In this document: positions 1 to 64,000 of the stretch, in pieces
Layout of the letters: each line of letters starts with the position of its first letter
Numbering within the stretch: the stretch's first letter is position 1
Assembly (NCBI GenBank): GCA_903905455.1
Contig: CAIVGN010000072.1
Span: forward strand, 1 to 64,000
Source of the DNA: an uncultured Archangium sp.
Lineage (GTDB): Bacteria > Myxococcota > Myxococcia > Myxococcales > Myxococcaceae
Length of the DNA: 64,000 nt
Direction of reading: 5' to 3'
Translations under genes and position numbers: made by a program
The notes under the pieces: model-generated
The model's input: the letters and a program-made list of their open reading frames with translations, nothing else
Told to the model about the DNA's origin: nothing
Databases searched by the model: none

Positions 1-1
1 G

Positions 2-51
2 CACCTGGGTTGGATTTCGAACTCTCCAGCGTTCGTAGAACAACCCGAGTG
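2..51. repeat. 50-bp inverted-repeat element, copy 1
   Basis: Left arm CACCTGGGTTG (2-12) and right arm CAACCCGAGTG (41-51) are inverted repeats with two mismatches, separated by 28 nt. The spacer can pair further through CGAAC (19-23) and GTTCG (31-35). The same arms with the same 28-nt spacing recur at 19688-19737 and 35809-35858. It lies 65 nt beyond the 3' end of the leftward gene ending at 116, so it could act as a terminator, but conserved arm sequence is not needed for that alone. Confidence 0.7.
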
Positions 52-115
52 GTCTTCGAGAGGCGCGCCCGGCGCTCGATGACAGTCCGCCACACCCGCG
101 GCCCCGCGCCGGCCT

Positions 116-392
116 TCACTTCCTCCTGGTCGGCGAAGCCTTGCGCTGCTTCGCCACCTTCAAGCACGCGCCCGCCCGGCAGATCGCGCGCACTCCTTCG
201 AGCGCCTGGGGCGCCTCACACTCCACGGCGTGACAGTCGGTGGGGGCCACGCAGGCGCCCCTGCTCGCGCGGCAGCGCAAGGGGACCAGGCCCACGGCAC
301 CCACAGTTGCTGTCCGCCACCACCGCGCAGTCGGCGTCGCCCCGACACACGGGAGAAGCCGTCAGCGCGAGCACCGCCATGAAGGAGAGCAT
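116..392 (-). pseudogene. Small secreted Cys-rich protein, frameshifted
   Basis: Reading leftward, the start region (ATG at 392 or 380) encodes a short signal-like segment (MLSFMAVLALTASPVC) followed by a Cys-rich stretch, RGDADCAVVADSNCG. After this the open frame loses protein character. The adjacent frame resumes it (VGLVPLRC, CVAPTDCHAVEC, ICRAGACLKV) and stops at 116. Removing one G from the GGG around 303-307 joins the two halves into one ~90-residue protein with evenly spaced cysteines. Myxobacteria carry many such small Cys-rich secreted proteins of unknown role. Either the gene is a recent frameshift mutant or the sequence has a one-base error; I cannot tell which. It follows the ABC operon but has its own start. 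Confidence 0.5.
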
Positions 393-463
393 TGGGGCGT
401 GAGCTGAGAGCTTCAGCGCCGCAGCCGGCGCCCGACCGTGGCCCTGGTGCCCAGCGCGCCCCC

Positions 464-1495
464 TCACCCCTGCCCGTCTCCCCGCTCCGGCGGGGCGAGG
501 GAGAGCGGCTGGGTCGCCAGGTGGCAGGCGGCGACGTGATCGACCGCCAGCTCGGTGGGCTTCGGCGCCTCGACCTTGCACACCGGCAGGGCCGCGGGGC
601 AGCGCGGGTGAAAGCGGCAGCCCGGCGGCGGCGCGTGGAGGCTCGGGGGGCTGCCCTCGAGCGCGCGGGAGATGGTGCGCGGGCCGTCGAGCCGGGGGAA
701 CGACTGCAGCAGGTGCTGCGCGTAGGGGTGCCCCAGGAGGTGCTTGGCGTAGGGGTGGCTGGGCAACCCGCGGAAGGCATCGACCGGGCCTGATTCGACG
801 ACGCGCCCCGCGTACATCACGCTGATGCGGTCGCAGCGCTCGAGCATCAACGGCAGGTCGTGCGAGACGAGCAGCACCGCGAAGCCCATGTCGCGGCGCA
901 GGCGATCGAGCTCGTCGAGGATCTCCGCCTGCACCACCACGTCGAGGGCGGTGGTCGGCTCGTCCATCAACAGCACCTGGGGTTCCAGGGCCAGCGCCAT
1001 GGCGATGACCACGCGCTGGCGCATGCCGCCCGACAGCTCGTGGGGGTACGCGGTGAGCACGCGCCGCGGCAGCGAGACGCGGTCGAGCAGCTTCTTCGCC
1101 CGCTCGCTCGCCTCGTGGGCGTCGCGCACGCCGTGGGCCGCCAGCGCGTCGACGAGCTGCTCTTCGATGCGCAGCACCGGGTTGAGCGCGTCGATCGCGC
1201 CCTGGAAGACGATGGCCATGCGCACCCAGCGCACGGCGTCGAGTTGGCGGGCGCTCATGGCCATCAGGTCGACGCCTTCGAGCAGTACCTGGCCGCCGCT
1301 GATCACCGCCGGGGGCCCGAGCACGCGCAGCAGCGAGCGGGCGAGCGTCGACTTGCCACAGCCCGACTCGCCCACCAGCCCGTGCACCTCGCCGCGCCGC
1401 AGGGTGAGCGAGACGTCGTCGACCACGTGCACGAGGCCCTGCGTCGAGACGTAGTCCACGCTCAAGTTCCGCACGTCGAGCACCGGGGCGCTCAT
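464..1495 (-). CDS. Opp/Dpp-type ABC transporter ATPase (probable beta-glucan oligosaccharide importer)
   Basis: This 343-residue ATPase powers the importer encoded just upstream. Visible motifs are Walker A GESGCGKST (~residues 42-50), signature LSGGMRQR, Walker B VLLMDEPTTALD and the switch histidine in LLVSHDL. The C-terminus has the Opp-type Cys-containing tail (CRFHPRCP, then a third Cys), which in this family often binds an iron-sulfur cluster or metal. The start ATG overlaps the permease stop by 4 nt, giving translational coupling. Opp-type importers usually have two different ATPases; only one is present here, so it may form a homodimer or borrow a partner. The usual HPY...LL motif near the C-terminal tail is duplicated (HPYAKHLLG then HPYAQHLL) by an imperfect ~27-nt tandem repeat. 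Confidence 0.9.
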   Translation of the reverse strand: MSAPVLDVRNLSVDYVSTQGLVHVVDDVSLTLRRGEVHGLVGESGCGKSTLARSLLRVLGPPAVISGGQVLLEGVDLMAMSARQLDAVRWVRMAIVFQGAIDALNPVLRIEEQLVDALAAHGVRDAHEASERAKKLLDRVSLPRRVLTAYPHELSGGMRQRVVIAMALALEPQVLLMDEPTTALDVVVQAEILDELDRLRRDMGFAVLLVSHDLPLMLERCDRISVMYAGRVVESGPVDAFRGLPSHPYAKHLLGHPYAQHLLQSFPRLDGPRTISRALEGSPPSLHAPPPGCRFHPRCPAALPVCKVEAPKPTELAVDHVAACHLATQPLSLAPPERGDGQG

Positions 1496-2427
1496 CGCGG
1501 CACCACCGGGGTCACCATGCCGGGCTGCACGCCCAGGCGCTTCAAGTACACCCGCCACGAGCGCTCCACGCGCAGGGCCGGGTTGGTGGCCTCGTCGACC
1601 GACGTGTTGAGCAGCGAGAGCGCGAAGCCGACCAGCGCGATGCAGGTGCCGGTAGGCACGAAGGTCCACCACGCACCGGTGAGCAGGGCCTGGTCGTTGC
1701 TCGCCCAGTAGAGGTTCGAGCCCCAGGTCACGCTGCCCACGTCGCCCAGGCCGAGGAACTCGAGGCCCACCTGCGCGCCGATGGCGTAGGTGGTGGCGCC
1801 GACCAACTGCGTGAGGAGGATGGGGCCCATGTTGGGGAGCATCTCCACGAAGATGATGCGCCAGTGCGGCTCGCCGCTGACGCGCGCGGCGAGCACGTAG
1901 TCGCGCTCCCGCAACGAGAGCGTCTGCACCCTCAGCACCCGCGCGTTCCACGCCCAGCCCGTGCCCACCAGCACCAGGCCCACGGTGAAGGGCCCCGGCG
2001 GGAGATAGGCGGCGATGACGATGGCCAGGGGCAGCGAGGGCACCACCAGCAGCACGTTGACGGCCAGCGACAGGGCGTCGTCGACGAGCCCACCGAAGTA
2101 GCCCGCGGTGACGCCCACGGCCGCGCCCACCATCACCACCAACAGCCCGACGATCAGCCCGTTGAAGAGCGAGGCCCGGGTGCCGACGATGGTCTGGGCG
2201 AGCACGTCCTGGCCCTGGCCGGTGGTGCCGAAGAGGTGCGCCCACGAGGGCTCGAGGTAGGGGATGGCCACGTAGGCGCCGGCGTCTTCCACGAAGAGCG
2301 GCCCCACCAGCGCCACGCCGAGGAAGAGGCCCAGGATGCCGAGGCCCACCTGCGCCCGGCCGTTGGTCTTGAGCAGCCCGAGCAGCGAGAAGCCACCGGG
2401 GCGAGCGCTGGAGGAAGCGGCGGCCAT
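1492..2427 (-). CDS. Opp/Dpp-type ABC permease (DppC-like)
   Basis: A 311-residue inner-membrane permease with about six hydrophobic segments. It carries the binding-protein-dependent transport signature region (ERDYVLAARVSGEPHWRI) that contacts the ATPase, and a long periplasmic segment after the first helix, as in DppC/OppC. The N-terminal cytoplasmic stretch MAAASSSARPGG matches DppC-type proteins. Start 2427 was chosen because the reading frame before it encodes low-complexity Arg/Gly-rich shadow sequence. It ends 4 nt inside the ATPase gene and follows the first permease after a 2-nt gap. With the glycanase genes in the same operon, the likely substrate is beta-1,3-gluco-oligosaccharide rather than peptide (inference). 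Confidence 0.9.
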   Translation of the reverse strand: MAAASSSARPGGFSLLGLLKTNGRAQVGLGILGLFLGVALVGPLFVEDAGAYVAIPYLEPSWAHLFGTTGQGQDVLAQTIVGTRASLFNGLIVGLLVVMVGAAVGVTAGYFGGLVDDALSLAVNVLLVVPSLPLAIVIAAYLPPGPFTVGLVLVGTGWAWNARVLRVQTLSLRERDYVLAARVSGEPHWRIIFVEMLPNMGPILLTQLVGATTYAIGAQVGLEFLGLGDVGSVTWGSNLYWASNDQALLTGAWWTFVPTGTCIALVGFALSLLNTSVDEATNPALRVERSWRVYLKRLGVQPGMVTPVVPR

Positions 2428-2429
2428 GG

Positions 2430-3413
2430 TCAGGCCTCCCTGCTGCGGGTGCGCGGGTCGATGAAGGTGGTCAGCACGTCGACGACGGCGTTGGCGATGA
2501 GCACCGCGAAGGTGATCATGATGAACAGCCCCTGCATCACGGGGAAGTCCTGCGAGCGCACGGCCTGCACCATCAAGAAGCCCAGGCCGGGGTAGGAGAA
2601 GACGACCTCGGTGAGCAGCGAGCCGCCGAGCACGAAGCCCAACGACATGCCGAGACTGGTGACGTTGGGCAGCAGCGCGTTGCGACCCGCGTAACGCCAC
2701 GCCAGGCGCACCGTGGACAACCCCTTGGCCCGCCCCAGCGCGAGGTACTCGGTGCCCAGCACGGCCACCATCGCGCTGCGCATGCCCATCATCCAGCCGC
2801 CGAGGGTGGCGACGACCACGGTGAAGATCGGCAGGGCCGCGTGGCGCGCCACGTCGGCGATGAAGGTGAAGCTCCACTCGGGCGTCGCGCCGTCGGAGTA
2901 CGCGTGCCGCAGCGGCACCCAGCGCCACTCGAAGCCGAAGAGGAACAGCAGCCCCATGGCCAGCCAGAAGTAGGGGAAGGCGCCGATGAAGGCGAGCGCC
3001 GGCGGGAGCACCGAGTCGAGCACGCCGCCGCGACGCCAGCCCGCGACGATGCCCAGCGCGGTGCCGAGCACGAAGCCGATGATCAACGCCGAGCCGGCCA
3101 CGAGCACCGTCCAGCCCAGGCCCGTCCACACCACCTCGAGCACCGGCGCGGGGAACTGGCTGATGGAGATGCCGAAGTCACCGTGCAGCAGGTCACGCAG
3201 GTAGTGGACGTACTGCAGGGAGAGCGGCCCGTCGGCGATGCCGATGGCCCGGCGCAGGGCGTCGAGCGCCTCGGGGGAGAGCCGCCCCTGGAAGCGCGCG
3301 AACATGGCCCCCGCGGCGTCACCGGGCATCAGCCGGGGGAGGAGGAAGTTGAGGGTCACCGCGAAGAACGCGGCCAGCCCGTAGAAGGCGAGGCGCTTGA
3401 GCAGGAACTTCAT
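2430..3413 (-). CDS. Opp/Dpp-type ABC permease (DppB-like)
   Basis: A 327-residue permease beginning MKFLLKRLAFYG, the usual DppB/OppB opening. It has one N-terminal membrane helix, a periplasmic domain (~residues 30-100), then five more helices. The coupling loop reads EYLALGRAKGLSTVRLAWRYAGRNALLP. The C-terminus ends in the family-typical DVLTTFIDPRTR. Its ATG overlaps the stop of the binding-protein gene by 4 nt (3410-3413), so the four transport genes are translationally coupled. It should pair with the second permease to form the channel. Confidence 0.9.
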   Translation of the reverse strand: MKFLLKRLAFYGLAAFFAVTLNFLLPRLMPGDAAGAMFARFQGRLSPEALDALRRAIGIADGPLSLQYVHYLRDLLHGDFGISISQFPAPVLEVVWTGLGWTVLVAGSALIIGFVLGTALGIVAGWRRGGVLDSVLPPALAFIGAFPYFWLAMGLLFLFGFEWRWVPLRHAYSDGATPEWSFTFIADVARHAALPIFTVVVATLGGWMMGMRSAMVAVLGTEYLALGRAKGLSTVRLAWRYAGRNALLPNVTSLGMSLGFVLGGSLLTEVVFSYPGLGFLMVQAVRSQDFPVMQGLFIMITFAVLIANAVVDVLTTFIDPRTRSREA

Positions 3414-5080
3414 CGGGCCCCCTGGGCGCGCGGCTTGACGGTGGTGAGCATCAGCAGCGCGTCGGGCATCTTGTTGGGCGACAGGGCCGCCCACGGGTTG
3501 GCCGCGTCGGGGAAGCCCTCGAAGCGCCGGGTGTTGAACTCGCCCCACGCGGGGTTGGGGAAGAGGGGGATGGCGGGGGCCTCGTCCACGAAGATCTCCT
3601 GCAGCCGCACCTCCAGCTCGCGCTCGCGGACCGGGTCGGTGGTGCGCTCGATTTCGGCGAAGACCGGCGCCGCGGCCTCGCTGCCGTAGCGGTGCCAGTT
3701 GCCCGCCGCGGGCGTGTCGAGCGGCAGCACCGTCTCGCGGCTCATCAGCCAGCGGTAGAACTCGTAGGGCGCGACGCCTTCGATCGACCAGCCGACGGCG
3801 AGCTCGAAGTCACCCTGCTGCAGCCGCTGGAACCACGTGCCTTCGTCGAGCAGCCGCACCGAGGCGTCGATGCCCACCTTCTTGAGGCCGCGGGCGATGA
3901 CCTGCGCGGCCCGCACCCAGTCCGACCAGCCGTTCACCACGGCGATGGACAGCGACAGCTTCTTGCCGTCGGGGAGCAACCGCTGCCCCTTCGCGTCGCG
4001 CTTGAGGCCCGCGGCGTCGAGCAGGCGGCCGGCCTCCTCGGCGTCGAAGCGAACCCACGTGCCCCGGGCGACCGCGCCCGGGTCGCGCCACTTCTCGTAG
4101 GCCGCCGAGAGGCCGGTGGCGTCGGAGGGCAGCGTGTAGTGCGACATGGCCACGTCGACGATGAGGTTGCGATCGATGGCGAGGCTCAGGGCCTTGCGCA
4201 CCGACACCGAGCCGAAGGGCGCGCGGGTGGTGTTGGCGTAGAGGAAGACGGTGCTCCCCATGGGTGGGAACCAGTAGTGGTGGTGCGTGGGGTCCTTGCG
4301 CACGAAGACGCGCTCGACCGCGGGCACGTAGTTGGCGGCCCAGTCGAGTTCGCCGTCCACCAGCGCGAGGTTCGCCTGGTCGTTGCCGGGGAACGCCGGG
4401 AGCCGGATGGCCTCGATGGCCGGCTTGCCGGGCTGCCAGTAGTGCGGGTTCTTGCCCAGCTCGTAGACCTGGTTCTGGAAGAGCCGCACCTCGGTGAACG
4501 GCCCGGTGGCCACGGGGTTGGGGTTGGTGAAGGCGACCGGGTCTTCGATGGAGGCCCACGCGTGCTTCGGCACCAGGGGCTGGTGGGCGATCCACGGCAG
4601 GCCGGGCACGTAGACCCGCTTGAACTTGAAGAGCACCTCGCCTTCGGGGCCCACGCTGACCTGGTCGAGGAACTTCCACACCGACTTCTGGTCGAGCGCG
4701 GGGAAGCGCTTGATGAGCTCGAAGGTGAAGAGCACGTCTGCGGCGGTGAAGGGCTGCCCGTCGGACCACTGGACGCCTTGCCGCAGGGTGAAGGCGAGGG
4801 TGAGCCCCTCGTCGCGCCAGCCCCAGGCGGTGGCGAGCCACGGCACCCACTCGCCCTTGACCGAGTTGTAGACCCCGAGCGGCTCGTAGATGCCCGCGGC
4901 CGAGGGCCAGCGGCAGCCCGGCATGAGCGGGTTGAAGTTGCGGATCCACGTGGCCTGGGACTGCGAGGCGGTCAGCGTGAGCACCCCGGGCGGGGCCTCC
5001 ACGCGCTCCGAGCGACAGCCTGCGCCGAGGGCGATGGTGAGGAGCGCCCCGATGAACGTGGCGAAGCGGGCGCGGATCAT
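3410..5080 (-). CDS. Oligosaccharide-binding lipoprotein, SBP_bac_5 (Opp/Dpp) family
   Basis: A 556-residue solute-binding lipoprotein. The signal peptide ends in a lipobox (LGAGC, Cys ~22). The rest has the family hallmarks: a core around LRQGVQWSDGQPFTAADVLF, a central ATGPF segment, and RKALSLAIDRNLI. Family members bind peptides, but several bind beta-gluco-oligosaccharides, as in the Thermotoga bgl locus. The neighbours here (GH16 upstream in the same operon, GH81, GH17 and a phosphorylase across the divergent promoter) favour beta-1,3-gluco-oligosaccharides. Many aromatic residues are present, consistent with sugar stacking but not proof. The gene overlaps both neighbours by 4 nt. Confidence 0.88.
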   Translation of the reverse strand: MIRARFATFIGALLTIALGAGCRSERVEAPPGVLTLTASQSQATWIRNFNPLMPGCRWPSAAGIYEPLGVYNSVKGEWVPWLATAWGWRDEGLTLAFTLRQGVQWSDGQPFTAADVLFTFELIKRFPALDQKSVWKFLDQVSVGPEGEVLFKFKRVYVPGLPWIAHQPLVPKHAWASIEDPVAFTNPNPVATGPFTEVRLFQNQVYELGKNPHYWQPGKPAIEAIRLPAFPGNDQANLALVDGELDWAANYVPAVERVFVRKDPTHHHYWFPPMGSTVFLYANTTRAPFGSVSVRKALSLAIDRNLIVDVAMSHYTLPSDATGLSAAYEKWRDPGAVARGTWVRFDAEEAGRLLDAAGLKRDAKGQRLLPDGKKLSLSIAVVNGWSDWVRAAQVIARGLKKVGIDASVRLLDEGTWFQRLQQGDFELAVGWSIEGVAPYEFYRWLMSRETVLPLDTPAAGNWHRYGSEAAAPVFAEIERTTDPVRERELEVRLQEIFVDEAPAIPLFPNPAWGEFNTRRFEGFPDAANPWAALSPNKMPDALLMLTTVKPRAQGAR

Positions 5081-5922
5081 GGGCCCGAGACCCGGGTGTA
5101 CGCGCGCACGTAGTCCACGGTCATCGGCTGCGGGAAGGCGGTGTTCGCGTCGGGCTGCCCGGTGGGGCCCAGGAAGCTGCCGCCCACCGCGAGGTTGAGG
5201 ATGACGAAGAACGGCGAGTCGAACACCCAGGTGCGGCCGCCGCCGACCACGGCGTGCGCGGTCACCGACTGGAAGAGCTGCCCGTCGACGAAGAACGAGA
5301 TCTGCGCGGGGTCCCAGTCCACGCGGAAGACGTGGAAGTCCTGGTCGAAGGAGCCCTCGGGGAGCGTGTACTTCTTACTGATGGCCCCGCCGCCCGAGTA
5401 CTCCGGGCCGTGGAGCGAGCTGACGACGGTCGACGGCTGGTGGCCGCGCAGCTCCAGCACGTCGATTTCCCCGCACCGCGGCCAGGTCACCTCGTTGATG
5501 TCGGCGCCCAGCATCCAGAACGCGGGCCACAGGCCCTTGCCCGCGGGCAACTGGATGCGCGCCTCGAGGCGGCCGTACTCCTGGGTGAAGAGGCGCTGCG
5601 TGGTGAGGCGGCCCGAGGTGTACGCGCGGCCGTCGAGGGCCTCGCGCCGCGCGGTGAGCACGAGGTGGCCCGCGCCGTCGAGCGACACGTTCTCGGGGCG
5701 CGCGGTGTACGTCTCGAGCTCGGCGTTGCCCCAGCCGTCGTTGTTGGGGCCGGCGCCCGTCTCCAGCGCCCACTTCGCCGGGTCGGGCGCGCTGCCCGCC
5801 GCGCCGTCGAACTCGTCGGCCCACGAGAGCGTCCACGCCTCGGGCGGCGCGATGGGCGTACCGTCCTTCGGGCCACAGGCGACCAGGCTGACCACCATCA
5901 CTGCGCCGATGTCTGCTCTCAC
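5077..5922 (-). CDS. GH16 beta-glucanase (laminarinase-type) lipoprotein
   Basis: A 281-residue secreted hydrolase with a short signal peptide and lipobox (SLVACG, Cys ~17). The GH16 core shows the active-site signature GEIDVLEL (~residues 157-164), with the first Glu as nucleophile and the last as acid/base, preceded by the substrate-cleft strand WPAFWMLGADINEVTWP. The Met/Trp-rich GLWPAFWML and the late FFVILNLAVGG strand are typical of bacterial laminarinases. It should cut beta-1,3-glucan or mixed-linkage glucan at the cell surface. It is the first structural gene after the ROK regulator (30 nt gap) and overlaps the binding-protein gene by 4 nt. Confidence 0.92.
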   Translation of the reverse strand: MRADIGAVMVVSLVACGPKDGTPIAPPEAWTLSWADEFDGAAGSAPDPAKWALETGAGPNNDGWGNAELETYTARPENVSLDGAGHLVLTARREALDGRAYTSGRLTTQRLFTQEYGRLEARIQLPAGKGLWPAFWMLGADINEVTWPRCGEIDVLELRGHQPSTVVSSLHGPEYSGGGAISKKYTLPEGSFDQDFHVFRVDWDPAQISFFVDGQLFQSVTAHAVVGGGRTWVFDSPFFVILNLAVGGSFLGPTGQPDANTAFPQPMTVDYVRAYTRVSGP

Positions 5923-5952
5923 GGGGCCCCCTCGTGGCGATTGGTGAAGCGT

Positions 5953-7185
5953 TCAGTTGCCCAGCTGCAGCTTGCGTGGCGCGCCCTTGAAGAAGGCGCT
6001 CGGGTTCTCGAGCGCCTCGTCGAAGATGAGCGTCGCGGCCCCGCGCGCGGTCGAAGACTCACCGAGGCGGCTGGCGAGAATGCGGACGTGCGAGAAGTTC
6101 TCGGAGAAGCAGTGCTTGGCGACGGTCTCGCGCAGCGGCGCGAGGAGCAGGTCGCCGGCCCGCACGATGCCCCCGCCCACCACCACCAGCGCCGGGTTGA
6201 TGAGGTTGAGCAGCATGGCCAGGCCGAGGCCGAGTTGGCGCCCGGCGAAGTCGAGGGTGCTCACCGCGATGGCGTCGCCCGCGAGCGCGGCGTCGATGAG
6301 GTCGTCGAGCTTCTCGAAGGCCGGCCGCTTCCGTCCCCGGGCGGCCTCGCGGGCACGCACGAGGAGGCTGTCGGTGCCCACCAGGGTGTTGAGGCAACCC
6401 CGCAGGCCGCACGAACAGAGCGGCCCGGCGTTGTCGATGGAGAGGTGGCCGATCTCCCCGGCGACGCCGCGCGAGCCCCGGTAGAGCCGGCCGTCGAGCA
6501 GCAGCCCGGCGCCGACGCCGGTGGCCACCTTGATGTACGCGAGATTGTCGAGGTTGACGCCGTGGCCCCAGCGGGCTTCCCACAGCGCGCCGAGGTTCGC
6601 GTCGTTCTCCACCCGCACCGGCACCTCGAAGCGCGACTCGAGCCGGGCGGCGATGTCCACCCCGGCCCAGTGCGGCATGACCACCGGCGAGACGTGACCG
6701 GGGCTGCGCGCGTCCACGGGGCTGGGCACGCCGACGCCGATGCCCACCAACTGCCGGCGCCCGGCGCGCGACTCGGAGAGCACGCGCCCGATGAGCTCTT
6801 CGACCAGGGACAAGGTGCCGTTGGGGTCCTCGCGCGCCTGCCAGGGGCGGTGCTGCCGGGCGAGCACCTCGGCCTGGAGGTTCATCACCACCACCGTCAC
6901 GTGCTTCGCGCCGATGTCCACGCCCACCAGGTGGAACGCCCGGTCGTCGAGCGTGAGCAGCATCGGCCGGCGGCCACCGCCGGAGATGCCTGGCCCCTGC
7001 TCCTTGAGCAACCCCAGCTCGAGCAACCCGTCGACGATGGCGAGCACCGTGGAGCGGGCGAGGCCCAGCCGCCGCGCGAGGTCGGCCTGGGAGATCTGCC
7101 GCTCGGCCTGCACCGTGCGCAGCACCAACGTGATGTTGCGCAGCCTCATGCCTGCGGAGTCTGAGGGCTTTCGCGATTTCGTCAT
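5953..7185 (-). CDS. ROK-family transcriptional repressor
   Basis: A 410-residue protein with an N-terminal winged helix-turn-helix (QISQADLARRLGLARSTVLAIVDGL, ~residues 28-52) and a C-terminal ROK sugar-kinase-like domain. The ROK domain shows VGVDIGAKHVTVVV, the ENDANLGALWEARWG segment, and a zinc motif GH...CSCGLRGC; the residue after the last Cys is LN where LE is usual. Kinase function is therefore doubtful and ligand sensing more likely. I start at 7185 (MTKSRKP) rather than the in-frame ATG at 7221, because an upstream start would put the operator inside the gene. It sits at the head of the transport/GH16 operon and faces the phosphorylase operon, so it probably controls both and itself. 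Confidence 0.88.
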   Translation of the reverse strand: MTKSRKPSDSAGMRLRNITLVLRTVQAERQISQADLARRLGLARSTVLAIVDGLLELGLLKEQGPGISGGGRRPMLLTLDDRAFHLVGVDIGAKHVTVVVMNLQAEVLARQHRPWQAREDPNGTLSLVEELIGRVLSESRAGRRQLVGIGVGVPSPVDARSPGHVSPVVMPHWAGVDIAARLESRFEVPVRVENDANLGALWEARWGHGVNLDNLAYIKVATGVGAGLLLDGRLYRGSRGVAGEIGHLSIDNAGPLCSCGLRGCLNTLVGTDSLLVRAREAARGRKRPAFEKLDDLIDAALAGDAIAVSTLDFAGRQLGLGLAMLLNLINPALVVVGGGIVRAGDLLLAPLRETVAKHCFSENFSHVRILASRLGESSTARGAATLIFDEALENPSAFFKGAPRKLQLGN

Positions 7186-7201
7186 GGTGGGACCACCCTG
7201 C

Positions 7202-7224
7202 TTCGTTCGATCAACGAACAAACA
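7202..7224. promoter_or_regulatory. Putative ROK operator 1
   Basis: GTTCG (7205-7209), ATCAA, CGAAC (7215-7219) is a perfect 5-bp inverted repeat with a 5-nt spacer, followed by AAACA. It can also be read as TTCGTT/AACGAA over 7202-7218. It lies 17 nt upstream of the ROK start. The same core plus right flank recurs at 7295-7314. Confidence 0.65.
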
Positions 7225-7293
7225 CTGAAGAGACCCGGGGCGTCAAGGTTGGCGCTGGACCGCGTCTCCGCCCGGATCGAGGGCCGTTGACTC

Positions 7294-7314
7294 TGTTCGC
7301 CGGTCGAACAAACA
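7294..7314. promoter_or_regulatory. Putative ROK operator 2
   Basis: TGTTCG (7294-7299), CCGGT, CGAACA (7305-7310) is a perfect 6-bp inverted repeat with a 5-nt spacer and the same AAACA right flank as operator 1. It ends directly at the ATG at 7314 of the divergent phosphorylase gene. Two matching operators facing two divergent operons is the normal layout for a shared local repressor. Confidence 0.65.
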
Positions 7315-10300
7315 TGGGCCCACCCGTTTGCCTCAGGCTTTCCAGCGCGACGGCCGAGCGCATCGTGACCCACACGCCGAACCCCCTGCCACCGGAAACG
7401 CAACGCGACACGGACTTCGTGACCCTCGACGGCGAGGTGTTCCAGGTCATCCGCGACGTCGACGCGCTGCCGCCCTTCCTGATGAGCGTGGTCAGCCACT
7501 CGGACCACTGGCTGTTCGTCTCGAGCCGGGGCGGGCTGACGGCGGGCCGCGGGTCGCCTGCGGGCGCGCTGTTCCCCTACGTCACCGACGACAAGCTGCA
7601 CACCTGCCACCCACACACCGGGCCTTCGAGCACCCTGCGGGTGATGACCGCCGACGGGCCGCGGGTGTGGGAACCGTTCAAGCACGAGAACGACGACCCC
7701 CAGGTGCACCGCAACCTCTACAAGAGCGCGCTGGCGACGCAGGTGCTGTTCGAAGAGGTGCACCTCGGGCTGGGCCTGGTGTTCCGGGCGCGGTGGTCGA
7801 GCAGCGAGGCCTTCGGCTTCGTGCGCACCGTGAGCGTTCAGAACGTGGGCTCCGCGAAGTGCACCCTCGACGTGGCCGACGGGCTCATCGACCTGATGCC
7901 GGCCGGGGTGGTGCCAGCGCTGCAGCAGGGCTCGAGCTGCCTGGTCAACGCCTACACCCGGGCCGACGTGGACCCGCGGACGCAACTGGGGCTCATCGCG
8001 CTGCAGGCGGCGATCATCGACCAGCCGGTGTCGGCCGAGTCGCTCACCGCGACCACCGTGTTCTGCACCGGGCTGGACCGGTTCGACGTGCTGCTCTCGA
8101 CCGACCAACTGGCGGCGTTGCGCCGGGGCCAACCGGTGCACGCGGAGACGACGCTCAAGGGGCGCCGCGCGGCCTACCTGGTGAAGGCCACGCTGGCGCT
8201 CGCCCCGGGCGAGACGAAGACCTGGCGCATCGTGGCCGACGTGGCGCGCGACCACGTGCAGGTCGAGGCGTTGCGCGCCCGGCTCTCGGGTCCGGCCGAC
8301 CTCGGCGCGGAGCTCGACGCCGACATCGCCCTGGGCACGGCCGCCCTGCGGCGCAACGTGGGCAACGCCGACGGCCTGCAGCAGACCGGAGACCCGCGCG
8401 TCGTCGCGCATCACTACGCGAACGTGCTCTTCAACAACATGCGCGGGGGCGTCTTCGCCTCGGGGCACCAGCTGGCGTGGGCGGACTTCACGAGCTTCCT
8501 GGGGCAACGCAACCGCGCGGTGGTCCGGCGGCTCCAACCGGCGCTCGCGGCGAAGACCGGTCAGATCACCGTCGGCGCGCTGCGGGCCTGGGCGGAGGCC
8601 ACCGGAGACGTGGATCTCCTGCGGCTGGCGCACGAATACCTGCCGCTGACCTTCAGCCGCCGCCACGGCGACCCGAGCCGCCCGTGGAACGCCTTCGCGA
8701 TCCGCGTGCGCAACCCCGACGGCACCCGCGCGCTCGACTACCAGGGCAACTGGCGCGACATCTTCCAGAACTGGGAGGCGCTGTGCACCAGCCACCCCGA
8801 GTTCCTCGAGAGCGTCATCGCCACCTTCGTCAACGCCTCGACGGCCGACGGCTTCAACCCCTACCGGCTCAGCCGCGCGGGCATCGACTGGGAGGTGCCC
8901 GAGGAAGACAACCCCTGGGCGAGCATCGGCTACTGGGGCGATCACCAGCTCGTCTACCTCGGGCGGCTCCTCGAGCAGCTCGACCGCGCGCACCCCGGGC
9001 GCCTCGAGCAGCTGCTGCCCCAGCGGTGGTTCACCTTCGCCGACGTGCCCTACCGGCTCACCTCCGCGGCCGACATCGCCCGCAACCCGCGGTCGACGAT
9101 TCGTTTCGATCACGAGGCCCAGCGGCGCGTCGAGCAGCGCACCGAACAGGAAGGCGGCGACGGGAAGCTGCTCCACCAGGCCGACGGCTCGCTGGCGCGC
9201 GCCACGTTGCTCGAGAAGCTGCTGGTGCCCGTGCTCGCCAAGCTGGGCAACCTCGTGCTCGACGGCGGCATCTGGATGAACACCCAGCGCCCCGAGTGGA
9301 ACGACGCCAACAACGCGCTGGTGGGCAACGGCCTGTCGATGGTGACCATGGCGCAGCTGCGGCGGCACCTCGTCTTCCTCGCGGCGCTCTTCGCGCGGGC
9401 CGGCGACGCCGAGGTGGAGCTCTCGGAGGGCGTGCACGCGTGGCTCAGCCAGACCCGCCGGGTGCTCGAGGCGCACCGGGGCGTGCTCGCGCAGCCCACC
9501 GTGTCGGCGCAGGCCCGGCGCGCGCTGCTCACCGAGCTGCAAGCGGCCTTCGAGTCGTACCGCACGGGGCTCTACGCCACCGGCCTCAGCGGCTCGGTGC
9601 GCCTCGCGGTGCGGGAGGCGGGCGCGCTGTGCACGGCGGCGCTCGGGTACGTCGAGCACTCGCTGCGCGCGAACCGCCGGGCCGACGGCCTGTACCACTC
9701 GTACAACCTGCTGGGCCTGGCGCCCGACGCGGCGAACGTCGAGCCGCTCTACGAGATGCTCGAGGGCCAGGTGGCGGTGATGAGCTCGGGGTTGCTCACG
9801 GCGCAGGAGTCGCTCGCGGTGCTCGAGGCGATGTTCGACAGCCGCCTCTTCCGCGCCGACCAGGACAGCTTCCTGCTCTACCCCGACCGGGCGCTGCCGG
9901 GCTTCCTCGAGAAGAACCGCGTCCCCCCCGCCGAGGTGGAGGCGAGCGCGTTGCTCACGACGCTCGTGATGCGCGCCGACACGCGGCTGGTGGCCCGAGA
10001 CGTGGGCGGCGAGGTGCGCTTCGCGGGCCACCTGCAGACCGTGGACGACGTGCGCCACACCCTGGCGACGCTGGGGGCCGACGAGCACTTCGCCGCGCTG
10101 GTGCGGGCGGGGGGCGAGGCCGTGGTGGCCACCTTCGAGCGGGTGTTCGACCTCAAGGGCTTCACCGGCCGCTCGGGCACGATGTACGGCTACGAGGGCC
10201 TGGGCTGCATCTACTGGCACATGGTCTCGAAGCTGCTGCTCGCGGTGCAGGAGCTGCACGCCACGGCCCGCCAGGCGTCCGCCGCGCCCGAAGTGGTGCG

Positions 10301-10826
10301 CCAACTCGCGCGCGCGTACTACCGGGTGCGCCAGGGCCTGGGGTTCAACAAGTCGCCGCGGCAATTCGGCGCGTTCCCCAGCGACCCGTACTCGCACACG
10401 CCGGCCCACGCGGGGGCGCAGCAGCCGGGCATGACCGGCTCGGTGAAGGAAGAGGTGCTCTCGCGCCAGGGCGAACTGGGCCTCGAGGTCCGCGCGGGCA
10501 CGCTCCACTTCCACCCCACCCTGCTCTCGAGCGCCGAGTTGCTCACCGCGCCCGCGGAGTTCAGCTGGTTCGACGTGGAGGGTGAGCCGCGGCGCAAGCT
10601 GCTCCAGGCGGGCGAGCTGGGCTTCACCCACTGCCAGGTGCCGATCACCTACCGCCTGGGCACGACGCGGAGCCACGAAGTGCGCTGGGCCGATGGCGCG
10701 GTGCAGGCGGCCCTGGGCAGTGCGCTCGACGCCCGCGCCAGCCGCGCCATCCTCGGGCGCACCGGTGAAGTGCGCGAGGTGTCGGTGTCGATCCCCGAGG
10801 GTGAGTTGTTGACGACGGCGGGCTGA
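7314..10826 (+). CDS. Clan GH-Q phosphorylase, probable beta-1,3-glucan phosphorylase (GH149/GH161-like)
   Basis: About 1170 residues, no signal peptide, so cytoplasmic. The sequence has an N-terminal beta-rich domain (LDGEVFQVIRDVDALPPFLM, SDHWLFVSSRGGLTAGR) and an (alpha/alpha)6-barrel core with ALDYQGNWRDIFQNWEAL. The probable catalytic Asp is in RPEWNDANNALVG (Asp codon 9304-9306), the WND context used by GH94-type phosphorylases. The length is well above disaccharide-specific GH94 enzymes (~800) and fits GH149/GH161, which phosphorolyse beta-1,3-gluco-oligosaccharides to glucose-1-phosphate. I cannot separate those two families by eye. Start is uncertain: ATG 7314 lacks a clear ribosome-binding site and touches the operator; GTG 7365 is an alternative. 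Confidence 0.82.
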   Translation: MGPPVCLRLSSATAERIVTHTPNPLPPETQRDTDFVTLDGEVFQVIRDVDALPPFLMSVVSHSDHWLFVSSRGGLTAGRGSPAGALFPYVTDDKLHTCHPHTGPSSTLRVMTADGPRVWEPFKHENDDPQVHRNLYKSALATQVLFEEVHLGLGLVFRARWSSSEAFGFVRTVSVQNVGSAKCTLDVADGLIDLMPAGVVPALQQGSSCLVNAYTRADVDPRTQLGLIALQAAIIDQPVSAESLTATTVFCTGLDRFDVLLSTDQLAALRRGQPVHAETTLKGRRAAYLVKATLALAPGETKTWRIVADVARDHVQVEALRARLSGPADLGAELDADIALGTAALRRNVGNADGLQQTGDPRVVAHHYANVLFNNMRGGVFASGHQLAWADFTSFLGQRNRAVVRRLQPALAAKTGQITVGALRAWAEATGDVDLLRLAHEYLPLTFSRRHGDPSRPWNAFAIRVRNPDGTRALDYQGNWRDIFQNWEALCTSHPEFLESVIATFVNASTADGFNPYRLSRAGIDWEVPEEDNPWASIGYWGDHQLVYLGRLLEQLDRAHPGRLEQLLPQRWFTFADVPYRLTSAADIARNPRSTIRFDHEAQRRVEQRTEQEGGDGKLLHQADGSLARATLLEKLLVPVLAKLGNLVLDGGIWMNTQRPEWNDANNALVGNGLSMVTMAQLRRHLVFLAALFARAGDAEVELSEGVHAWLSQTRRVLEAHRGVLAQPTVSAQARRALLTELQAAFESYRTGLYATGLSGSVRLAVREAGALCTAALGYVEHSLRANRRADGLYHSYNLLGLAPDAANVEPLYEMLEGQVAVMSSGLLTAQESLAVLEAMFDSRLFRADQDSFLLYPDRALPGFLEKNRVPPAEVEASALLTTLVMRADTRLVARDVGGEVRFAGHLQTVDDVRHTLATLGADEHFAALVRAGGEAVVATFERVFDLKGFTGRSGTMYGYEGLGCIYWHMVSKLLLAVQELHATARQASAAPEVVRQLARAYYRVRQGLGFNKSPRQFGAFPSDPYSHTPAHAGAQQPGMTGSVKEEVLSRQGELGLEVRAGTLHFHPTLLSSAELLTAPAEFSWFDVEGEPRRKLLQAGELGFTHCQVPITYRLGTTRSHEVRWADGAVQAALGSALDARASRAILGRTGEVREVSVSIPEGELLTTAG

Positions 10827-10874
10827 GGACCGCGACCCCCACCGGGGTTGCTGGGACACGGAAGGGCGAACCAC

Positions 10875-11822
10875 ATGGCTGGCGCTGACAAGACGAAGAC
10901 CCGGGGACCGTGGCCGCAGCTCGGGCGCACCGAGGCGATCTGTTACTCGGGCTACCGCGAGGGCCAGAGCCCGGCGACGCGCATGTACCCGTCGGAGGCC
11001 CAGGTGCTGGAGGACCTGCGCCTGCTCGCGCCGCGCTTCCACCACCTGCGCATGTACGACTGCAGCCCGCACGTGCAGATGGTGCTGGCCCTCATCGCGA
11101 AGCACCACCTGCCGTTCAAGGTGATGATCGGCGCGTACCTCGCGGCCGAGTCGAGCAACCCCAGGTGCCCCTGGGGTGGCGTGTACGACGAGGAGGTGCT
11201 GCTGCGGAACCGGCGCGAGAACCAGGTGCAGCTCGCGAAGGCCATTCACCTGGCCAACCGCTACCCGGACATCGTCTCGGCGGTCTCGGCGGGCAACGAG
11301 GCGACGGTGGAGTGGACGGACCACCTCGTGCCGACCGAGCACGTCATCCAATACGTGCGCACCCTCAAGGCCGGCGTGCAGCAGCCGGTGACCTTCTGCG
11401 AGAACTACGTGCCGTGGCAGGGGCCGCTCGAGGCGCTCGCCGCGGAGGTCGACTTCATCTCGCTGCACACGTACCCGGCCTGGGAACAGAAGGGCATGGA
11501 CGCGGCCCTGTCGTACACCCAGGCGAACTACGACAGCGTCGCCCAGCGCTACCCGGGAAAGCCGGTGGTGATCACCGAGGCGGGCTGGGCCACGCAGTCC
11601 AACGGCCGCGGCATCCCGAAGGAGAACGCGAACGAGGCGTTCCAGAAGCAGTACGTCGAGGAGCTCACCGCGTGGAGCGCGAAGCGCGGCGTGCTCACCT
11701 TCGTGTTCGAGGCCTTCGACGAGCCGTGGAAGGGCTCCCCGGAGCCGGACGAGCCCGAGAAGCACTGGGGCCTGTACACGGTCGATCGCAAGCCCAAGGC
11801 CGTGCTGGCAGGCAAGCCATGA
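10875..11822 (+). CDS. GH17 glucan hydrolase, cytoplasmic
   Basis: A 315-residue enzyme opening MAGADKTKTRGPWPQ, with no signal peptide. The (beta/alpha)8 GH17 pattern is clear: CYSGYREGQSP at the first strand, LRMYDCSPHV, VSAGNEATVEW with the acid/base Glu of the GNE motif, ISLHTYPAWEQ, and VVITEAGWATQ with the nucleophile Glu. GH17 enzymes cut beta-1,3-glucans, and some are transglycosylases. Start 10875 is supported by GGAAGGGCG 8-10 nt upstream. It lies 48 nt after the phosphorylase and overlaps the GH81 start by 4 nt. Its cytoplasmic location next to a phosphorylase suggests it shortens imported oligosaccharides (inference). Confidence 0.85.
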   Translation: MAGADKTKTRGPWPQLGRTEAICYSGYREGQSPATRMYPSEAQVLEDLRLLAPRFHHLRMYDCSPHVQMVLALIAKHHLPFKVMIGAYLAAESSNPRCPWGGVYDEEVLLRNRRENQVQLAKAIHLANRYPDIVSAVSAGNEATVEWTDHLVPTEHVIQYVRTLKAGVQQPVTFCENYVPWQGPLEALAAEVDFISLHTYPAWEQKGMDAALSYTQANYDSVAQRYPGKPVVITEAGWATQSNGRGIPKENANEAFQKQYVEELTAWSAKRGVLTFVFEAFDEPWKGSPEPDEPEKHWGLYTVDRKPKAVLAGKP

Positions 11823-13984
11823 CGCGCGGGCAGGTGCTGGCGGCGGCAGGGCTGCTCTTCGGCCTGGGCTGTGGCCCGAGTGGCGGGGGCCCCGAGGTGG
11901 ACGCCGGGGCGCTCGATGCCGGCCTCCCCGATGCGGGTGTCGTCGATGCGGGAACGGACGATGCCGGCATGCCCGACGCCGGGCCAACGGATGCGGGCCG
12001 GGACTGCACGCCGGTGGTGCTCGACCTCGACACGCCCTTCTCGACGACGGTGCCTGCCTTCGCCTCGCGCTCCGGCCAGCAGAGCCCGAGCGCGCTGTGG
12101 GGCAGCGTGCCTGCGCCCCGGCCGACCAACGCCGCGTGGGAGAACTTCGTGATCGGCCCGGGACAGAACCGCGTCGACTTCCTGCCGTACCAACTCAAGG
12201 CGCTGCCAGAGGGCCTGGCCATCGCTCTGGCCACGCCGGTGAACACCGCGAGCGCCATCGACGTGCCCGACCTCAAGCAACTCGTCTTGAGCTCGCTGCA
12301 GTCGTTCACCTCGCACGCGCTCGATTCGTACGACCCGTTCTCCGCGACGATGACCTGGCGCGCGGCGGGCGGCACGATGACGGCGCCGATGGTCTTTGGC
12401 ATGCCCTACGTCACCGTCGACTACGCGGGGCTGCGGCCGTTCATCCTCCCCGGCACCTTCGCCATCACCAGCGTCAACGGCAACCCGAACCCGGGCGCGG
12501 CGATGGGCACCCGCTTCGAGGTCGTGCTCAGCGACGGCAGCACCTGGCTCGTCTACGCCTCGACGGCGCTCACCTTCGACTGGAACCGCGGCACCATGAC
12601 GGCGCGTACCGGCTACACGGGGACGCTGCGCGCGGCCTCGCTGCGACGCCCGGCTGATGCGAGCATCCTCGACGCGCACGCGCAGACGGTGCCCCGCGGA
12701 GGCCGCCTGGAGGTGAGCGTCTCGTGCGACGTGGCGACGCTCCGCTTCGTGTACGCCTCGACGGGGACCGCGCCGCTGTTGATGAACGCGCTCCCACATC
12801 ACCTCGCGCGCCTGGTGATGCCCGCGCTGGTCGACGTCGAGTTCCCCACGCTGACCGGCTCGCTGCGCGCCGTCGAGGGCAACACGTGGACCATGACGGT
12901 GCCCCTCACGACGCTCGCGTGGACGGCGCCCCGCCCGCTCGAGCCGACCTATGTCGGGGCGGTGAAGAGCGCGCTGATCGCGGACACCACGTCGCTGCCC
13001 ACCACCGTCGCCAACGACGCGTACTTCGGAGGCAAGGCCCTGGCGCGCCTGGGGCGGCTGGCGTTGATCGCCGACGAACTGAACGAGCCGGCCATCGCGG
13101 CCTCGGTGCGCGCGCGGCTGGGGCCGCTGGTCGGGTCCTGGCTCGACGGCACCAACGCCAACCCGCTCGTCTACGACACCACCTGGGGCGGCATCGTCAC
13201 CACGGGATCGCTGGCGAGCCCCGGCGCGGAGTTCGGCGCGGGTCACTACAACGATCACCACTTCCACTGGGGCTACCACCTGTACGCGGCGGCGGTGATG
13301 GCGCGCAGCGATCCCTCGTTCGTCACCGCGCATCGAGCCGGCCTGCTCTCGATGGTGCGCGACCTCGCGAACCCCAGCATCGCGGACGCGCACTTCCCCC
13401 GCTTCCGGGCGATGGATCTCTTCCGCGGGCACTCGTGGGCCGCGGGCCTCTCGGAGTTCGCCGACGGGCAGAACCAGGAGTCGAGCTCGGAGGCGGTCAA
13501 CGCCTGGTACGGCATGCACCTGCTGGGCGTGGCGATGAACGATCGCCGCATGAGCGACCTGGGCCGCCTGCTGCTCACCCTGGAGATCGACGCGGCGCAG
13601 ACCTACTGGCAGATGCCCAGCCAGAGCGCTCTCTACGCCTACCCCTTCAAGGCGAACCACGCGGTGGGCATCCTCTTCCAGACGCGCGCCTTCTTCGGCA
13701 CCTTCTTCGCCGCGGGGCCGCAGTACGTCTACGGCATCCAGATGTTGCCCTTCACCCCGGTCAGCGAGGTGATGCTGTCCCGCGCGTGGGTGAGCGACTC
13801 GTGGTCGGACATGAGCGCCGCGGCAGCCACGGCCACGCCCGGTTGGCGCGGGTTCCTGCTCATGACCCACGGCATCGTCGACCGCAGCGCGGCCTGGGCC
13901 GAGGTCAACACGTTGAGCGCGTGGGACGACGGCAACAGCAAGACCAACACGCTGTGGTGGGTCGCCAGCCGGCCCGGGCCGTAA
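11819..13984 (+). CDS. GH81 endo-beta-1,3-glucanase lipoprotein
   Basis: A 721-residue lipoprotein. The signal peptide ends LLFGLGCG (Cys ~18). A flexible linker of repeated DAG triplets (~residues 25-62) projects the enzyme from the membrane. The GH81 catalytic region includes YDTTWGGIV, GHYNDHHFHWGYHLYAAAV and QNQESSSEAVNAWYGMHL, which holds the conserved Glu pair of the family, and ends with QYVYGIQMLPFTPVSE. GH81 enzymes attack insoluble beta-1,3-glucan such as fungal wall glucan, curdlan or callose. It is the last gene of the rightward operon (ATGA overlap with GH17). Confidence 0.9.
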   Translation: MTRGQVLAAAGLLFGLGCGPSGGGPEVDAGALDAGLPDAGVVDAGTDDAGMPDAGPTDAGRDCTPVVLDLDTPFSTTVPAFASRSGQQSPSALWGSVPAPRPTNAAWENFVIGPGQNRVDFLPYQLKALPEGLAIALATPVNTASAIDVPDLKQLVLSSLQSFTSHALDSYDPFSATMTWRAAGGTMTAPMVFGMPYVTVDYAGLRPFILPGTFAITSVNGNPNPGAAMGTRFEVVLSDGSTWLVYASTALTFDWNRGTMTARTGYTGTLRAASLRRPADASILDAHAQTVPRGGRLEVSVSCDVATLRFVYASTGTAPLLMNALPHHLARLVMPALVDVEFPTLTGSLRAVEGNTWTMTVPLTTLAWTAPRPLEPTYVGAVKSALIADTTSLPTTVANDAYFGGKALARLGRLALIADELNEPAIAASVRARLGPLVGSWLDGTNANPLVYDTTWGGIVTTGSLASPGAEFGAGHYNDHHFHWGYHLYAAAVMARSDPSFVTAHRAGLLSMVRDLANPSIADAHFPRFRAMDLFRGHSWAAGLSEFADGQNQESSSEAVNAWYGMHLLGVAMNDRRMSDLGRLLLTLEIDAAQTYWQMPSQSALYAYPFKANHAVGILFQTRAFFGTFFAAGPQYVYGIQMLPFTPVSEVMLSRAWVSDSWSDMSAAAATATPGWRGFLLMTHGIVDRSAAWAEVNTLSAWDDGNSKTNTLWWVASRPGP

Positions 13985-14021
13985 ACGCACGGTCATTTGC
14001 AAGGCCCCCCGTGCACGTACG

Positions 14022-14038
14022 GCCCACGCATGGTGGGC
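14022..14038 (+). terminator. Possible terminator hairpin after the GH81 operon
   Basis: GCCCAC (14022-14027), loop GCATG, GTGGGC (14033-14038), 38 nt after the GH81 stop. There is no T-tract, which is common in very GC-rich genomes, so this is a weak call. Confidence 0.35.
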
Positions 14039-14105
14039 GCGTGGCGTGACAGTCGCCCCGGCGCTCAGCACAATCCTCCGCGTTCACCGATGGGGGGATT
14101 CACAC

Positions 14106-17100
14106 ATGACGAAGATCCAGCAGCGCAGCACGCAGCCTGCCACCACCAAGCACGCGCCCAGGGGCCCGGAGCGCCTCGACGCGAGCGCGGCGACGGCCCT
14201 GGCACAGTTGTCCAAGGCGAACCCGGGCCAGGGCTCCATCTCCGGCAAGGAGATGGCGGAGGCCATCCTCAACGCCACCAAGGACCCGGACAACCAGGCC
14301 GCGGGCAAGGAGTTCACCACCATCAAGAACTGGGTGAAGACCCACGGCGACAAGCTCTCGCCCGAAGCGAAGAAGGTCTTCGAGGTGTACTCGCGCGAGG
14401 CGAACAAGGCGCTCGCCGCGGGCCAGACCGGCATCGACTTCCGCGTCTTCAACTCGATGCAGCGCGAGATGATGAGCGTCGCCAGGCCCCGCTACCAGGA
14501 CGTCAGCGCCGGCAAGGCCCTCACCGCGCTCGCGGCGGCCAACGGCAAGCCCGGCTCCATCTCCGGCAAGGAGATGATGGACGCGATCATCAAGGGCACG
14601 AAGGACCTCGACGGGCACTCCGGCACCACCGAGTTCGCCGACGTCTCCAGGTTCGTGAAGGAGAACGCGCAGCTCCTCTCGCCCGAGGCGAAGAAGGTGT
14701 TCGACGTCTACGCGAAGCAGGCGAAGGCGGCAGGCAGCAAGGGCCTCACCGCTGACGCCTTCAGCCGCATGGCCCGCGACATGCTCCGCGCCGCGCAGCC
14801 CCACTACCAGGACCTCTCGGCCGGCGCCCAGCTCACCGCGCTCGCGGCGAACAACGCGGGGCCCGGCTCCATCTCCGGCAAGGAGATGATGGAGGCCATC
14901 GTCAAGGGCACCGCCGACCTCGACGGCCAGTCCACCAAGGCCGAGTTCAACGACATCGCGAAGTTCGTCAAAGAGAACGAGCACCTGCTCTCGCCCGAGG
15001 CGAAGGCCGCGTTCGGGGTCTACGAGAAGGCGGTGAAGGGCGCGAAGAACGGCGCCCTTGGCCTCAAGGACTTCATGAAGATGCAGGGGGACCTGGCGAA
15101 GGTCGCCGCCCCGAAGCGGGCCGACAGCTCGATGGGCGCCTCGCTCGACGCGCTGGCCGCGGGCAACAAGGAGCCGGGCTCCATCTCGGGCCGGGAGCTC
15201 TCGCTGGCGATCATGCGCGGCGCCGCCGACGCCGACAACCAGGCCGCGGGCGCCGAGTTCCGCGACGTGGCGAAGTTCGTGAAGGAGAACGCGCAGCTGC
15301 TCTCGCCCGAGGCGAAGGCCGCCTTCGCGGTCTACCAGCAGCACGCCACCGCGGCGCAGGCACGCGGCCAGACCGGCCTGAGCACCCGCGAGTTCATGGC
15401 CATGGGGCTGGAGATGCAGCGCGTGGGCGCGCCCCGCTACGGCGACCAGAGCGCGGCGCAGGCGTTGAACACGCTGGCCGCGGGCAACAAGACGCCGGGC
15501 AGCATCTCGGGCCGCGAGATGGAGGTGGCCATCACCCACGGCATCAAGGACCTCGACGGCCAGGCCGCCGGCACGGAGTTCGCCGACATCGCCAAGTTCG
15601 TGAAGGAGAACGCACGGCTGCTCTCGCCCCAGGCGAAGGCCACCTTCGCGGTCTACGAGAAGTACGCGAAGGCCGCGCAGGCGAAGGGGCAGACGGGCAT
15701 CAACCAGGGCGACATGTGGCGCATGCAGCTCGAGATGCGCGGCGTGAACCCGCCCTTCCAGCCGTTCCAGAACCCGCTCTCGCAGCTCGGCTCGCTCTTC
15801 CAGGGACCGGTGAGCCAGCCGCAACTCGGCGCGGGCATCCAGAACGCGCTCGACGGGTTGCAGAACACCTTCGGTCAGTTGGGCGCGTTGATGCCCGGGC
15901 TCCCGAACTTCGGCGGCGCGCAGAACCAGCTCGCGCAGCTGGGCAACACGCTCGCCGAACAGGCCATGGTCGGCCTGGGCCAGTCGCTGGTGGACGGGTT
16001 GAACAACGTCTTCATCTCGCTCACCGGCGCGCCCGCGGGGGAGAAGGACCCGCTGCACCTCGGGGAGGCGCTGGCGGACTTCAACCGGCAGATGCACGAC
16101 CTCTTCGGCGGTGGCGGCGCGGGCACCGGCGCGAGCGTCATTCCCCCGTGGAAGAACCAGGCGCCGGTGATGAACGGCCAGCCGCCCAGGAGCGGCAACA
16201 CCGGCATCGTGCCCCCGTGGCTCGTACGCCCCCGGCCCTTCCTCCCGCGGCCTGATGCGGGCGCGACGGCGGCGGTCAACCAGCTGCTCGAGAACAACCC
16301 GAAGCCCGGCTCCATCTCCGGCAAGGAGATGACCGAGGCCATCATCAAGGGCACCGCCGACCTCGACAACCAGGCCGCAGGCACGGAGTTCGCGGCGTTC
16401 AAGAAGCTGGTCGACGCGCACCCCGCCCTGCTCTCGCCCGAAGCGAAGAAGGCCTTCGCGGTCTACGAGCAGCACGCGCGCGCGGCGCAGGCGCGGGGCC
16501 AGTCGGGCCTCGGCCTGGGCGAGTACACGCGCATGCAACTGGAGATGCGCGCGGTCTCCGGGCCGGCCTGGGCCGACGTGGGTGCGGGCAAGCAACTCGA
16601 GGCGCTCGCCGCGGGGAACAAGGCGCCCGGCTCCATCTCCGGCAAGGAGATGATGGATGCCATCATCCAGGGCACCGTGGACCACGACAACCAGGCCGCG
16701 GGCCGCGAGTACCGGGACATCGCCAAGTTCGTGAAGGAGAACGAGCCGCTGCTCTCCCCCGAGGCGAAGAAGGCCTTCGCGGTCTACGAGCAGCACGCGA
16801 AGGCGGCGCAGGCGCGCGGGCAGACCGGCATCGACGTGCGCGACTTCATGCGCATGGAACTGCAGATGGCCAACGTCTCCCGGCCGGCCTACCTCGACAC
16901 CTCGGCAGCGCAGGTCCTGACCCAGCTGGGCAAGGACAACCCGAAGCCCGGCTCCATCAGCGGCACCGAGATGACCGAGGCGATCCTCCAGGCCACGCGC
17001 GACCCCGACAACCAGGCCGCGGGCCGCGAGTACCAGGACATCGCGAAGTTCGTGAAGGAGAACGAGCCACTGCTCTCGCCCGAAGCGAAGCGCGCGTTCG

Positions 17101-17855
17101 CCACCTACGAGCGCCACGCGCAGGCCGCGCAGGCGAAGGGCCAGACGGGCATCAGCCTGTTCGACTCCATCCGCATGCAGGGCGAGATGCGCCAGGTCAG
17201 CTCGCCGCAGTACCAGGACCGGTCGGCCGGCCAGGCGCTCAACGCGCTCGCGGCGGGCAACAAGGCCCCGGGCTCCATCAGCGGGCAGGAGATGGCGCAG
17301 ACCATCCTCCGCGCCACGCAGGACCCCGACAACCAGGCCGCGGGCCGGGAATTCAAGGACGTCGCCAAGTTCGTGAAGGAGAACGAGCAACTGCTCTCGC
17401 CCGAGGCGAAGCGTGCCTTCGCGGTCTACGAGAAGGCCGCCCAGGCCGCGCAAGCGAAGGGACAGACGGGCATCGGCGGCAACGAGTGGAGCCGGATGAC
17501 CACCGACCTGGACCGGGTCTCGCAGCCCGGCTACCAGGACAGCAGCGCGGCGGCGGCCTTGAAGACGCTCACGGCGAACAACAAGACGCCGGGGTCAATC
17601 AGCGCCACCGAGCTGCGCAACGCCATCTTGAACGGCACGCGCGACGTCGATGGCCAGGCCGCGGGGAGGGAGTTCTCCGACTTCGCGAAGTTCGTGAAGG
17701 AGAACGAGCCACTCCTCTCGCCGGCCGCGAAGAAGGTGTTCGCGGTGTACGAGCAGGCCGCGAAGGCCGCGCAGGCGAAGGGGCAGACCGGCATCAGCGC
17801 ACAGGACTACGCGCGCATGTCCCGGGAGATGGTGGTGCTCTCGCTGTTCAAGTGA
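14106..17855 (+). CDS. Ten-repeat protein with degenerate EF-hand-like loops
   Basis: A 1249-residue protein with no signal peptide and no recognised enzyme domain. Ten repeats of ~104-107 residues are arranged five, then a ~175-residue Pro/Gln/Leu/Gly-rich insert (nt ~15745-16270), then five. Each repeat has NxxPGSISGKEM, then TxDxDNQAAGxEF, then FVKENxxLLSPEAKKAFAVYE and AAQAKGQTGI. The first loop keeps Gly-6, Ile-8 and Glu-12 of an EF-hand but lacks the acidic positions 1/3/5; the second keeps Asp-3, Asp-5 and Glu-12. Each unit thus looks like a degenerate EF-hand pair (inference). Start 14106 was chosen because MTKIQQ begins the protein-like sequence. Function, location and partners are unknown. 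A copy of the last ~80 bp occurs at 19907-19990. Confidence 0.8.
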   Translation: MTKIQQRSTQPATTKHAPRGPERLDASAATALAQLSKANPGQGSISGKEMAEAILNATKDPDNQAAGKEFTTIKNWVKTHGDKLSPEAKKVFEVYSREANKALAAGQTGIDFRVFNSMQREMMSVARPRYQDVSAGKALTALAAANGKPGSISGKEMMDAIIKGTKDLDGHSGTTEFADVSRFVKENAQLLSPEAKKVFDVYAKQAKAAGSKGLTADAFSRMARDMLRAAQPHYQDLSAGAQLTALAANNAGPGSISGKEMMEAIVKGTADLDGQSTKAEFNDIAKFVKENEHLLSPEAKAAFGVYEKAVKGAKNGALGLKDFMKMQGDLAKVAAPKRADSSMGASLDALAAGNKEPGSISGRELSLAIMRGAADADNQAAGAEFRDVAKFVKENAQLLSPEAKAAFAVYQQHATAAQARGQTGLSTREFMAMGLEMQRVGAPRYGDQSAAQALNTLAAGNKTPGSISGREMEVAITHGIKDLDGQAAGTEFADIAKFVKENARLLSPQAKATFAVYEKYAKAAQAKGQTGINQGDMWRMQLEMRGVNPPFQPFQNPLSQLGSLFQGPVSQPQLGAGIQNALDGLQNTFGQLGALMPGLPNFGGAQNQLAQLGNTLAEQAMVGLGQSLVDGLNNVFISLTGAPAGEKDPLHLGEALADFNRQMHDLFGGGGAGTGASVIPPWKNQAPVMNGQPPRSGNTGIVPPWLVRPRPFLPRPDAGATAAVNQLLENNPKPGSISGKEMTEAIIKGTADLDNQAAGTEFAAFKKLVDAHPALLSPEAKKAFAVYEQHARAAQARGQSGLGLGEYTRMQLEMRAVSGPAWADVGAGKQLEALAAGNKAPGSISGKEMMDAIIQGTVDHDNQAAGREYRDIAKFVKENEPLLSPEAKKAFAVYEQHAKAAQARGQTGIDVRDFMRMELQMANVSRPAYLDTSAAQVLTQLGKDNPKPGSISGTEMTEAILQATRDPDNQAAGREYQDIAKFVKENEPLLSPEAKRAFATYERHAQAAQAKGQTGISLFDSIRMQGEMRQVSSPQYQDRSAGQALNALAAGNKAPGSISGQEMAQTILRATQDPDNQAAGREFKDVAKFVKENEQLLSPEAKRAFAVYEKAAQAAQAKGQTGIGGNEWSRMTTDLDRVSQPGYQDSSAAAALKTLTANNKTPGSISATELRNAILNGTRDVDGQAAGREFSDFAKFVKENEPLLSPAAKKVFAVYEQAAKAAQAKGQTGISAQDYARMSREMVVLSLFK
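14205..17850 (+). repeat. Ten ~320-bp coding tandem repeats, interrupted once
   Basis: The GGCTCCATCTCC-like landmark of each unit falls at about 14232, 14553, 14865, 15177, 15500, then 16309, 16630, 16950, 17271 and 17593, a period of 312-323 bp. The array is broken by ~530 bp of non-repeat coding sequence between units five and six. Confidence 0.85.
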
Positions 17856-17871
17856 AGCGCGCGTGAGCGAG

Positions 17872-17900
17872 GCGTGGGTGGCTCCGAGGGTCACCCACGC
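17872..17900 (+). terminator. Terminator-like hairpin after the ten-repeat gene
   Basis: GCGTGGGTG (17872-17880) and CACCCACGC (17892-17900) form a perfect 9-bp stem with an 11-nt loop, 17 nt after the stop codon. Imperfect pairing extends outward. There is no T-tract. Confidence 0.55.
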
Positions 17901-18023
17901 TGCTCGCACCGGGCGTCCCGGCGCACGCGTGTTGGAGCGGGCAGGCGCCTTCATCGTTGTTTCGGTCTGCCCCTGGACCATTCTCGACGTGCGCTGATCG
18001 GCGGGCTCTGCCAGCCTCCAGCG

Positions 18024-19517
18024 GTGCGCGTACTGCTGAGGTTGGGACTGATGTTGGGACTGTTGTCGGGCTGTACCGCTGGCGTCATCGGCGGCCACGA
18101 CTCGGGACACCCAGACCCCACCGCTGACTCGGGAACGCCCTCTACGGACGCAGGCGTCCTCGTCACGGATGCGGGACAGCCCACCATCGATGCGGGCACG
18201 AGTGACGCCGGGGCGCGCGTCGACGCGGGGATCCCGACCGAGGTGATGCCGCCCCCCCTCCCCTGCACGAAGACCGTCGGCACGGGCTCAGGCCAGGTCG
18301 ACATTCAGCAGGCTGCGCTGAGCCTCGTGGACGACGACGTGGTCTGCGTTCGCGGCGGAACGTACGAATCGATCAACATCGCGAACATCACCGCCAGCGT
18401 CGGGCATCGGATCACGATTCAGAACGACGGCGTGGTGACCTTCGGCGGAACGTCAGGCGGCAACGCACTGACCCGCGTGACCATCACCGGCACGGGCACC
18501 GGAGCGACGCCCACGGCCAACGGCTTTCAGTTCAAGAACATCGCGTACCGCGCGCTGCAGATCGACGGCACGGTGCACTCGCTCACCCTGCAGTACCTCG
18601 ATTTCGAGAACGTCGCGGACTACACGATCTACTTCGGTGGTGATGCTCAGGTGTTCGACGGCACCGACGCGACTGCGCTGTCGGAGCTCAAGGTCCTCCA
18701 CTGCCGCGCCAAGAACTTCGGCGGCGCGTTCCTCCAACTGACCGGAGGCGCCACTGGCAGCACTCTGACTGGCATCGCCACGGGCACCGAGGTCGCGTGG
18801 AACACGCTGACCGACACGCCGTCGAGCAACTACCCCGTGTACCTGGGCAACGCGTTCGGCGTGAACGTGCACCACAACGTCTTCAGCGGCCTCTCCCTCC
18901 AACTCGCGCAACACAACGGAATGGTGTTCCTGAACGGCGATGGGCAGGTTCACCACAACTTCTTCCGCAACTACCTGGGCGAAGGCATCCGGCTGTGGCC
19001 GTACAGCTGGGGGCAGGTCGGCCGCATCGACGTCTTTGGCAACGTCTTCCTCGAGTCGATGAAGTACTCGCCCGTCGAGGTGCAGGCCTTCACGGCCGAC
19101 GTCACGCGCAACGCGCACACCCACTTCACCAACGTGCGGATCTTCAACAACACCGCCGGCAACATCAACCTGCAGACCCTGCTGCCCAACAACTACACGA
19201 TGTGGGTCGCGGGCCTCGTCGACACCTACGACTTCGAGGGAGGCACGGTGGAGATCACCAACAACCTCGTCTTCAACGTCCAGATGCAGAAGGACAACAA
19301 CCCCATCGTGAACCTCGAAGGCGCCGGCGTTCCGACCTCGAGCCACAACCTCTACTTCGCGACGTCGGCCCAGGCCGGGCTCGTAGACGAAGTCAGCGTG
19401 AGACTCGCGACCGGTTCGGCCGCCATCGGAGCCGGCGTGGCGGTGTCGGGACTCGGCCTCGACTTCTACGGAGCCCCGTATCCATCACCGCCCGACGTCG
19501 GGGCCGTCGCGTACTGA
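18024..19517 (+). CDS. Parallel beta-helix surface lipoprotein
   Basis: About 497 residues from a GTG start (VRVLLRLGLMLGLLSGC). The lipobox LLSGC is followed by a linker rich in Asp-Ala-Gly, then a right-handed beta-helix domain with PbH1-style turns: HRITIQNDGVVTFGG, VHHNVFSGLSLQ, HNGMVFLNGDGQVHHNFF, NVRIFNNTAG, VEITNNLVFN. Proteins of this fold often bind or cleave acidic polysaccharides, but I see no lyase catalytic signature. It ends DVGAVAY, the usual end of secreted beta-helix proteins. It lies between the ten-repeat gene and a displaced copy of that gene's tail, so it may be a later insertion. Confidence 0.75.
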   Translation: MRVLLRLGLMLGLLSGCTAGVIGGHDSGHPDPTADSGTPSTDAGVLVTDAGQPTIDAGTSDAGARVDAGIPTEVMPPPLPCTKTVGTGSGQVDIQQAALSLVDDDVVCVRGGTYESINIANITASVGHRITIQNDGVVTFGGTSGGNALTRVTITGTGTGATPTANGFQFKNIAYRALQIDGTVHSLTLQYLDFENVADYTIYFGGDAQVFDGTDATALSELKVLHCRAKNFGGAFLQLTGGATGSTLTGIATGTEVAWNTLTDTPSSNYPVYLGNAFGVNVHHNVFSGLSLQLAQHNGMVFLNGDGQVHHNFFRNYLGEGIRLWPYSWGQVGRIDVFGNVFLESMKYSPVEVQAFTADVTRNAHTHFTNVRIFNNTAGNINLQTLLPNNYTMWVAGLVDTYDFEGGTVEITNNLVFNVQMQKDNNPIVNLEGAGVPTSSHNLYFATSAQAGLVDEVSVRLATGSAAIGAGVAVSGLGLDFYGAPYPSPPDVGAVAY

Positions 19518-19542
19518 GGACGCAGCCGCAACCGCAGGGGTG

Positions 19543-19674
19543 ATGGAACTCGAGGCAGGCATGCCGCCGCTCGAACCACCTCCCTGGCGGACCGTCGAGC
19601 ACCCGTTTCTGCTGCGCTGGCGAGACACGAGCAGCGGCGGATGGATGTTCCTCGGGCGGGTCGTCACGCCCTGA
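19543..19674 (+). pseudogene. Isolated 3' gene tail or tiny ORF (43 aa)
   Basis: An ATG-to-TGA frame of 43 codons reads protein-like (WRTVEHPFLLRWRD, GGWMFLGRVVTP) but has no ribosome-binding site and resembles the C-terminal end of a larger protein. Its stop lies 13 nt before an inverted-repeat element. I do not recognise the parent gene. It is one of several 3'-only fragments in this intergenic zone. Confidence 0.35.
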
Positions 19675-19687
19675 GCGCGGACAGGCG

Positions 19688-19737
19688 CACCTGGGTTGAT
19701 CCGTGCCTGCCCTGACCGTCATGAATCAACCCGAGTG
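19688..19737. repeat. 50-bp inverted-repeat element, copy 2
   Basis: CACCTGGGTTG (19688-19698) and CAACCCGAGTG (19727-19737), spacer exactly 28 nt. Both arms are identical to copy 1, but the spacer sequence is unrelated. It sits between two convergent gene tails, 13 nt after the + strand stop at 19674 and 10 nt before the - strand stop at 19748. Confidence 0.75.
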
Positions 19738-19747
19738 CGAACCGGAA

Positions 19748-19837
19748 TCAGTACGGGTTGCCGAACCCCATCACGAAGTCCCAACCGCGCGTCTCTTCCC
19801 AGACGCCATCGCTTCCGGCCCCTGCGTGTTGCCCTCG
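19748..19837 (-). pseudogene. Isolated 3' gene tail ending GWDFVMGFGNPY
   Basis: Reading leftward, the frame gives AGSDGVWEETRGWDFVMG followed by FGNPY and a TGA at 19748-19750, which looks like a genuine protein C-terminus. Upstream the frame degenerates with no start. The parent gene is not in this window. It converges on the inverted-repeat element at 19688-19737. Confidence 0.4.
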
Positions 19838-19906
19838 AGAAGTGAAGGAAGATCACCCCCCACAAACCGCAGGAGGAACGACAGGAGGAACCAGAGCAGC
19901 ACCAGC

Positions 19907-19990
19907 AGGGCCGCGCAGGCGGAGGGCCAGACCGACATCTACGTGAAGGACGACGCGCGCATGTCCCGCTCGGAGGTCGTCTTCCCAGCG
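19907..19990 (+). pseudogene. Diverged copy of the 3' end of the ten-repeat gene
   Basis: The + strand encodes RAAQAEGQTDIYVKDDARMS followed by RSEVV, matching the end of the ten-repeat protein (AAQAKGQTGISAQDYARMS then REMVV); by eye about 16 of 24 residues agree. It is closest to the last repeat unit, not to an internal one. Only ~80 bp is matched. The beta-helix gene lies between the intact gene and this copy. Confidence 0.6.
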
Positions 19991-20147
19991 GCGATGTGGG
20001 CCAAGCCGGGGAAGCGTGCGCCGAGGCGACGGGTCAATGACCCTGACTGACGCCTGTCGGCGACCCACCAGGACGCGAGCGGTTCAGAGCGCTTAGCGGC
20101 GGCGCAAGGACTGCACGATGGGCAAACTCCCCCCGCCGGAGTTCCCC

Positions 20148-22187
20148 ATGAAACACCTGGTGATGTGTACGTGCAGCGCGCTGGCGCTGTTCGCGTGTGG
20201 TCCCGAGTCGTTCCCCGCGAGCGCTGGCGAGCCCGAGGTCCCGGCTTCGGCTTCGACGAACGGGCGGATCATCGTCCAGTTCCGCGACCCCACGGCGAGC
20301 GCGACCCGCAAAGTGGCGCAGACCGAGAGCGAGCGGAAGAGTGCGCTGCTCGCGGCGGAGCCGAGCCTGGAGCTGGTGTGGCTGCTCGAACAGCTCCCGA
20401 TGATCGTGGTGAAGACGACAGACGCGGCGGCCCTCGAGCGCCTGCGCGCCAACCCCGAGGTCGAGGCGATCTTCGAGGACCGCGAGTACGAGTCGAGCGA
20501 CGTCTCGAGCTACGCGTACATCGGCCAGGCCACCGCGAAGGACGCGGGCGTCACCGGGGCCGGCACTGCGGTCGCGGTGCTCGACACCGGCCTCAACTAC
20601 CTCGACCCGACCTTCGGTGGCTGCACCGCGCCGGGCGTGGGGACGGGCTGTCGCGTGGTGGCCGCGCGCGACTTCGCGACCGACGACGGACAGCTCGACT
20701 CGTTCGGGCACGGCACCAACGTGGCGGGCATCGTCAGCGGCCTCGCGCCGGGGGCGAAGCTGATTGGGCTCGACGTGTTCGGCGCGACGGGAACCGCGAG
20801 CTCGTCCGACATCATCGCGGCCATCGACTGGGTGATTTCCCAGCGCGCGACCTGGAACGTGGTGGCCATCAACCTGAGCCTCGGCGGCGGGCTCTCGACC
20901 CTCTCCTGCCCTGGCGACGTGTTCGCGGCGCCGCTGCAGCGGGCGCGCACGGCCGGCATCCTCCCCGCGGTGGCGGCGGGCAACAACGCGAACGCCACGT
21001 CGCTGTCGTCGCCCGCCTGCGTGCCGGCGGCGGTCTCGGTGGGCGCCGTCTACGACTCGTCGGTCGGTTCGCTCACCACCAGCGTGTGCAGCGACGCGAC
21101 CACCGCGGCGGGCCAGGTGGCGTGCTTCTCGAACTCCACCGCGTGGATGACGTTGTGGGCGCCGGGCGTATCCATCGACGCCGCGGGTTGGAACATGTCG
21201 GGCACCTCGCAGGCCACGCCGCACGTCGCGGGCGCCATCGCCTTGCTCGCCCAGCGCTACCCGCAGGATACGGCCGAGGTCCGCGTCTCGCGGTTGGTGA
21301 CCAGCGCGCCGACGACGCGTGACGCGCGCAACGGGGCGACGCGGCCGAGGCTTTCGGTGCCGTCGATGCTGGCGGGGTGCTCGGTGGACGTGGCTCCGCG
21401 CGCGGCGACGCTCACCCCGGGTGCGGGCGTGGCGACCTTCACCATCACCGCGGGCACGGGCTGCGCGTGGACGCTCGGCGGCGTGCCCACCTGGGCGACC
21501 GCGAGCGCGGTGTCCGGCAGTGGGACCACGACCGTTCGCCTCACCGCGACGGCGAACACCAGCGTGGCGAGGAGCGCGACGATGACCCTGGCGGGCGGGC
21601 TGTTCTCGCTCACGCAAGCCGAAGACACGGTGGCACCGGCCGGCACCCTCACCCTGCCTGCGCTGACGAACACGGTGACGGTGGTGACCACGGTGGCGGC
21701 GACCGACGCGGTGGGCGTCACCCACGTGTGCGTGAGCACCACCTCGCCGTGCCCGAGCACCGGGTGGATCGCCTTCACCACGAAGCCCACGGTGGTGTTG
21801 CCCACCGGGGACGGAACGAAGACGGTGTACGCGTGGTTCCGCGACGGGCGCGGCAACGTGTCGGCGGCGGCGAGCGGGAGCCTCAAGCTCGACGCCACCG
21901 CGCCGGTCAACGGCACGCTCACGGGCACGGCGGCCAGCGGCGTGATTCGACTCGCGTGGAGCGGCTTCAGCGACGCCACCTCGGGCATCGCGAAGTACCG
22001 GGTGATGCAGGCGACGACGGCGACGGCCCCGGCGGCGGGCTGTGCGGGGACGGCGCTCATCGAGACCACCGCCCTCACCTTCAGCGTCGCGGCGGCCGCG
22101 GGCCAGGTGCGCAGCTACCGGGTGTGCGCGGTCGACGCGGCCGGAAACTCCTCGGCCGGCGCCATCGTCTCGCTCATCGGGAAGTGA
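20148..22187 (+). CDS. Subtilisin-family (S8) secreted protease with BACON- and Fn3-like domains
   Basis: A 679-residue lipoprotein protease (lipobox LALFACGP, Cys ~14). An inhibitor-I9-like propeptide (~residues 30-110) precedes the S8 catalytic domain with Asp in AVLDTGLNY, His in FGHGTNVAG, the oxyanion Asn in AAGNNANAT and Ser in SGTSQATPH. After it come a BACON-like domain (ATFTITAGTGCAWTLGG, RSATMTLAGGLFSL) and a fibronectin-type segment with LDATAPVNG. ATG 20148 is preferred over 20118 because it has a CGGAG site and begins the signal peptide MKHLVMCTCSALALF. Likely role: extracellular or surface protein degradation, typical of predatory myxobacteria (inference). Confidence 0.9.
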   Translation: MKHLVMCTCSALALFACGPESFPASAGEPEVPASASTNGRIIVQFRDPTASATRKVAQTESERKSALLAAEPSLELVWLLEQLPMIVVKTTDAAALERLRANPEVEAIFEDREYESSDVSSYAYIGQATAKDAGVTGAGTAVAVLDTGLNYLDPTFGGCTAPGVGTGCRVVAARDFATDDGQLDSFGHGTNVAGIVSGLAPGAKLIGLDVFGATGTASSSDIIAAIDWVISQRATWNVVAINLSLGGGLSTLSCPGDVFAAPLQRARTAGILPAVAAGNNANATSLSSPACVPAAVSVGAVYDSSVGSLTTSVCSDATTAAGQVACFSNSTAWMTLWAPGVSIDAAGWNMSGTSQATPHVAGAIALLAQRYPQDTAEVRVSRLVTSAPTTRDARNGATRPRLSVPSMLAGCSVDVAPRAATLTPGAGVATFTITAGTGCAWTLGGVPTWATASAVSGSGTTTVRLTATANTSVARSATMTLAGGLFSLTQAEDTVAPAGTLTLPALTNTVTVVTTVAATDAVGVTHVCVSTTSPCPSTGWIAFTTKPTVVLPTGDGTKTVYAWFRDGRGNVSAAASGSLKLDATAPVNGTLTGTAASGVIRLAWSGFSDATSGIAKYRVMQATTATAPAAGCAGTALIETTALTFSVAAAAGQVRSYRVCAVDAAGNSSAGAIVSLIGK

Positions 22188-22203
22188 GGCGGAGGCAACG
22201 CGC

Positions 22204-23169
22204 TCACAGCACCACGACGGCCTTGCCGCGCACCTGGCCGGCCGTCATGGCGCGGATCGCCTCTGGGGCCTGGGCCAGCGAGTACGTCGTCCCCACGGAG
22301 GGCATCACCTGCCCCGAATCGATGAGCTGCGTCAGCTCCACCAGGTCGTCCCGGTTCACCAACCCGAGGATCCACTTGAAGCTCTGGCGCGCGAACAGGA
22401 ACGCGAACACCGCGCGCAGGGAGCGGCCCAGCGGGCCGAACCAGCGCCCCCCGCCTTCCCCGCCGACGAGGGCGAAGGTGCCCGTGGGCGTGAGCGCGCG
22501 GCGGATGATGCCCAGCGGGCGATTGCCAGCCGTGTCGATGATGACGTCGTAGCGCCGGGCGCCCGCGCTGAAGTCCTCGCGGGTGTAGTCGATGACGTGC
22601 GTCGCGCCGAGCGAGCGCACCAGCTCGAGCTTCGAGGTGCTGCACACCCCGGTGACCTCCGCGCCCAGCGCCTTCGCCATTTGCACCGCGAAGCTGCCGA
22701 CGCCGCCGCCGGCCCCGATGACGAGCACCTTCTGGCCCGCCTTCACCTTCGCCGCGCGCACCGCCGTGAGCGCGGTCGTCGCCGAGATGGGCACCGCCGC
22801 CGCCTGGGCGAAGGAGAGGTTCTTCGGCTTGACCCAGAGCGTGCGCGCCTGGGCGATGGCCAGCTCGGCGAACGACCCCCCGCAGGTGCCGAACACCTCG
22901 TCACCCGTCTTGAAGTCCTTCACGTTCGCGCCGACCGACTCGACGATGCCCGCGACCTCGAGGCCCCGCACCGGGTTGCTCGGCTTGCGCAGCCCGAACG
23001 CGAGCCGCCCGATGAGCGGGAGCCCGGTCATCAAGTGCCACACGCCGAAGTCGACGCCCGCCGCCTGCACGCGCAGCCGCACGTCGTCGAGCCCCAGCGC
23101 CGGCGCCTCGACCTCGCGCAACTGCAACACGTCGGGGGAGCCGTACACGTCTTGAACGATGGCTTTCAT
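22204..23169 (-). CDS. NAD(P)H-dependent MDR family oxidoreductase (quinone reductase-like)
   Basis: A 321-residue zinc-independent medium-chain dehydrogenase/reductase. It has the GroES-like N-terminal half (GLDDVRLRVQAAGVDFG, GLEVAGIVESVG) and a Rossmann fold with GAGGGVGSFAVQMAKALGAE. The catalytic zinc Cys/His set of alcohol dehydrogenases is absent, which fits the quinone oxidoreductase/enoyl reductase branch. ATG 23169 is chosen over 23175 because GAGGA lies at correct spacing for it. It lies downstream of the XRE pair with an 88-nt gap and could be in its operon. Confidence 0.85.
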   Translation of the reverse strand: MKAIVQDVYGSPDVLQLREVEAPALGLDDVRLRVQAAGVDFGVWHLMTGLPLIGRLAFGLRKPSNPVRGLEVAGIVESVGANVKDFKTGDEVFGTCGGSFAELAIAQARTLWVKPKNLSFAQAAAVPISATTALTAVRAAKVKAGQKVLVIGAGGGVGSFAVQMAKALGAEVTGVCSTSKLELVRSLGATHVIDYTREDFSAGARRYDVIIDTAGNRPLGIIRRALTPTGTFALVGGEGGGRWFGPLGRSLRAVFAFLFARQSFKWILGLVNRDDLVELTQLIDSGQVMPSVGTTYSLAQAPEAIRAMTAGQVRGKAVVVL

Positions 23170-23257
23170 GGTCATTCCTCTTTCAGGGCTGCGTTTGGGT
23201 GTGGCTCCGCCAGTGGCCGCACCGGCGAAGGTTCAACGGTTCGGGTTGATCAGGGGA

Positions 23258-23470
23258 TCAGTCCGGGTACTGAAACACCGCGTCGAGCGGGACCTTGAAG
23301 ACCCGCGCGATCTGGAAGGCCATCTCGAGCGTCGGCGAATAGCGCCCCTGCTCGATGGCGATGACGGTCTGGCGCGTGACGCCCAGGCGCGTGGCGAGGT
23401 CGGCCTGCGTCATCTCTTGATGCGCGAAGCGGAGCGCACGGATGCTGTTGGTGACCCTGGTGACGGTCAC
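23258..23470 (-). CDS. Small XRE-type helix-turn-helix regulator
   Basis: A 70-residue stand-alone HTH protein starting at GTG (VTVTRVTNSIRALRF). The HTH is MTQADLATRLGVTRQTVIAI, followed by EQGRYSPTLEMAFQIARVF and KVPLDAVFQYPD. This compact type (YozG-like) is usually encoded with a small membrane protein, as here: its GTG overlaps the stop of the membrane-protein gene by 4 nt. Likely autoregulates the pair from the AT-rich promoter at about 23900-23960. Confidence 0.88.
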   Translation of the reverse strand: MTVTRVTNSIRALRFAHQEMTQADLATRLGVTRQTVIAIEQGRYSPTLEMAFQIARVFKVPLDAVFQYPD

Positions 23471-23892
23471 TGCGGCAACCCTCGACGGTAGGCGATGAGT
23501 CGCGCGGACGAACCCACGAGGGCCGAGAGCACGAAGCCCAGGTAGAGCGTGTTGGCGATCCAGAAGTACTTCGCCTCCGCCATGGTCAGCAGCAGCGCCA
23601 CGACGCCGCCAATGACGATGAACGACTGGCCCATCAAGATGCCGAAGCGGTCGATGTCGCGATCGCGCTGGTCCTTCTCGCGGGCCTCCTTCGGCTCGAG
23701 CGCCGACAACACCGTCTGACCGACGATGCCGGCGACGATGGCCCCGCCGATGGTCCAGAGCATGGGGGCCGCGTAGGCCACCTCCACCAGCGGGACGCCC
23801 TGGGCCCGCGAGAGCACGAGGGCCGCGTAGACCCCGAAGCCCAGCGCAGAGACCACGAGGAAAATCAGGGTGTTCTTCTCGGTGAATGTCAT
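23467..23892 (-). CDS. Four-helix membrane protein paired with XRE regulator (DUF2178-like)
   Basis: A 141-residue protein from ATG 23892 (MTFTEKNTLIFLVV). Four hydrophobic segments are visible, with a charged loop (KEAREKDQRDRDIDRFG) between the second and third. The size, layout and HTH partner resemble DUF2178-type proteins, whose function is unknown; a role in sensing membrane state through the HTH protein is a common guess. Transcribed from the AT-rich region just upstream. Confidence 0.7.
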   Translation of the reverse strand: MTFTEKNTLIFLVVSALGFGVYAALVLSRAQGVPLVEVAYAAPMLWTIGGAIVAGIVGQTVLSALEPKEAREKDQRDRDIDRFGILMGQSFIVIGGVVALLLTMAEAKYFWIANTLYLGFVLSALVGSSARLIAYRRGLPQ

Positions 23893-23905
23893 GTTTACCA
23901 GCCTC

Positions 23906-23960
23906 GATGTCAAATTTACCTGACACGCCATGATGTAAATAGGAGCAGACATCATGTCAA
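23906..23960 (-). promoter_or_regulatory. AT-rich promoter/operator with nested inverted repeats
   Basis: Two overlapping perfect inverted repeats occur in this unusually AT-rich stretch: CATGATGT (23929-23936) with ACATCATG (23949-23956), and ATTTAC (23914-23919) with GTAAAT (23935-23940). On the - strand a TTGACA hexamer (23955-23960) gives a candidate -35; the -10 is poor. Likely the binding region of the adjacent XRE protein. Confidence 0.5.
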
Positions 23961-24000
23961 GAGAACTTAACACCAACTCGCGGTCAGGACCGGCTGGCGC

Positions 24001-26121
24001 TCACCAGAACAACGGCGTCTTCTCGGTCCACGGCGACTTCGGGAACTGCTTGTGGAGCTGCTGGAACGCCGCCTTGGTGTCCTTCTCGCCGGCGGTGAAC
24101 TTGCTGTGTTGCACGGAGAGGTGAAGCAGCTCGGGCGCCAGCGCGTGCGCCGGGTTCTCGGTGGCAAACGCCATGGCGACGCGCGCGAAGACGTGGCCCG
24201 AGCCGTCGCGCAACGCCGTCGCCTCGGCGCGGCCGGTGGCGCTGGCCCAGGACGGCACGAAGGCAGGCAGCGGCTTGGCGTCCCACCCGTTGCGCAGGTT
24301 CGCGCAGCCGTAGCGCTCGTAGACCGTGGGCACCACCTTCCCCAGCGCGCGATCGTTCATCGCCAGGACCTGCACCGACACGCCGGGGTGGGACAGCAGG
24401 AAGCGCAACGCGAGCCCACGCGCGGTGGTGGCGTCGGTGGCGGTACGTACCGACTCCAGCTCCTTCGCGGCCGGGTCGAGGGCGAGCACCCCCTGCACCG
24501 CGTCGCCCAGCGGGACGGACGGCGACAACAGCACCAGCCGCGCAAACCCGGCCCACGCGAGCGACTGCCGCACCGGCAAGGGCACCGCGGGGTTCGCCGA
24601 GGCCTTCACCATCTCTGCGCCCCCGAGCGCCGCGGACACCGCGCGCAGCGAGCTCTCGGGCTCGACCAGCGAGGTCATCAACGAGGCGCCGTCGAAGCGG
24701 GTGCGCCCGGCCTTCGGCAGCCACACCGCCGCCAGCGCCTCGTCCGCAGACGTGGAGAGCAACACCTGCTCGAGGCGAAACAGGTTCTGCGTCGAGACAG
24801 GCCAGCTCGCGAGGGGAAGCTCCGCGAGCCTGGCGCGCGCCTCGGCCTCCCGCTTCGAGCTGCGCAGCAGCCGCACCTCGTGCAGCGCGATGGTCGCCGA
24901 CCCGAAGCCGTCGAGCGGCACCGCGTGGGCCGCGGCGAGCAACGCGGGCAGGTCGGCCTCGGTGCCATCGGCGCCGGTGAGCGCTGCGACCAGCCACGGC
25001 AGCTCGTGCTTCGCCTTCCACTTCGCCAGGGCGCGCGCCGCGGCCTGCTTCGCCGCGAGCGGCCGCCCGCCTTCGACCACCTTCCACCCCGGCACGTCGA
25101 GCGCAGCAAAGGTGGTGATGAAGTCCCGCGCAACGGCGAGCCCGGGCGTCTCGCACTCGAGGACGTCGACCACCACCTGCTCGAGGCCCTGGAGCAGGTG
25201 CGGCAGCGCCCCGCCCTGCGACTTCTTCATCAGCCTCGGGAGGAGCGGACACCAGTCGGCTTGCTGAAGCCGCAGCACCTTCATCAGCAGCGCCTGGGTC
25301 GCGCCATGGAGCGCCTCGTCGGTGCTCTCGAGGCCGCGCAACTGGGCCTCTGCGGCGGCCAGGCGCTCCACGCGCTGCTCCGGCGTCGCGTCGAGCGTCG
25401 CCCAGCGGAGGTACGCGCGGGCCGCGAGGTACGGGCCCCACGCCGCCTCGTCACCCTTGAGCGCGAGGAACGCCGGCGCCGCCACCTCGAAGCGGTTCTC
25501 GTAGAAGGCCTTCGCCGCGTCGAGCGCCGCGACGTCGTTGGCCCAGGCAGTGGCCAGCGCCGCCGGGGGATTCACCGAGGGCACCGCGACGCCGGGGAAG
25601 GTCACCGACAGCACCTCGCTCTGGCGCAGCACCCACGCGCGCAACAACTCGGGCGCCTTCGCGTAGCGCTGCTGACGCACCGCGAGCCGCTCGAGGGCCT
25701 TCTCATAGGCCGCGTCGTGCACGTGCAGGTACTGGCCGTAGTCACCGCTGGTGGCCCGGGACACGTCTTCGCCGACGCCCGCATCGGCCGGGGCTCCGAG
25801 CACCTTGCGCGCGGCGGCACGCCACCGCTCCTGCGCCTGCTCGGCGTCGGCCGCGGAGTTGGTCTCCTGGTAGGTGACGCTCCACGACTTCGCGAGGGCC
25901 TTCTTCTCGAGCGCGCTCAACGGCACGCCCGACAGCGAGCGGTAGAGCAGCGCCAGGTGACGCGGCGCGAAGTCGGGCAACACCACGCCGGGTCGCTCGA
26001 GCGTCTGCGCCCAGGGGGCGTCGGGCACGCGCAGGAAGAAGACGTCTTCGTCATCGCCGGAGCAGCAGGCCCAGGTGGCGGTGGCCGACAACACGATGAG
26101 AGCGGCGAGGAGGCGCATCAC
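24001..26121 (-). CDS. Large secreted alpha-helical (TPR-like) protein, partner of DUF3142 protein
   Basis: A 706-residue protein with a signal peptide (MMRLLAALIVLSATATWACC); the Cys pair at the cleavage site allows lipidation. The mature part begins SGDDEDVFFLRVPDAPWAQ and is then almost entirely helical, with repeated Ala/Leu-rich pairs suggesting a TPR-like solenoid. No catalytic motif is recognised. It starts 12 nt after the DUF3142 gene and the two are surely one operon; this pairing of a helical secreted protein with DUF3142 is seen elsewhere in proteobacteria as far as I recall. Role unknown. Confidence 0.7.
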   Translation of the reverse strand: MMRLLAALIVLSATATWACCSGDDEDVFFLRVPDAPWAQTLERPGVVLPDFAPRHLALLYRSLSGVPLSALEKKALAKSWSVTYQETNSAADAEQAQERWRAAARKVLGAPADAGVGEDVSRATSGDYGQYLHVHDAAYEKALERLAVRQQRYAKAPELLRAWVLRQSEVLSVTFPGVAVPSVNPPAALATAWANDVAALDAAKAFYENRFEVAAPAFLALKGDEAAWGPYLAARAYLRWATLDATPEQRVERLAAAEAQLRGLESTDEALHGATQALLMKVLRLQQADWCPLLPRLMKKSQGGALPHLLQGLEQVVVDVLECETPGLAVARDFITTFAALDVPGWKVVEGGRPLAAKQAAARALAKWKAKHELPWLVAALTGADGTEADLPALLAAAHAVPLDGFGSATIALHEVRLLRSSKREAEARARLAELPLASWPVSTQNLFRLEQVLLSTSADEALAAVWLPKAGRTRFDGASLMTSLVEPESSLRAVSAALGGAEMVKASANPAVPLPVRQSLAWAGFARLVLLSPSVPLGDAVQGVLALDPAAKELESVRTATDATTARGLALRFLLSHPGVSVQVLAMNDRALGKVVPTVYERYGCANLRNGWDAKPLPAFVPSWASATGRAEATALRDGSGHVFARVAMAFATENPAHALAPELLHLSVQHSKFTAGEKDTKAAFQQLHKQFPKSPWTEKTPLFW

Positions 26122-26133
26122 GAGGCTCCAGCT

Positions 26134-26814
26134 TCAGGGCAACAGGGCCGCGAGGTCCCTGGGGGACCAGGTGCCGGGGTGAAAGACGAAGACGCGAGGC
26201 GCGGTCATCAGCGCGAGGCTTGGGGGCTCATCGGTCGAGACGCCCACCGAGGTGCCACACCGCGCGAGCACTCCGGTGGCAAAACGACTGCGCCAGCGTT
26301 CAGAATCCAGCCCGAGTCGGAAGAACTGCGGCACCACTTCATCGACCGGCGCGCCCTCGAACCATGGAGGCGACTCGGCGCACCACGACGCGAGCCCCGT
26401 GATGGACAGCGTCTTCTTCGAGAGCCGCAGGCGCAGCGCAAAGAGCAGCGCGCGGTAGTCCGCGTATTCGGCAGGCCGGGCGTCGAAGTCGAGTTGCAGG
26501 CCGCTGGTGTGGAGCGTCTCCACGCGCTCGACCAGCACCTCGACCAACTTCGCGCGCGCCGCCTCGGGCAGCCCGCGGCCATGCGTCTCGAGGCGCACCA
26601 CCGCGAGGGGAACCCGCCCGGGCGGGAGCAGCGCGGGTTGCACGCGGCGGCGTACCCGCAGGCCCTCGGGCGTCACGTTCACCTCGGCCACCAACAACGC
26701 CACGTCGACGGTCTCGGGGAGCGCGCGGAGATCCTGCTTCGCTTCCCAGACCCAGAGCGTCACGTGGGGCGCGCTGGAGAGCAGGCAGCAGGTCAACAAG
26801 GCGAGGGGTGCCAC
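26134..26814 (-). CDS. DUF3142-type secreted protein
   Basis: A 226-residue protein with a signal peptide (APLALLTCCLLSSAPH). It shows the DUF3142 landmarks LWVWEAKQDL, VVRLETHGRGLP, LQLDFDARPAEYADYRALL and ITGLASWCAESPPWF. The core resembles a TIM-barrel glycosidase-like fold with acidic residues at strand ends (LDFD), so carbohydrate binding or cleavage is possible but unproven. It is the first gene of a two-gene operon with the helical protein downstream. Confidence 0.7.
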   Translation of the reverse strand: MAPLALLTCCLLSSAPHVTLWVWEAKQDLRALPETVDVALLVAEVNVTPEGLRVRRRVQPALLPPGRVPLAVVRLETHGRGLPEAARAKLVEVLVERVETLHTSGLQLDFDARPAEYADYRALLFALRLRLSKKTLSITGLASWCAESPPWFEGAPVDEVVPQFFRLGLDSERWRSRFATGVLARCGTSVGVSTDEPPSLALMTAPRVFVFHPGTWSPRDLAALLP

Positions 26815-26859
26815 GGGGGTGCGTGTACTGCACTCGAAGACGGGGCGAGAGGGTCGTTC

Positions 26860-26966
26860 GGCCCCTCAGCCCGGAGTCCGCAGTGGGAGAAGCAGTCGCA
26901 CGCCGGACCGAGCGCCTCGAGCAAGCCGAGATCGTTTCCCCGTGGGCGCCCCGCTGGCGCCACCCG
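26860..26966 (-). pseudogene. Diverged copy of the 3' end of the gene at 36086
   Basis: On the - strand this encodes VAPAGRPRGNDLGLLEALGP then ACDCFSHC, against VASAGRPRGNDLGLLEALGP then AVDYFAHF and a stop in the gene ending at 36086: about 23 of 28 residues agree by eye. Most codon differences in the first 20 residues are silent, so the copy diverged while still coding. DNA similarity continues ~20 nt past the old stop. The stop codon itself is lost. The three-gene EGF operon lies exactly between the two copies. Confidence 0.75.
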
Positions 26967-26980
26967 GGACTCCCAGGTGG
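26960..26980 (-). terminator. Hairpin after the EGF-lipoprotein operon
   Basis: CCACCCGGG (26960-26968), loop ACT, CCCAGGTGG (26972-26980): a 9-bp stem with one mismatch, 5 nt past the stop of the gene ending at 26985. The arms match those of the 50-bp element at 35809 (CACCCGGG... and ...CCCAGGTG), as if that element had lost its spacer; this resemblance could be chance. Confidence 0.5.
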
Positions 26981-26984
26981 ACGT

Positions 26985-29279
26985 CTACCAGCCGATGAGC
27001 ACCAGTCCGGGTCCACCGCTGCTCGCAGGAATGACCTGCGCGCGACCTCCGTAACCGCTCGGGTCCACGGAGCTCGGCATCGCGAGGACGGAGGGCACGC
27101 CCTGGGTCGCCGAGCGCTGGAGCACCTCATCGCGTACGCCCGTCGCAGCGACGAACCCCGAGCCACCACCGCCCCCGAGCGCCTCGCCGTTGGCGGCACC
27201 GCCGCCCCCGAAGAAGCCACCGCCGCCTCCGGCGCTGCAGAAGCCGTTGGCCAGCCCCACACCGCCGCCTCCACCAAACGTCGCCCCCTGGCGCGGCGTG
27301 GCCACGCTCATCACGCCGCCGCTCCCGCCCTGCAAGGGGAGGCCGGTTTGACCGCAGAGCAGGCCATTCACACAGCCGCCGACGCCGCCGGACTGAGGCG
27401 ACCCCGCCGCGCCCTGCGAATCGAGCGGACCGCCCGTCGCGAGCACGCCCGCGCCGCCGAAGGCTCCGCCGCCGTTACCCCCGGCGGCCCCAAACACGTC
27501 TCCGGTGAAGAAGGCGCCGCCGCCACCACCACCGGCAATCAGCACCGCGTTCACCGCCGAGACGCCTCCGTCGGACAGCGGCCGGAAGAGGCCCGAGAGG
27601 CCTCCACCCGCGCCGCACGCCGGAGTCGCGCCGCCGTCGGCCAGGGGTGCGCCGGCGATGGAGCTGCCACCACCGCCCACCACCACCAACAGCACCTCGC
27701 CCGCATCGACGTCGACCGTCGCGCTCGCAAACCCGCCGGCACCGCCCCGCACGTTGGCGCCGCGCCCCGCGCCCCCCCCGCCTCCCCAGGCCTGGACCGA
27801 TACCTGGGTGACGCCCATGGGCACGGTGAAGCGCTGCAGGCCGCCATCGAAGGTGAAGGTGGCCGGAGTGACGACGAGGGAGAACGTCGCCACCTGGTTG
27901 TTCGGCGCACGCAGCGCGAGCGTCTTCGTTCCAACCGACGTCGCCGCGGGCACCACCGCGCGGTACTCGGTCGCCGAGATGAAGGAGAGCCCGGTGGCGC
28001 TCAGGCCGCCCACGGTGAGGGTGCTACCCGCGACGAAGCCGGTCCCCGTCAGGGTGATGGGAGTGCCGCCTCGAAGGCCGACCTCGCCAGGAGAAACCGA
28101 GCTGATGCTCGGCCCGGGCAGACACGTCGGGCCGTACCGCCCATCGGTGCACAGACACTGGGCGCCCGTGCCCACGCGCACGCAGGTGCCCGTGTTGCAT
28201 GCGGCGCCACAGCCGAGCGCCTCGACTTCGCAGAACGAGCCGCTGAACCCGGCCGGGCAACCCACGCCTGCGTCGGGGCCCAGGCACACCACGCTCCCCG
28301 TGCCGTCTTCACACACGGCAGGGCCGCAGGAGCCCGCGACGCAGCGGCGGTCGGGCACGCACGCGCCCGATTCGCGGTGGTACCCGGGGTAACACTGGAC
28401 GCAGCCCTGGCCCGCGTAGCCAGGCAGGCACCGGCAGCTCACGACGCCACCGGTCGCGTCGCAGCTCGCCGTCATCGGGCAACTCGTCGGGCTGCAGACC
28501 TCGTCTGCCGCGCAATCACCCCGCGCGTCGCGGTGAAACCCGGTCGAGCACGTCTCGCAGAACAGCCCCGAGTACCCGCTGGTGCACGCGCACAGCGCCT
28601 TGCCCGTGCTGGCGCTGCACGTCCCGCCGCCGCTGCACGTCGACGCCGTGCATTGCTCCGTGGGCGTGCACACCCCACCGTCGATCGACGCGTAGCCGGG
28701 CACGCAACTGGCGCACCGCGCTCCCTGGTGGCCCGTGTCGCAGGTGCAGGTGACGACCCCGCGGTCTTCGGAGCACGTTCCCTGCGCCCCGCAGAGCGTC
28801 GCGCTGCACTGCACGCACAGCGGCCCGCTGCACGAGCACGCGATGCGCCCGGTCGAGTCGTCACAGGTCGACTCCGCCACGCAGCTCGCGGCGTTGCATC
28901 GTTCGGGCAGACCGCACGTCGTCCCCGCGTCGTCGGTCGTCGCGAGGAAGCCGCCATTGCACGCACGACACGTCGGCCCGTCGTAGCCGACGGCACACAG
29001 ACACCCGGCGACGCCGTCGGCCACCACGCACTGGCCGTGCGCACCGCAGCGATCGTCACAGGTCTCGTCAGCGACACAGTCATGGCCCACGACGTGCGTG
29101 CCGGCCTGGCAGACGGCGCACGTCGGGCCCTCGTAGCCGGGTTGACACTCGCACTGCGGCAACTGCGCGACCTCGCGGCACGTGCCGTGGGCGTTGCAGT
29201 AGCTCGTCGGGCACCCGTCGCTCGGGGGTGCCGAGGCGCAGCCCACGAGGACCATCGACACCAGAACGAGCCGCTTCAT
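26985..29279 (-). CDS. Lipoprotein with EGF-like repeats, IPT/TIG domain and Gly-rich C-terminal domain
   Basis: About 764 residues. Lipoprotein signal [15 protein letters not shown] (Cys ~14). Roughly eight EGF-like modules follow (HGTCREVAQLPQCECQPGY, TCDTGHQGARCASC and similar), then an IPT/TIG domain (ISSVSPGEVGLRGGTPITLT), then a long Gly-rich domain with repeated GGGG blocks and AWGGGGGAGRG, similar to the glycine-rich domain of receptor-like surface proteins. No enzyme motif. A calcium- or glycan-dependent adhesive role at the cell surface is plausible but inferred. Last gene of a three-gene operon; its ATG overlaps the preceding stop by 4 nt. Confidence 0.8.
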   Translation of the reverse strand: MKRLVLVSMVLVGCASAPPSDGCPTSYCNAHGTCREVAQLPQCECQPGYEGPTCAVCQAGTHVVGHDCVADETCDDRCGAHGQCVVADGVAGCLCAVGYDGPTCRACNGGFLATTDDAGTTCGLPERCNAASCVAESTCDDSTGRIACSCSGPLCVQCSATLCGAQGTCSEDRGVVTCTCDTGHQGARCASCVPGYASIDGGVCTPTEQCTASTCSGGGTCSASTGKALCACTSGYSGLFCETCSTGFHRDARGDCAADEVCSPTSCPMTASCDATGGVVSCRCLPGYAGQGCVQCYPGYHRESGACVPDRRCVAGSCGPAVCEDGTGSVVCLGPDAGVGCPAGFSGSFCEVEALGCGAACNTGTCVRVGTGAQCLCTDGRYGPTCLPGPSISSVSPGEVGLRGGTPITLTGTGFVAGSTLTVGGLSATGLSFISATEYRAVVPAATSVGTKTLALRAPNNQVATFSLVVTPATFTFDGGLQRFTVPMGVTQVSVQAWGGGGGAGRGANVRGGAGGFASATVDVDAGEVLLVVVGGGGSSIAGAPLADGGATPACGAGGGLSGLFRPLSDGGVSAVNAVLIAGGGGGGAFFTGDVFGAAGGNGGGAFGGAGVLATGGPLDSQGAAGSPQSGGVGGCVNGLLCGQTGLPLQGGSGGVMSVATPRQGATFGGGGGVGLANGFCSAGGGGGFFGGGGAANGEALGGGGGSGFVAATGVRDEVLQRSATQGVPSVLAMPSSVDPSGYGGRAQVIPASSGGPGLVLIGW

Positions 29280-30499
29280 GGACACACCTGCCCGTAAGTC
29301 CCGCCTGCGCAGAGGCAGACGTTGCTGTTGATGAGGTCGACGCACTGGCCGGGGCCACACGCCGAGTTGAGACAGTCATTCGTGTTGGTCTGGCAGTTGG
29401 CGCCGCTGAAGCCGGGGTCGCAGGCACAGGTGGCGACGCCCCCGTCGGCCGCGCATTGCCCGCGGAAACGACAGGTCTCGGGTCGGCAGTTCACGTCCAG
29501 CGCGCAGGTGGCGCCCCCGTCGGCGAGCCCTTCGCGGTGGTAGCCCGGGTAGCAGCTCTCACAGCCCAGGCCGGCGAAGCCGGGGTCGCAGCGGCACCCG
29601 ACCGCGCCGTTCTGCTCGACACAGGTGCCAGGGCCCACGCACGGGTTCGCCGTGGAGCAGCCCTGGTTCGCCACGCACCGGAAGTTCGCGTCGCGTCGGA
29701 AGCCCGTCGCGCAGGCGCCACAGCTGGGCCCCGCGTACCCCGGGTCGCAAGCGCACGCCGCGCGACCCGAGACCACGCCGCAGGTGCCGGCGAACGAGCA
29801 ACTGGAGGGCAGGCAGACCTGCGCCTGGCTGCAGGCGCCCCCGTCTCCGCCGACGAACCCGGGGTAACACTCGTCGCACCGCGCGCCCGCGTAGCCGGGG
29901 TCGCACGCGCATCGTACGAGGCCCCCCTGGTCGAGGCACGCCCCGTACATCGAGCACGGGTTGGCCTGTGCACACGACTGCGTCAACGCCTCACAAAACG
30001 CGCCCGCGGTCCCGTCGGGACACTGACAGCTGACGCGCCCACCATCCGCGGTGCAGGTGCCCCCGTTGGCGCACGTGGCCGCGGTGCACGCCGTGTCGAG
30101 TCCACACCCCGCATCTTGTTCGTGGTGGTACCCGGCGCGGCAGTCACCGCAGTCCACCCCGGCGGTGTCGGGGGAACACGCGCAGACCCTCCGACCCTCG
30201 ACGACGGAGCAGACGCCGTGGTCGCCACACGCGCCCGCGGCACACGTCGCGTCTGGCAAGCAGGTGCCGTCGGCCCCGCGGTGAAACTCCGCGCTGCATT
30301 GACCGCAGACCACGCCGTCGTAGCCGGGCTCGCAGGCGCAGGTCGGGAAGGTGGCCTGCCACGAACACGTGCCGTGAGACGAGCACACGGTCGCCGGGCA
30401 CTCGACTCCATCGGTTGGATACGACGAGCAGGAAAGGACGAGCGACAGGCCAGCGAGCACCAGGGCCCGCGTCTTGGAGCTGATTGGCTTCATGATCAT
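29276..30499 (-). CDS. EGF-like repeat lipoprotein
   Basis: A 407-residue lipoprotein ([14 protein letters not shown], Cys ~24) made almost wholly of about eight EGF-like modules with the laminin-style pattern CxCxPGYxGxxCxxC, e.g. [15 protein letters not shown] and [15 protein letters not shown]. It shares the module style of the downstream gene and is probably its paralogue. Translational coupling on both sides (ATGA overlaps at 30496-30499 and 29276-29279) suggests the three products act together at fixed ratio. Confidence 0.8.
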
Positions 30500-33400
30500 T
30501 GCGCCCAGAGCACGAAGACGAGGCCCGGCACGTTGCGACCAAATTCGGAGCCCCGGCTGGTGTCGCCGGACAGCTCATTGGCGCCCCAGGAGAAGGTGAC
30601 GGGGAGGTTGTTGCGGTCGCGGCTGGGGTGTCGGTACGGGTTGCAGGGCGTCGGGTTGACGGTGGTGTTGGGCGAGCTCATGGCGTTGCAGAAGCCCATG
30701 CTCGGTTGAATCGGCATGATGTCGTGGGTGGGGTAGCCGATGGTGCTGTTGTTCGAGCCGTAGATGGCGATCCACATGCCGAGGTGGGGGGTGGCCGGGG
30801 GCGCCAGTCCAGTCACCAGGCCGGGGAGCACCCGATACGCACCTTGAACACCGAACTGGGTGCCGAGACTGGCGAGTGAAAACTGCTGGGCGACGTTGCG
30901 GCCGAAGTGCCGACACGAGCCCTCGATGGTCCTCACTCCGTTCTCGAGGTCATCATACGGAGCCAGACCCGCGAGCGCGGGATGTGACGCCAGCGGGCCC
31001 AGGATGTACGTGGAGTCGGCGCCGCACATGTTCCAGTTGAAGTTCAGGTTGGCGGGCACGGGCACCCATTGGCCTCTGCTGTTCCAGTTCGGAATACCGG
31101 ACGACGTGAACAACATGACGTCGAAGACCAGCACCCCGTTTCGATACGCGGTCCAGCGGTAGTTGCCCGGGTACTGGCCGCCCGCCCCTGCAAAGCCGAA
31201 CGTGGGAAACGCCGTGGTGGCCGACGCATAGGAGATCGTCTCGTGGTTCGAAGCCGTCGCGGTGTTGACCGAGAGCGTCGCGGGGTTGGTGGCCACGGCA
31301 GGCCCGTTGAGCCACAGCCCGGGGCCCACGCAGCGGCACCCATAATTCCCGACAGGAGCGGTGCACGTCGTGCCGTTGGGGGCGACACACGTGTCGCCCG
31401 CGACGGTGCAGGCATTACCGGTGTCGCACGACGTCACCGAGGTGATGGCTGAGCCGTTGCGAGTGCTGCGGTCGAGGGCCACGGGTAGGATCACCGACCC
31501 CTGCGAGTTGACGAAGTAGATGGGCGTCCACCCTCCACTCGGCGTCGGCAGGCTGCAGTAGGTGAGGATGGGCTTGTTGTCGCCGCGGTCAGGCAGCCCG
31601 CTGGTGACCCGGGGCGTCGGGCCGTCGGGGTCGATGATGTGCATGCCCTCGGTCGGCACGTTGATGCAGGTCCTGGGGTAGGCAGGAATGCAGAGGCTCG
31701 CGGAGCCGCAGTAGCCGCTCGCGCAATCCCACGGCAGCGCACACGCGTTGTTGACCGCGCAGCCGCCGCACGTCGCCCCGCCACAGTCGATGTCGGTCTC
31801 GGAGCCATTGCGCACGCCGTCCTGGCACGGGGTCGCCACGCACAGGCCCGTCGTGCCGTTGCAGATGCCGCTGGCGCAATCGGCGTTGCCGCTGCACCCC
31901 AGCCCCAGGCCGCAGGTAGCGCAGGCGCCGCCACCACAGTCCACGCCGGTCTCGGTGCCGTCGCGCGCGCCCGTGTTGCAGGAGGTCGCCACGCAGGCCC
32001 GGGTCGCCAGGCTGCAGAACCCGGGCACGCCCACCATCGCCTGCGGGTTGGCGCAGTCGGTGTTGGCCAGGCAGCCCCGCGTGAGCGCGCACTTCGTCGA
32101 GCACGTGCCGCCGCAGTCGACGTCGGTCTCGTTGCCGTCGAAGCGGGCGTTGGAGCACTGGTCGGCCGCGCAGCGATTGCCCGCGCCACACACGCCGCTC
32201 TGGCAGTCGGAGTTGACGACACACGACAGGTTGGCCGCGCACTTCGGCTCACAGCTGCCGCCGCAGTCGAGATCGGTCTCGCTGCCGTCGCGTGCGCCAT
32301 TGAAGCAGGCGCCGGGGACGCAGCGCAGCGACGTGGGGTTGCAGACGCCGCTCGCGCAGTCGGCGTGGGCGGCGCAGCGCTTGTTCACGGCGCAGGCGTG
32401 GGCCGGGTTCGAAGTGGCGCAGGAGCCACCACAGTCGAGGTCGCTCTCGCTGCCCGCGGTGAGCACCCCGTCGCCGCAGGTCGTCGCCACGCACAGCCGC
32501 GCGGTGAGGTTGCAGAGCCCCGAAGCGCAATCGCCGTTGAGGGTGCAGGCCACCCCCGTCGCGCACCGGGCCGCGCAGGTCGCGCCGCCGCAGTCGACAC
32601 CCGTCTCGGCGCCGTTGCGGGTGAGATCGCGGCAGGCGTCGCTCGAGCACACCGAGCCGACGCAGAGGTTCGACGCACAATCACCCGCCACCGCGCAGGA
32701 ACGGCTGTTGGCGCAGGGCCTGCCGCACGAGCCACCACAGTCGACGTCGGCCTCGGTCGCGTCCTTGACTTCGTTTTCACACGGCCCGCCCACGCAGCGG
32801 CCGTTGGTGCAGCTGTCGGTGACGCAGTCGGCGTTCCCCGTGCAGGCCTTGGAGACGGCGCACTTCAGACAGGTCGGCCCGCCGCAGTCGATGCTCGACT
32901 CGGAGCCGTTCTTGATGCCGTCGCTGCAGCCGGGCGCCGTGCAGGTCGCCGTGAGGAGGTTGCAGACGTTGCCGGCCTGGCAGTCGGCGGTGACCAGGCA
33001 CCGCGCGGTGAGCGCACAGCGCTGGGCGCAGGTGGCGCCGCCGCAATCGGCGTCGGTCTCGTCGGTGTTGGTGCGCCCGTCCTGGCAACGGTCGGCCACG
33101 CAGCGGGAGGTGGAGGCAGAACAGATGCCGGTGGCGCAGTCACTCTCCACGGCGGGACGACACGCGTCGCCCGTCGCGCACCTTCGAGCGCACGAGCCGC
33201 CGCAGTCGATGTCGGCCTCGGTGCCGTTTCGAATGCCGTCGACGCAGGTGTCGCTCACGCACGCGCCCGCGACGCTGCAGGCCCCGCTCACGCAGTCGCC
33301 TGCGGACAGGCAGCGCTGACCGACCGCGCAGCGGCTGGTGCAGCCCGACGCGCTCCCACAGTCGAGGTCTGATTCGGCGCCGCTCTGCACGCCGTCGAGG

Positions 33401-35349
33401 CACAGGTTCTCGGTGCAGCGTCGCTCGCCGCCCACGGGCTTGCCGCAGAAGCCCGGATTGCAGTCGCTGTTGGCGGTGCACGACAGGCCGAGGCCGCAGC
33501 GAATGGGGTTCGTCGGCCCACCACAGTCGACGTCGGTCTCGCCCTGGTTGAGCACCGTGTCGTCGGACAGGCCGCCACGACAGGTCGCGCCGGTGCAGAT
33601 CAGGCTTCGACAGTCTTGCGCGGTGCTGCAGGCGGTGCCGCGCGGACAGGTGGCCCCACAGGTTCCGCCGCAGTCCACGCCGGCTTCAGTCGCGTCTTTG
33701 CGATCGTTGGTGCAGGTGGACGGGCAGAAGCCGGCGCGCTGAAAGGTCGCGGTCGGCCCTTGCCACAGGGGCTCCCATTCCCTCTTGTAGAAGGCGATCC
33801 CCGTGCCGCGATACAGGGGCGGCAGGTTTTCCTCGGCGACTCGCACCGGCGCGCCATCCTTGTAGTGCTGTTCGGCGAGCGTGAAGGGGCCCACGCCGAA
33901 GGAGACGACCTTGAGGAGCGTCACCTCGGCGCCGACCTGGAGCGCCGAATACGCCTTGATCGAAGGGGTGATGGTCGCGGTCTTGCGCACGGCCGCGGGC
34001 GGGTTGGCCGGGCAGGCGACGTTCTCGAAGTCGAGGCTGCCCACCACCGCGTTGCGTACCCCGGCGTAGGGGCCGGCGAGGTCGGCGAGGGTGAGCGTGG
34101 TCTTGAGCGTGAGCGCGCACTCTGCTTCGAGCGAGCCGCTGGCGCTGATGACCTGGGCGCTGCCGGTGACGACGAACGGGGCAGGTGTCACGGGCACCCA
34201 CTGCTCCTTCTTCGGACCGGAATCGCGGTACTGCACGCCGACCGAGAGGCTCGGGTTGGTGAGGTCCACGCTGACTTTGCCGCGGTAGCGCCCGCGGAGG
34301 CTGAACTGGCAGTCGCCGTACACGCCCGTCTTCAGCAGCACCGGCACGCCGTAGATGGTGCCGACCTGCTTCACCTTCTCGCGGCCGATGAGCACCTCGG
34401 GAAGCGTGAAGGGCTGGGGCGTCTGCAGCGTGGCGACCGCGTCCTCGAGGGCGCTCAAGTCCGCGGTGGTGAGCGTGCGCGCGTCGTCGGGGTGGGGCTC
34501 CACGGAGACCTCGGAGTCGATGACGATGCCTGCCTTGACGCTGCCGCCGACGCTGAAGAGAAACGACTCGAGCGAGCAGAAGGGGCAGTTCTTGGTCTCG
34601 AGCTCGAGACGGAGTCGGGGCGTGAGGGACAGGCTGGGGTTCAGCGTCAGGCGCCCGCGGTACTGCATGCGCGCCGTGGCGGGAGAACCGTTCGCCTTGA
34701 TGAAGGCGATCAGCTGGTCGTGCGCCACGACGGTGACGATGGGCACCGTGGGGACGTCGATGCGGTCGGTGGAGAGGTCGAGCGGCTGGCGCTTGACGCC
34801 GATGGGGACCAGCGTGGTGCCCGCGGTGGGAACTTCGAGCGGCTGCTGGGTGACGCCCAGCGCGTCGAGGTCGTTGGGGAAAGGCGTGGCGCGGCCGGTG
34901 GGGAAGGCCGGCAGGTAGCGCTCGAGGTCGACGCCCTCGGGGACCACGGGGGCGGTCATCTCCGACGAGTCCATCGTCAGGCGCAGCTCGCCGTCGAAGA
35001 TCTGATCGATGGTGGTGGGCTCCGTGTCGACGACGACCTGATCTCCATCGACGCGCACCTCCTTCACCCTGCGAATGAACCCCAGCGGGTTGGTGGTGCC
35101 GGCCATCGACGAGGGAGCGCCGACCACCGACTTGCCGACCGGCCAGTTCGCTTTCACTTCCTCGGCGGCCGAGGCGGGGAACAGCAGCCGGTCCTTCTCG
35201 ACCGTGACGACCTGCGCGAGCTCTTTCGAGGCCTCGAAGGCGGCCTCGGTCAGCTTCAGCGTGTTGACGTTGGGAGACGCGTCGGGCCACTGACGGGAGG
35301 GCGAACAGGCGGCGACGCAAGTGAAAAACAGTCCGAGATACGGGCGCAT
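30496..35349 (-). CDS. Giant Cys-rich repeat lipoprotein (13 DCGG repeats)
   Basis: About 1617 residues from ATG 35349 ([15 protein letters not shown]; lipobox VAAC). An N-terminal ~530-residue beta-rich domain is followed by 13 repeats of ~45 residues built on NGxETDxDCGGxxC, then a variable Cys pair, CxxxxDCxSGxC, and a C-terminal ~300-residue domain with [16 protein letters not shown]. Such DCGG repeats are widespread in myxobacterial surface proteins and function is unknown. The four or more Cys per repeat imply dense disulfides or metal sites. First gene of the operon with the two EGF lipoproteins. An upstream in-frame ATG at 35415 would spoil the signal peptide and is rejected. Confidence 0.8.
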
Positions 35350-35483
35350 GAAGCTCTCAGCGTATGCCGCAAGTTTTGCACACGTACGTGTTTTCCAGTG
35401 TGCGCGGATTCGCACAGGGGCTTCCGCATCGACTGCTCACGCGGCCGGCTGCAGCGGAGCCAGCAGCTTCGGCGAAGCCCTCA

Positions 35484-35739
35484 CTTCGATGATGCGTTGG
35501 CCGGGACGGGCGCGGACGACTACCGCCTCGAGCAGCAAGACGCGCGGCGCTTCAGGCTCGCGGTGCTCGATGAACGCGCCGCGCCCGCGTGTCTCGCGGC
35601 GCTGCAGCGGCTCTCCGGGACGGGCGCGGACGTCGCGGTGACGGCGGTGCAGGCGCTTCCCCCCGAGCGCTCGGGCAACAACCGCGTCGCCGACCGCGCG
35701 TTCCCGGTCGACCTGGGGTCACTCACCGCACGTGGCTGA
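35484..35739 (+). pseudogene. Isolated 3' gene tail ending FPVDLGSLTARG
   Basis: On the + strand the frame reads HFDDALAGTGADDYRLEQQ, RRFRLAVLDERAAPACLAAL, then NNRVADRAFPVDLGS and a TGA at 35737-35739. It looks like a real C-terminal region, but no start or upstream body is present: the frame runs antisense into the giant lipoprotein. Parent not recognised. It converges on the inverted-repeat element at 35809. Confidence 0.4.
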
Positions 35740-35808
35740 GCTGGCTTCCCGCCCGGGCGGGGCATGCGTGGGGAGCGCGCTGCAGGTGCACCGACTCGGC
35801 CGCCGGTG

Positions 35809-35858
35809 CACCCGGGTTGGATTGAGCACGTCAGGGCGACCCTCAAACAACCCAGGTG
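35809..35858. repeat. 50-bp inverted-repeat element, copy 3
   Basis: CACCCGGGTTG (35809-35819) and CAACCCAGGTG (35848-35858), one mismatch, spacer exactly 28 nt. The spacer pairs internally through TTGAG/CTCAA and GTC/GAC, different bases from copy 1 but the same nested arrangement. It lies between convergent gene tails whose stops are at 35739 (+) and 35865 (-). Confidence 0.75.
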
Positions 35859-35864
35859 GCACCT

Positions 35865-35999
35865 TCACGAAGTACGGGTCACGCGCGTGCCGAGATGTTC
35901 GAGGTCGCGGAGCCAGCGAGCGTCGAGCACGGCAGCCGCCCACTCGAACGCCGCCTCCCTCAGGGCCGCTGCTTCACCGGCCCGGCAGATCGCTGCGCC
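35865..35999 (-). pseudogene. Isolated 3' gene tail ending LGTRVTRTS
   Basis: On the - strand the frame reads AAICRAGEAAALREAAFEW, AAAVLDARWLRDLEHLGTRV and TRTS with TGA at 35865-35867. It is a plausible amphipathic C-terminus. An in-frame stop lies just upstream, so the body of the gene is gone. Its stop is 6 nt from the inverted-repeat element. Confidence 0.4.
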
Positions 36000-36008
36000 T
36001 CGCCTCAA

Positions 36009-36074
36009 CTACCAGCCGAAGGAGCCACCCTGTTGCGTGACCACCTCGAACACGCCATCGCGCTTCGAGGCGCC
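36009..36074 (-). pseudogene. Isolated 3' gene tail ending TQQGGSFGW
   Basis: On the - strand the frame reads GASKRDGVFEVVTQQGGS then FGW and a TAG at 36009-36011, directly downstream of the gene ending at 36086. It is short and lacks a start, so it is a weak call, but its character and position match the other tails in this zone. Confidence 0.3.
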
Positions 36075-36085
36075 TCACCCCGAAT

Positions 36086-37045
36086 TCAGAAGTGGGCGAA
36101 GTAGTCGACCGCCGGGCCCAGCGCCTCGAGCAGCCCGAGATCATTCCCCCGCGGCCGTCCCGCTGACGCCACGCGGGGCTGGCCGTCGTCCCCCACGCCG
36201 CCGGGCCGCAACAGGGCGAGCGCGCGTTGCTTCGGGTCCTTGGAGATGATCAACACCAGCTCCCCCCGCTCGGCCGCGGCCAGCGCGTTCTTCTGGTCGA
36301 CCTTCACCCAGCCGCGGCCCACGCACTCGAAGCGCACCCAGTCGATGGTCTGGGCCAGGGACAGCTCGCGGCCTCCGCGGTTGTGGGCGATCTCGCAGTC
36401 CATCGCCAACGAGACGTCCCACGCGAAGACGTGCGCGCGGGGTTCGGCGGCGGGGCTGTTCACGGCGTAGCGCGGGTTGTGACCGCAGGCGAACTGGTCG
36501 ATGACGGTCCACAGCAGGCGGGCGGCGCGGCGACGGGGGCGGCTCTGCACCGGTGGCTGCACGGCGCGCCAGGTCTCCTGGTCGGTGACCTCGGGGGCAG
36601 GCTGCTCGCCGTCGTAGAACTCGATGGTATTGGTGGTGGGCTCGTCGAGGTCCAGCTCCACGCTCTTGGTGCGGCCGAGCACGACGTCGAGCTGGGTGCG
36701 CTCTTCCTGGTCGAAGCCCGACGAGGCCATGCGCTTCTGGATGACGTTCGACTTGCGGCGCGGCGGCTGCACCAGCGGGCTGGGGCCGACGGGCCGGAGG
36801 TTGTTCGACGACGGTCCCGCCACGCGCGGGAGGTTGCTCATGCTCGTGGAGGTCTTCTCCTCGCTGCCGAAGGGGTTGGCCCGGGGCACGTTGGTGACGG
36901 TGCGGGTGCGGGTGCCTCCCACGGGCGCGAGGTCGAAGAGCGAGTCGGAGGTCCCGCGGGGCGTGGCGCGGGCCACCTGCACGGGCCTCGGGCCCAGCGG
37001 GGGCGCCTTCGGTGGCTGCTTCGGCTTTCCGTCACCCCCTGCCAT
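36086..37045 (-). CDS. Protein with a CHAP-like amidase domain that appears catalytically dead
   Basis: A 319-residue protein with no signal peptide. Residues 1-~170 are Pro/Arg-rich and disordered. The C-terminal domain (GHNPRYAVNSPAAEPRAHVF, AWDVSLAMDCEIAHNRGG, LALLRPGGVGDDGQPRVASA) resembles a family of CHAP-like peptidoglycan amidases in which the first block normally reads YCNxFVWDV and the later one GHxAxxRPG. Here the Cys position is Ala and the His position is Ala, so hydrolysis is unlikely. That family match is from memory of the pattern, not a search. It might bind a wall substrate or a partner. Its 3' end recurs at 26860-26966. Confidence 0.55.
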   Translation of the reverse strand: MAGGDGKPKQPPKAPPLGPRPVQVARATPRGTSDSLFDLAPVGGTRTRTVTNVPRANPFGSEEKTSTSMSNLPRVAGPSSNNLRPVGPSPLVQPPRRKSNVIQKRMASSGFDQEERTQLDVVLGRTKSVELDLDEPTTNTIEFYDGEQPAPEVTDQETWRAVQPPVQSRPRRRAARLLWTVIDQFACGHNPRYAVNSPAAEPRAHVFAWDVSLAMDCEIAHNRGGRELSLAQTIDWVRFECVGRGWVKVDQKNALAAAERGELVLIISKDPKQRALALLRPGGVGDDGQPRVASAGRPRGNDLGLLEALGPAVDYFAHF

Positions 37046-37090
37046 GCGGCGCAGAGTGTACGTCGGTTCGCGCGTTCCCGCTGCGCGACG

Positions 37091-38191
37091 CTAGGCCGCC
37101 GCGGCGTTGCGCAGCCCCTCGGCGATGGTGGTGGCGATGGCCTTGCCCACCGCGATGAGGGGAATGATGACCAACATGCCCACCACCCCGCCCAGGGTGC
37201 CACCCACGGCGATGCCCACGATGACGGTGAGCGGGTGCATGTCGAGGCTCTTCCCCATCACCAGCGGGCTGATCAGCATCGCGTCGACCAGGTGCACCAC
37301 CACGTAGACGATGATCAGCGAGACCATCGAGGGCGCCGCGGGGTCGAGCAGCGAGAACAGCAACCCCGCCGACGCGCCGATGAACGGCCCCACGAAGGGG
37401 ATGACGTTCGCCGCGCCGAAGAGCACCGCGAAGAGGAACGCGTTGGGCATGCCCAGCAGCAACAGCGGCAGGGCGACGATGATGGTGACGAGCAGGTTCT
37501 CGACGGCGGTGCCGATGAGGTACGAGCTGATCTGCCGGTCGATGCGGTGGAGCATCAACAAGGCGTTCTCGAAGTGCCGGTTGGGCATCAGCGCCACCAC
37601 GGCCTTCTTCATCACCGAGCCGTCGAGCAGCACGAAGAAGGCGACCACGAAGCCCAGGGCCACGGAGCCCGCGTGCGAGAGCACGTCGAGCGCCATCGCC
37701 GGGAGCCCCTCGACGAGGGTGCGACGCTGGTGCTGCAGCAGCGAACGCAGCTTCTCGAAGGCCGCGGTCCAGTTCACCGCCGGGTAGCTCGTGGTCAGCG
37801 AGCCCTGCCACTGGCCGATGCGCCGCTCGAGCTGGAGTTCGAAGACGCTCTGCTCGCCCTCCTTCGGGGCCTCCATCAGCCACGACTCGATCGACGGGAC
37901 GACGCCGGCCACGAGCAAGGCCACGGCGCCGAGCACCAGGCCGAAGCAGATGCTCACCGCCGCCGAGCGCGAGAGCCCGCGGTTCTCCAGGCGGTCGGCC
38001 AGCGGGCCCAGCACGTAGGAGAGCAGGAACCCCAGGACCACCGGCAGTGCGAGGAAGCGCAGCACCCACGCCACGCCCAGCCCGAGGCCCAGGCCGGCGA
38101 GCACCACGATGGCGCGCACCACCTTCCCGGCGAGCGTGAGCTCCTGGCGCGGGGGAATGAGGGTGCCCGCGGGAAAGACGGCGGGCGTCAC
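37091..38191 (-). CDS. AI-2E family (PerM/TqsA-like) membrane transporter
   Basis: A 366-residue protein from GTG 38191 (VTPAVFPAGT) with about eight membrane helices and the family landmarks VLGFLLSYVLGPLADRLE, FVVAFFVLLDGS, GAANVIPFVGPFIGA and the C-terminal GVVGMLVIIPLIAV. Family members export small molecules (autoinducer-2 in TqsA, sodium/proton exchange in others); the substrate here is unknown. The GTG overlaps the stop of the cNMP-domain gene by 4 nt, so the upstream protein may gate or report on it. Confidence 0.88.
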   Translation of the reverse strand: MTPAVFPAGTLIPPRQELTLAGKVVRAIVVLAGLGLGLGVAWVLRFLALPVVLGFLLSYVLGPLADRLENRGLSRSAAVSICFGLVLGAVALLVAGVVPSIESWLMEAPKEGEQSVFELQLERRIGQWQGSLTTSYPAVNWTAAFEKLRSLLQHQRRTLVEGLPAMALDVLSHAGSVALGFVVAFFVLLDGSVMKKAVVALMPNRHFENALLMLHRIDRQISSYLIGTAVENLLVTIIVALPLLLLGMPNAFLFAVLFGAANVIPFVGPFIGASAGLLFSLLDPAAPSMVSLIIVYVVVHLVDAMLISPLVMGKSLDMHPLTVIVGIAVGGTLGGVVGMLVIIPLIAVGKAIATTIAEGLRNAAAA

Positions 38192-38721
38192 TTCGGCACC
38201 GGGGCGGCGGGGGTGGCCGCGGCGGCGCGGGCGCGCATGAGGTCCGACAGCTCCCGCAGGCGCAGGCCGGTCATGCGCGCGAGGTTCCACACCACGCGGG
38301 CGCCCAGCTTCGAGTCGCGGTCGAGCAACTGCTCGAGGTCGGGCTGGAAAAGGCCCAGCAGCACCGAGGGCTTGCGCACCACGCAGGTCGCGGTGCGGGG
38401 CGACGACTCGAGCAGCGCGAGCTCCCCGAAGAACTGGCGGTCTCCCAGGCTCACCACCGCCTGCTCACCGCCGTCGGCCATGCGCAGGACGATGTCCACC
38501 GCGCCCTGCTTGATGATGTACATGCCCGCGCCGGTCTGTCCTTCGCGGAAGACGACCTCGCCGGGCTCGTAGTGGCGCTCGTGGAGCAGCTTCGCCAGCC
38601 GCTTCAACTCCGCGTCCTTCAGGTCTCGAAACAGGGGGATGGCGCGCAGCGTGGCCAACTCATCACCGGCGACCTGGACCGCGGCCGGCGGCCTCCACAG
38701 CGCGACTTCTGTTTCGAGCAT
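38188..38721 (-). CDS. Stand-alone cyclic nucleotide-binding domain protein
   Basis: A 177-residue protein with a single CRP-like cNMP domain: GEVVFREGQTGAGMYIIKQG, then the phosphate-binding cassette FFGELALLESSPRTATCV with the conserved Glu and Arg. There is no helix-turn-helix after it, only a helical tail (LRLRELSDLMRARAAAA), so it is not a DNA-binding regulator. Coupling to the AI-2E transporter gene suggests it regulates that protein. Confidence 0.85.
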   Translation of the reverse strand: MLETEVALWRPPAAVQVAGDELATLRAIPLFRDLKDAELKRLAKLLHERHYEPGEVVFREGQTGAGMYIIKQGAVDIVLRMADGGEQAVVSLGDRQFFGELALLESSPRTATCVVRKPSVLLGLFQPDLEQLLDRDSKLGARVVWNLARMTGLRLRELSDLMRARAAAATPAAPVPK

Positions 38722-38785
38722 GAACGCCGATTCGTAGCAGCCGAAGCCGGGCGCGCAACTTTGCCGCCCCCTCAGCGCGCCTGGT

Positions 38786-39601
38786 TCACCAGCACTCGGC
38801 GAAGACCGACGAGGGGTTGCAATTGGTGGTGACGCTGCAGCTCGCCGAGCCGATGCAGTTGCCCAACCAGGTCATGCCGTTGCCGCACTGCCAGGCCGAG
38901 AGGTCGACCTTCGAGTTGTAGTTCGCGCCGTGGAAGCCGACCGCCCACTTCACGACGCCCGGGGCGCAGCTGATGGAGCAGGTCACGGCGGTGCAGTTGG
39001 CGCTGGCCATGAACGAGGGGCGCCGCGCCGTTCCGCCCGAACCGGCGATGGTGCCGTTCGCCGCGAGGGTGATGCTGCCGTTGATGGCCAGGTTGCCCGC
39101 GCTGTCGAGCGAGGCGATCTTCGTGTTGTTGTTGTAGAAAGCGAAGCCGCCGGGCCCCAACCCGGGGAAGTTCTGGAAGTCGCTCTCGCCGGTGCCGGCG
39201 GACTTGTTCCAGGTGAGGTTCAGGCCCGACGCGGAGTCGACCATCGCTGCGCGAACGGCCCCGACGCTGGTGATGGATTGGGCGGTGATGTTGGTGTTGC
39301 TGATGGTGCCGGTCTTCGCTTCGACCCAGGTGGCCAACTGCTGGAAGTTGGCGTTCACGTCAGCCGCGACGGCGGGGTTGTTGGGGCAGAAGGTGACCAT
39401 GGGCGCGGGCAGCGTCTGGGCGCAGGTCGCGGCCCACGCAGTGCTGGCCCACAGCGGGACCACCGCGGCGAACAACACCACCGCCATGGCGACGAAGACG
39501 CGGTGCCGCTTGCGGGGGGCCTTCGACTTCGCGGACTGGGTGGCGAGCACGCGCTCCAGCTGGTCGACGCGGGCCTGCAGTTGTTCGAGATCGGTCGACA
39601 T
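38786..39601 (-). CDS. Membrane-anchored tail-fibre-like surface protein
   Basis: A 271-residue protein. An N-terminal coiled coil (MSTDLEQLQARVDQLERVL) on the cytoplasmic side leads into one membrane helix (VFVAMAVVLFAAVVPLW), then a secreted region with NPAVAADVNANFQQLATWVE, a Gly/Asn/Thr-rich stretch resembling trimeric fibre or pilus-tip stalks, and a C-terminal domain with six to eight cysteines. Many myxobacterial genomes carry such proteins. The heptads suggest it oligomerises; ligand unknown. Confidence 0.65.
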   Translation of the reverse strand: MSTDLEQLQARVDQLERVLATQSAKSKAPRKRHRVFVAMAVVLFAAVVPLWASTAWAATCAQTLPAPMVTFCPNNPAVAADVNANFQQLATWVEAKTGTISNTNITAQSITSVGAVRAAMVDSASGLNLTWNKSAGTGESDFQNFPGLGPGGFAFYNNNTKIASLDSAGNLAINGSITLAANGTIAGSGGTARRPSFMASANCTAVTCSISCAPGVVKWAVGFHGANYNSKVDLSAWQCGNGMTWLGNCIGSASCSVTTNCNPSSVFAECW

Positions 39602-39703
39602 GGCGGGTTCACCGGGGTGATCGTTGGAGAAGCACCAAAGTAGCGCTTCTTAACGAACGGCCCTGCGCGGCGGGGGCCTAATTTCCCGCCGCGGCCCGTG
39701 ACC

Positions 39704-41083
39704 TCAGGGCGCGGTGATCAGGCAGCGCGTGATGGGCAGCATCTGGTCGGCCGTCACGTAGAGGAAGTACTGCTGGCCCGACACGAGCGCTGCCGGCGCC
39801 CCGGCGACGGGGAAGCGCTGGCTGAGGCCTTCGGGCACCACGCCGTACTTCACCGTGCCGTTGACCAACGGCGTGCCCGTGGGAGGAACGTCGAGGCGCC
39901 ACAGCGTACCCTCGGGGAGATCGAGATTCGGGAACACCGTCGGCGCCCGCGAGGTCGCGCCCATCACGTACACGTAGCGCGCGCGCCCGTTGCCCCAGGT
40001 GATGGTGCCGTCAGCCGCGATGCCCTCTCGCCCCTCGCAGGCCTTGGGCTGGAAGTAGAACTGCTCCGAGAGCGGTCCCAGGCCGTCGGGCACGCGGGCC
40101 ATCGCCTCGGCCGTCAACCCGCGGTGCTCGAACTCGCGCGTCCAGAAGGCCTTCATGCGCGTGCGGTCGGTGGTGAGGAAGACGGAGTCGGTGGGATGGT
40201 CGAGGTCTGACTTGGAGAAGCCGTTGTTCAGCGCTGCGGGCCACCCGCCCAGGGGGATGGTGCTCACCACGCCGGCGCCCTGCGCGATGCCACGGTCGGT
40301 GAACTGGTTGGCGAGGCTGCCTTCCTTGTCGATGTCGAAGAGCGAGGCCGCGCCGTTGGGCGACGCCGCGGAGTGGCAGCACACGCACGAGGCCGCGTTG
40401 ATCTGCGAGCGCACCCAGGCTTCCTCGGCGAGGTAGGCCGGGTCGCTGCGGCGCGCGTCGGGGTCAGCGAAAGTGGAGTTCGGGTCCTTCGCGTAATACG
40501 GCCGGCCGCTGCGCGAGTTGTCGCAGTTGGCGTCCTTGCGGAACGAGCGCCCTTCCTCGGTCGCGCCGTGAATGCCCTCGTACACGCACACCTGGCCGCC
40601 ATCGGAGTGTCCCGCAGGCTCGCCCGCCGCCGGCGTGAAGCACACGTGCCGGGGCTCGGCGAAGGCGTTCTCGAGGACCACGAGCTCGTCGTTCGCGCCG
40701 CCGCAGATGGGCGAGGGGTCCCAGTAGCCACCCGCGAAGGTCTCACAGCCGGTGCGCGCCGAACCGCACTTCCCGGTGTTCTCGGTCACCATGTAGATGC
40801 GCGTCTGCTCCGGCTTGCGCGCGTCGAGACAGGCCCCGAGGAAGGTCTTCGGCGTACAGACGGTGCCGCTCTCGAAGGCTCCCTTGGCGTCGGCGCAGTC
40901 CTTCTCGGCGTCCGCGACCTTCCAGGCGCCCAGGTAGTCTTTGCATTCCGAGAGCTTGCTGAAGGCACCGGTGTAGGCGCAGTGGCCGACGCGGACTGAG
41001 GAGAGCTGGGGGGCGCTCGAGGGCGGCGTGCAGCCGGCGACGACGAGGGGCACGACGAGAGCAGTAAGCGTTCGGATCTTCAT
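39704..41083 (-). CDS. Secreted lipoprotein with a possible c-type haem motif
   Basis: A 459-residue lipoprotein from ATG 41083 (MKIRTLTALVVPLVVAGC, Cys ~18). It is Cys-rich (YWDPSPICGG, GACLDARKPEQ) and contains ASCVCCHSAASPNG near residue 235, which fits the CxxCH haem-attachment pattern and is followed by Met/His-rich sequence. Secreted single-haem lipoproteins with this arrangement exist in myxobacteria. Electron transfer is possible but unproven; the motif could also be chance in a disulfide-rich protein. It is transcribed alone, divergently from the zinc-ribbon gene at 41196. Confidence 0.65.
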   Translation of the reverse strand: MKIRTLTALVVPLVVAGCTPPSSAPQLSSVRVGHCAYTGAFSKLSECKDYLGAWKVADAEKDCADAKGAFESGTVCTPKTFLGACLDARKPEQTRIYMVTENTGKCGSARTGCETFAGGYWDPSPICGGANDELVVLENAFAEPRHVCFTPAAGEPAGHSDGGQVCVYEGIHGATEEGRSFRKDANCDNSRSGRPYYAKDPNSTFADPDARRSDPAYLAEEAWVRSQINAASCVCCHSAASPNGAASLFDIDKEGSLANQFTDRGIAQGAGVVSTIPLGGWPAALNNGFSKSDLDHPTDSVFLTTDRTRMKAFWTREFEHRGLTAEAMARVPDGLGPLSEQFYFQPKACEGREGIAADGTITWGNGRARYVYVMGATSRAPTVFPNLDLPEGTLWRLDVPPTGTPLVNGTVKYGVVPEGLSQRFPVAGAPAALVSGQQYFLYVTADQMLPITRCLITAP

Positions 41084-41195
41084 GGCGTGTGGGCCTACGG
41101 TTCGGAACACGGGTTGTTTCAAGCGTTCAAGCACGGCGACCCGGCCGTCGCGAGAAACACCGACCGCAGTTGACGCCCCAGCGCGAGGAGACCGA

Positions 41196-42089
41196 ATGCC
41201 CACGAAAGAGTGCAACACCTGCGCGGTGCGAGACTCGCTGAGCGCCGACCCCGAGCGCCACTCCGGGAAGAGGTCGGCGCGGCCGTTTGCTCCTGGCCAG
41301 GGAGAATGGGACGCGTGCCCCGATTGTGGGCGGTGGTACCTGCGCACGCGGACCAACGCGGTCGCGCCGGGGTTGCGCCCCGTGGTCGTTGCGCGAGCGG
41401 CCCCGGTGATGACCGAGCCCGTACAGGTCTTGCGGTGCCCGAGCTGTGGCTCCACCCGGGTGACGGAGAACACGTGGCCCCTGCTCCTGGGCGACGAGGT
41501 GCGGCTGGCGTGCGACGCCTGTCACCGCGAAGACTCCGTGGTGTACCCCGCCCGCGACGGGTGGATCACCCTCCTGGACCTCCCGAAGGGCCAGCGCGTG
41601 CTCCCCGACTTCATTGCGCTCGCCGACGAGGGACCGGCCGTGGCCGTCGAGCGTCCAGCACCCCGCACTCCGGCACCGGCTCCGCAGCCCGCACCGGTCA
41701 AAGCGGAGCCCGAGCCACGGGCGCCTCCCGCGGGCTGTCCTCGCTGCACGGGTGCCTCGGCAGGGGACGCGTGGGCGGCGGTCAAGGGCAGCGCGACGCA
41801 CACCTTCGCCAATGAGCCACACTACGGCGTGCACGCGACGCGGTGCGCCTGCGGGCAACCCTTCGTCTTCGTCTTCACCGAGCGCGTCGACTACCAGGAC
41901 GGCTTCGATACCCAGGTCGAGCTCGCGGTGGCGCTCTGGTCCGAGGAGCTCGGCGAGCTCCAGGGAATGGGCAGCGCGGTGGGCACGAAGCTCACGCGCC
42001 TGGCGCAAGGCAGACCCTTCCTCATGAAGTCCACCGGGAATGAACCGCGGTGGGTCGACCGCGGCTTCTCCATCGGCCCGTACGGCTGA
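41196..42089 (+). CDS. Multi-zinc-ribbon protein
   Basis: A 297-residue soluble protein with a strong ribosome-binding site (GCGAGGAG, 5 nt spacing). Cys pairs recur: CNTC, CPDCGRWY, CPSCGSTR with CDACHRED, and CPRC with CACGQPF, giving at least two complete zinc ribbons. A Pro/Ala-rich linker (~residues 150-180) separates two halves; the C-terminal half has a compact beta domain (THTFANEPHYGVHATR). No signal peptide. I do not recognise the family; nucleic-acid or protein binding is the usual role of such ribbons. Confidence 0.7.
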   Translation: MPTKECNTCAVRDSLSADPERHSGKRSARPFAPGQGEWDACPDCGRWYLRTRTNAVAPGLRPVVVARAAPVMTEPVQVLRCPSCGSTRVTENTWPLLLGDEVRLACDACHREDSVVYPARDGWITLLDLPKGQRVLPDFIALADEGPAVAVERPAPRTPAPAPQPAPVKAEPEPRAPPAGCPRCTGASAGDAWAAVKGSATHTFANEPHYGVHATRCACGQPFVFVFTERVDYQDGFDTQVELAVALWSEELGELQGMGSAVGTKLTRLAQGRPFLMKSTGNEPRWVDRGFSIGPYG

Positions 42090-42111
42090 GCCTCGCGGCC
42101 GCAACGCTCGG

Positions 42112-43116
42112 TCATCGCCGCAGCTGGGGCGGAAAGAGCAACACGAACACGTCGCTCAGCTCGCGGCTGCGCTGCAGCCCGTTCGGCGCGAGGTGCACCC
42201 TGCCCTGAGGGAAGGTGAGCTCGACACGGCGGCTCACCTCGCCTCCACCCCGCGACTTCACGATGACGCGACGAAGCGTCTGGAGTTCTGACCAAAGGTA
42301 GCGGTGCCCGGCACGGTCGGTGATGCCCTCGGGGTCGATGAGCGCCGGCCAGTGGCGCGCGTTGAACCAGAGCACCAATGCCCCCAGGCCCATCGTGACG
42401 CCCCCGGCAAAGATCATCGCGACGAGGTAGCCGGCCGACAGCGAGACCGTCAGCGGCTTTCCTCCAAGGGACGGCCCCACCAACCGCGCGAGGCCCTGCG
42501 CGTACTGCCTCAAGGCCTCGTCGTCGGGCCCGACGGGGATCGGCAGCGGGGGCGCCAGCAGGAACAGCGCCAGCACCGACGGGACCAACAGCACCAGGAA
42601 GCCGGCCAGCGGGTACAGCTCCCGCGTAGCGAGGCCGGTGAGGCCAGCGCCCACCAGCACGACGGCTCCCAGCCGGGGCCACTTCAACAGGGCCAGCAGG
42701 CCGCCCAGCCCGGCCACGCCAAACGCCGCGGCCCAGAGCCAGTAGGTGTCGCGCAGGTCCTCGCGAAAGTCGCGCAGGCGAGTCTCGACCCACTCGTAGT
42801 CGTCCCGGTTCTGCCTCGGGGCCTGCTCGTCGGCCAGGGACTGCTGCAACCGCTCCACCGGGCGGAACGCGAACGAGTGGGCCGTGGGCGCGAAGACCTG
42901 GGCCAGGGGGAAGGCGTCTCCCGCGTGCGCCCAGTAGGTGACGGCCTTCTCGCCGCGGACCTCGTACGAGGGTTGCGTCCGCGAGGGGTCCCACTCGGAG
43001 ATGTAATCGAAGCGCCCCGCCTTCTCGTAGCCGAGCGCGCCCAGGGCGCCGAGGGCGAACATCAGGGGAAGGGTCACCACCAACAGCACGGCGCCCAGGA
43101 CTCGAGTGGGGTGCAT
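42112..43116 (-). CDS. Membrane protein of unknown function
   Basis: A 334-residue protein with an N-terminal signal-anchor (VLGAVLLVVTLPLMFALGAL), a ~90-residue outside domain (YISEWDPSRTQPSYEVRGEK), two or three central membrane helices, then another and a cytosolic C-terminal domain (SELQTLRRVIVKSRGGG) that resembles a PH-like lipid or membrane-associated fold. No enzyme motifs. It converges on the zinc-ribbon gene with a 22-nt gap. Confidence 0.65.
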   Translation of the reverse strand: MHPTRVLGAVLLVVTLPLMFALGALGALGYEKAGRFDYISEWDPSRTQPSYEVRGEKAVTYWAHAGDAFPLAQVFAPTAHSFAFRPVERLQQSLADEQAPRQNRDDYEWVETRLRDFREDLRDTYWLWAAAFGVAGLGGLLALLKWPRLGAVVLVGAGLTGLATRELYPLAGFLVLLVPSVLALFLLAPPLPIPVGPDDEALRQYAQGLARLVGPSLGGKPLTVSLSAGYLVAMIFAGGVTMGLGALVLWFNARHWPALIDPEGITDRAGHRYLWSELQTLRRVIVKSRGGGEVSRRVELTFPQGRVHLAPNGLQRSRELSDVFVLLFPPQLRR

Positions 43117-43168
43117 GAAGCCCGCACCCTACCCAGAGAAGGGGCGACTGCCCCCGTCCATCGATCAG

Positions 43169-44512
43169 CTACGGGGTCTGATCAGCGCAGTCGGTCGGGT
43201 GCAGCACGTGGGTGTACGTCGCGGACGTGCCGGGGATCATCCCGGCGTTGTTGAAGCAGGTCGTCGAGCTGACGCCTCCGTCGGTGCACGTCGTCTGCGT
43301 GTACGTGTCCCAGACCCCGATGAGGCCGTTGGGGAAGGTGACGGTGCCGCCGTCGAGCACCACGTTGCGCACGTCGCAGTGGGAGATGACGCCGTTCTCG
43401 AGCACCGCGCCCTCGAAGGTGCGGAAGTTGTTCACCAGCACGCCGTTCGACAGCTCGTAGCCGAAGTAGCGCGTGTCATTGGGGAGCGCCGAGATGCGCT
43501 TGAGCGCTGACGGGTAGATGTTGCTGACCGAGATCGGCCCCGGCAGCCGCACCCGCGCGCCAACGTAGCTCGGCTCCGCGCGGATCGCCCCCAGCGCCCC
43601 GAAGGTGGACGGAACGGTGAGCGCTGCGAGCGGTACGCGCGTGCCCACCTTGGTGATGATCAACGGCTCGCACGGCGGCGACGAGGACAACGCGCACACG
43701 TAGCCGAGGGGCTTGCTGGGAACGAAGTCGAACCCCGACTTCACCATCACGCGGTAGCCCTCTTGCTGCTGGAAGGACGCCTCGAAGCCCACCATGCCGC
43801 TGATGTTCAGGACGTCCCCGACCTGCGGGAAGTAGTCGATGGCCCCGTCGCAGCGGAACTTCTCGACCCACACCCCGAACCTCGGGTTGTTCGCGTCGGC
43901 GACCCAGAAGGTGGCGTTGACGCCGGTGCTCGAGCTGCCGGCACACAGGCTCGTGGCTGTCGAGACGCGCGCGAAGGAGATGGCGGTGACCACCACGCCC
44001 TGCAGGTTCACGTTCGAGGGAAAGACCCCCGCGCTGCGCACGGACTGCACGGTGTCGATGGTGGTGCCGCCACCACCACCCGTGGCCGTGCCTCCGCCGC
44101 CGCCCGTCGCCGTGCCGCCGCCACCGCCCGTAGCCGGGCCTCCGCCACCACCCGTGGCCGTGCCTCCGCCACCACCCGTCGCCGTCCCTCCGCCGCCGCC
44201 CGTGGCCCTGCCTCCCCCACCGCCCGTCGCCGTGCCTCCACCCGTGGCCGTGCCACCGCCCGTTGCGCTGCTCCCGCCGCCGGTGCCGCTGGTGCTGGCG
44301 GTGCACTGCCCGAAGATGCACGACGACCCGATGACGCAGGACGTACACAGACCACCGCTGGCACCACACGTGAGCGGCGTGATCGGTCGGCACACGTCCT
44401 TCGCGTCACAACAGCCGTTGGGACACGAGGTCGCATCGCACGTCGACGCGGCCGTGCCGCAACCGCTGGCGGCGAGGACCAGGAGGAGAACCGGGAGAAC
44501 GCGAGGACTCAT
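43169..44512 (-). CDS. Gly-rich-linker lipoprotein
   Basis: A 447-residue lipoprotein (LPVLLLVLAASGCG, Cys ~18) with a small Cys-rich domain (CPNGCCDAKDVCRPI), a long linker of TATGGGGG repeats, and a ~280-residue C-terminal domain (IDTVQSVRSAGVFPSNVNLQ, FWVADANNPRFGVWVEKF) resembling the oligonucleotide/oligosaccharide-binding-like domains of other myxobacterial lipoproteins. The linker places the domain far from the membrane. Start 44512 gives the signal peptide directly. Function unknown. Confidence 0.75.
   Translation of the reverse strand: MSPRVLPVLLLVLAASGCGTAASTCDATSCPNGCCDAKDVCRPITPLTCGASGGLCTSCVIGSSCIFGQCTASTSGTGGGSSATGGGTATGGGTATGGGGGRATGGGGGTATGGGGGTATGGGGGPATGGGGGTATGGGGGTATGGGGGTTIDTVQSVRSAGVFPSNVNLQGVVVTAISFARVSTATSLCAGSSSTGVNATFWVADANNPRFGVWVEKFRCDGAIDYFPQVGDVLNISGMVGFEASFQQQEGYRVMVKSGFDFVPSKPLGYVCALSSSPPCEPLIITKVGTRVPLAALTVPSTFGALGAIRAEPSYVGARVRLPGPISVSNIYPSALKRISALPNDTRYFGYELSNGVLVNNFRTFEGAVLENGVISHCDVRNVVLDGGTVTFPNGLIGVWDTYTQTTCTDGGVSSTTCFNNAGMIPGTSATYTHVLHPTDCADQTP
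44068..44280. repeat. In-frame 21-bp tandem repeats (TATGGGG linker)
   Basis: About six 21-nt units of the type (A/G)CCACCACCCGTGGCCGTGC on the + strand encode ATGGGGG heptads of the lipoprotein on the - strand, plus two shorter units. Copies differ slightly (Thr, Pro or Arg first), so the array has been edited; unit number is likely to vary between strains. Confidence 0.75.
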
Positions 44513-44559
44513 GGCCGCTGTGTCGCTCGTTTGGAAGGCGAAGGCCATCGCCTCGACAG

Positions 44560-44964
44560 CTACACCCAGTTCTCGACCTCGAGCCCCTCGATGCGGGCGA
44601 ACTCGCGGACGTTGTTCGTCACCAGGACCAGGCCAGCAGCGCGGGCGTGCGCAGCGATCCACAGGTCGTTGCTCCCAATGATCCGCCCCTTCTTCTCGAG
44701 GCTCGCGCGGATCTTTCCGTAGAACTCCCCCGCGGCAGGGGGAAGCGCCTGGACGTCCATCAATGCGGCCAGTTGGTCGATCGTGGCCAACGCGCGTTCC
44801 TTCGACTGACTCTTCTCAGCCCCAAACCGGAGCTCGCCGAACGACACGACTGACATCGCCAACTCCGACGCGGCGTGCCTCGCGAACCGCTTTCGCACCG
44901 AGGGAGGGTTGTGCTTCGCGATGTAGATGCAGATGCGCGTGTCGAGCAGGTACCGGGCGGCCAT
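44560..44964 (-). CDS. vapC: PIN-domain toxin of a VapBC system
   Basis: A 134-residue PIN ribonuclease. The expected acidic residues are visible: Asp in YLLDTRICIYIAK, Glu in VSFGELRFG, Asp in GSNDLWIAAHARAAG, followed by LVTNNVREF. VapC toxins cleave tRNA or rRNA when the antitoxin is lost. The start overlaps the vapB stop by one base (TGATG), the normal arrangement. Confidence 0.92.
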   Translation of the reverse strand: MAARYLLDTRICIYIAKHNPPSVRKRFARHAASELAMSVVSFGELRFGAEKSQSKERALATIDQLAALMDVQALPPAAGEFYGKIRASLEKKGRIIGSNDLWIAAHARAAGLVLVTNNVREFARIEGLEVENWV

Positions 44965-45194
44965 CAGAGCAACTCCCGCTCCTGGGACGGCCCGTCATCC
45001 CGGCCGCCTTCCATGAAGTCTTCTGGAAGTGAGGCGAGCGCATCGAAGATCGCTGCCGCGCTCTGCGGGCGGACCCGAAGGACGATCTCGTCCCCTCGGC
45101 GGAAGATCTCCACCTCGTCGACCGAGAGGCGGAACTCTTTCGGCAGCCGCACCGCCTGGCTGTTCCCTGACTGAAACACTCGCGCCGTGGTCAT
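44964..45194 (-). CDS. vapB: VapB-type (AbrB-fold) antitoxin
   Basis: A 76-residue antitoxin with the swapped-hairpin DNA-binding domain (MTTARVFQSGNSQAVRLPKE) and a C-terminal helix that should wrap the toxin (PQSAAAIFDALASLPEDFM). ATG 45194 has GGAGG 5 nt upstream; the earlier ATG at 45221 lies inside the promoter palindrome and is rejected. It should repress its own operon with VapC. Confidence 0.92.
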   Translation of the reverse strand: MTTARVFQSGNSQAVRLPKEFRLSVDEVEIFRRGDEIVLRVRPQSAAAIFDALASLPEDFMEGGRDDGPSQERELL

Positions 45195-45211
45195 CGGGGC
45201 CTCCGGGATGG

Positions 45212-45228
45212 ATATACGCATCGTATAT
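45212..45228. promoter_or_regulatory. VapBC operator palindrome
   Basis: ATATACG (45212-45218), CAT, CGTATAT (45222-45228) is a perfect 7-bp inverted repeat with a 3-nt spacer, 18 nt upstream of vapB. AT-rich, it probably overlaps the -10 region and binds VapB. Confidence 0.7.
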
Positions 45229-45271
45229 ACACCGGCGTCACGGGTTCAGGAGCCCCTGCCAGGCCACGCCC

Positions 45272-45667
45272 TCAGCGACGCTCGTAGCAGTAGATTTCTG
45301 GCGTCGAGCCCGGACAATCGAAGGGCGTCCCGAAGGTGCGCGACGAGTTCGTGAGGCGAGGTCCACACTCAAAAGCGATGTCGCCGCTCTGCCAGACGCC
45401 GACCAACCCCGCGTCACGCTCGAAGTAGCGAACCGAGGCAGTGGATCCTGAAAACCCCACAAGATGGCGACCACCCTCACAGGTGGTCACCGTGATGGAG
45501 GGGCACGAAGCGCCCGCGTCAAACGGGGACAGTCCCGACGCAATGTCGACATACGAGGTGCATGACCCCGCGTCGCAATAGGCACTGAGCGGCTGCTCAC
45601 AGGGTGGTGGCGCACAGGCCAGCAGGACAACCGACTGCAGCAACACCATTCCAATGAGCTTGCGCAC
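45272..45667 (-). CDS. Small Cys-rich lipoprotein
   Basis: A 131-residue lipoprotein (MRKLIGMVLLQSVVLLAC, Cys ~18) with about ten cysteines in a compact beta-rich body (CDAGSCTSYVDIASG, ITVTTCEGGRHLVGF, VWQSGDIAFECG). No family recognised. Encoded alone, on the same strand as vapBC but separated from it by 77 nt. Confidence 0.7.
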   Translation of the reverse strand: MRKLIGMVLLQSVVLLACAPPPCEQPLSAYCDAGSCTSYVDIASGLSPFDAGASCPSITVTTCEGGRHLVGFSGSTASVRYFERDAGLVGVWQSGDIAFECGPRLTNSSRTFGTPFDCPGSTPEIYCYERR

Positions 45668-45723
45668 CAGAACTCCTCCCTCACCCTGAGCATCGAACTC
45701 CGCCCCGTGGAGCGGCGGAGGTA

Positions 45724-45963
45724 CTACGCGACGGCCCTGCCCTGCCTACCACCCTCGGCGGTTCCACTTCCCAGCCGGGTGGCGCGCAGCCCACCCGCAT
45801 CGACTCCCCCGTCCAGGACTTCCTCTGCGGCGCCGGCATCGATCGCCACCAGTCCCGTTTGGAGCGCTTCCGCCGGAAAACACGCATCACTCCCGAGCGA
45901 ACTGGCGACGATCGCGAGGAAACTGGCGGAAACGAGTGCTGAACGCGGCGGAGACGGGCTCAT
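45724..45963 (-). CDS. Small putative secreted protein
   Basis: A 79-codon frame starting MSPSPPRSALVSASFLAIVA, a plausible short signal peptide, followed by SDACFPAEALQTGLVAIDAG and DAG-type low-complexity sequence. An in-frame ATG at 45984 is an alternative start. Codon use looks coding, but there is no homologue I recognise and the region next to it is degenerate, so this may be a fragment of a longer gene. Confidence 0.4.
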   Translation of the reverse strand: MSPSPPRSALVSASFLAIVASSLGSDACFPAEALQTGLVAIDAGAAEEVLDGGVDAGGLRATRLGSGTAEGGRQGRAVA

Positions 45964-46024
45964 CTGCGGCTGAGCAAGCGACATGCCGCGTGGGCTGATC
46001 ACCTGGAGCGTGCCCACCTCGACT

Positions 46025-46135
46025 TCACGTGTCCCGTGCGAAGTCTCCGCGCAGGTCCTCGACGGCCACGGGCTCGAAGAATTGGAGCGAGGTGGCACGC
46101 CACGCCGTGAGCATCTGAGCGAAGGGGACGCCGCC
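46025..46135 (-). pseudogene. Diverged copy of the 3' end of the transglutaminase-like gene
   Basis: On the - strand this encodes PFAQMLTAWRATSLQFFEPV then AVEDLRGDFARDT and a stop, against PFEQMLAAWRATYPHFFEGV then GVEELRGDFARET in the gene at 47765: about 24 of 33 residues agree by eye, and the stop codon is kept. Similarity continues ~10 nt past the stop. Nothing upstream of this point matches. The GyrB-like gene lies exactly between the two copies. The remaining ~150 nt to 46288 shows no recognisable gene. Confidence 0.75.
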
Positions 46136-46288
46136 TCGGACTCGCGAGGACCTATGACAAAATGTCGGTCACCCAGGGGCGACCCTCCCCTGCCTGTCGG
46201 ACAGCTCGCCACGGCCGAGCGGGTCTCGCGGTGCCACGTGCCGGTCAGCAGCGTGAACTGCACGTTTCGTTTGCCGTGGGCGCACTGC

Positions 46289-47740
46289 TCAGCGCGTGCG
46301 CCGCTTTGCCTGAGCCTCGCGCTCGGCGACGCGGTCCCACCACCACGGTGATGCAGTGAGCGCACGCACCACGACGTCGCGCACCGCGAGGCGCGCGGTC
46401 TCGACTTCGAGCGCGGCCTTGGTCGGGCCGCGGAAGCGCGGGTGCAGCAACCACACGTGCACCACGGCGGTGAGGCCGGCGATGGCGCGCCTCGCGAGCG
46501 CCTCCGTCGGTGCCGTCCTTCCGATCGCCTCGAGCAGTCCTTCGGCGTGCGACCCATTCAACTCGGTGGCGGCGCAGTTCACGAACGAGACGAGCCGCCG
46601 CTCCGCCTGCGTCGCGTCCCAGCAGAGCGCGAGCTCGACCTCGACCTCGTTGGCCTCGCCCTGCACCGACAGCACGGTCTCGGGCACGGCGTTCGGCGCG
46701 AGCTGGCGCACCCACGCGGCGAGACCTTCGGGCTGCTGCAGCAGGTGGCCCTGCCAGGTCAGCTTCAGGTCCGGAAGCAAGTAGCCGAGCGGCTCGAACA
46801 GCTTCGTCAGCGCCGGGAGGTCGTGCCGGGCCTCTCCGAAGACGACCGGGTCGGGGAGGTAGCGGATGCGCGTCCCCCGGCGGGTCGTCACGCCGAGCGC
46901 GGTGAGCGGGTCGGTCAACTGGCCCTGCTCGAAGACCGCGCGGTGCAGCACCCCGTCGCGCACCGTCTCGACCTCGAAGCGTTGGCTGAGCGCCTGCACC
47001 ACGGCGACGCCCACACCGGCGAGCCCGGGTCTCACGTGGAGATGTGGGTGGTGACCATCGAGCGTGGGCGTGAAGTGGAGTGACGAGAAGATGGCCGTGA
47101 ACGCGGGGTACCCCTTGAACGTGGCTTCGAGCGGCAGGCCATCACCATCGTCTTCCACCGTCACCCAGCCCTCGGCGTCGATGCCCACGTCGATGCGCGT
47201 CGCGCGGGCCGCGAGGTTGAGATCGAGCGCGTTGGCGAAGACCTCGAAGACCAACGTGCCAAGCCCCCGCGCACCGGTGTCGCCGATGTACATGCCCGGG
47301 CGAACGCGCACCGGCGCGATCCCCTCGAGCACCACCAGCGGCGCGGCATCCTCGTCGTAGTCGAGCGCGCCGAGCGCACGCAGGGCCGAGCGCATCTCTG
47401 GCGAGTTCGGCAGCGGGCAGGCCAGCACGGCGTCGAGGAACGCGCGGGGCGGGCCATAGCCATGCTTCGCGATGAAGTGCCGGAGCTGAGGAGACGCCAC
47501 GAAGACGCCGTCACCCGACGGCACGAGCAGCGCCCGGTCACCCAGCCAGCTCGTACACAACGGGCAGACCTGCTCGCGATCAGCACTGTTGATCTCGAAC
47601 AGGACGGCGATCCGCTCGCGCAGGGCCTGCGACACTTCGCCGCGTCGGTATGGGTGCTCCGCATCGAGCCAGCCGATGGCCCGTGTGTGGCGGAGGTGCC
47701 CGAAGGCCGGCACCGCTGCGAGGTCTTCAATCCACGCCAT
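46289..47740 (-). CDS. GyrB-like GHKL ATPase/transducer protein lacking TOPRIM
   Basis: A 483-residue protein. After a ~135-residue unique N-terminal region with CPLCTSWLGDRALLVPS, it has the GyrB/ParE ATPase core: VRPGMYIGDTGARGLGTLV, then EVFANALDLN with the catalytic Glu and Mg-binding Asn in place, VTVEDDGDGLP with the N2-box Asp, and GVGVAVVQALSQRFEV. A transducer-like domain follows with QTK-loop-like sequence not obvious. There is no TOPRIM or C-terminal domain, so it cannot work as a full gyrase subunit. The N-terminal Cys pair is unusual. It lies between a gene and that gene's displaced tail. Confidence 0.78.
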   Translation of the reverse strand: MAWIEDLAAVPAFGHLRHTRAIGWLDAEHPYRRGEVSQALRERIAVLFEINSADREQVCPLCTSWLGDRALLVPSGDGVFVASPQLRHFIAKHGYGPPRAFLDAVLACPLPNSPEMRSALRALGALDYDEDAAPLVVLEGIAPVRVRPGMYIGDTGARGLGTLVFEVFANALDLNLAARATRIDVGIDAEGWVTVEDDGDGLPLEATFKGYPAFTAIFSSLHFTPTLDGHHPHLHVRPGLAGVGVAVVQALSQRFEVETVRDGVLHRAVFEQGQLTDPLTALGVTTRRGTRIRYLPDPVVFGEARHDLPALTKLFEPLGYLLPDLKLTWQGHLLQQPEGLAAWVRQLAPNAVPETVLSVQGEANEVEVELALCWDATQAERRLVSFVNCAATELNGSHAEGLLEAIGRTAPTEALARRAIAGLTAVVHVWLLHPRFRGPTKAALEVETARLAVRDVVVRALTASPWWWDRVAEREAQAKRRTR

Positions 47741-47764
47741 GGCGACCCTCGCGACGACTCGAGT

Positions 47765-48421
47765 TCACGTCTCTCGCGCGAAGTCTCCCCGCAGCTCCTC
47801 GACGCCCACGCCCTCGAAGAAGTGGGGGTACGTCGCGCGCCAGGCGGCGAGCATCTGCTCGAAGGGGAAGTCGTCGAAGCTGCCGTGGTCGACGCGGTAC
47901 TCCATGAAGCGCGCGCCCTTCCCGTTGTGCGGCTGCAGCAGTGAATCGTTCACCCCGTCGAACTCCAGCGGCGCCACGCCGAAGCGCGCGCAGAGCCGGC
48001 GATCGAACGCGGGCGTCGACTTCACCCAACGCCCCCCGAGCCACGCATCGGTGGAGCCGTGGAAGACGAAGACCTCGGTGCGCATCATCTCCAGCAGGCG
48101 CGTGGTGGCGAGGTGGTTGACCACGTCGGCGAAGCCCACCCGCGAGGGGATGCCCACGGCCCGCAGCGCCGCCGCGTAGAGCAAGGCCTTGGTCACGCAG
48201 AAGCCGCGCTTGCGAGTCCACGTGGCGCTGGCGGTCAGTTGCTCGGGGTCGAAGCTCGCGGTGTACGGGTCGTAGACCACTTCGTCGCGCACGATGAGGA
48301 AGAGGCGCGTGGCCTTCTCGACCGGCGAGGCGGCGTCGGCGACGCGCGCGGCGAGCTCGAGGATCGCGGGGTGTTGCCAGTCGAGGAACGGCGTGGGGGC
48401 GAGCTGGGCGGACTGCGGCAT
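47765..48421 (-). CDS. Transglutaminase-like cysteine protease-fold protein
   Basis: A 218-residue protein of the transglutaminase-like superfamily. The triad is visible: Cys in RKRGFCVTKALLYAAALRAV, His in EVFVFHGSTDAWLGG, Asp in KSTPAFDRRLC. ATG 48421 is preferred over the upstream ATG at 48478, which adds only low-complexity sequence. No signal peptide, so it acts inside the cell on an unknown substrate. It follows aceK after 19 nt and may be co-transcribed with it. Its last ~115 bp recur at 46025-46135. Confidence 0.85.
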   Translation of the reverse strand: MPQSAQLAPTPFLDWQHPAILELAARVADAASPVEKATRLFLIVRDEVVYDPYTASFDPEQLTASATWTRKRGFCVTKALLYAAALRAVGIPSRVGFADVVNHLATTRLLEMMRTEVFVFHGSTDAWLGGRWVKSTPAFDRRLCARFGVAPLEFDGVNDSLLQPHNGKGARFMEYRVDHGSFDDFPFEQMLAAWRATYPHFFEGVGVEELRGDFARET

Positions 48422-48440
48422 GGGGACGGGGCTCGAGGAC

Positions 48441-50174
48441 TCACGCCTGCACGTGCGCGTGGGGAAAGCGGAGGGCATCGGGGTACGGCACCACGTCGTC
48501 TTCTTCGCCCTGGCGCAGCTGCTCCTGCTTGTGGAGCCAGAAGCCCGGGGTGCACAGGTCGCCGTGCATGGAGAGGAAGAGGTCGCGGGCCTTCGCGCTG
48601 GAGAAGAGGAACGGGGGAAACTCCTCGGGGAAGATGTCCTTGGGGTCCACGTAGAACCACGGCTCGCGCGACATCGACTCGTCGTCGTCGCGGGCGGTGG
48701 GCAGCGCGCGGAACTGGCACTCGGTGACCGGGGCGATCTCGTCGTAGTCGTAGAAGACGACGCGGCCCGCGCGGGTGACGCCGAAGTTCTTGAGCAGCAG
48801 GTCCCCGGGGAAGATGTTCGAGCCGGCGAGCTCGCGAATGGCCTTGCCGTACTCGTCGAGACCCGCGCGCAGCTTCGCGTCGTCGGCGTGCTCCAACCAC
48901 AGGTCGAGCGGCACCATGCGGCGCTCGATGTACAGGTGGTCGATGACCAGCTGGTCGCCGGTCTCGGTGAGCTGCGAGGGCACCTTGGTCCGCAGCTCCT
49001 CGAGCAGCGTGGGCTCGAAGCGGCTCAAGGGGAAGGCGACCTCCGAGTACTCGAGGGTGTCGGCCATGCGCCCCACGCGGTCGTGGTACCGCACCAGCTG
49101 GTACTTCGCCTCGACGGTCTTGCGGTCGATGTCCTTGGGCGGCGCGAAGTGGTCGCGGATGATCTTGAACACGTAGGGAAACGACGGGAGCGTGAAGACG
49201 ACCATCACCATGCCCTTCACGCCCGGCGCGATGACGAAGCGGTCGGTGGAGTGGCGCAGGTGCTCGAGCAGGTCGCGGTAGAAGAGCGTCTTGCCCTGCT
49301 TGTGCAGCCCCAGCGAGGTGTAGAGCTCGGCCGGCGGCTTGTCGGGGAAGAAGGTCTTCAGGAAGTTCACGAAGGCGCTGGGCACCTCCATGTCGGCCAT
49401 GAAGTACGCCCGGGCGAGCGAGAAGAGCTGGCCCAGCTGCTCCCGGCCGGCGAGCAGCGCGTCGAGGTACAGCGCCCCCTGCTCGTTCTTGCGAATGGGA
49501 ATGGCGAAGGGGATGCGCACCGTGCCGGTGTCGAGGCGACCGATGAGCGTGGCCGAGCGGCTCCGGTAGAAGAGCGACGAGAGCACGTGCAACTGCAGCG
49601 ACGGCGTCACCTCGCGCGGCGCCGGCAACAGCTCGCGCAGCCGGTGCACCACGGCCTTCAAGTCACGGTCGAGGTCTTCCCAGGGGGAACGCAGCTGCAG
49701 GTCGCTCACCGCCGAGCGCAGCGTGCCGCGAATGCCCAGCTGCGCCGGGTAGTAGACGCGCCAGGTCTGCTGCAAGCCCTCGATGTGCTCGGTGGCCACG
49801 GCCGAGCGCCAGAAGACGTGGGCGTTCGTGTAGTAGGTGCGCGCCAGCACGCGCGAGGCGACGGAGTTGAAGAAGGTCTCGGCGAGCTCGGGCTGCTGGT
49901 GCTGCAGGAGGAAGGTGACGTAGGCCTCCTTGATGGCCGGCCACATCGACTCGTGCTGCGCCTCGGGGAAGCGGTGGTCGATGATCTCCACGGCCTCGCG
50001 CACGCGCACGTCGTACATGCCGAAGCGCTCCTGGTGCGCCGCCTTCGCCGCGGCCCAGTCACCGCGATCGAACCGATCCTTCGCGCCCGCGCTGACGGTG
50101 CGGAAGACCCGGTAGTGCTTGTCGAAGCCATCGAGGATGGTGCGGGCGACCTGCGCTGCGACGTTCGACGCCAT
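48441..50174 (-). CDS. aceK: Isocitrate dehydrogenase kinase/phosphatase
   Basis: A 577-residue protein, the usual AceK length (578 in E. coli). Clear family blocks: FYRSRSATLIGRL, the ATP-loop region APGVKGMVMVVFTLPSFPYVF, DHLYIERRMVPLDLWLE, and the active-site segment GSNIFPGDLLLKNFGVTRAG then RVVFYDYDEI with the catalytic Asp residues. It phosphorylates and dephosphorylates isocitrate dehydrogenase to switch carbon into the glyoxylate bypass. No isocitrate lyase, malate synthase or icd is nearby, unlike the enterobacterial aceBAK operon. Confidence 0.95.
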   Translation of the reverse strand: MASNVAAQVARTILDGFDKHYRVFRTVSAGAKDRFDRGDWAAAKAAHQERFGMYDVRVREAVEIIDHRFPEAQHESMWPAIKEAYVTFLLQHQQPELAETFFNSVASRVLARTYYTNAHVFWRSAVATEHIEGLQQTWRVYYPAQLGIRGTLRSAVSDLQLRSPWEDLDRDLKAVVHRLRELLPAPREVTPSLQLHVLSSLFYRSRSATLIGRLDTGTVRIPFAIPIRKNEQGALYLDALLAGREQLGQLFSLARAYFMADMEVPSAFVNFLKTFFPDKPPAELYTSLGLHKQGKTLFYRDLLEHLRHSTDRFVIAPGVKGMVMVVFTLPSFPYVFKIIRDHFAPPKDIDRKTVEAKYQLVRYHDRVGRMADTLEYSEVAFPLSRFEPTLLEELRTKVPSQLTETGDQLVIDHLYIERRMVPLDLWLEHADDAKLRAGLDEYGKAIRELAGSNIFPGDLLLKNFGVTRAGRVVFYDYDEIAPVTECQFRALPTARDDDESMSREPWFYVDPKDIFPEEFPPFLFSSAKARDLFLSMHGDLCTPGFWLHKQEQLRQGEEDDVVPYPDALRFPHAHVQA

Positions 50175-50197
50175 GGGGCGCAGAGTCTACGGCCTCG

Positions 50198-51073
50198 TCA
50201 ACCCACCGGCGCGAGCAAGGGCGCCTTGCCGCTGAAATCAAATAGCAACGGAGCCAGAAGCGGGAGGCGCAGGTTCACGTAGAGCAGCCCCTCGACCCGC
50301 GGCGCGTCGCGGAAGCCGACGTTCACCCCGAGGCTCAGCTCGAGCCAGTCGGTGAGCAGCACGCCCGCCTTGAGCCCCGCGATGACCGGCTTGTCGTCCT
50401 TCTGCCAGCCGACGTACCCGCGCACCTGCAGCTCGGCGCTCAGGCGCTCGAAGGCGCGCAGGCTGGCGGCCAGGCCCCAGGTGATGGCGTCGTTCTGCCC
50501 AGCCTCGCCCTGCTGCCAGATCCAGTACCCGCCCATGCCGAGCAGGTCGAGCTCGAGGCGGTTGAACTTGAGCCGCTCGCCGACGAGGAACTCGAGGAGG
50601 TACGCGGGACCATCGGTGAAGCGGCGATCTGCGTAGTCCTTGCCGGTGGTGCTCTTGGTCAACGCGCGGAAGCCGATCTTCGGCAGCAGCTCACCGAAGT
50701 CCGCGAGCAGGAACTTGAAGCCGAAGCGCAGGTCGGCCTTGGCGATGCCCTGCTGCCGGGTGAGCTGCCAGTCGGTGAACGTCTGCGGAGATGACCACCA
50801 GAACTCCACCGGGCTGCCTTCCATGTACGCCGACACCCACTTGCCGAACGGCGTGACGAGGCGGAGCTGGGGGAGGATCGAGGTGTCGTAGTTCCACCCG
50901 TACTGCGCGTGGGCGCCGACCTGGAGCAGCGTGTACTTCTCGGTCCACGGGGCCTCGATGGGGAAGCCCGAGACGGCGTTGGCGCCCATGGTGCCCGGGT
51001 TCATCCAGGTCGAGCGCGCGGACGCGGCGGTGGCCAACAGCGTGATTCCCAACAGCAGCGCGCGGCGATTCAT
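50198..51073 (-). CDS. Outer-membrane beta-barrel-like protein
   Basis: A 291-residue exported protein (MNRRALLLGITLLATAASA signal). The mature part alternates aromatic and polar residues in short strands (LQVGAHAQYGWNYDTSI, VSAYMEGSPVEFWW, FGFKFLLADFGELLPKIGF), ending LLFDFSGKAPLLAPVG, as in outer-membrane barrels of about 12 strands. No named family recognised. It stands between aceK and the hydrolase, all leftward, with short gaps. Confidence 0.65.
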   Translation of the reverse strand: MNRRALLLGITLLATAASARSTWMNPGTMGANAVSGFPIEAPWTEKYTLLQVGAHAQYGWNYDTSILPQLRLVTPFGKWVSAYMEGSPVEFWWSSPQTFTDWQLTRQQGIAKADLRFGFKFLLADFGELLPKIGFRALTKSTTGKDYADRRFTDGPAYLLEFLVGERLKFNRLELDLLGMGGYWIWQQGEAGQNDAITWGLAASLRAFERLSAELQVRGYVGWQKDDKPVIAGLKAGVLLTDWLELSLGVNVGFRDAPRVEGLLYVNLRLPLLAPLLFDFSGKAPLLAPVG

Positions 51074-51103
51074 GGGGGCGGCGCCATACCACGCAGCGGT
51101 GGA

Positions 51104-51811
51104 TCATTCGCTCCAGGCTTTGAGCACCCGGTCCCGCGCGTTGCCCACCAGCGGCTTGCCGTGGCCGGCGAGCACGTTCTCGTAGGCCCAGCCCGCGGCG
51201 TGGAAGGCGTCGAGCGAGGCGTGGGCCTGCTTCAGGTCGAGCGAATACGCGTCGTAGGGCTTCACGATGTCTTGAATGATGGTCAGCGGCGGGCGCGCGG
51301 TGAGCAGCGTGTCTCCGGTCATCAGGCAGCCGGTGTTGGCGTGGCGGTAGAAGACCGAGCCCTCGGTGTGGCCGGGCACGTGGTGCACCTCGAGGCTGGC
51401 GATGGCGTCGCCCGCGTCGAGCGCCCGTTCGATCTTCACCTGCGAGGGCCAGCGGTTCTCGATGGCGCACAGGGCCCGCTCGAGGAGGTGCCCCTTGCCG
51501 CCCATCTGCGCGCGCGGGGCCGTGCCCTCGAGCACCTCGGCGTCGGAGCGGTGGGCGTAGATCTTCACCCCGAACTCGCGCTGCAGGTACCCCGCGTTGC
51601 CCGCGTGGTCGGAGTGGCGGTGGGTGAGCAGCACGCCGGTGAGGTCCGACGGCTGGAGGTTCGTGCGGCGCAGCTCGGCGACCAACTGCACCCGCTCGGT
51701 CCAGTGGCCCGTGTCGATGAGCCAGCGGTCTCCCTGGCCACCGTCGAGCAGGTAGACGTTGGAGACGAAGAGCGTGCTGAAGCGATGGAAGGGCGGGACG
51801 ACGACGCGCAT
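51104..51811 (-). CDS. Metallo-beta-lactamase-fold hydrolase
   Basis: A 235-residue MBL-fold enzyme with the metal motif LLTHRHSDHAGN, the third-ligand His in HHVPGHTEGSVFY, the bridging Asp in MTGDTLLT and the last His in VLAGHGKPLV. Closest style is the glyoxalase II/hydroxyacylglutathione-hydrolase branch. Substrate cannot be deduced. Ends 30 nt before the upstream outer-membrane gene start, so possibly its operon mate. Confidence 0.88.
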   Translation of the reverse strand: MRVVVPPFHRFSTLFVSNVYLLDGGQGDRWLIDTGHWTERVQLVAELRRTNLQPSDLTGVLLTHRHSDHAGNAGYLQREFGVKIYAHRSDAEVLEGTAPRAQMGGKGHLLERALCAIENRWPSQVKIERALDAGDAIASLEVHHVPGHTEGSVFYRHANTGCLMTGDTLLTARPPLTIIQDIVKPYDAYSLDLKQAHASLDAFHAAGWAYENVLAGHGKPLVGNARDRVLKAWSE

Positions 51812-51886
51812 GCGGGGCGCAGGCTACAGGTTCGTGGCACCGCAGACCGGGAAGACGAAGCAGAAGAATGAGGCGAAGCTGGGCCC

Positions 51887-53419
51887 ATGAGCACCCCCGG
51901 CCTGTCGCTGATGACGATGATCCTCCGAGACTCGGAGGAGGCCGACGCGATCAACGCGCAAGGCGTCTACGGCCTCACGGGCCCGTCACCGGCCGAGCAC
52001 CTGCCGGGGTTCAAGGACCTCGGGGCCAGCGCCGTGCCCTACTTGCTGTCGGTGCTCGACGGCGAGCGTGAGGGGTACTGGGCGGCGAGGGGACTCGAGG
52101 TCATCGGTCCCGGGGCGAAGGCGGCCAGCAAGCCCCTCGAGGCGCGCGTCCCGGAGCGTCCCCGTCTCGCGGGCACCCTCTTCTGCGTCGATCCCGAGCG
52201 CGCCCTGGAGCTGGGGCTCCACGAGAAGGCCACGACGCGCAGCGAGCTCCTCGAGACCGCGCGGGGCCTCGCAGCGGCGCCGTTCTCGCGCCTGGTGCAC
52301 GCCATGCTGCGCTCCAACGACCCCGCGGTGGTGAAGGACGCGCTCCGGGAGGGATCGTCCGGGCAATCGTGTCTCCAGCTCGCGCGCCAGCACCCCGAGC
52401 TGCTCCCGTGGCCACTGCTTCGAGACCTCGCGCGAGGGGAGAACGCCCGGGGCGCCTGCGCCGTGCTCTCGGTGCGCCAGGACCCGGGCGACGCGCTGCT
52501 GGTGCTCGCGCAGGGCGTCGACTTCGAGGGGGCCCTCGAGTGGCTGGCGCCGTTGCCGGGCAGTGAACGGCTCGCGGCCGAGCTCCAGCCCTGGAACGTC
52601 TGCGAGCTGCTGCGGCGCCGGCGCTGTGCGGGGCTCACCACCGACCCGGCCGTGGCGAAGGGCGCGGTGCGACGCGCGCTCGATGACGCGAGATCCGGTG
52701 GAGAGGCGCTGTTGGTGCGGCTCATCCGCGAGCTGGGAGACGACACGCTCCTGGCCACGCTCCCCGACTGCCTCGGCACGTACTACGTGTGGGAGCGCAA
52801 CGAAGCCGACGACCCGGTGCTCCTGCTGCTGGGCATGAAGGGCGCGGCGGGCCTGGCGGCGCTCGACGCGGGCATCGCGCGGTCGACGGGCAAGCACCAG
52901 CAACACCTCACGCTGCTGCGGGCGCAGCTCGCGCGGTGGAAGCGGCCGACGTGGACCACCGTCGAGGCGGGTGACGCGCGGTACCTCGAGGGCCACCTGG
53001 AGCTGGGCACCGGGCCTCGAGCGACGACCTTCGATGACAGCGCCTTGGCCTCGTACGCGGCGGCGCTGCTCTTCGACCCGCGCTGTGCCCACGCCGCGCT
53101 TCAGCTCGCGCGCATCGACCGCGGCTTCGGCACCCCCATCACGCCCGAGCGGCTGGCCTGGCTGCGTTCGCTGGGAGTTCGCGACGAAGCGCTCCTGTCC
53201 GAGTTGGCGACGCCCGTGCCTCCCGTTCAAGGCGAGCGCTTTCGTCCGTGCGGCTCGTCACAGCTCGCGCCTGCGATCGCGAAGCGCGCCGAGGCGGCGG
53301 GGCTGCCGTCGGTCGCGGCCAACTGCCTGCACGGTGAGAAGGCGGAGATCGCTCGGCTCCGGGCCGCCGCGCAGCAGCAACTCGACGCGGCCCGCGACGC
53401 GGTGACTACAGGTTCGTGA
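51887..53419 (+). CDS. HEAT-repeat-like helical protein
   Basis: A 510-residue cytosolic protein of Ala/Leu-rich helix pairs. The N-terminal block GASAVPYLLSVLDGEREGYW then AARGLEVIGPGAKAA matches HEAT repeats; later pairs are more diverged (SLQLARQHPELLPWPLLRDL-type sequence). No enzyme motif. Such proteins usually scaffold others. Its end overlaps the convergent RDD gene by 14 nt. Confidence 0.65.
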   Translation: MSTPGLSLMTMILRDSEEADAINAQGVYGLTGPSPAEHLPGFKDLGASAVPYLLSVLDGEREGYWAARGLEVIGPGAKAASKPLEARVPERPRLAGTLFCVDPERALELGLHEKATTRSELLETARGLAAAPFSRLVHAMLRSNDPAVVKDALREGSSGQSCLQLARQHPELLPWPLLRDLARGENARGACAVLSVRQDPGDALLVLAQGVDFEGALEWLAPLPGSERLAAELQPWNVCELLRRRRCAGLTTDPAVAKGAVRRALDDARSGGEALLVRLIRELGDDTLLATLPDCLGTYYVWERNEADDPVLLLLGMKGAAGLAALDAGIARSTGKHQQHLTLLRAQLARWKRPTWTTVEAGDARYLEGHLELGTGPRATTFDDSALASYAAALLFDPRCAHAALQLARIDRGFGTPITPERLAWLRSLGVRDEALLSELATPVPPVQGERFRPCGSSQLAPAIAKRAEAAGLPSVAANCLHGEKAEIARLRAAAQQQLDAARDAVTTGS

Positions 53420-54389
53420 CCTTCGAGCGGTACCGCTCCGGGATGTTCCCGGGCTCGTCGGTGACGTGCACCACGCCCTGGTCATCGACGAACTGGTACA
53501 GCTTCTTCTCGACCGGCGCGGTCGGCTCGGGGGCCGCAGGTTCCACCACCGAGGGCTCGACCACCGAGGGCTCGACCACGGAGGGCTCGACGGCCGCGGG
53601 CTCCGGGGTCGGTTCTGGAGGCACGACGACGTCAGGCTTCGACGGCGTGGGCGGCACCGGGGCGACGACCACCGGCGCGGGCTGCGGCGCCACCACCGGC
53701 GGCGCGAACTGGGCCGGCAGCACGCTCTGCACCCAGGGCACGAGCACGCCGCGGGTGGCGAAGCCGAGGCCTCCGAGCACGAGGCCCACGGCAGCGACCA
53801 CGCCCACGATGCGGCCCGCGTGGAACTCCACGACGCGCACCCAGCGCACGTCGGTGCCCGCGAGGGAGTCGTGCAGGCAGCGGCGCTCGTCACCGAACAA
53901 CGGGAGGAAGTCGACGAAGTACAGCAGCGCGCCGATGACCGGCAGCACCATGTTGACGAGGCCCATGGTGACGCTCAGCAGGGCCCAGTACAGCCAGCGC
54001 CGCACGAAGAGCGCCTGGAAGAAGCCCGCCGGTTTCCCCGACGAGTCGACGATGCGAATGCCGAACAGCATCTTGCCCAGCGTCTGCCCGCGCGTGCCCA
54101 GCAGGTACCACTGGTAGAGCGTTAGGCAGAGGATGGCGAGGCCCGACGCCGCGAGGACCACCCACGACACGGTGCCCACGAGGGCCGCCATGAGCTTGTC
54201 GAGCACCGGCGCGCGCTGCTGCGAGAACTTCGAGAGCACCCCCAGCGAGAAGCCGAGGCTGGCGCCGGCCGAGATGGCGCAGATGAAGATCAACGGGACG
54301 AGCAAGACGAGGTCCACCAACTCGGCGAAGAGCCGAACGGTGCGGGGAGCGAGACCCTGCTGCGGAGTCACGGCCATGGAGGTGCGCAT
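53406..54389 (-). CDS. RDD-family membrane protein with DUF4124-like C-terminus
   Basis: A 327-residue protein. The RDD domain (~residues 15-180) has three or four membrane helices, GQTLGKMLFGIRIVDSSGK and a late GDERRCLHDSLAGT. A further membrane helix (VGVVAAVGLVLGGLGFATRG) leads into a Pro/Val/Glu repeat linker (VEPSVVEPSVVEPSVVEP) and a final DUF4124-like domain (LYQFVDDQGVVHVTDEPGN). RDD proteins are linked to ion transport. Three perfect copies of the VEPSV unit suggest recent slippage. Confidence 0.85.
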   Translation of the reverse strand: MRTSMAVTPQQGLAPRTVRLFAELVDLVLLVPLIFICAISAGASLGFSLGVLSKFSQQRAPVLDKLMAALVGTVSWVVLAASGLAILCLTLYQWYLLGTRGQTLGKMLFGIRIVDSSGKPAGFFQALFVRRWLYWALLSVTMGLVNMVLPVIGALLYFVDFLPLFGDERRCLHDSLAGTDVRWVRVVEFHAGRIVGVVAAVGLVLGGLGFATRGVLVPWVQSVLPAQFAPPVVAPQPAPVVVAPVPPTPSKPDVVVPPEPTPEPAAVEPSVVEPSVVEPSVVEPAAPEPTAPVEKKLYQFVDDQGVVHVTDEPGNIPERYRSKVTNL

Positions 54390-54449
54390 GTCGGGTGGCG
54401 CAGTGTGACACCGCCGGGGCCCGGGGGTTCCGGGTTCTCCGTGGGGACT

Positions 54450-56213
54450 TCAGGCCGAGGAAGAAGCTGGGCTCCGCGGACCGGCAAGGGCCGCCAGCGC
54501 CTCGAGGCCCACCGGCGGCTCCGCGAGCCACGGCACCACGAAGGTCCGCTTGCTGAGACCCGCGCTCAGGCGCGCCAGTTGCCGGTGCTCACCCGCGATG
54601 CGCGCGGCGAGCAGCGGGTCGCGCGTGGTCGACGCGGCGAGGCTGCGGTTGACCACCCACGCGAAGGGCTCCACGCCCGCGCGACGGAGATCGACCTGCA
54701 GCGCCTCGGCCTGGGACACCGGCGTGGTCTCGGGCAACGTCACCAGCAACACCTTCGTCAGCGACGCGTCCTGCAGGCGCATCAACGGCGTGGTGATGCG
54801 CGAGGGGTTGAGGCTCGGCTCGAGGGAACGCAGCGCCTGGCGGTGGTACGCGCCGGTGGCGTCCATCAACAGCAGGGAGTGCCCGGTGGGCGCGGTGTCG
54901 AGCACCACGAAGCCCCGGCGGGACTCGCTGATCAGCCGCGAGAAGGCGTGGAACACCGCGACCTCCTCGGTGCAGGGCGAGCGGAGATCCTCGAGCAACA
55001 AGGCGCGGCCGGCCGCGTCGAGGGTGGCCTCGCGCTGCGCCATCAACTTCTCGACGTAGGCCTCGGTCTCGACCTTCGGGTCGATGCGGCTGACGGTGAG
55101 CCCGGCGCGGTCGCCTTCCAGCGTCGCCGCGAGGTGCGCCGCGGGGTCGGTCGTCGACAGATGCACCGCGCGCCCCCGCTCGACGAGGCCGAGGGCGATG
55201 GCCGCGGCGATGGTCGTCTTCCCCACCCCGCCCTTCCCCATCACCATGATCAGCCCATGGTCGGCCTGGGCGAGTTCGTCGACCAGCGTGGCCAGCGAGT
55301 CCATCTTCGGCGCGGGCCCCTCGGTCCGCGGCTGTGACGGAGGGGCGCCGCCGCCCCACAAGGCCCGCAGCGCCGGCAACCCCACCGTGTCGAAGGGTCG
55401 CAGGGGGATCTCTTCACGAGGAAGGGTCGCGAGCGCCGGCGGCAACGACTCGAGCGCATGGCGGCCTCGGGCCTCGAGCGCCAGCGCCACCGCGTCGTCG
55501 CGCAGGCTGGCCGTGAAGACCCCGTTGACCGCGAGGCGCTGGTGGTGGAGCCCCAGCGCCAGCAACTCCTCGGAGGCGCGGGCCGCTTCGGCGATGCACG
55601 AGGGCTCGGGCAAGGTCACCAGCACCACCGTGGTGCGCGCGGCGTCGACCAGCACGTCGAGGGCAGCACGGAAGCGGTTCTCCTGGCTCTTGAGCCCCGA
55701 GTGTGGCCCCAGGCACGAAGCGCCGCGGTCGTTCCCCTCGAGGAACCCCGACCACGCGCGCGGCAGGCTCAGCAACCGCAGGGTGTGCCCCGTGGGCGCG
55801 GTGTCGAACACCACGAAGTCGCGCGCGCCCGGCCCGTCGGCGAGCAGCGAGGTGAACTCGTCGAAGACGGCGATCTCCGTGGTGCACGCGCCCGAGAGTT
55901 GTTCGCGCACGGTGGCCCGCACCTGCTCGGTCGCGCTCGAAAGGGGGAGCAAGGCGCGCTCGCGGTACGCCACGGCCGCCGCGTCGGGGTCGATGTTGAG
56001 CACCTCGAGGCCGGGAACCCCGGGCACGGCCACCGGCGTGTTGCGCAGGGGAACCCCGAGCATCTCGTCGAGGTTCGAGGCCGCGTCGGTGCTCACCAAC
56101 AACACCCGCTTGCCCGCGTCGGCCAACGAGATGGCCGTCGCCGTCGAGAGGGAGGTCTTTCCGACGCCTCCCTTGCCGGTGAAGAAGAGGAAGGGCGTGT
56201 TGAAGGTGAACAT
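54450..56213 (-). CDS. arsA: ArsA-type arsenite/antimonite ATPase (two-domain)
   Basis: A 587-residue fused ATPase with two P-loops (FFTGKGGVGKTSLST near residue 10 and MVMGKGGVGKTTIAA near 330), each followed by a VVFDTAPTGH/VVLDTAPTGH signal. All three Cys that bind arsenite in E. coli ArsA are present in matching contexts: SGACTTEIAVFDEF, GASCLGPHSGL and RSPCTEEVAVFHAF. Start 56213 gives MFTFNTPFLFFTGKGG with a GAAAGG site. ArsA normally drives ArsB, often with chaperone ArsD, but none of arsB, arsD, arsR or arsC is near. Its Get3-like branch can also insert tail-anchored proteins, but the Cys set favours arsenic. Confidence 0.9.
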   Translation of the reverse strand: MFTFNTPFLFFTGKGGVGKTSLSTATAISLADAGKRVLLVSTDAASNLDEMLGVPLRNTPVAVPGVPGLEVLNIDPDAAAVAYRERALLPLSSATEQVRATVREQLSGACTTEIAVFDEFTSLLADGPGARDFVVFDTAPTGHTLRLLSLPRAWSGFLEGNDRGASCLGPHSGLKSQENRFRAALDVLVDAARTTVVLVTLPEPSCIAEAARASEELLALGLHHQRLAVNGVFTASLRDDAVALALEARGRHALESLPPALATLPREEIPLRPFDTVGLPALRALWGGGAPPSQPRTEGPAPKMDSLATLVDELAQADHGLIMVMGKGGVGKTTIAAAIALGLVERGRAVHLSTTDPAAHLAATLEGDRAGLTVSRIDPKVETEAYVEKLMAQREATLDAAGRALLLEDLRSPCTEEVAVFHAFSRLISESRRGFVVLDTAPTGHSLLLMDATGAYHRQALRSLEPSLNPSRITTPLMRLQDASLTKVLLVTLPETTPVSQAEALQVDLRRAGVEPFAWVVNRSLAASTTRDPLLAARIAGEHRQLARLSAGLSKRTFVVPWLAEPPVGLEALAALAGPRSPASSSA

Positions 56214-56344
56214 GCGCCTTTCAGCCATCAAGCGTTGTGCCGCGCGGTCGCGCGCGTAACTCCAGTGATTGCACGTCGGGACGACTGCAAGCGTTGCGTG
56301 CCCATCAATTCAGTCGCTCGCGCGGGTGTGCCAAGAATCACCTC

Positions 56345-56851
56345 GTGGCCCAGCCTCCAACTCCCGAGACCGAGTTCAGGACCTGTCCCGCCTGCAACGG
56401 CCTGGGGCTGTGCCCGGACTGTCTCAACGACCAGGTGCGCTGCGACACATGCGGGAGCCGGGGCCGGTGCCTCACCTGCAAAGGCTTCGGTCGAGTCGAG
56501 GAGGTCCGGCTCCCTGCCCCGCCTCCCCCCAGCCCCTCACCCGATGGACGCGCCGTCATGACCGCGCTGCGCATCAACGGCCAGACGGACACCGCGATTT
56601 GCCAGCCCGGATACTGGCCGGTGGAGGTGCAGGTGCTGCTCGACGGGCACCCGCTCGAACCTCAACCGCCCGTCACTTTCCACGTCGAAAACCGCACCGT
56701 CGCGTACGTGACCTCCGATGTGCCGCGGCGCTTGTTCGCCGCCACCGCCGGCAGGACGCGCGTCACGGCGCGGTGCGAGGCGTACCGCGTGGAAACCAGG
56801 ATCGAAGTGGTCGTCCCCGAGCACGAGGCGCCACCCATCGAATGGTTCTGA
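56345..56851 (+). CDS. DnaJ-type zinc-ribbon protein with beta domain
   Basis: A 168-residue protein from GTG 56345. The N-terminal zinc module has six Cys pairs close together (CPACNGLGLCPDC, CDTCGSRGRCLTC, CKGFG), like a shortened DnaJ Cys-rich domain, followed by a Pro linker (PAPPPPSPSP) and an Ig-like beta domain (PVEVQVLLDGHPLEP, VTFHVENRTVAYVTS). The pairing of a DnaJ-like zinc finger with a beta sandwich is unusual. Stop codon lies inside the next gene (10-nt overlap). Confidence 0.65.
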   Translation: MAQPPTPETEFRTCPACNGLGLCPDCLNDQVRCDTCGSRGRCLTCKGFGRVEEVRLPAPPPPSPSPDGRAVMTALRINGQTDTAICQPGYWPVEVQVLLDGHPLEPQPPVTFHVENRTVAYVTSDVPRRLFAATAGRTRVTARCEAYRVETRIEVVVPEHEAPPIEWF

Positions 56852-57096
56852 ACCGGGCCTCGCCGCCGGTCGTGCTGGGGCCCCGGGGCGTGACCACGTT
56901 CACCTGCGCGGATGGCACGGCGCTCCGGGCGACGTGGCTGGCGGCCGACTCGGCGAGCTCGTGCGCGGCGTGTTCAGTGGAGATCGTGGGCGAAGTGCGT
57001 CGACTGCGCATGAGCGGCGTCGCGCAGTTCAAGGACGTGCAGGTCGAGCCGACGGTCCCGCGCGCGGTTCGTTGGGAGATCCTCGACTTGCCTTGA
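56842..57096 (+). CDS. Small beta-rich protein coupled to the zinc-ribbon gene
   Basis: 84 residues from ATG 56842, overlapping the previous stop by 10 nt. Sequence MVLNRASPPVVLGPRGV then TFTCADGTALRATWLAADSA with CAAC; it looks like another Ig-like domain, so it may be a split-off or second domain of the same complex. No family recognised. Confidence 0.5.
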   Translation: MVLNRASPPVVLGPRGVTTFTCADGTALRATWLAADSASSCAACSVEIVGEVRRLRMSGVAQFKDVQVEPTVPRAVRWEILDLP

Positions 57097-57123
57097 ACGG
57101 CCCCGAAGGGAACAGGGCGCTCG

Positions 57124-57702
57124 TCACCGCCGCACGGCGCTCACCTGCACCCGGGCCAACGGGTACTTCGCGTGAATGGGAATGAGCACGCGCTTCACCA
57201 GGCGCTTCTGCCACGCGAGGTAGTACCGGGTGGTGAAGCTCGACCCGCGGGTGCCGGCGCGGGCGCGGATGCGTGGGCTGATGAACGACCACGACGAGCC
57301 GCTGGCGCGCTCGGCACCGACCGCCCCGAGCCAGGACTCGAGTTCGATGGCGTCGGGCGGTGTCCCCCGGAACTCGAGCGTCACGCGCAGCTTGCCGTCG
57401 CGCGGCACCTCGACGCCGATGACGTCGAACCAGCCGTTCACCTCGAAGCCCAGAGAGGCGAGCCACGCCCGTTCGTCCGCGAGCACCCGCGCGCCGAGCC
57501 CCCACCGCCCCGCGAAATAGAGCCCCAGCACACCGAAGCCGACGCCCCAGAAGAGCGGAACGGTCGCGTCGAGGTCGTGCACCAGGAGCATCGCGCCCGC
57601 GGCTGCCGCCACGGGGCAGAGCACCGCGCCGAACAGCAGGGCATAGCCCCAGGGGTGCTGGTCGAAGACCACGTCCGCCGCGCGGCGCTCCTCGGGCCTC
57701 AC
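57124..57702 (-). CDS. Two-helix membrane protein with cytosolic domain
   Basis: A 192-residue protein with two membrane helices near the N-terminus (GYALLFGAVLCPVAAAAG, VPLFWGVGFGVLGLYF) and a mixed alpha/beta domain (WLASLGFEVNGWFDVIGVEV, SWSFISPRIRARAGTRG). Its end overlaps the start of the next gene's paralogue by 4 nt at 57699-57702. Same architecture and shared motifs (NGWFDVI versus HGWFEVI) with the gene at 57699 show the pair arose by duplication. Confidence 0.65.
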   Translation of the reverse strand: MRPEERRAADVVFDQHPWGYALLFGAVLCPVAAAAGAMLLVHDLDATVPLFWGVGFGVLGLYFAGRWGLGARVLADERAWLASLGFEVNGWFDVIGVEVPRDGKLRVTLEFRGTPPDAIELESWLGAVGAERASGSSWSFISPRIRARAGTRGSSFTTRYYLAWQKRLVKRVLIPIHAKYPLARVQVSAVRR

Positions 57703-58358
57703 GGTTTGTGGAACCGGGCGCTGGCGAGCGGGAACTCGCGATGCAGGGGAAGCAGCACGCTCTCGAGCACCGCGCGCTGCCAGGAGAGGTACGGGTCGTT
57801 GCTCGGGGTGGGATCGTCGACGCCGTAGCTGAACTCGAACTCCGGGCTGACCAGGGCATGGCCTCTGAGGCTCGTGACGTCGTCGAGCTTCTCGATCAGC
57901 CGCTCGAGCGTCGCGTCATCGGGTCGTAGGCCCGCGAACTCGAGGGTGGCGTGGAGCCGGCCGGGGACCGGCTCGGCGCTGATCACCTCGAACCAACCGT
58001 GCACCGGAAACGGCAGCGCCGCGACCCAGGCGCGTTCCCGGGCGAGCAGGTACACCGCGAGGAGCGGGCGCAGCTTGACGCAGAGGAACACCCCCAGCGG
58101 GGTTCCCAGCACGCCCACCGCCCACGCGAGGCCGATCTGCCCTTCTGCCCAGCCGAGGTACACAGCCACCAGCGCAGGGCCCGCCGAGAGCGCGAGGACC
58201 CCGGCGAACGTGAGCAACGAGCCCCCGGCGATGACGTTCGCCGCGCGGTCGTCACGTGACGGGGGGGCGGCTGCGGCACGTTTCGCACGGCGTGCCGACT
58301 CCAGCTTCTCCAGCCGTCGGCGACCTTGCCGTGCGAGCGCGTCGAGTTCATCAGTCAT
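57699..58358 (-). CDS. Paralogue of the 57124 membrane protein
   Basis: A 219-residue protein from ATG 58358 (GGGGGAT site upstream). An N-terminal Arg/Ala-rich helix (RRRLEKLESARRAKRAAAA) precedes two membrane helices (LLTFAGVLALSAGPALVAVY) and a domain with HGWFEVISAEPVPGR and SWQRAVLESVLLPLHREFPL. It matches its neighbour in the order of features. Function unknown. Confidence 0.65.
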   Translation of the reverse strand: MTDELDALARQGRRRLEKLESARRAKRAAAAPPSRDDRAANVIAGGSLLTFAGVLALSAGPALVAVYLGWAEGQIGLAWAVGVLGTPLGVFLCVKLRPLLAVYLLARERAWVAALPFPVHGWFEVISAEPVPGRLHATLEFAGLRPDDATLERLIEKLDDVTSLRGHALVSPEFEFSYGVDDPTPSNDPYLSWQRAVLESVLLPLHREFPLASARFHKP

Positions 58359-58425
58359 CTTCGAGATCCCCCGGAGATCGAAGGCTAACAGGGCTCCCAC
58401 CGAATGCTCGGGCAGCAAGCCTTGT

Positions 58426-60018
58426 TCAGGGTTCGACCGGGGTGCGCAGGGTCACCTTGGGCAGCCTGCCCCTGCGCTCGGTGAGCATCAGCCATTGGCG
58501 CAGCGGCGGCTTGCCCTTGACCTCAAACCAGACGTCGAAGGTGAGGCCGCTCTTGAAGGACAGCGTCGCCGGCGTGCGCCCCAGCATGCGCTTGTCGACC
58601 TTGATCACCACCCCCGACGGCTCGCTCTCGAAGACCACGGCCACCATCGCCGCTCCCACCTTCTGCCCGGGAGCGAGGCGCGCGGCGAGCTTGAGCCCCT
58701 TCGTCCCGCTGCGGGAGACGGGGTCGGGCACGGCTTCGGCAGGACCGGTGGGCAGGTCCACGAACTCCTCGGGCGTCGCGGCCGGGCCTGCGTCCGGGCG
58801 CGCCACCAGCGTCGGCACCGGCAGGAGCGCGGGCTCGCCGGCATCGACTGCCAGGGCCTCGTTCACGACGTTGGACTCCGTGCCCAGGGTCCACCAGGCG
58901 CCCACTCCGAGCAGCGCCAACACCGCGACTGACAGGGGCCACCACGCGCGACGCCGCGCAGGCTCGGGCGGCGTGACCAGCGGCGGCACCGCGCGCTGCG
59001 TCTGCGTCTGGTCCGGGACGATGGACTGCTCCACCGAGAGCGCGATCCACTCGGGCTCGTCGCTGGCCGCAGGAGGCATCGTCTGGTTGCTGATGGGCCG
59101 CCCGCCGTCCTTCGCGCTGAGGATGCGCAGGAAGTTCTCGAGCTCCGAGCGGCCCGCGGGCTTGAGGGCGCTGCGCTGCACCTGCTCGAGGGCCGCGAGG
59201 AACTCCTGCGCCGAGGAGAACCGCGCCTCCCGCTTCTTGGACATCGCCTTGAGCACCAGCTTGCACAGCTCCGCGGGCAGCTCGGGGCGCAGCGTGGCGG
59301 GCGAAGGCACCTCGACGTTGGCCACCTGCAGCAGCCGCTCGTGGTCGCTGGGGCCGGGGAAGGGCATCTTGTCGGTGAGCAGCGAGTACAGCACCGTGCC
59401 CACCGAGAAGAGGTCGCTGCGAGCATCGAGCGGCTCGGCGCGGGCCTGCTCGGGGGACATGTAGGCCGGCTTGCCCTTGATCATCCCCACCTTCGAGTGG
59501 GTGGTGCGGGTGCGCGCCTTGGCGATGCCGAAGTCGGTCAGCTTCACCTCGGCGTGCATGGAGATCAGCACGTTGTTGGGGCACACGTCGCGGTGGACGA
59601 TGCCCAAGGGTTCCCCTCCTTCGCTGCGGCTGTGCGCGTAGGCCAGCGCGCGGCAGAGCTCCGCGGTGATGTAGACCGCGAGCTCCGGGGGCAGCGGCAG
59701 GCCCGCCTCGCGCGCGCGCCGCATCACCTGGTGCAGCGTCCACCCGTCGACCAGCTCCATCACCAGGAAGTAGCGGCCGTTGGCCCCACCGACGTCGAGC
59801 ACCTCCACCAGGTTGGAGTGGTGGAGGCTCATGGCCAGCTGCGCCTCTTCGATCAACATCTCGCGGTACTGGGCGTCGGCGTACAGCTCGGGGCGGATGC
59901 GCTTGAGCACCACCAGCCGCTTGAACCCCGCGGCGCCCTGCTGCTCCGCGAGGAACACCTCGGCCGAGCCGCCGTCGGCGATCTTCTGCACCGCCCGGTA
60001 TCGAAGTGCAGCAGCCAT
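58426..60018 (-). CDS. Ser/Thr protein kinase with PEGA-like extracytoplasmic domain
   Basis: A 530-residue kinase from ATG 60018. Gly-rich loop IADGGSAEVFLAEQ, Lys in LVVLKRIRPEL, catalytic loop IVHRDVCPNNVLIS (a Cys replaces the Lys/Ser often seen, but the essential Asp and Asn are kept), LTDFGIAKA, and YMSPEQARAEP. After ~300 residues come one membrane helix (WWPLSVAVLALLGVGAWW) and a C-terminal PEGA-like beta domain (VFESEPSGVVIKVDKRML). Myxobacteria use such kinases in development and stress responses; the outside domain likely senses an envelope ligand. Confidence 0.92.
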   Translation of the reverse strand: MAAALRYRAVQKIADGGSAEVFLAEQQGAAGFKRLVVLKRIRPELYADAQYREMLIEEAQLAMSLHHSNLVEVLDVGGANGRYFLVMELVDGWTLHQVMRRAREAGLPLPPELAVYITAELCRALAYAHSRSEGGEPLGIVHRDVCPNNVLISMHAEVKLTDFGIAKARTRTTHSKVGMIKGKPAYMSPEQARAEPLDARSDLFSVGTVLYSLLTDKMPFPGPSDHERLLQVANVEVPSPATLRPELPAELCKLVLKAMSKKREARFSSAQEFLAALEQVQRSALKPAGRSELENFLRILSAKDGGRPISNQTMPPAASDEPEWIALSVEQSIVPDQTQTQRAVPPLVTPPEPARRRAWWPLSVAVLALLGVGAWWTLGTESNVVNEALAVDAGEPALLPVPTLVARPDAGPAATPEEFVDLPTGPAEAVPDPVSRSGTKGLKLAARLAPGQKVGAAMVAVVFESEPSGVVIKVDKRMLGRTPATLSFKSGLTFDVWFEVKGKPPLRQWLMLTERRGRLPKVTLRTPVEP

Positions 60019-60308
60019 GGCGCCGACGGGGAACGTACGCCGTTCGAGGTGAAGGTGTCTGACCGAACTGGCGAACGCGGCGAAGCGCTGCGAGCGGTCC
60101 ATCGTGGGAACGTACCGGACGTGTTCGGGGCCCACGTCGGAGGCCGGCGAGACGGGCTACGCCCGTTCGCTGCGCGGCGAACCCCGGTCGAGGCGGGTCC
60201 GGGCCACTCCCAGGTCACCGCACAATTCGGTCTTCCTCCACGCAGGCACCGCAAGGCTTGCGCTGATCACCCCACCCACCAGCGCGCGGCGTGGGGAGGG
60301 AACGGCCC

Positions 60309-61463
60309 ATGCAAACGAGCCCGCCCGGAGGTTTCCCCAAGATGCCCTCACTGCTCGAGTCGTTCCTGCCCAGGCCCCACGTGCTGCAGCGAGATCGCGT
60401 CGCGGTCGTCGCCGAGCCGGCGAAGGCCTACGAGATGATCCGCCACCTCGACGCGTACCGCCTGGGCTTCGTCAAGGCGCTCTTCGCGCTGCGGCAGTTG
60501 CCGGACGTGCTCAACGACCGGCTGGCCGGGCTCACCACCGAGCACACCGACGCCACCATCGACGACTTCACCGAAAAGGGCAGCGACTTCCAACTGCTGC
60601 GCGACGAGCCGGGCCACGGCTTCGTGGTGGGCGCCGTGGGCCGCTTCTGGCAACCGCGCCTCGAGTTCCAGCACCTCGCGCCCGGCGACTCGTTCCCCGC
60701 CTTCGACGTGCCCGGTTTCGGAAAGCTCGCCTGGGGCCTGTCGGTCGAGAAGCGCCGCGCCGGTGGCTCATGGGTCACCTTCGAGCTGCGCGTGGCCACC
60801 ACCGACGAGGCCAGCGAGAAGGCCTTCGATCGCTACTGGCCGCTGATCAGCCCCTTCAGTGACGCGCTCCGCGAGGCCGTGCTCAAGCTCGTCGAGAAGG
60901 AGCTCGACCCCATCGACCCCTCGGTCATCGCCCTGCCCGGCGACCTGCTGCTGCCCGCGAAGTACATGAAGACCAGCGGCACGGTCATCGAGGCGCCGCC
61001 TTCGACGGTGTGGCCGTGGCTGGTGCAGCTCGGCTGCCAGCGGGCCGGCTGGTACGCCATCGACGATCTCGACAACGGCGGCCACCCCAGCGCCGACCGG
61101 GTGCACCCCGAGTGGCAGGCGCTGGCCGAGGGCGACCTGATTCCCGCCGTGCCCGACGGCAGCTCCCACTTCGGCGTGCTGCTGCTCGAGAAGAACCGCG
61201 CCCTGGTGCTGGGCACGCCCTCGCTGCGCAAGAGCGGCCCCCCGGTGCAGGAGCCGGCGGCTCCGTTCCGGATGACCTGGGCCTTCGTGCTCGAGCCCAT
61301 CGGCGACGACGCGTGCTGGCTGGGTACGCGGGTGCGGGCCGACTTCGAGCCCGGCGTCGACTTCGCGATGAAGTTCGGTTGGGAGGCGCTCGCCAACCTG
61401 GTGATGCAGCGCGCCCAACTGCGCCACTTGAAGGAGCGGGCCGAGCAGCGCCGGGCGGCCTGA
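60309..61463 (+). CDS. SRPBCC-like (START-fold) protein
   Basis: A 384-residue cytosolic protein; ATG 60309 has GGGAGGGAAC upstream. The C-terminal half resembles a polyketide-cyclase/START-type domain (SGTVIEAPPSTVWPWLVQLG, GGHPSADRVHPEWQAL). The N-terminal half (VLQRDRVAVVAEPAKAYEMI, FRVATTDEASEK-type blocks) has a similar alpha/beta pattern, so there may be two tandem START-like domains. These usually bind lipids or aromatic products. Substrate unknown. Confidence 0.6.
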   Translation: MQTSPPGGFPKMPSLLESFLPRPHVLQRDRVAVVAEPAKAYEMIRHLDAYRLGFVKALFALRQLPDVLNDRLAGLTTEHTDATIDDFTEKGSDFQLLRDEPGHGFVVGAVGRFWQPRLEFQHLAPGDSFPAFDVPGFGKLAWGLSVEKRRAGGSWVTFELRVATTDEASEKAFDRYWPLISPFSDALREAVLKLVEKELDPIDPSVIALPGDLLLPAKYMKTSGTVIEAPPSTVWPWLVQLGCQRAGWYAIDDLDNGGHPSADRVHPEWQALAEGDLIPAVPDGSSHFGVLLLEKNRALVLGTPSLRKSGPPVQEPAAPFRMTWAFVLEPIGDDACWLGTRVRADFEPGVDFAMKFGWEALANLVMQRAQLRHLKERAEQRRAA

Positions 61464-61467
61464 GGTC

Positions 61468-62397
61468 TCAGCGCGCCTCGCCCTTGAACTTCACCGCCGC
61501 GCCGAGCTTCTGGCCCGCGCAGCCCGAGGCCTGGCCGGCGAGCTTCTTGTCCTTCAGGGTGCCAGTGAGCTGCTGGCAGCCGGAGGTGACGACGTCGTCC
61601 ATCGCCTTCAGGCCCTCCTGTTGCCGGGCCATCATCGCCTGGAGGTCGCCGGTGTACTTCTGCATGCACGCGCCCATCTGCGCCGGCGGCAGCGTCGCGC
61701 ACTGCTGCATGGCCACCATCATCGCCTGCTGCTTCCCCGCCTCGTCCTTCGAGCCCGCACCGCTGAGCTGCTGCGTGGCCTTCGTCTTCCGCTCGATCTC
61801 CTCGGCGCTCTCCTCCTGGGTGAGCGAGAACTGCTCTCCGCCCATGGAGACGGAGAACGCGCGCGTGCCCAGCACCGTGCTGCCGCGGCGCCACTCGCCG
61901 CTCGCGCGCGACTCGCCGTCGACGACCTGGAGCACCAGGCGCTCACCGCTCGAGAGATCGATCACCCATTGCCGGGCGCAGCCGATCTTCAGCGCGACGG
62001 TGTTGCTGATGCCAGACACCGGGGCGATGACCTCGAACAGCGCGCTGCCCGCCGGCGCGCCAGCCTGCACGGAGATGGTGCCCAGCCAGCCGTCGGGGGT
62101 GAACTGCTCCTTGACGATCTGCACCTCGGGGCTGATGGCGCCCACCAACGTTCCCGGCGCGAGCTTGCCGTGGAGGAACACGGTGCTCGTCTCGCCGGGG
62201 CAGGCGACGACGCTGGCGTTGGGCGCGACCCCGAAGCGCACCTCGGGCGTGGGGTACGCCTTCTTCGCCTTCTCCGCGTCGAGACCCAGGCGCTTGCGCT
62301 CGGCGGTGGCCTTCGCGCGGAAGGCGTTGACCCGCTGCTCCCAGGGCTCGGCGTGGGCGAGGCTGGCGACGAGGACGACGGCGGCGACGATTCGCAT
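61468..62397 (-). CDS. Secreted protein with coiled-coil Cys-containing tail
   Basis: A 309-residue secreted protein (MRIVAAVVLVASLAHA signal). N-terminal helical segment (EQRVNAFRAKATAERKRLG), then a beta domain (SVVACPGETSTVFLHGK, ISVQAGAPAGSALFEVI), then a helical Gln/Met/Ala-rich tail with six cysteines (MQQCATLPPAQMGACMQKY). No family recognised. Encoded convergently to the START-like gene with a 4-nt gap. Confidence 0.65.
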   Translation of the reverse strand: MRIVAAVVLVASLAHAEPWEQRVNAFRAKATAERKRLGLDAEKAKKAYPTPEVRFGVAPNASVVACPGETSTVFLHGKLAPGTLVGAISPEVQIVKEQFTPDGWLGTISVQAGAPAGSALFEVIAPVSGISNTVALKIGCARQWVIDLSSGERLVLQVVDGESRASGEWRRGSTVLGTRAFSVSMGGEQFSLTQEESAEEIERKTKATQQLSGAGSKDEAGKQQAMMVAMQQCATLPPAQMGACMQKYTGDLQAMMARQQEGLKAMDDVVTSGCQQLTGTLKDKKLAGQASGCAGQKLGAAVKFKGEAR

Positions 62398-62503
62398 CGA
62401 AGGATCCCGGGCGTGAGGTTCTGGCCGTGACCAAGCCACACGGGGCCAGTGGACGGAAGCGCGGAGCGCGAATCGCGCCAGCGCTCCGTGTACGGTGTCC
62501 CCC

Positions 62504-64000
62504 TTGGACACCACGCAACGAGCCCTGGCGCTGGTCCAGACGCTGAGCGGCGACGCGCAGACGCACGTGCGCAACCCGCGCTCGACCGTCGCGCCCCCGC
62601 GCCACGACCGGCAGCAGGGCGCGCGCATCCTCGCGCTGCTGCGCACCCTCTCGCGCCCGCCCCCGGCCCTCGAAGACGAGGGCACCCTGGGCCGCGGCGG
62701 CATGGGCGTGGTGCAGTTGGCGACGCAGGTGACGCTGGGGCGCAAGGTGGCGGTCAAGCGGCTCGTCGCGGGCAACGCGGCGAGCGAAGACATCGAGGCG
62801 CTGCTCTCGGAGGCGTGGCTCGCCGGCTCGCTCGAGCACCCCAACATCGTGCCGGTGCACGACCTCGGCCTCGACGCCGCGGGGCTCCCGGTGTTGGTGA
62901 TGAAGCGCATCGAGGGCCTGAGCTGGGCCTCGCTGCTGCGCGACCCCGAGGCCCTGGCCGCCCACGCGCCGGGCCGCGCGCCGCTCGAGGCCCACCTGCG
63001 CATCTTGCTGCAGGTCTGCAACGCCCTGCACTACGCGCACGCCCGCGGCGTGGTGCACCGCGACGTGAAGCCCGACAACGTGATGGTCGGCGCCTTCGGG
63101 GAGGTCTACCTCGTCGACTGGGGCATCGCGTCGGCGCCCGGCCTCTCGCCGCAGCTGGCGGGCACGCCGGTGTACATGGCGCCGGAGATGCTCGGCGGGC
63201 AGCACGCCGTCATCTCGCCGCAGACCGACGTGTACCTGCTGGGCGCGGTGCTCTGCGAGCTGCTCACCGGCAAGGCCCCGCACGACGCCTCGACGCCCGA
63301 GCGCCTCGCGCAGAGCGTGCTGGCCTCGGCGCCGGTGCTGCCCGACTCCGCGCCCCTCGAGCTGGCCGCCCTCGCCCGCCTGTGCATGAGCGCCGACCCT
63401 GCGCAGCGCCCCGAGAGCGCGCTGGCGGTGCGCGTGGCCCTCGAAGACTTCCTCGCGCACTTGGGCTCCCTCGAGCTCACCACCCAGGCCGAGCGCCGCC
63501 TCGCCGAGCTGACCGCGCTGCTCTCGGGCCCGGCCCCCGAGGCGCGGCGCGTCTTCGACCTCTTCTCGGAGTGTCGCTTCGGCTTCCAGCAGGCCCTGCG
63601 GGGGTGGCCGCACAACGTCCGCGCGCGGTTCGGCCTCGACACCGCGGTGCGCGCGATGGTGCGCTTCGAATTGAGCGCCGGCTCGGCCCGCAGCGCCCAG
63701 TCCCTGCTCGGCGAGTTGGTGACGCCCGACCCCGAACTCGCGGCCCAGGTGGAGGTCGCGCTCGCCGCCGAGGCCCACCAGAAGCAGGACCTGGCGCGCC
63801 TGGCGGCCCTCGAGAAGAGCCTCGACCCGGACACCGGCGGCAGCGTGCGCACGTGGATCGCCCTGGGCGGTGCGGTGATGTGGGTCATCGCCCCGCTGGT
63901 GGGCCGGCCGATGATCGCCCGCTGGCCGCACTACGAGATGCCGTTCTCCTCCATCGTCTCGGGGCTGAGCACCGTGGCGTTGCTCTTCGTCCAGTGGCGG
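62504..64000 (+). CDS. Ser/Thr protein kinase, C-terminus beyond the window
   Basis: At least 499 residues, open to the right edge. TTG 62504 or GTG 62495 is the start; neither has a clear ribosome-binding site. Kinase motifs: TLGRGGMGVVQLATQ, Lys in KVAVKRLV, GVVHRDVKPDNVMV, then YLVDWGIASAPG (DWG in place of DFG, common in this bacterial subgroup) and TPVYMAPEML. After the kinase domain comes a helical region (LAELTALLSGPAPEARRVFD), TPR-like, and a membrane helix starting near codon 440 (WIALGGAVMWVIAPLVG), with another at the edge. Probably a membrane signalling kinase of the myxobacterial type. Confidence 0.9.
   Translation, partial: MDTTQRALALVQTLSGDAQTHVRNPRSTVAPPRHDRQQGARILALLRTLSRPPPALEDEGTLGRGGMGVVQLATQVTLGRKVAVKRLVAGNAASEDIEALLSEAWLAGSLEHPNIVPVHDLGLDAAGLPVLVMKRIEGLSWASLLRDPEALAAHAPGRAPLEAHLRILLQVCNALHYAHARGVVHRDVKPDNVMVGAFGEVYLVDWGIASAPGLSPQLAGTPVYMAPEMLGGQHAVISPQTDVYLLGAVLCELLTGKAPHDASTPERLAQSVLASAPVLPDSAPLELAALARLCMSADPAQRPESALAVRVALEDFLAHLGSLELTTQAERRLAELTALLSGPAPEARRVFDLFSECRFGFQQALRGWPHNVRARFGLDTAVRAMVRFELSAGSARSAQSLLGELVTPDPELAAQVEVALAAEAHQKQDLARLAALEKSLDPDTGGSVRTWIALGGAVMWVIAPLVGRPMIARWPHYEMPFSSIVSGLSTVALLFVQWR

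Follow-up and report, generated by a model that had tools for sequence, protein, structure and literature searches.

How did a three-gene lipoprotein operon come to lie between an intact gene and a second copy of that gene's own 3′ end? The question arises within the 64,000-nt window, that is, the whole stretch of DNA analysed, where the following features are involved.

36086-37045, minus strand: intact gene of 319 aa, the source of the repeat through its 3′ end
36069-36180, minus strand: gene-side copy of the repeat, with the last ~31 codons, the stop and 17 nt (alignment, self-comparison)
35416-36068, no strand: upstream flank of the operon, ~650 nt with no convincing gene
30496-35415, minus strand: first operon gene, Cys-rich repeat lipoprotein, at most 1639 aa
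29276-30499, minus strand: second operon gene, EGF-repeat lipoprotein of 407 aa
26985-29360, minus strand: third operon gene, with EGF repeats, a TIG domain and a Gly-rich C-terminus, ~765-791 aa
26860-26971, minus strand: displaced tail copy, noncoding, stop lost (alignment, codon changes)
26134-26814: DUF3142-like gene

The two copies of the repeat lie where the initial annotation had placed them, and a pairwise DNA alignment joins them over 112 nt without gaps at 80.4% identity (E 1.6e-24 between the two flanks and 2.6e-22 in a self-comparison of the contig comprising the window and its extension). The repeated stretch comprises the last ~31 codons of the 319-aa gene, its stop and 17 nt beyond the stop. 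The displaced copy sets in 14 nt past the stop codon of the third operon gene and reads GGA at the position of the gene's TGA, in agreement with the loss of the stop noted previously. A DNA search of the same genome and 39 relatives, for which the tail copy was extended by short flanking sequence, found just these two copies in the genome itself and one marginal 39-nt match in one other genome. The 319-aa protein has no Pfam or NCBIfam match and no matches in the named genomes; orthologs of its gene are present in G003 (73%), G002, G115, and G118.

Between the repeats lie 9.1 kb that consist, as described in the initial annotation, of three coupled genes, which lie on the minus strand with overlaps of a few bases, and ~650 nt without a convincing gene, which probably correspond to what had been called fossil zone 2. 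The lipoprotein starts of the first and third operon genes are probably near 35349 and 29282, respectively. No recombinase family (integrase, transposase) was matched by the operon genes or by the open reading frames of the 650-nt flank, no toxin or immunity family was matched by the operon genes, and the flank gave no phage-family or RNA-family match. Transfer RNA genes, RNA families and phage families were also considered as a cause of the insertion, and none was relevant. Separately, 72 nt of the noncoding flank (35795-35866) are 92% identical to C108:17714-17785 of the same genome and, judged by this match, may represent a short interspersed repeat.

The surroundings of the 319-aa gene differ from those of its homologs, and the difference involves a second gene and a second repeat of the same kind.

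14046-17855, plus strand: TerB-like gene of 1269 aa, whose homolog in G115, G118 and G010 lies next to the 319-aa gene in convergent orientation
17765-17824, plus strand: gene-side copy of a repeat near the 3′ end of the TerB-like gene
19909-19968, plus strand: displaced copy (60 nt, 85%), the second displaced tail in the former gap between the genes

In G115, G118, and G010 (two other genera), homologs of the 319-aa gene and of the TerB-like gene stand tail to tail; the gap measures ~200 nt in G010 and roughly 65-90 nt in the other two. In the window the two genes are still convergent and lie 18 kb apart. The two homologs are found on different contigs in G003 and G002. Since the pair is close and convergent elsewhere and 18 kb apart here, the stretch from 17.9 to 36.1 kb is most readily understood as several insertions that accumulated between two genes once adjacent, and the operon would be one of them. 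The order from the outside inwards is an intact gene, an insert, a displaced tail, further genes, a displaced tail, an insert, and an intact gene; the insert behind the TerB-like gene is a gene of 547 aa (17874-19517). Two tails that face each other in this way would be the expected leftover of repeated insertion behind each gene.

The operon itself has a patchy distribution. Relatives of it occur in G118 (the best, 63-78% identity), on contig C55 of the same genome (43-53%), and in G006, G018, and G030, whereas it is absent from five other members of the genus that were searched; by their named records, its relatives belong to Myxococcaceae and related metagenome-assembled genomes. The order of the three genes is kept in G118, G030, and C55, and G006 carries, besides one operon, another copy of the first gene that is truncated at the contig end. 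A barrel-like gene (L064 1910-3319 and L063 3979-5226) is located between the second and third genes in G006 and G018, and this gene is absent from the operons of the window, C55, and G118. Within the readable flanks, several of which are cut by contig ends, neither a gene resembling the 319-aa gene nor its tail stands beside the operon on both sides in C55, upstream in G118 and G006, or downstream in G018 and G030. An operon accompanied by neither was the arrangement that the initial annotation had named as speaking against its proposal of the operon and tail as one acquired unit. Because the other operon copies are flanked by neither, the tail appears to be no part of what travels, and thus the operon, as far as these comparisons go, is a unit that does not include the tail. 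The proposal is therefore partly supported: the insertion of a patchily distributed set of genes in fixed order stands, and a travelling unit bounded by the tail does not.

The more interesting and new result is that the same scar recurs at other genes. The initial annotation had overlooked two further repeats of this kind within the window, one at the TerB-like gene and one at a transglutaminase-like gene (47765-48478), as well as a third at the window edge.

47758-47868, minus strand: gene-side copy at the 3′ end of the transglutaminase-like gene
46018-46128, minus strand: displaced copy (111 nt, 81%)

A GyrB-like gene (46289-47740) is enclosed between these copies; its product of 483 aa combines DUF7919 with a GyrB-like ATPase part and is far shorter than gyrase B. 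When G003 was inspected for adjacency of this host gene and its downstream gene, the transglutaminase-like gene was seen to stand in a different neighbourhood. At the window edge, a kinase gene of contig C72 (62495-64342; repeat at 64313/65801) has a tail copy at 65801-65864 (97%), located ~1.4 kb downstream behind a Uma2-like gene, and together with the tail an internal piece of the gene is repeated there (87%). Two more cases were obtained from the survey described below, one on C55 (coordinates +4999; 87113/88131, 77%) and one on C64 of G003 (169702/168847, 96%). The flanking genes of the GGDEF case in G003 are not together in G000, and the neighbourhoods differ. Including the 319-aa gene, the genus sample holds six intact genes with a tail copy that is always downstream and on the same strand, and the cargo is unrelated from case to case. 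The inserts enclosed by the five other scars measure 0.8-2.1 kb and contained no recombinase where families were searched, and in two cases the copy ends 23-31 nt short of the stop codon. Recurrence of one type of scar at different genes nearby suggests a general route of DNA uptake rather than a dedicated mobile element.

The survey covered 1.17 Mb of the genus, of which 744 kb came from the same genome and 430 kb from G003; it combined self-comparison with probes from the head, middle, and tail of genes. Among 775 head probes, there was no noncoding head copy on the same strand; the sole noncoding head match is inverted, a 170-nt repeat (84%) of a 5′ end at C72 95944-96109, just upstream of the gene at 96370-97401. 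Six against zero corresponds to a one-sided p of 0.016 when tail copies are required to lie downstream and head copies upstream, and this excess of tails is a lead rather than a rate because genes were called by simple compositional criteria, in a partial sample and with the genome split into 251 contigs. In 800 kb of two complete genomes from other genera, no short displaced tails were found.

We consider these observations best accounted for, with a probability of roughly one half, by an insertion behind the 319-aa gene that involved no recombinase and duplicated the end of the target gene. The operon would have entered as acquired DNA directly behind the gene, in the gap to its old convergent neighbour, and the final ~95 nt of the coding sequence would have been duplicated in the joining event. 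Duplication at the joining accounts for both an intact gene and a functionless copy at the far junction; the gene would have remained whole with its native tail, and the copy would have decayed since. The likely process is illegitimate recombination without an integrase or transposase, in which either one end was anchored by homology within the gene and the second was joined without homology, in a manner like homology-facilitated illegitimate recombination, or the template was switched back into the broken gene end. A mechanism has to explain acquired DNA with unrelated cargo and no recombinase, a gene that stays intact, and a short stretch of its end repeated at the far junction; most of this is fitted by illegitimate joining with a homology anchor or by template switching. 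Because an empty site, with the 319-aa gene directly before the sequence that follows the tail copy, was not found in relatives, the process is one that we infer, as is the choice of which tail is native. Against this reading stand the missing empty site, the separation in G000 of the two genes that flank the G003 scar, the internal piece repeated at the kinase gene, the two copies that end short of the stop codon, and the modest significance of six against zero. The bias toward 3′ ends probably reflects selection, as no harm arises from DNA inserted behind a gene with its tail preserved, in contrast to DNA that cuts a gene off from its promoter.

The tail copy may instead be the last remnant of a second 319-aa gene in tandem, the body of which was deleted, so that the operon lies between former copies. 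This explanation seems to us somewhat unlikely, although one of the scars fits it better than it fits insertion with duplication of the gene end: the kinase copy keeps an internal piece together with the tail, as would a decayed full-length second copy. Distant genes resembling the 319-aa gene also occur in two to four copies in several genomes, and the joining of the copy 14 nt behind the last operon stop could be a deletion join. Random deletion, however, should leave heads as often as tails, and no same-strand head was seen in the survey. Moreover, no close (>60%) second gene of this type was found in the family members searched, and no further pieces of the body of the 319-aa gene lie beside its tail copy.

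A third explanation, which we regard as improbable, is that DNA of a related species, with an ortholog of the 319-aa gene beside the operon, was added by homologous recombination through a single crossover, in which case one tail would be foreign and both would once have been coding. Homology that stops near the stop codon is what orthologs with unrelated flanks would give, and the 31 codons shared by gene and copy differ by 10 silent and 8 replacement changes. The initial annotation had read the differences as largely silent and had concluded that both ends diverged while coding; this conclusion did not hold when the changes were polarised with three orthologs (G003, G115, and G118). On the branch of the gene there are 4 silent changes and no replacements, on that of the copy 5 silent and 6 replacements, and 3 changes could not be assigned to either branch. 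Under random change, 72% replacements are expected for this stretch, and the copy branch is therefore compatible with an absence of selection, which on these codon changes would mean neutral decay of the tail; its first 20 codons lean toward silent change. In any case, the ratio is unable to carry the conclusion that both ends were coding, because all similar scars pooled have 42% silent differences, similar to two pairs of true orthologs (37% and 45%) and to the ~44% that we estimate for one constrained and one free copy. The single crossover is also opposed by the neutral appearance of the copy, by the occurrence of the operon beside a gene of this type in no genome, and by two young scars that are 96-97% identical.

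Genomic islands and prophages are known to integrate into the 3′ ends of protein genes, as e14 of E. coli does at icd, restoring the gene at one end and leaving a displaced homologous tail at the other. A degenerate site-specific island of this sort, which brought a replacement tail and lost its integrase, fits the geometry at the 319-aa gene (direct repeats, an intact gene at one end, a displaced tail at the other, and homology that stops just past the stop) but is likewise improbable, as the interval holds neither an integrase nor a remnant of one, the other operon copies lack such an end in their available flanks, and the five other scars enclose very small, unrelated inserts with no common element.

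The preferred reading, insertion with duplication of the gene end, would be closer to homology-facilitated illegitimate recombination, which is described for Acinetobacter, S. pneumoniae, and P. stutzeri, and also for E. coli conjugation, in the portions of the literature consulted (PMC3240628; discussed in PMC2884548). According to these portions, foreign DNA is joined without a recombinase, anchored by homology on one side and non-homologous on the other, and a segment that appears foreign and has no recombinase is what is found here. A duplicated gene end is not described there as the usual outcome (PMC3240628; PMC2884548), and the shared stretch here is at most ~120 nt. Another partial parallel, as far as it is outlined in the relevant part of PMC5361080 (citing Jackson, 2009), is provided by Rhs genes and the effector-immunity modules of type VI secretion systems, in which the old 3′ end of a gene is pushed downstream by an inserted module and orphan ends stand in rows. 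In those systems, the gene receives an end unlike its previous one and the inserted module encodes an effector-immunity pair (PMC5361080), whereas the intact and displaced tails described here are homologous and the inserts are of various kinds; their combination of a constant 5′ region, a new and different 3′ end, and an immunity gene is not found at this locus.

A recognisable scar of this kind would make homology-anchored joining, template switching, and decay of a paralog distinguishable by test, and displaced tails would allow insertions to be listed and dated from one genome, with no reference needed. The genomes of myxobacteria are very large, and their gene content changes quickly. That this genus of Myxococcaceae has recurrent, directional, recombinase-free insertion of unrelated genes, always leaving a copy of 50-120 nt of the host 3′ end at the far junction, is doubtful; if true, the cassettes would be excisable by homologous recombination and would form a datable record of acquisition.

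Several other repeats were encountered outside the six cases. One at C72 108459 was judged by eye to reflect the heme motifs repeated in a cytochrome gene of the opposite strand, and many intergenic repeats of ~44 nt in G003 were set aside as unrelated. Also kept apart from the count were a repeat at the end of contig C3 (15996/18158) and one on C5 (365/1236). On C46, there is a pair of response-regulator tail fragments, the upstream member of which is itself a fragment.
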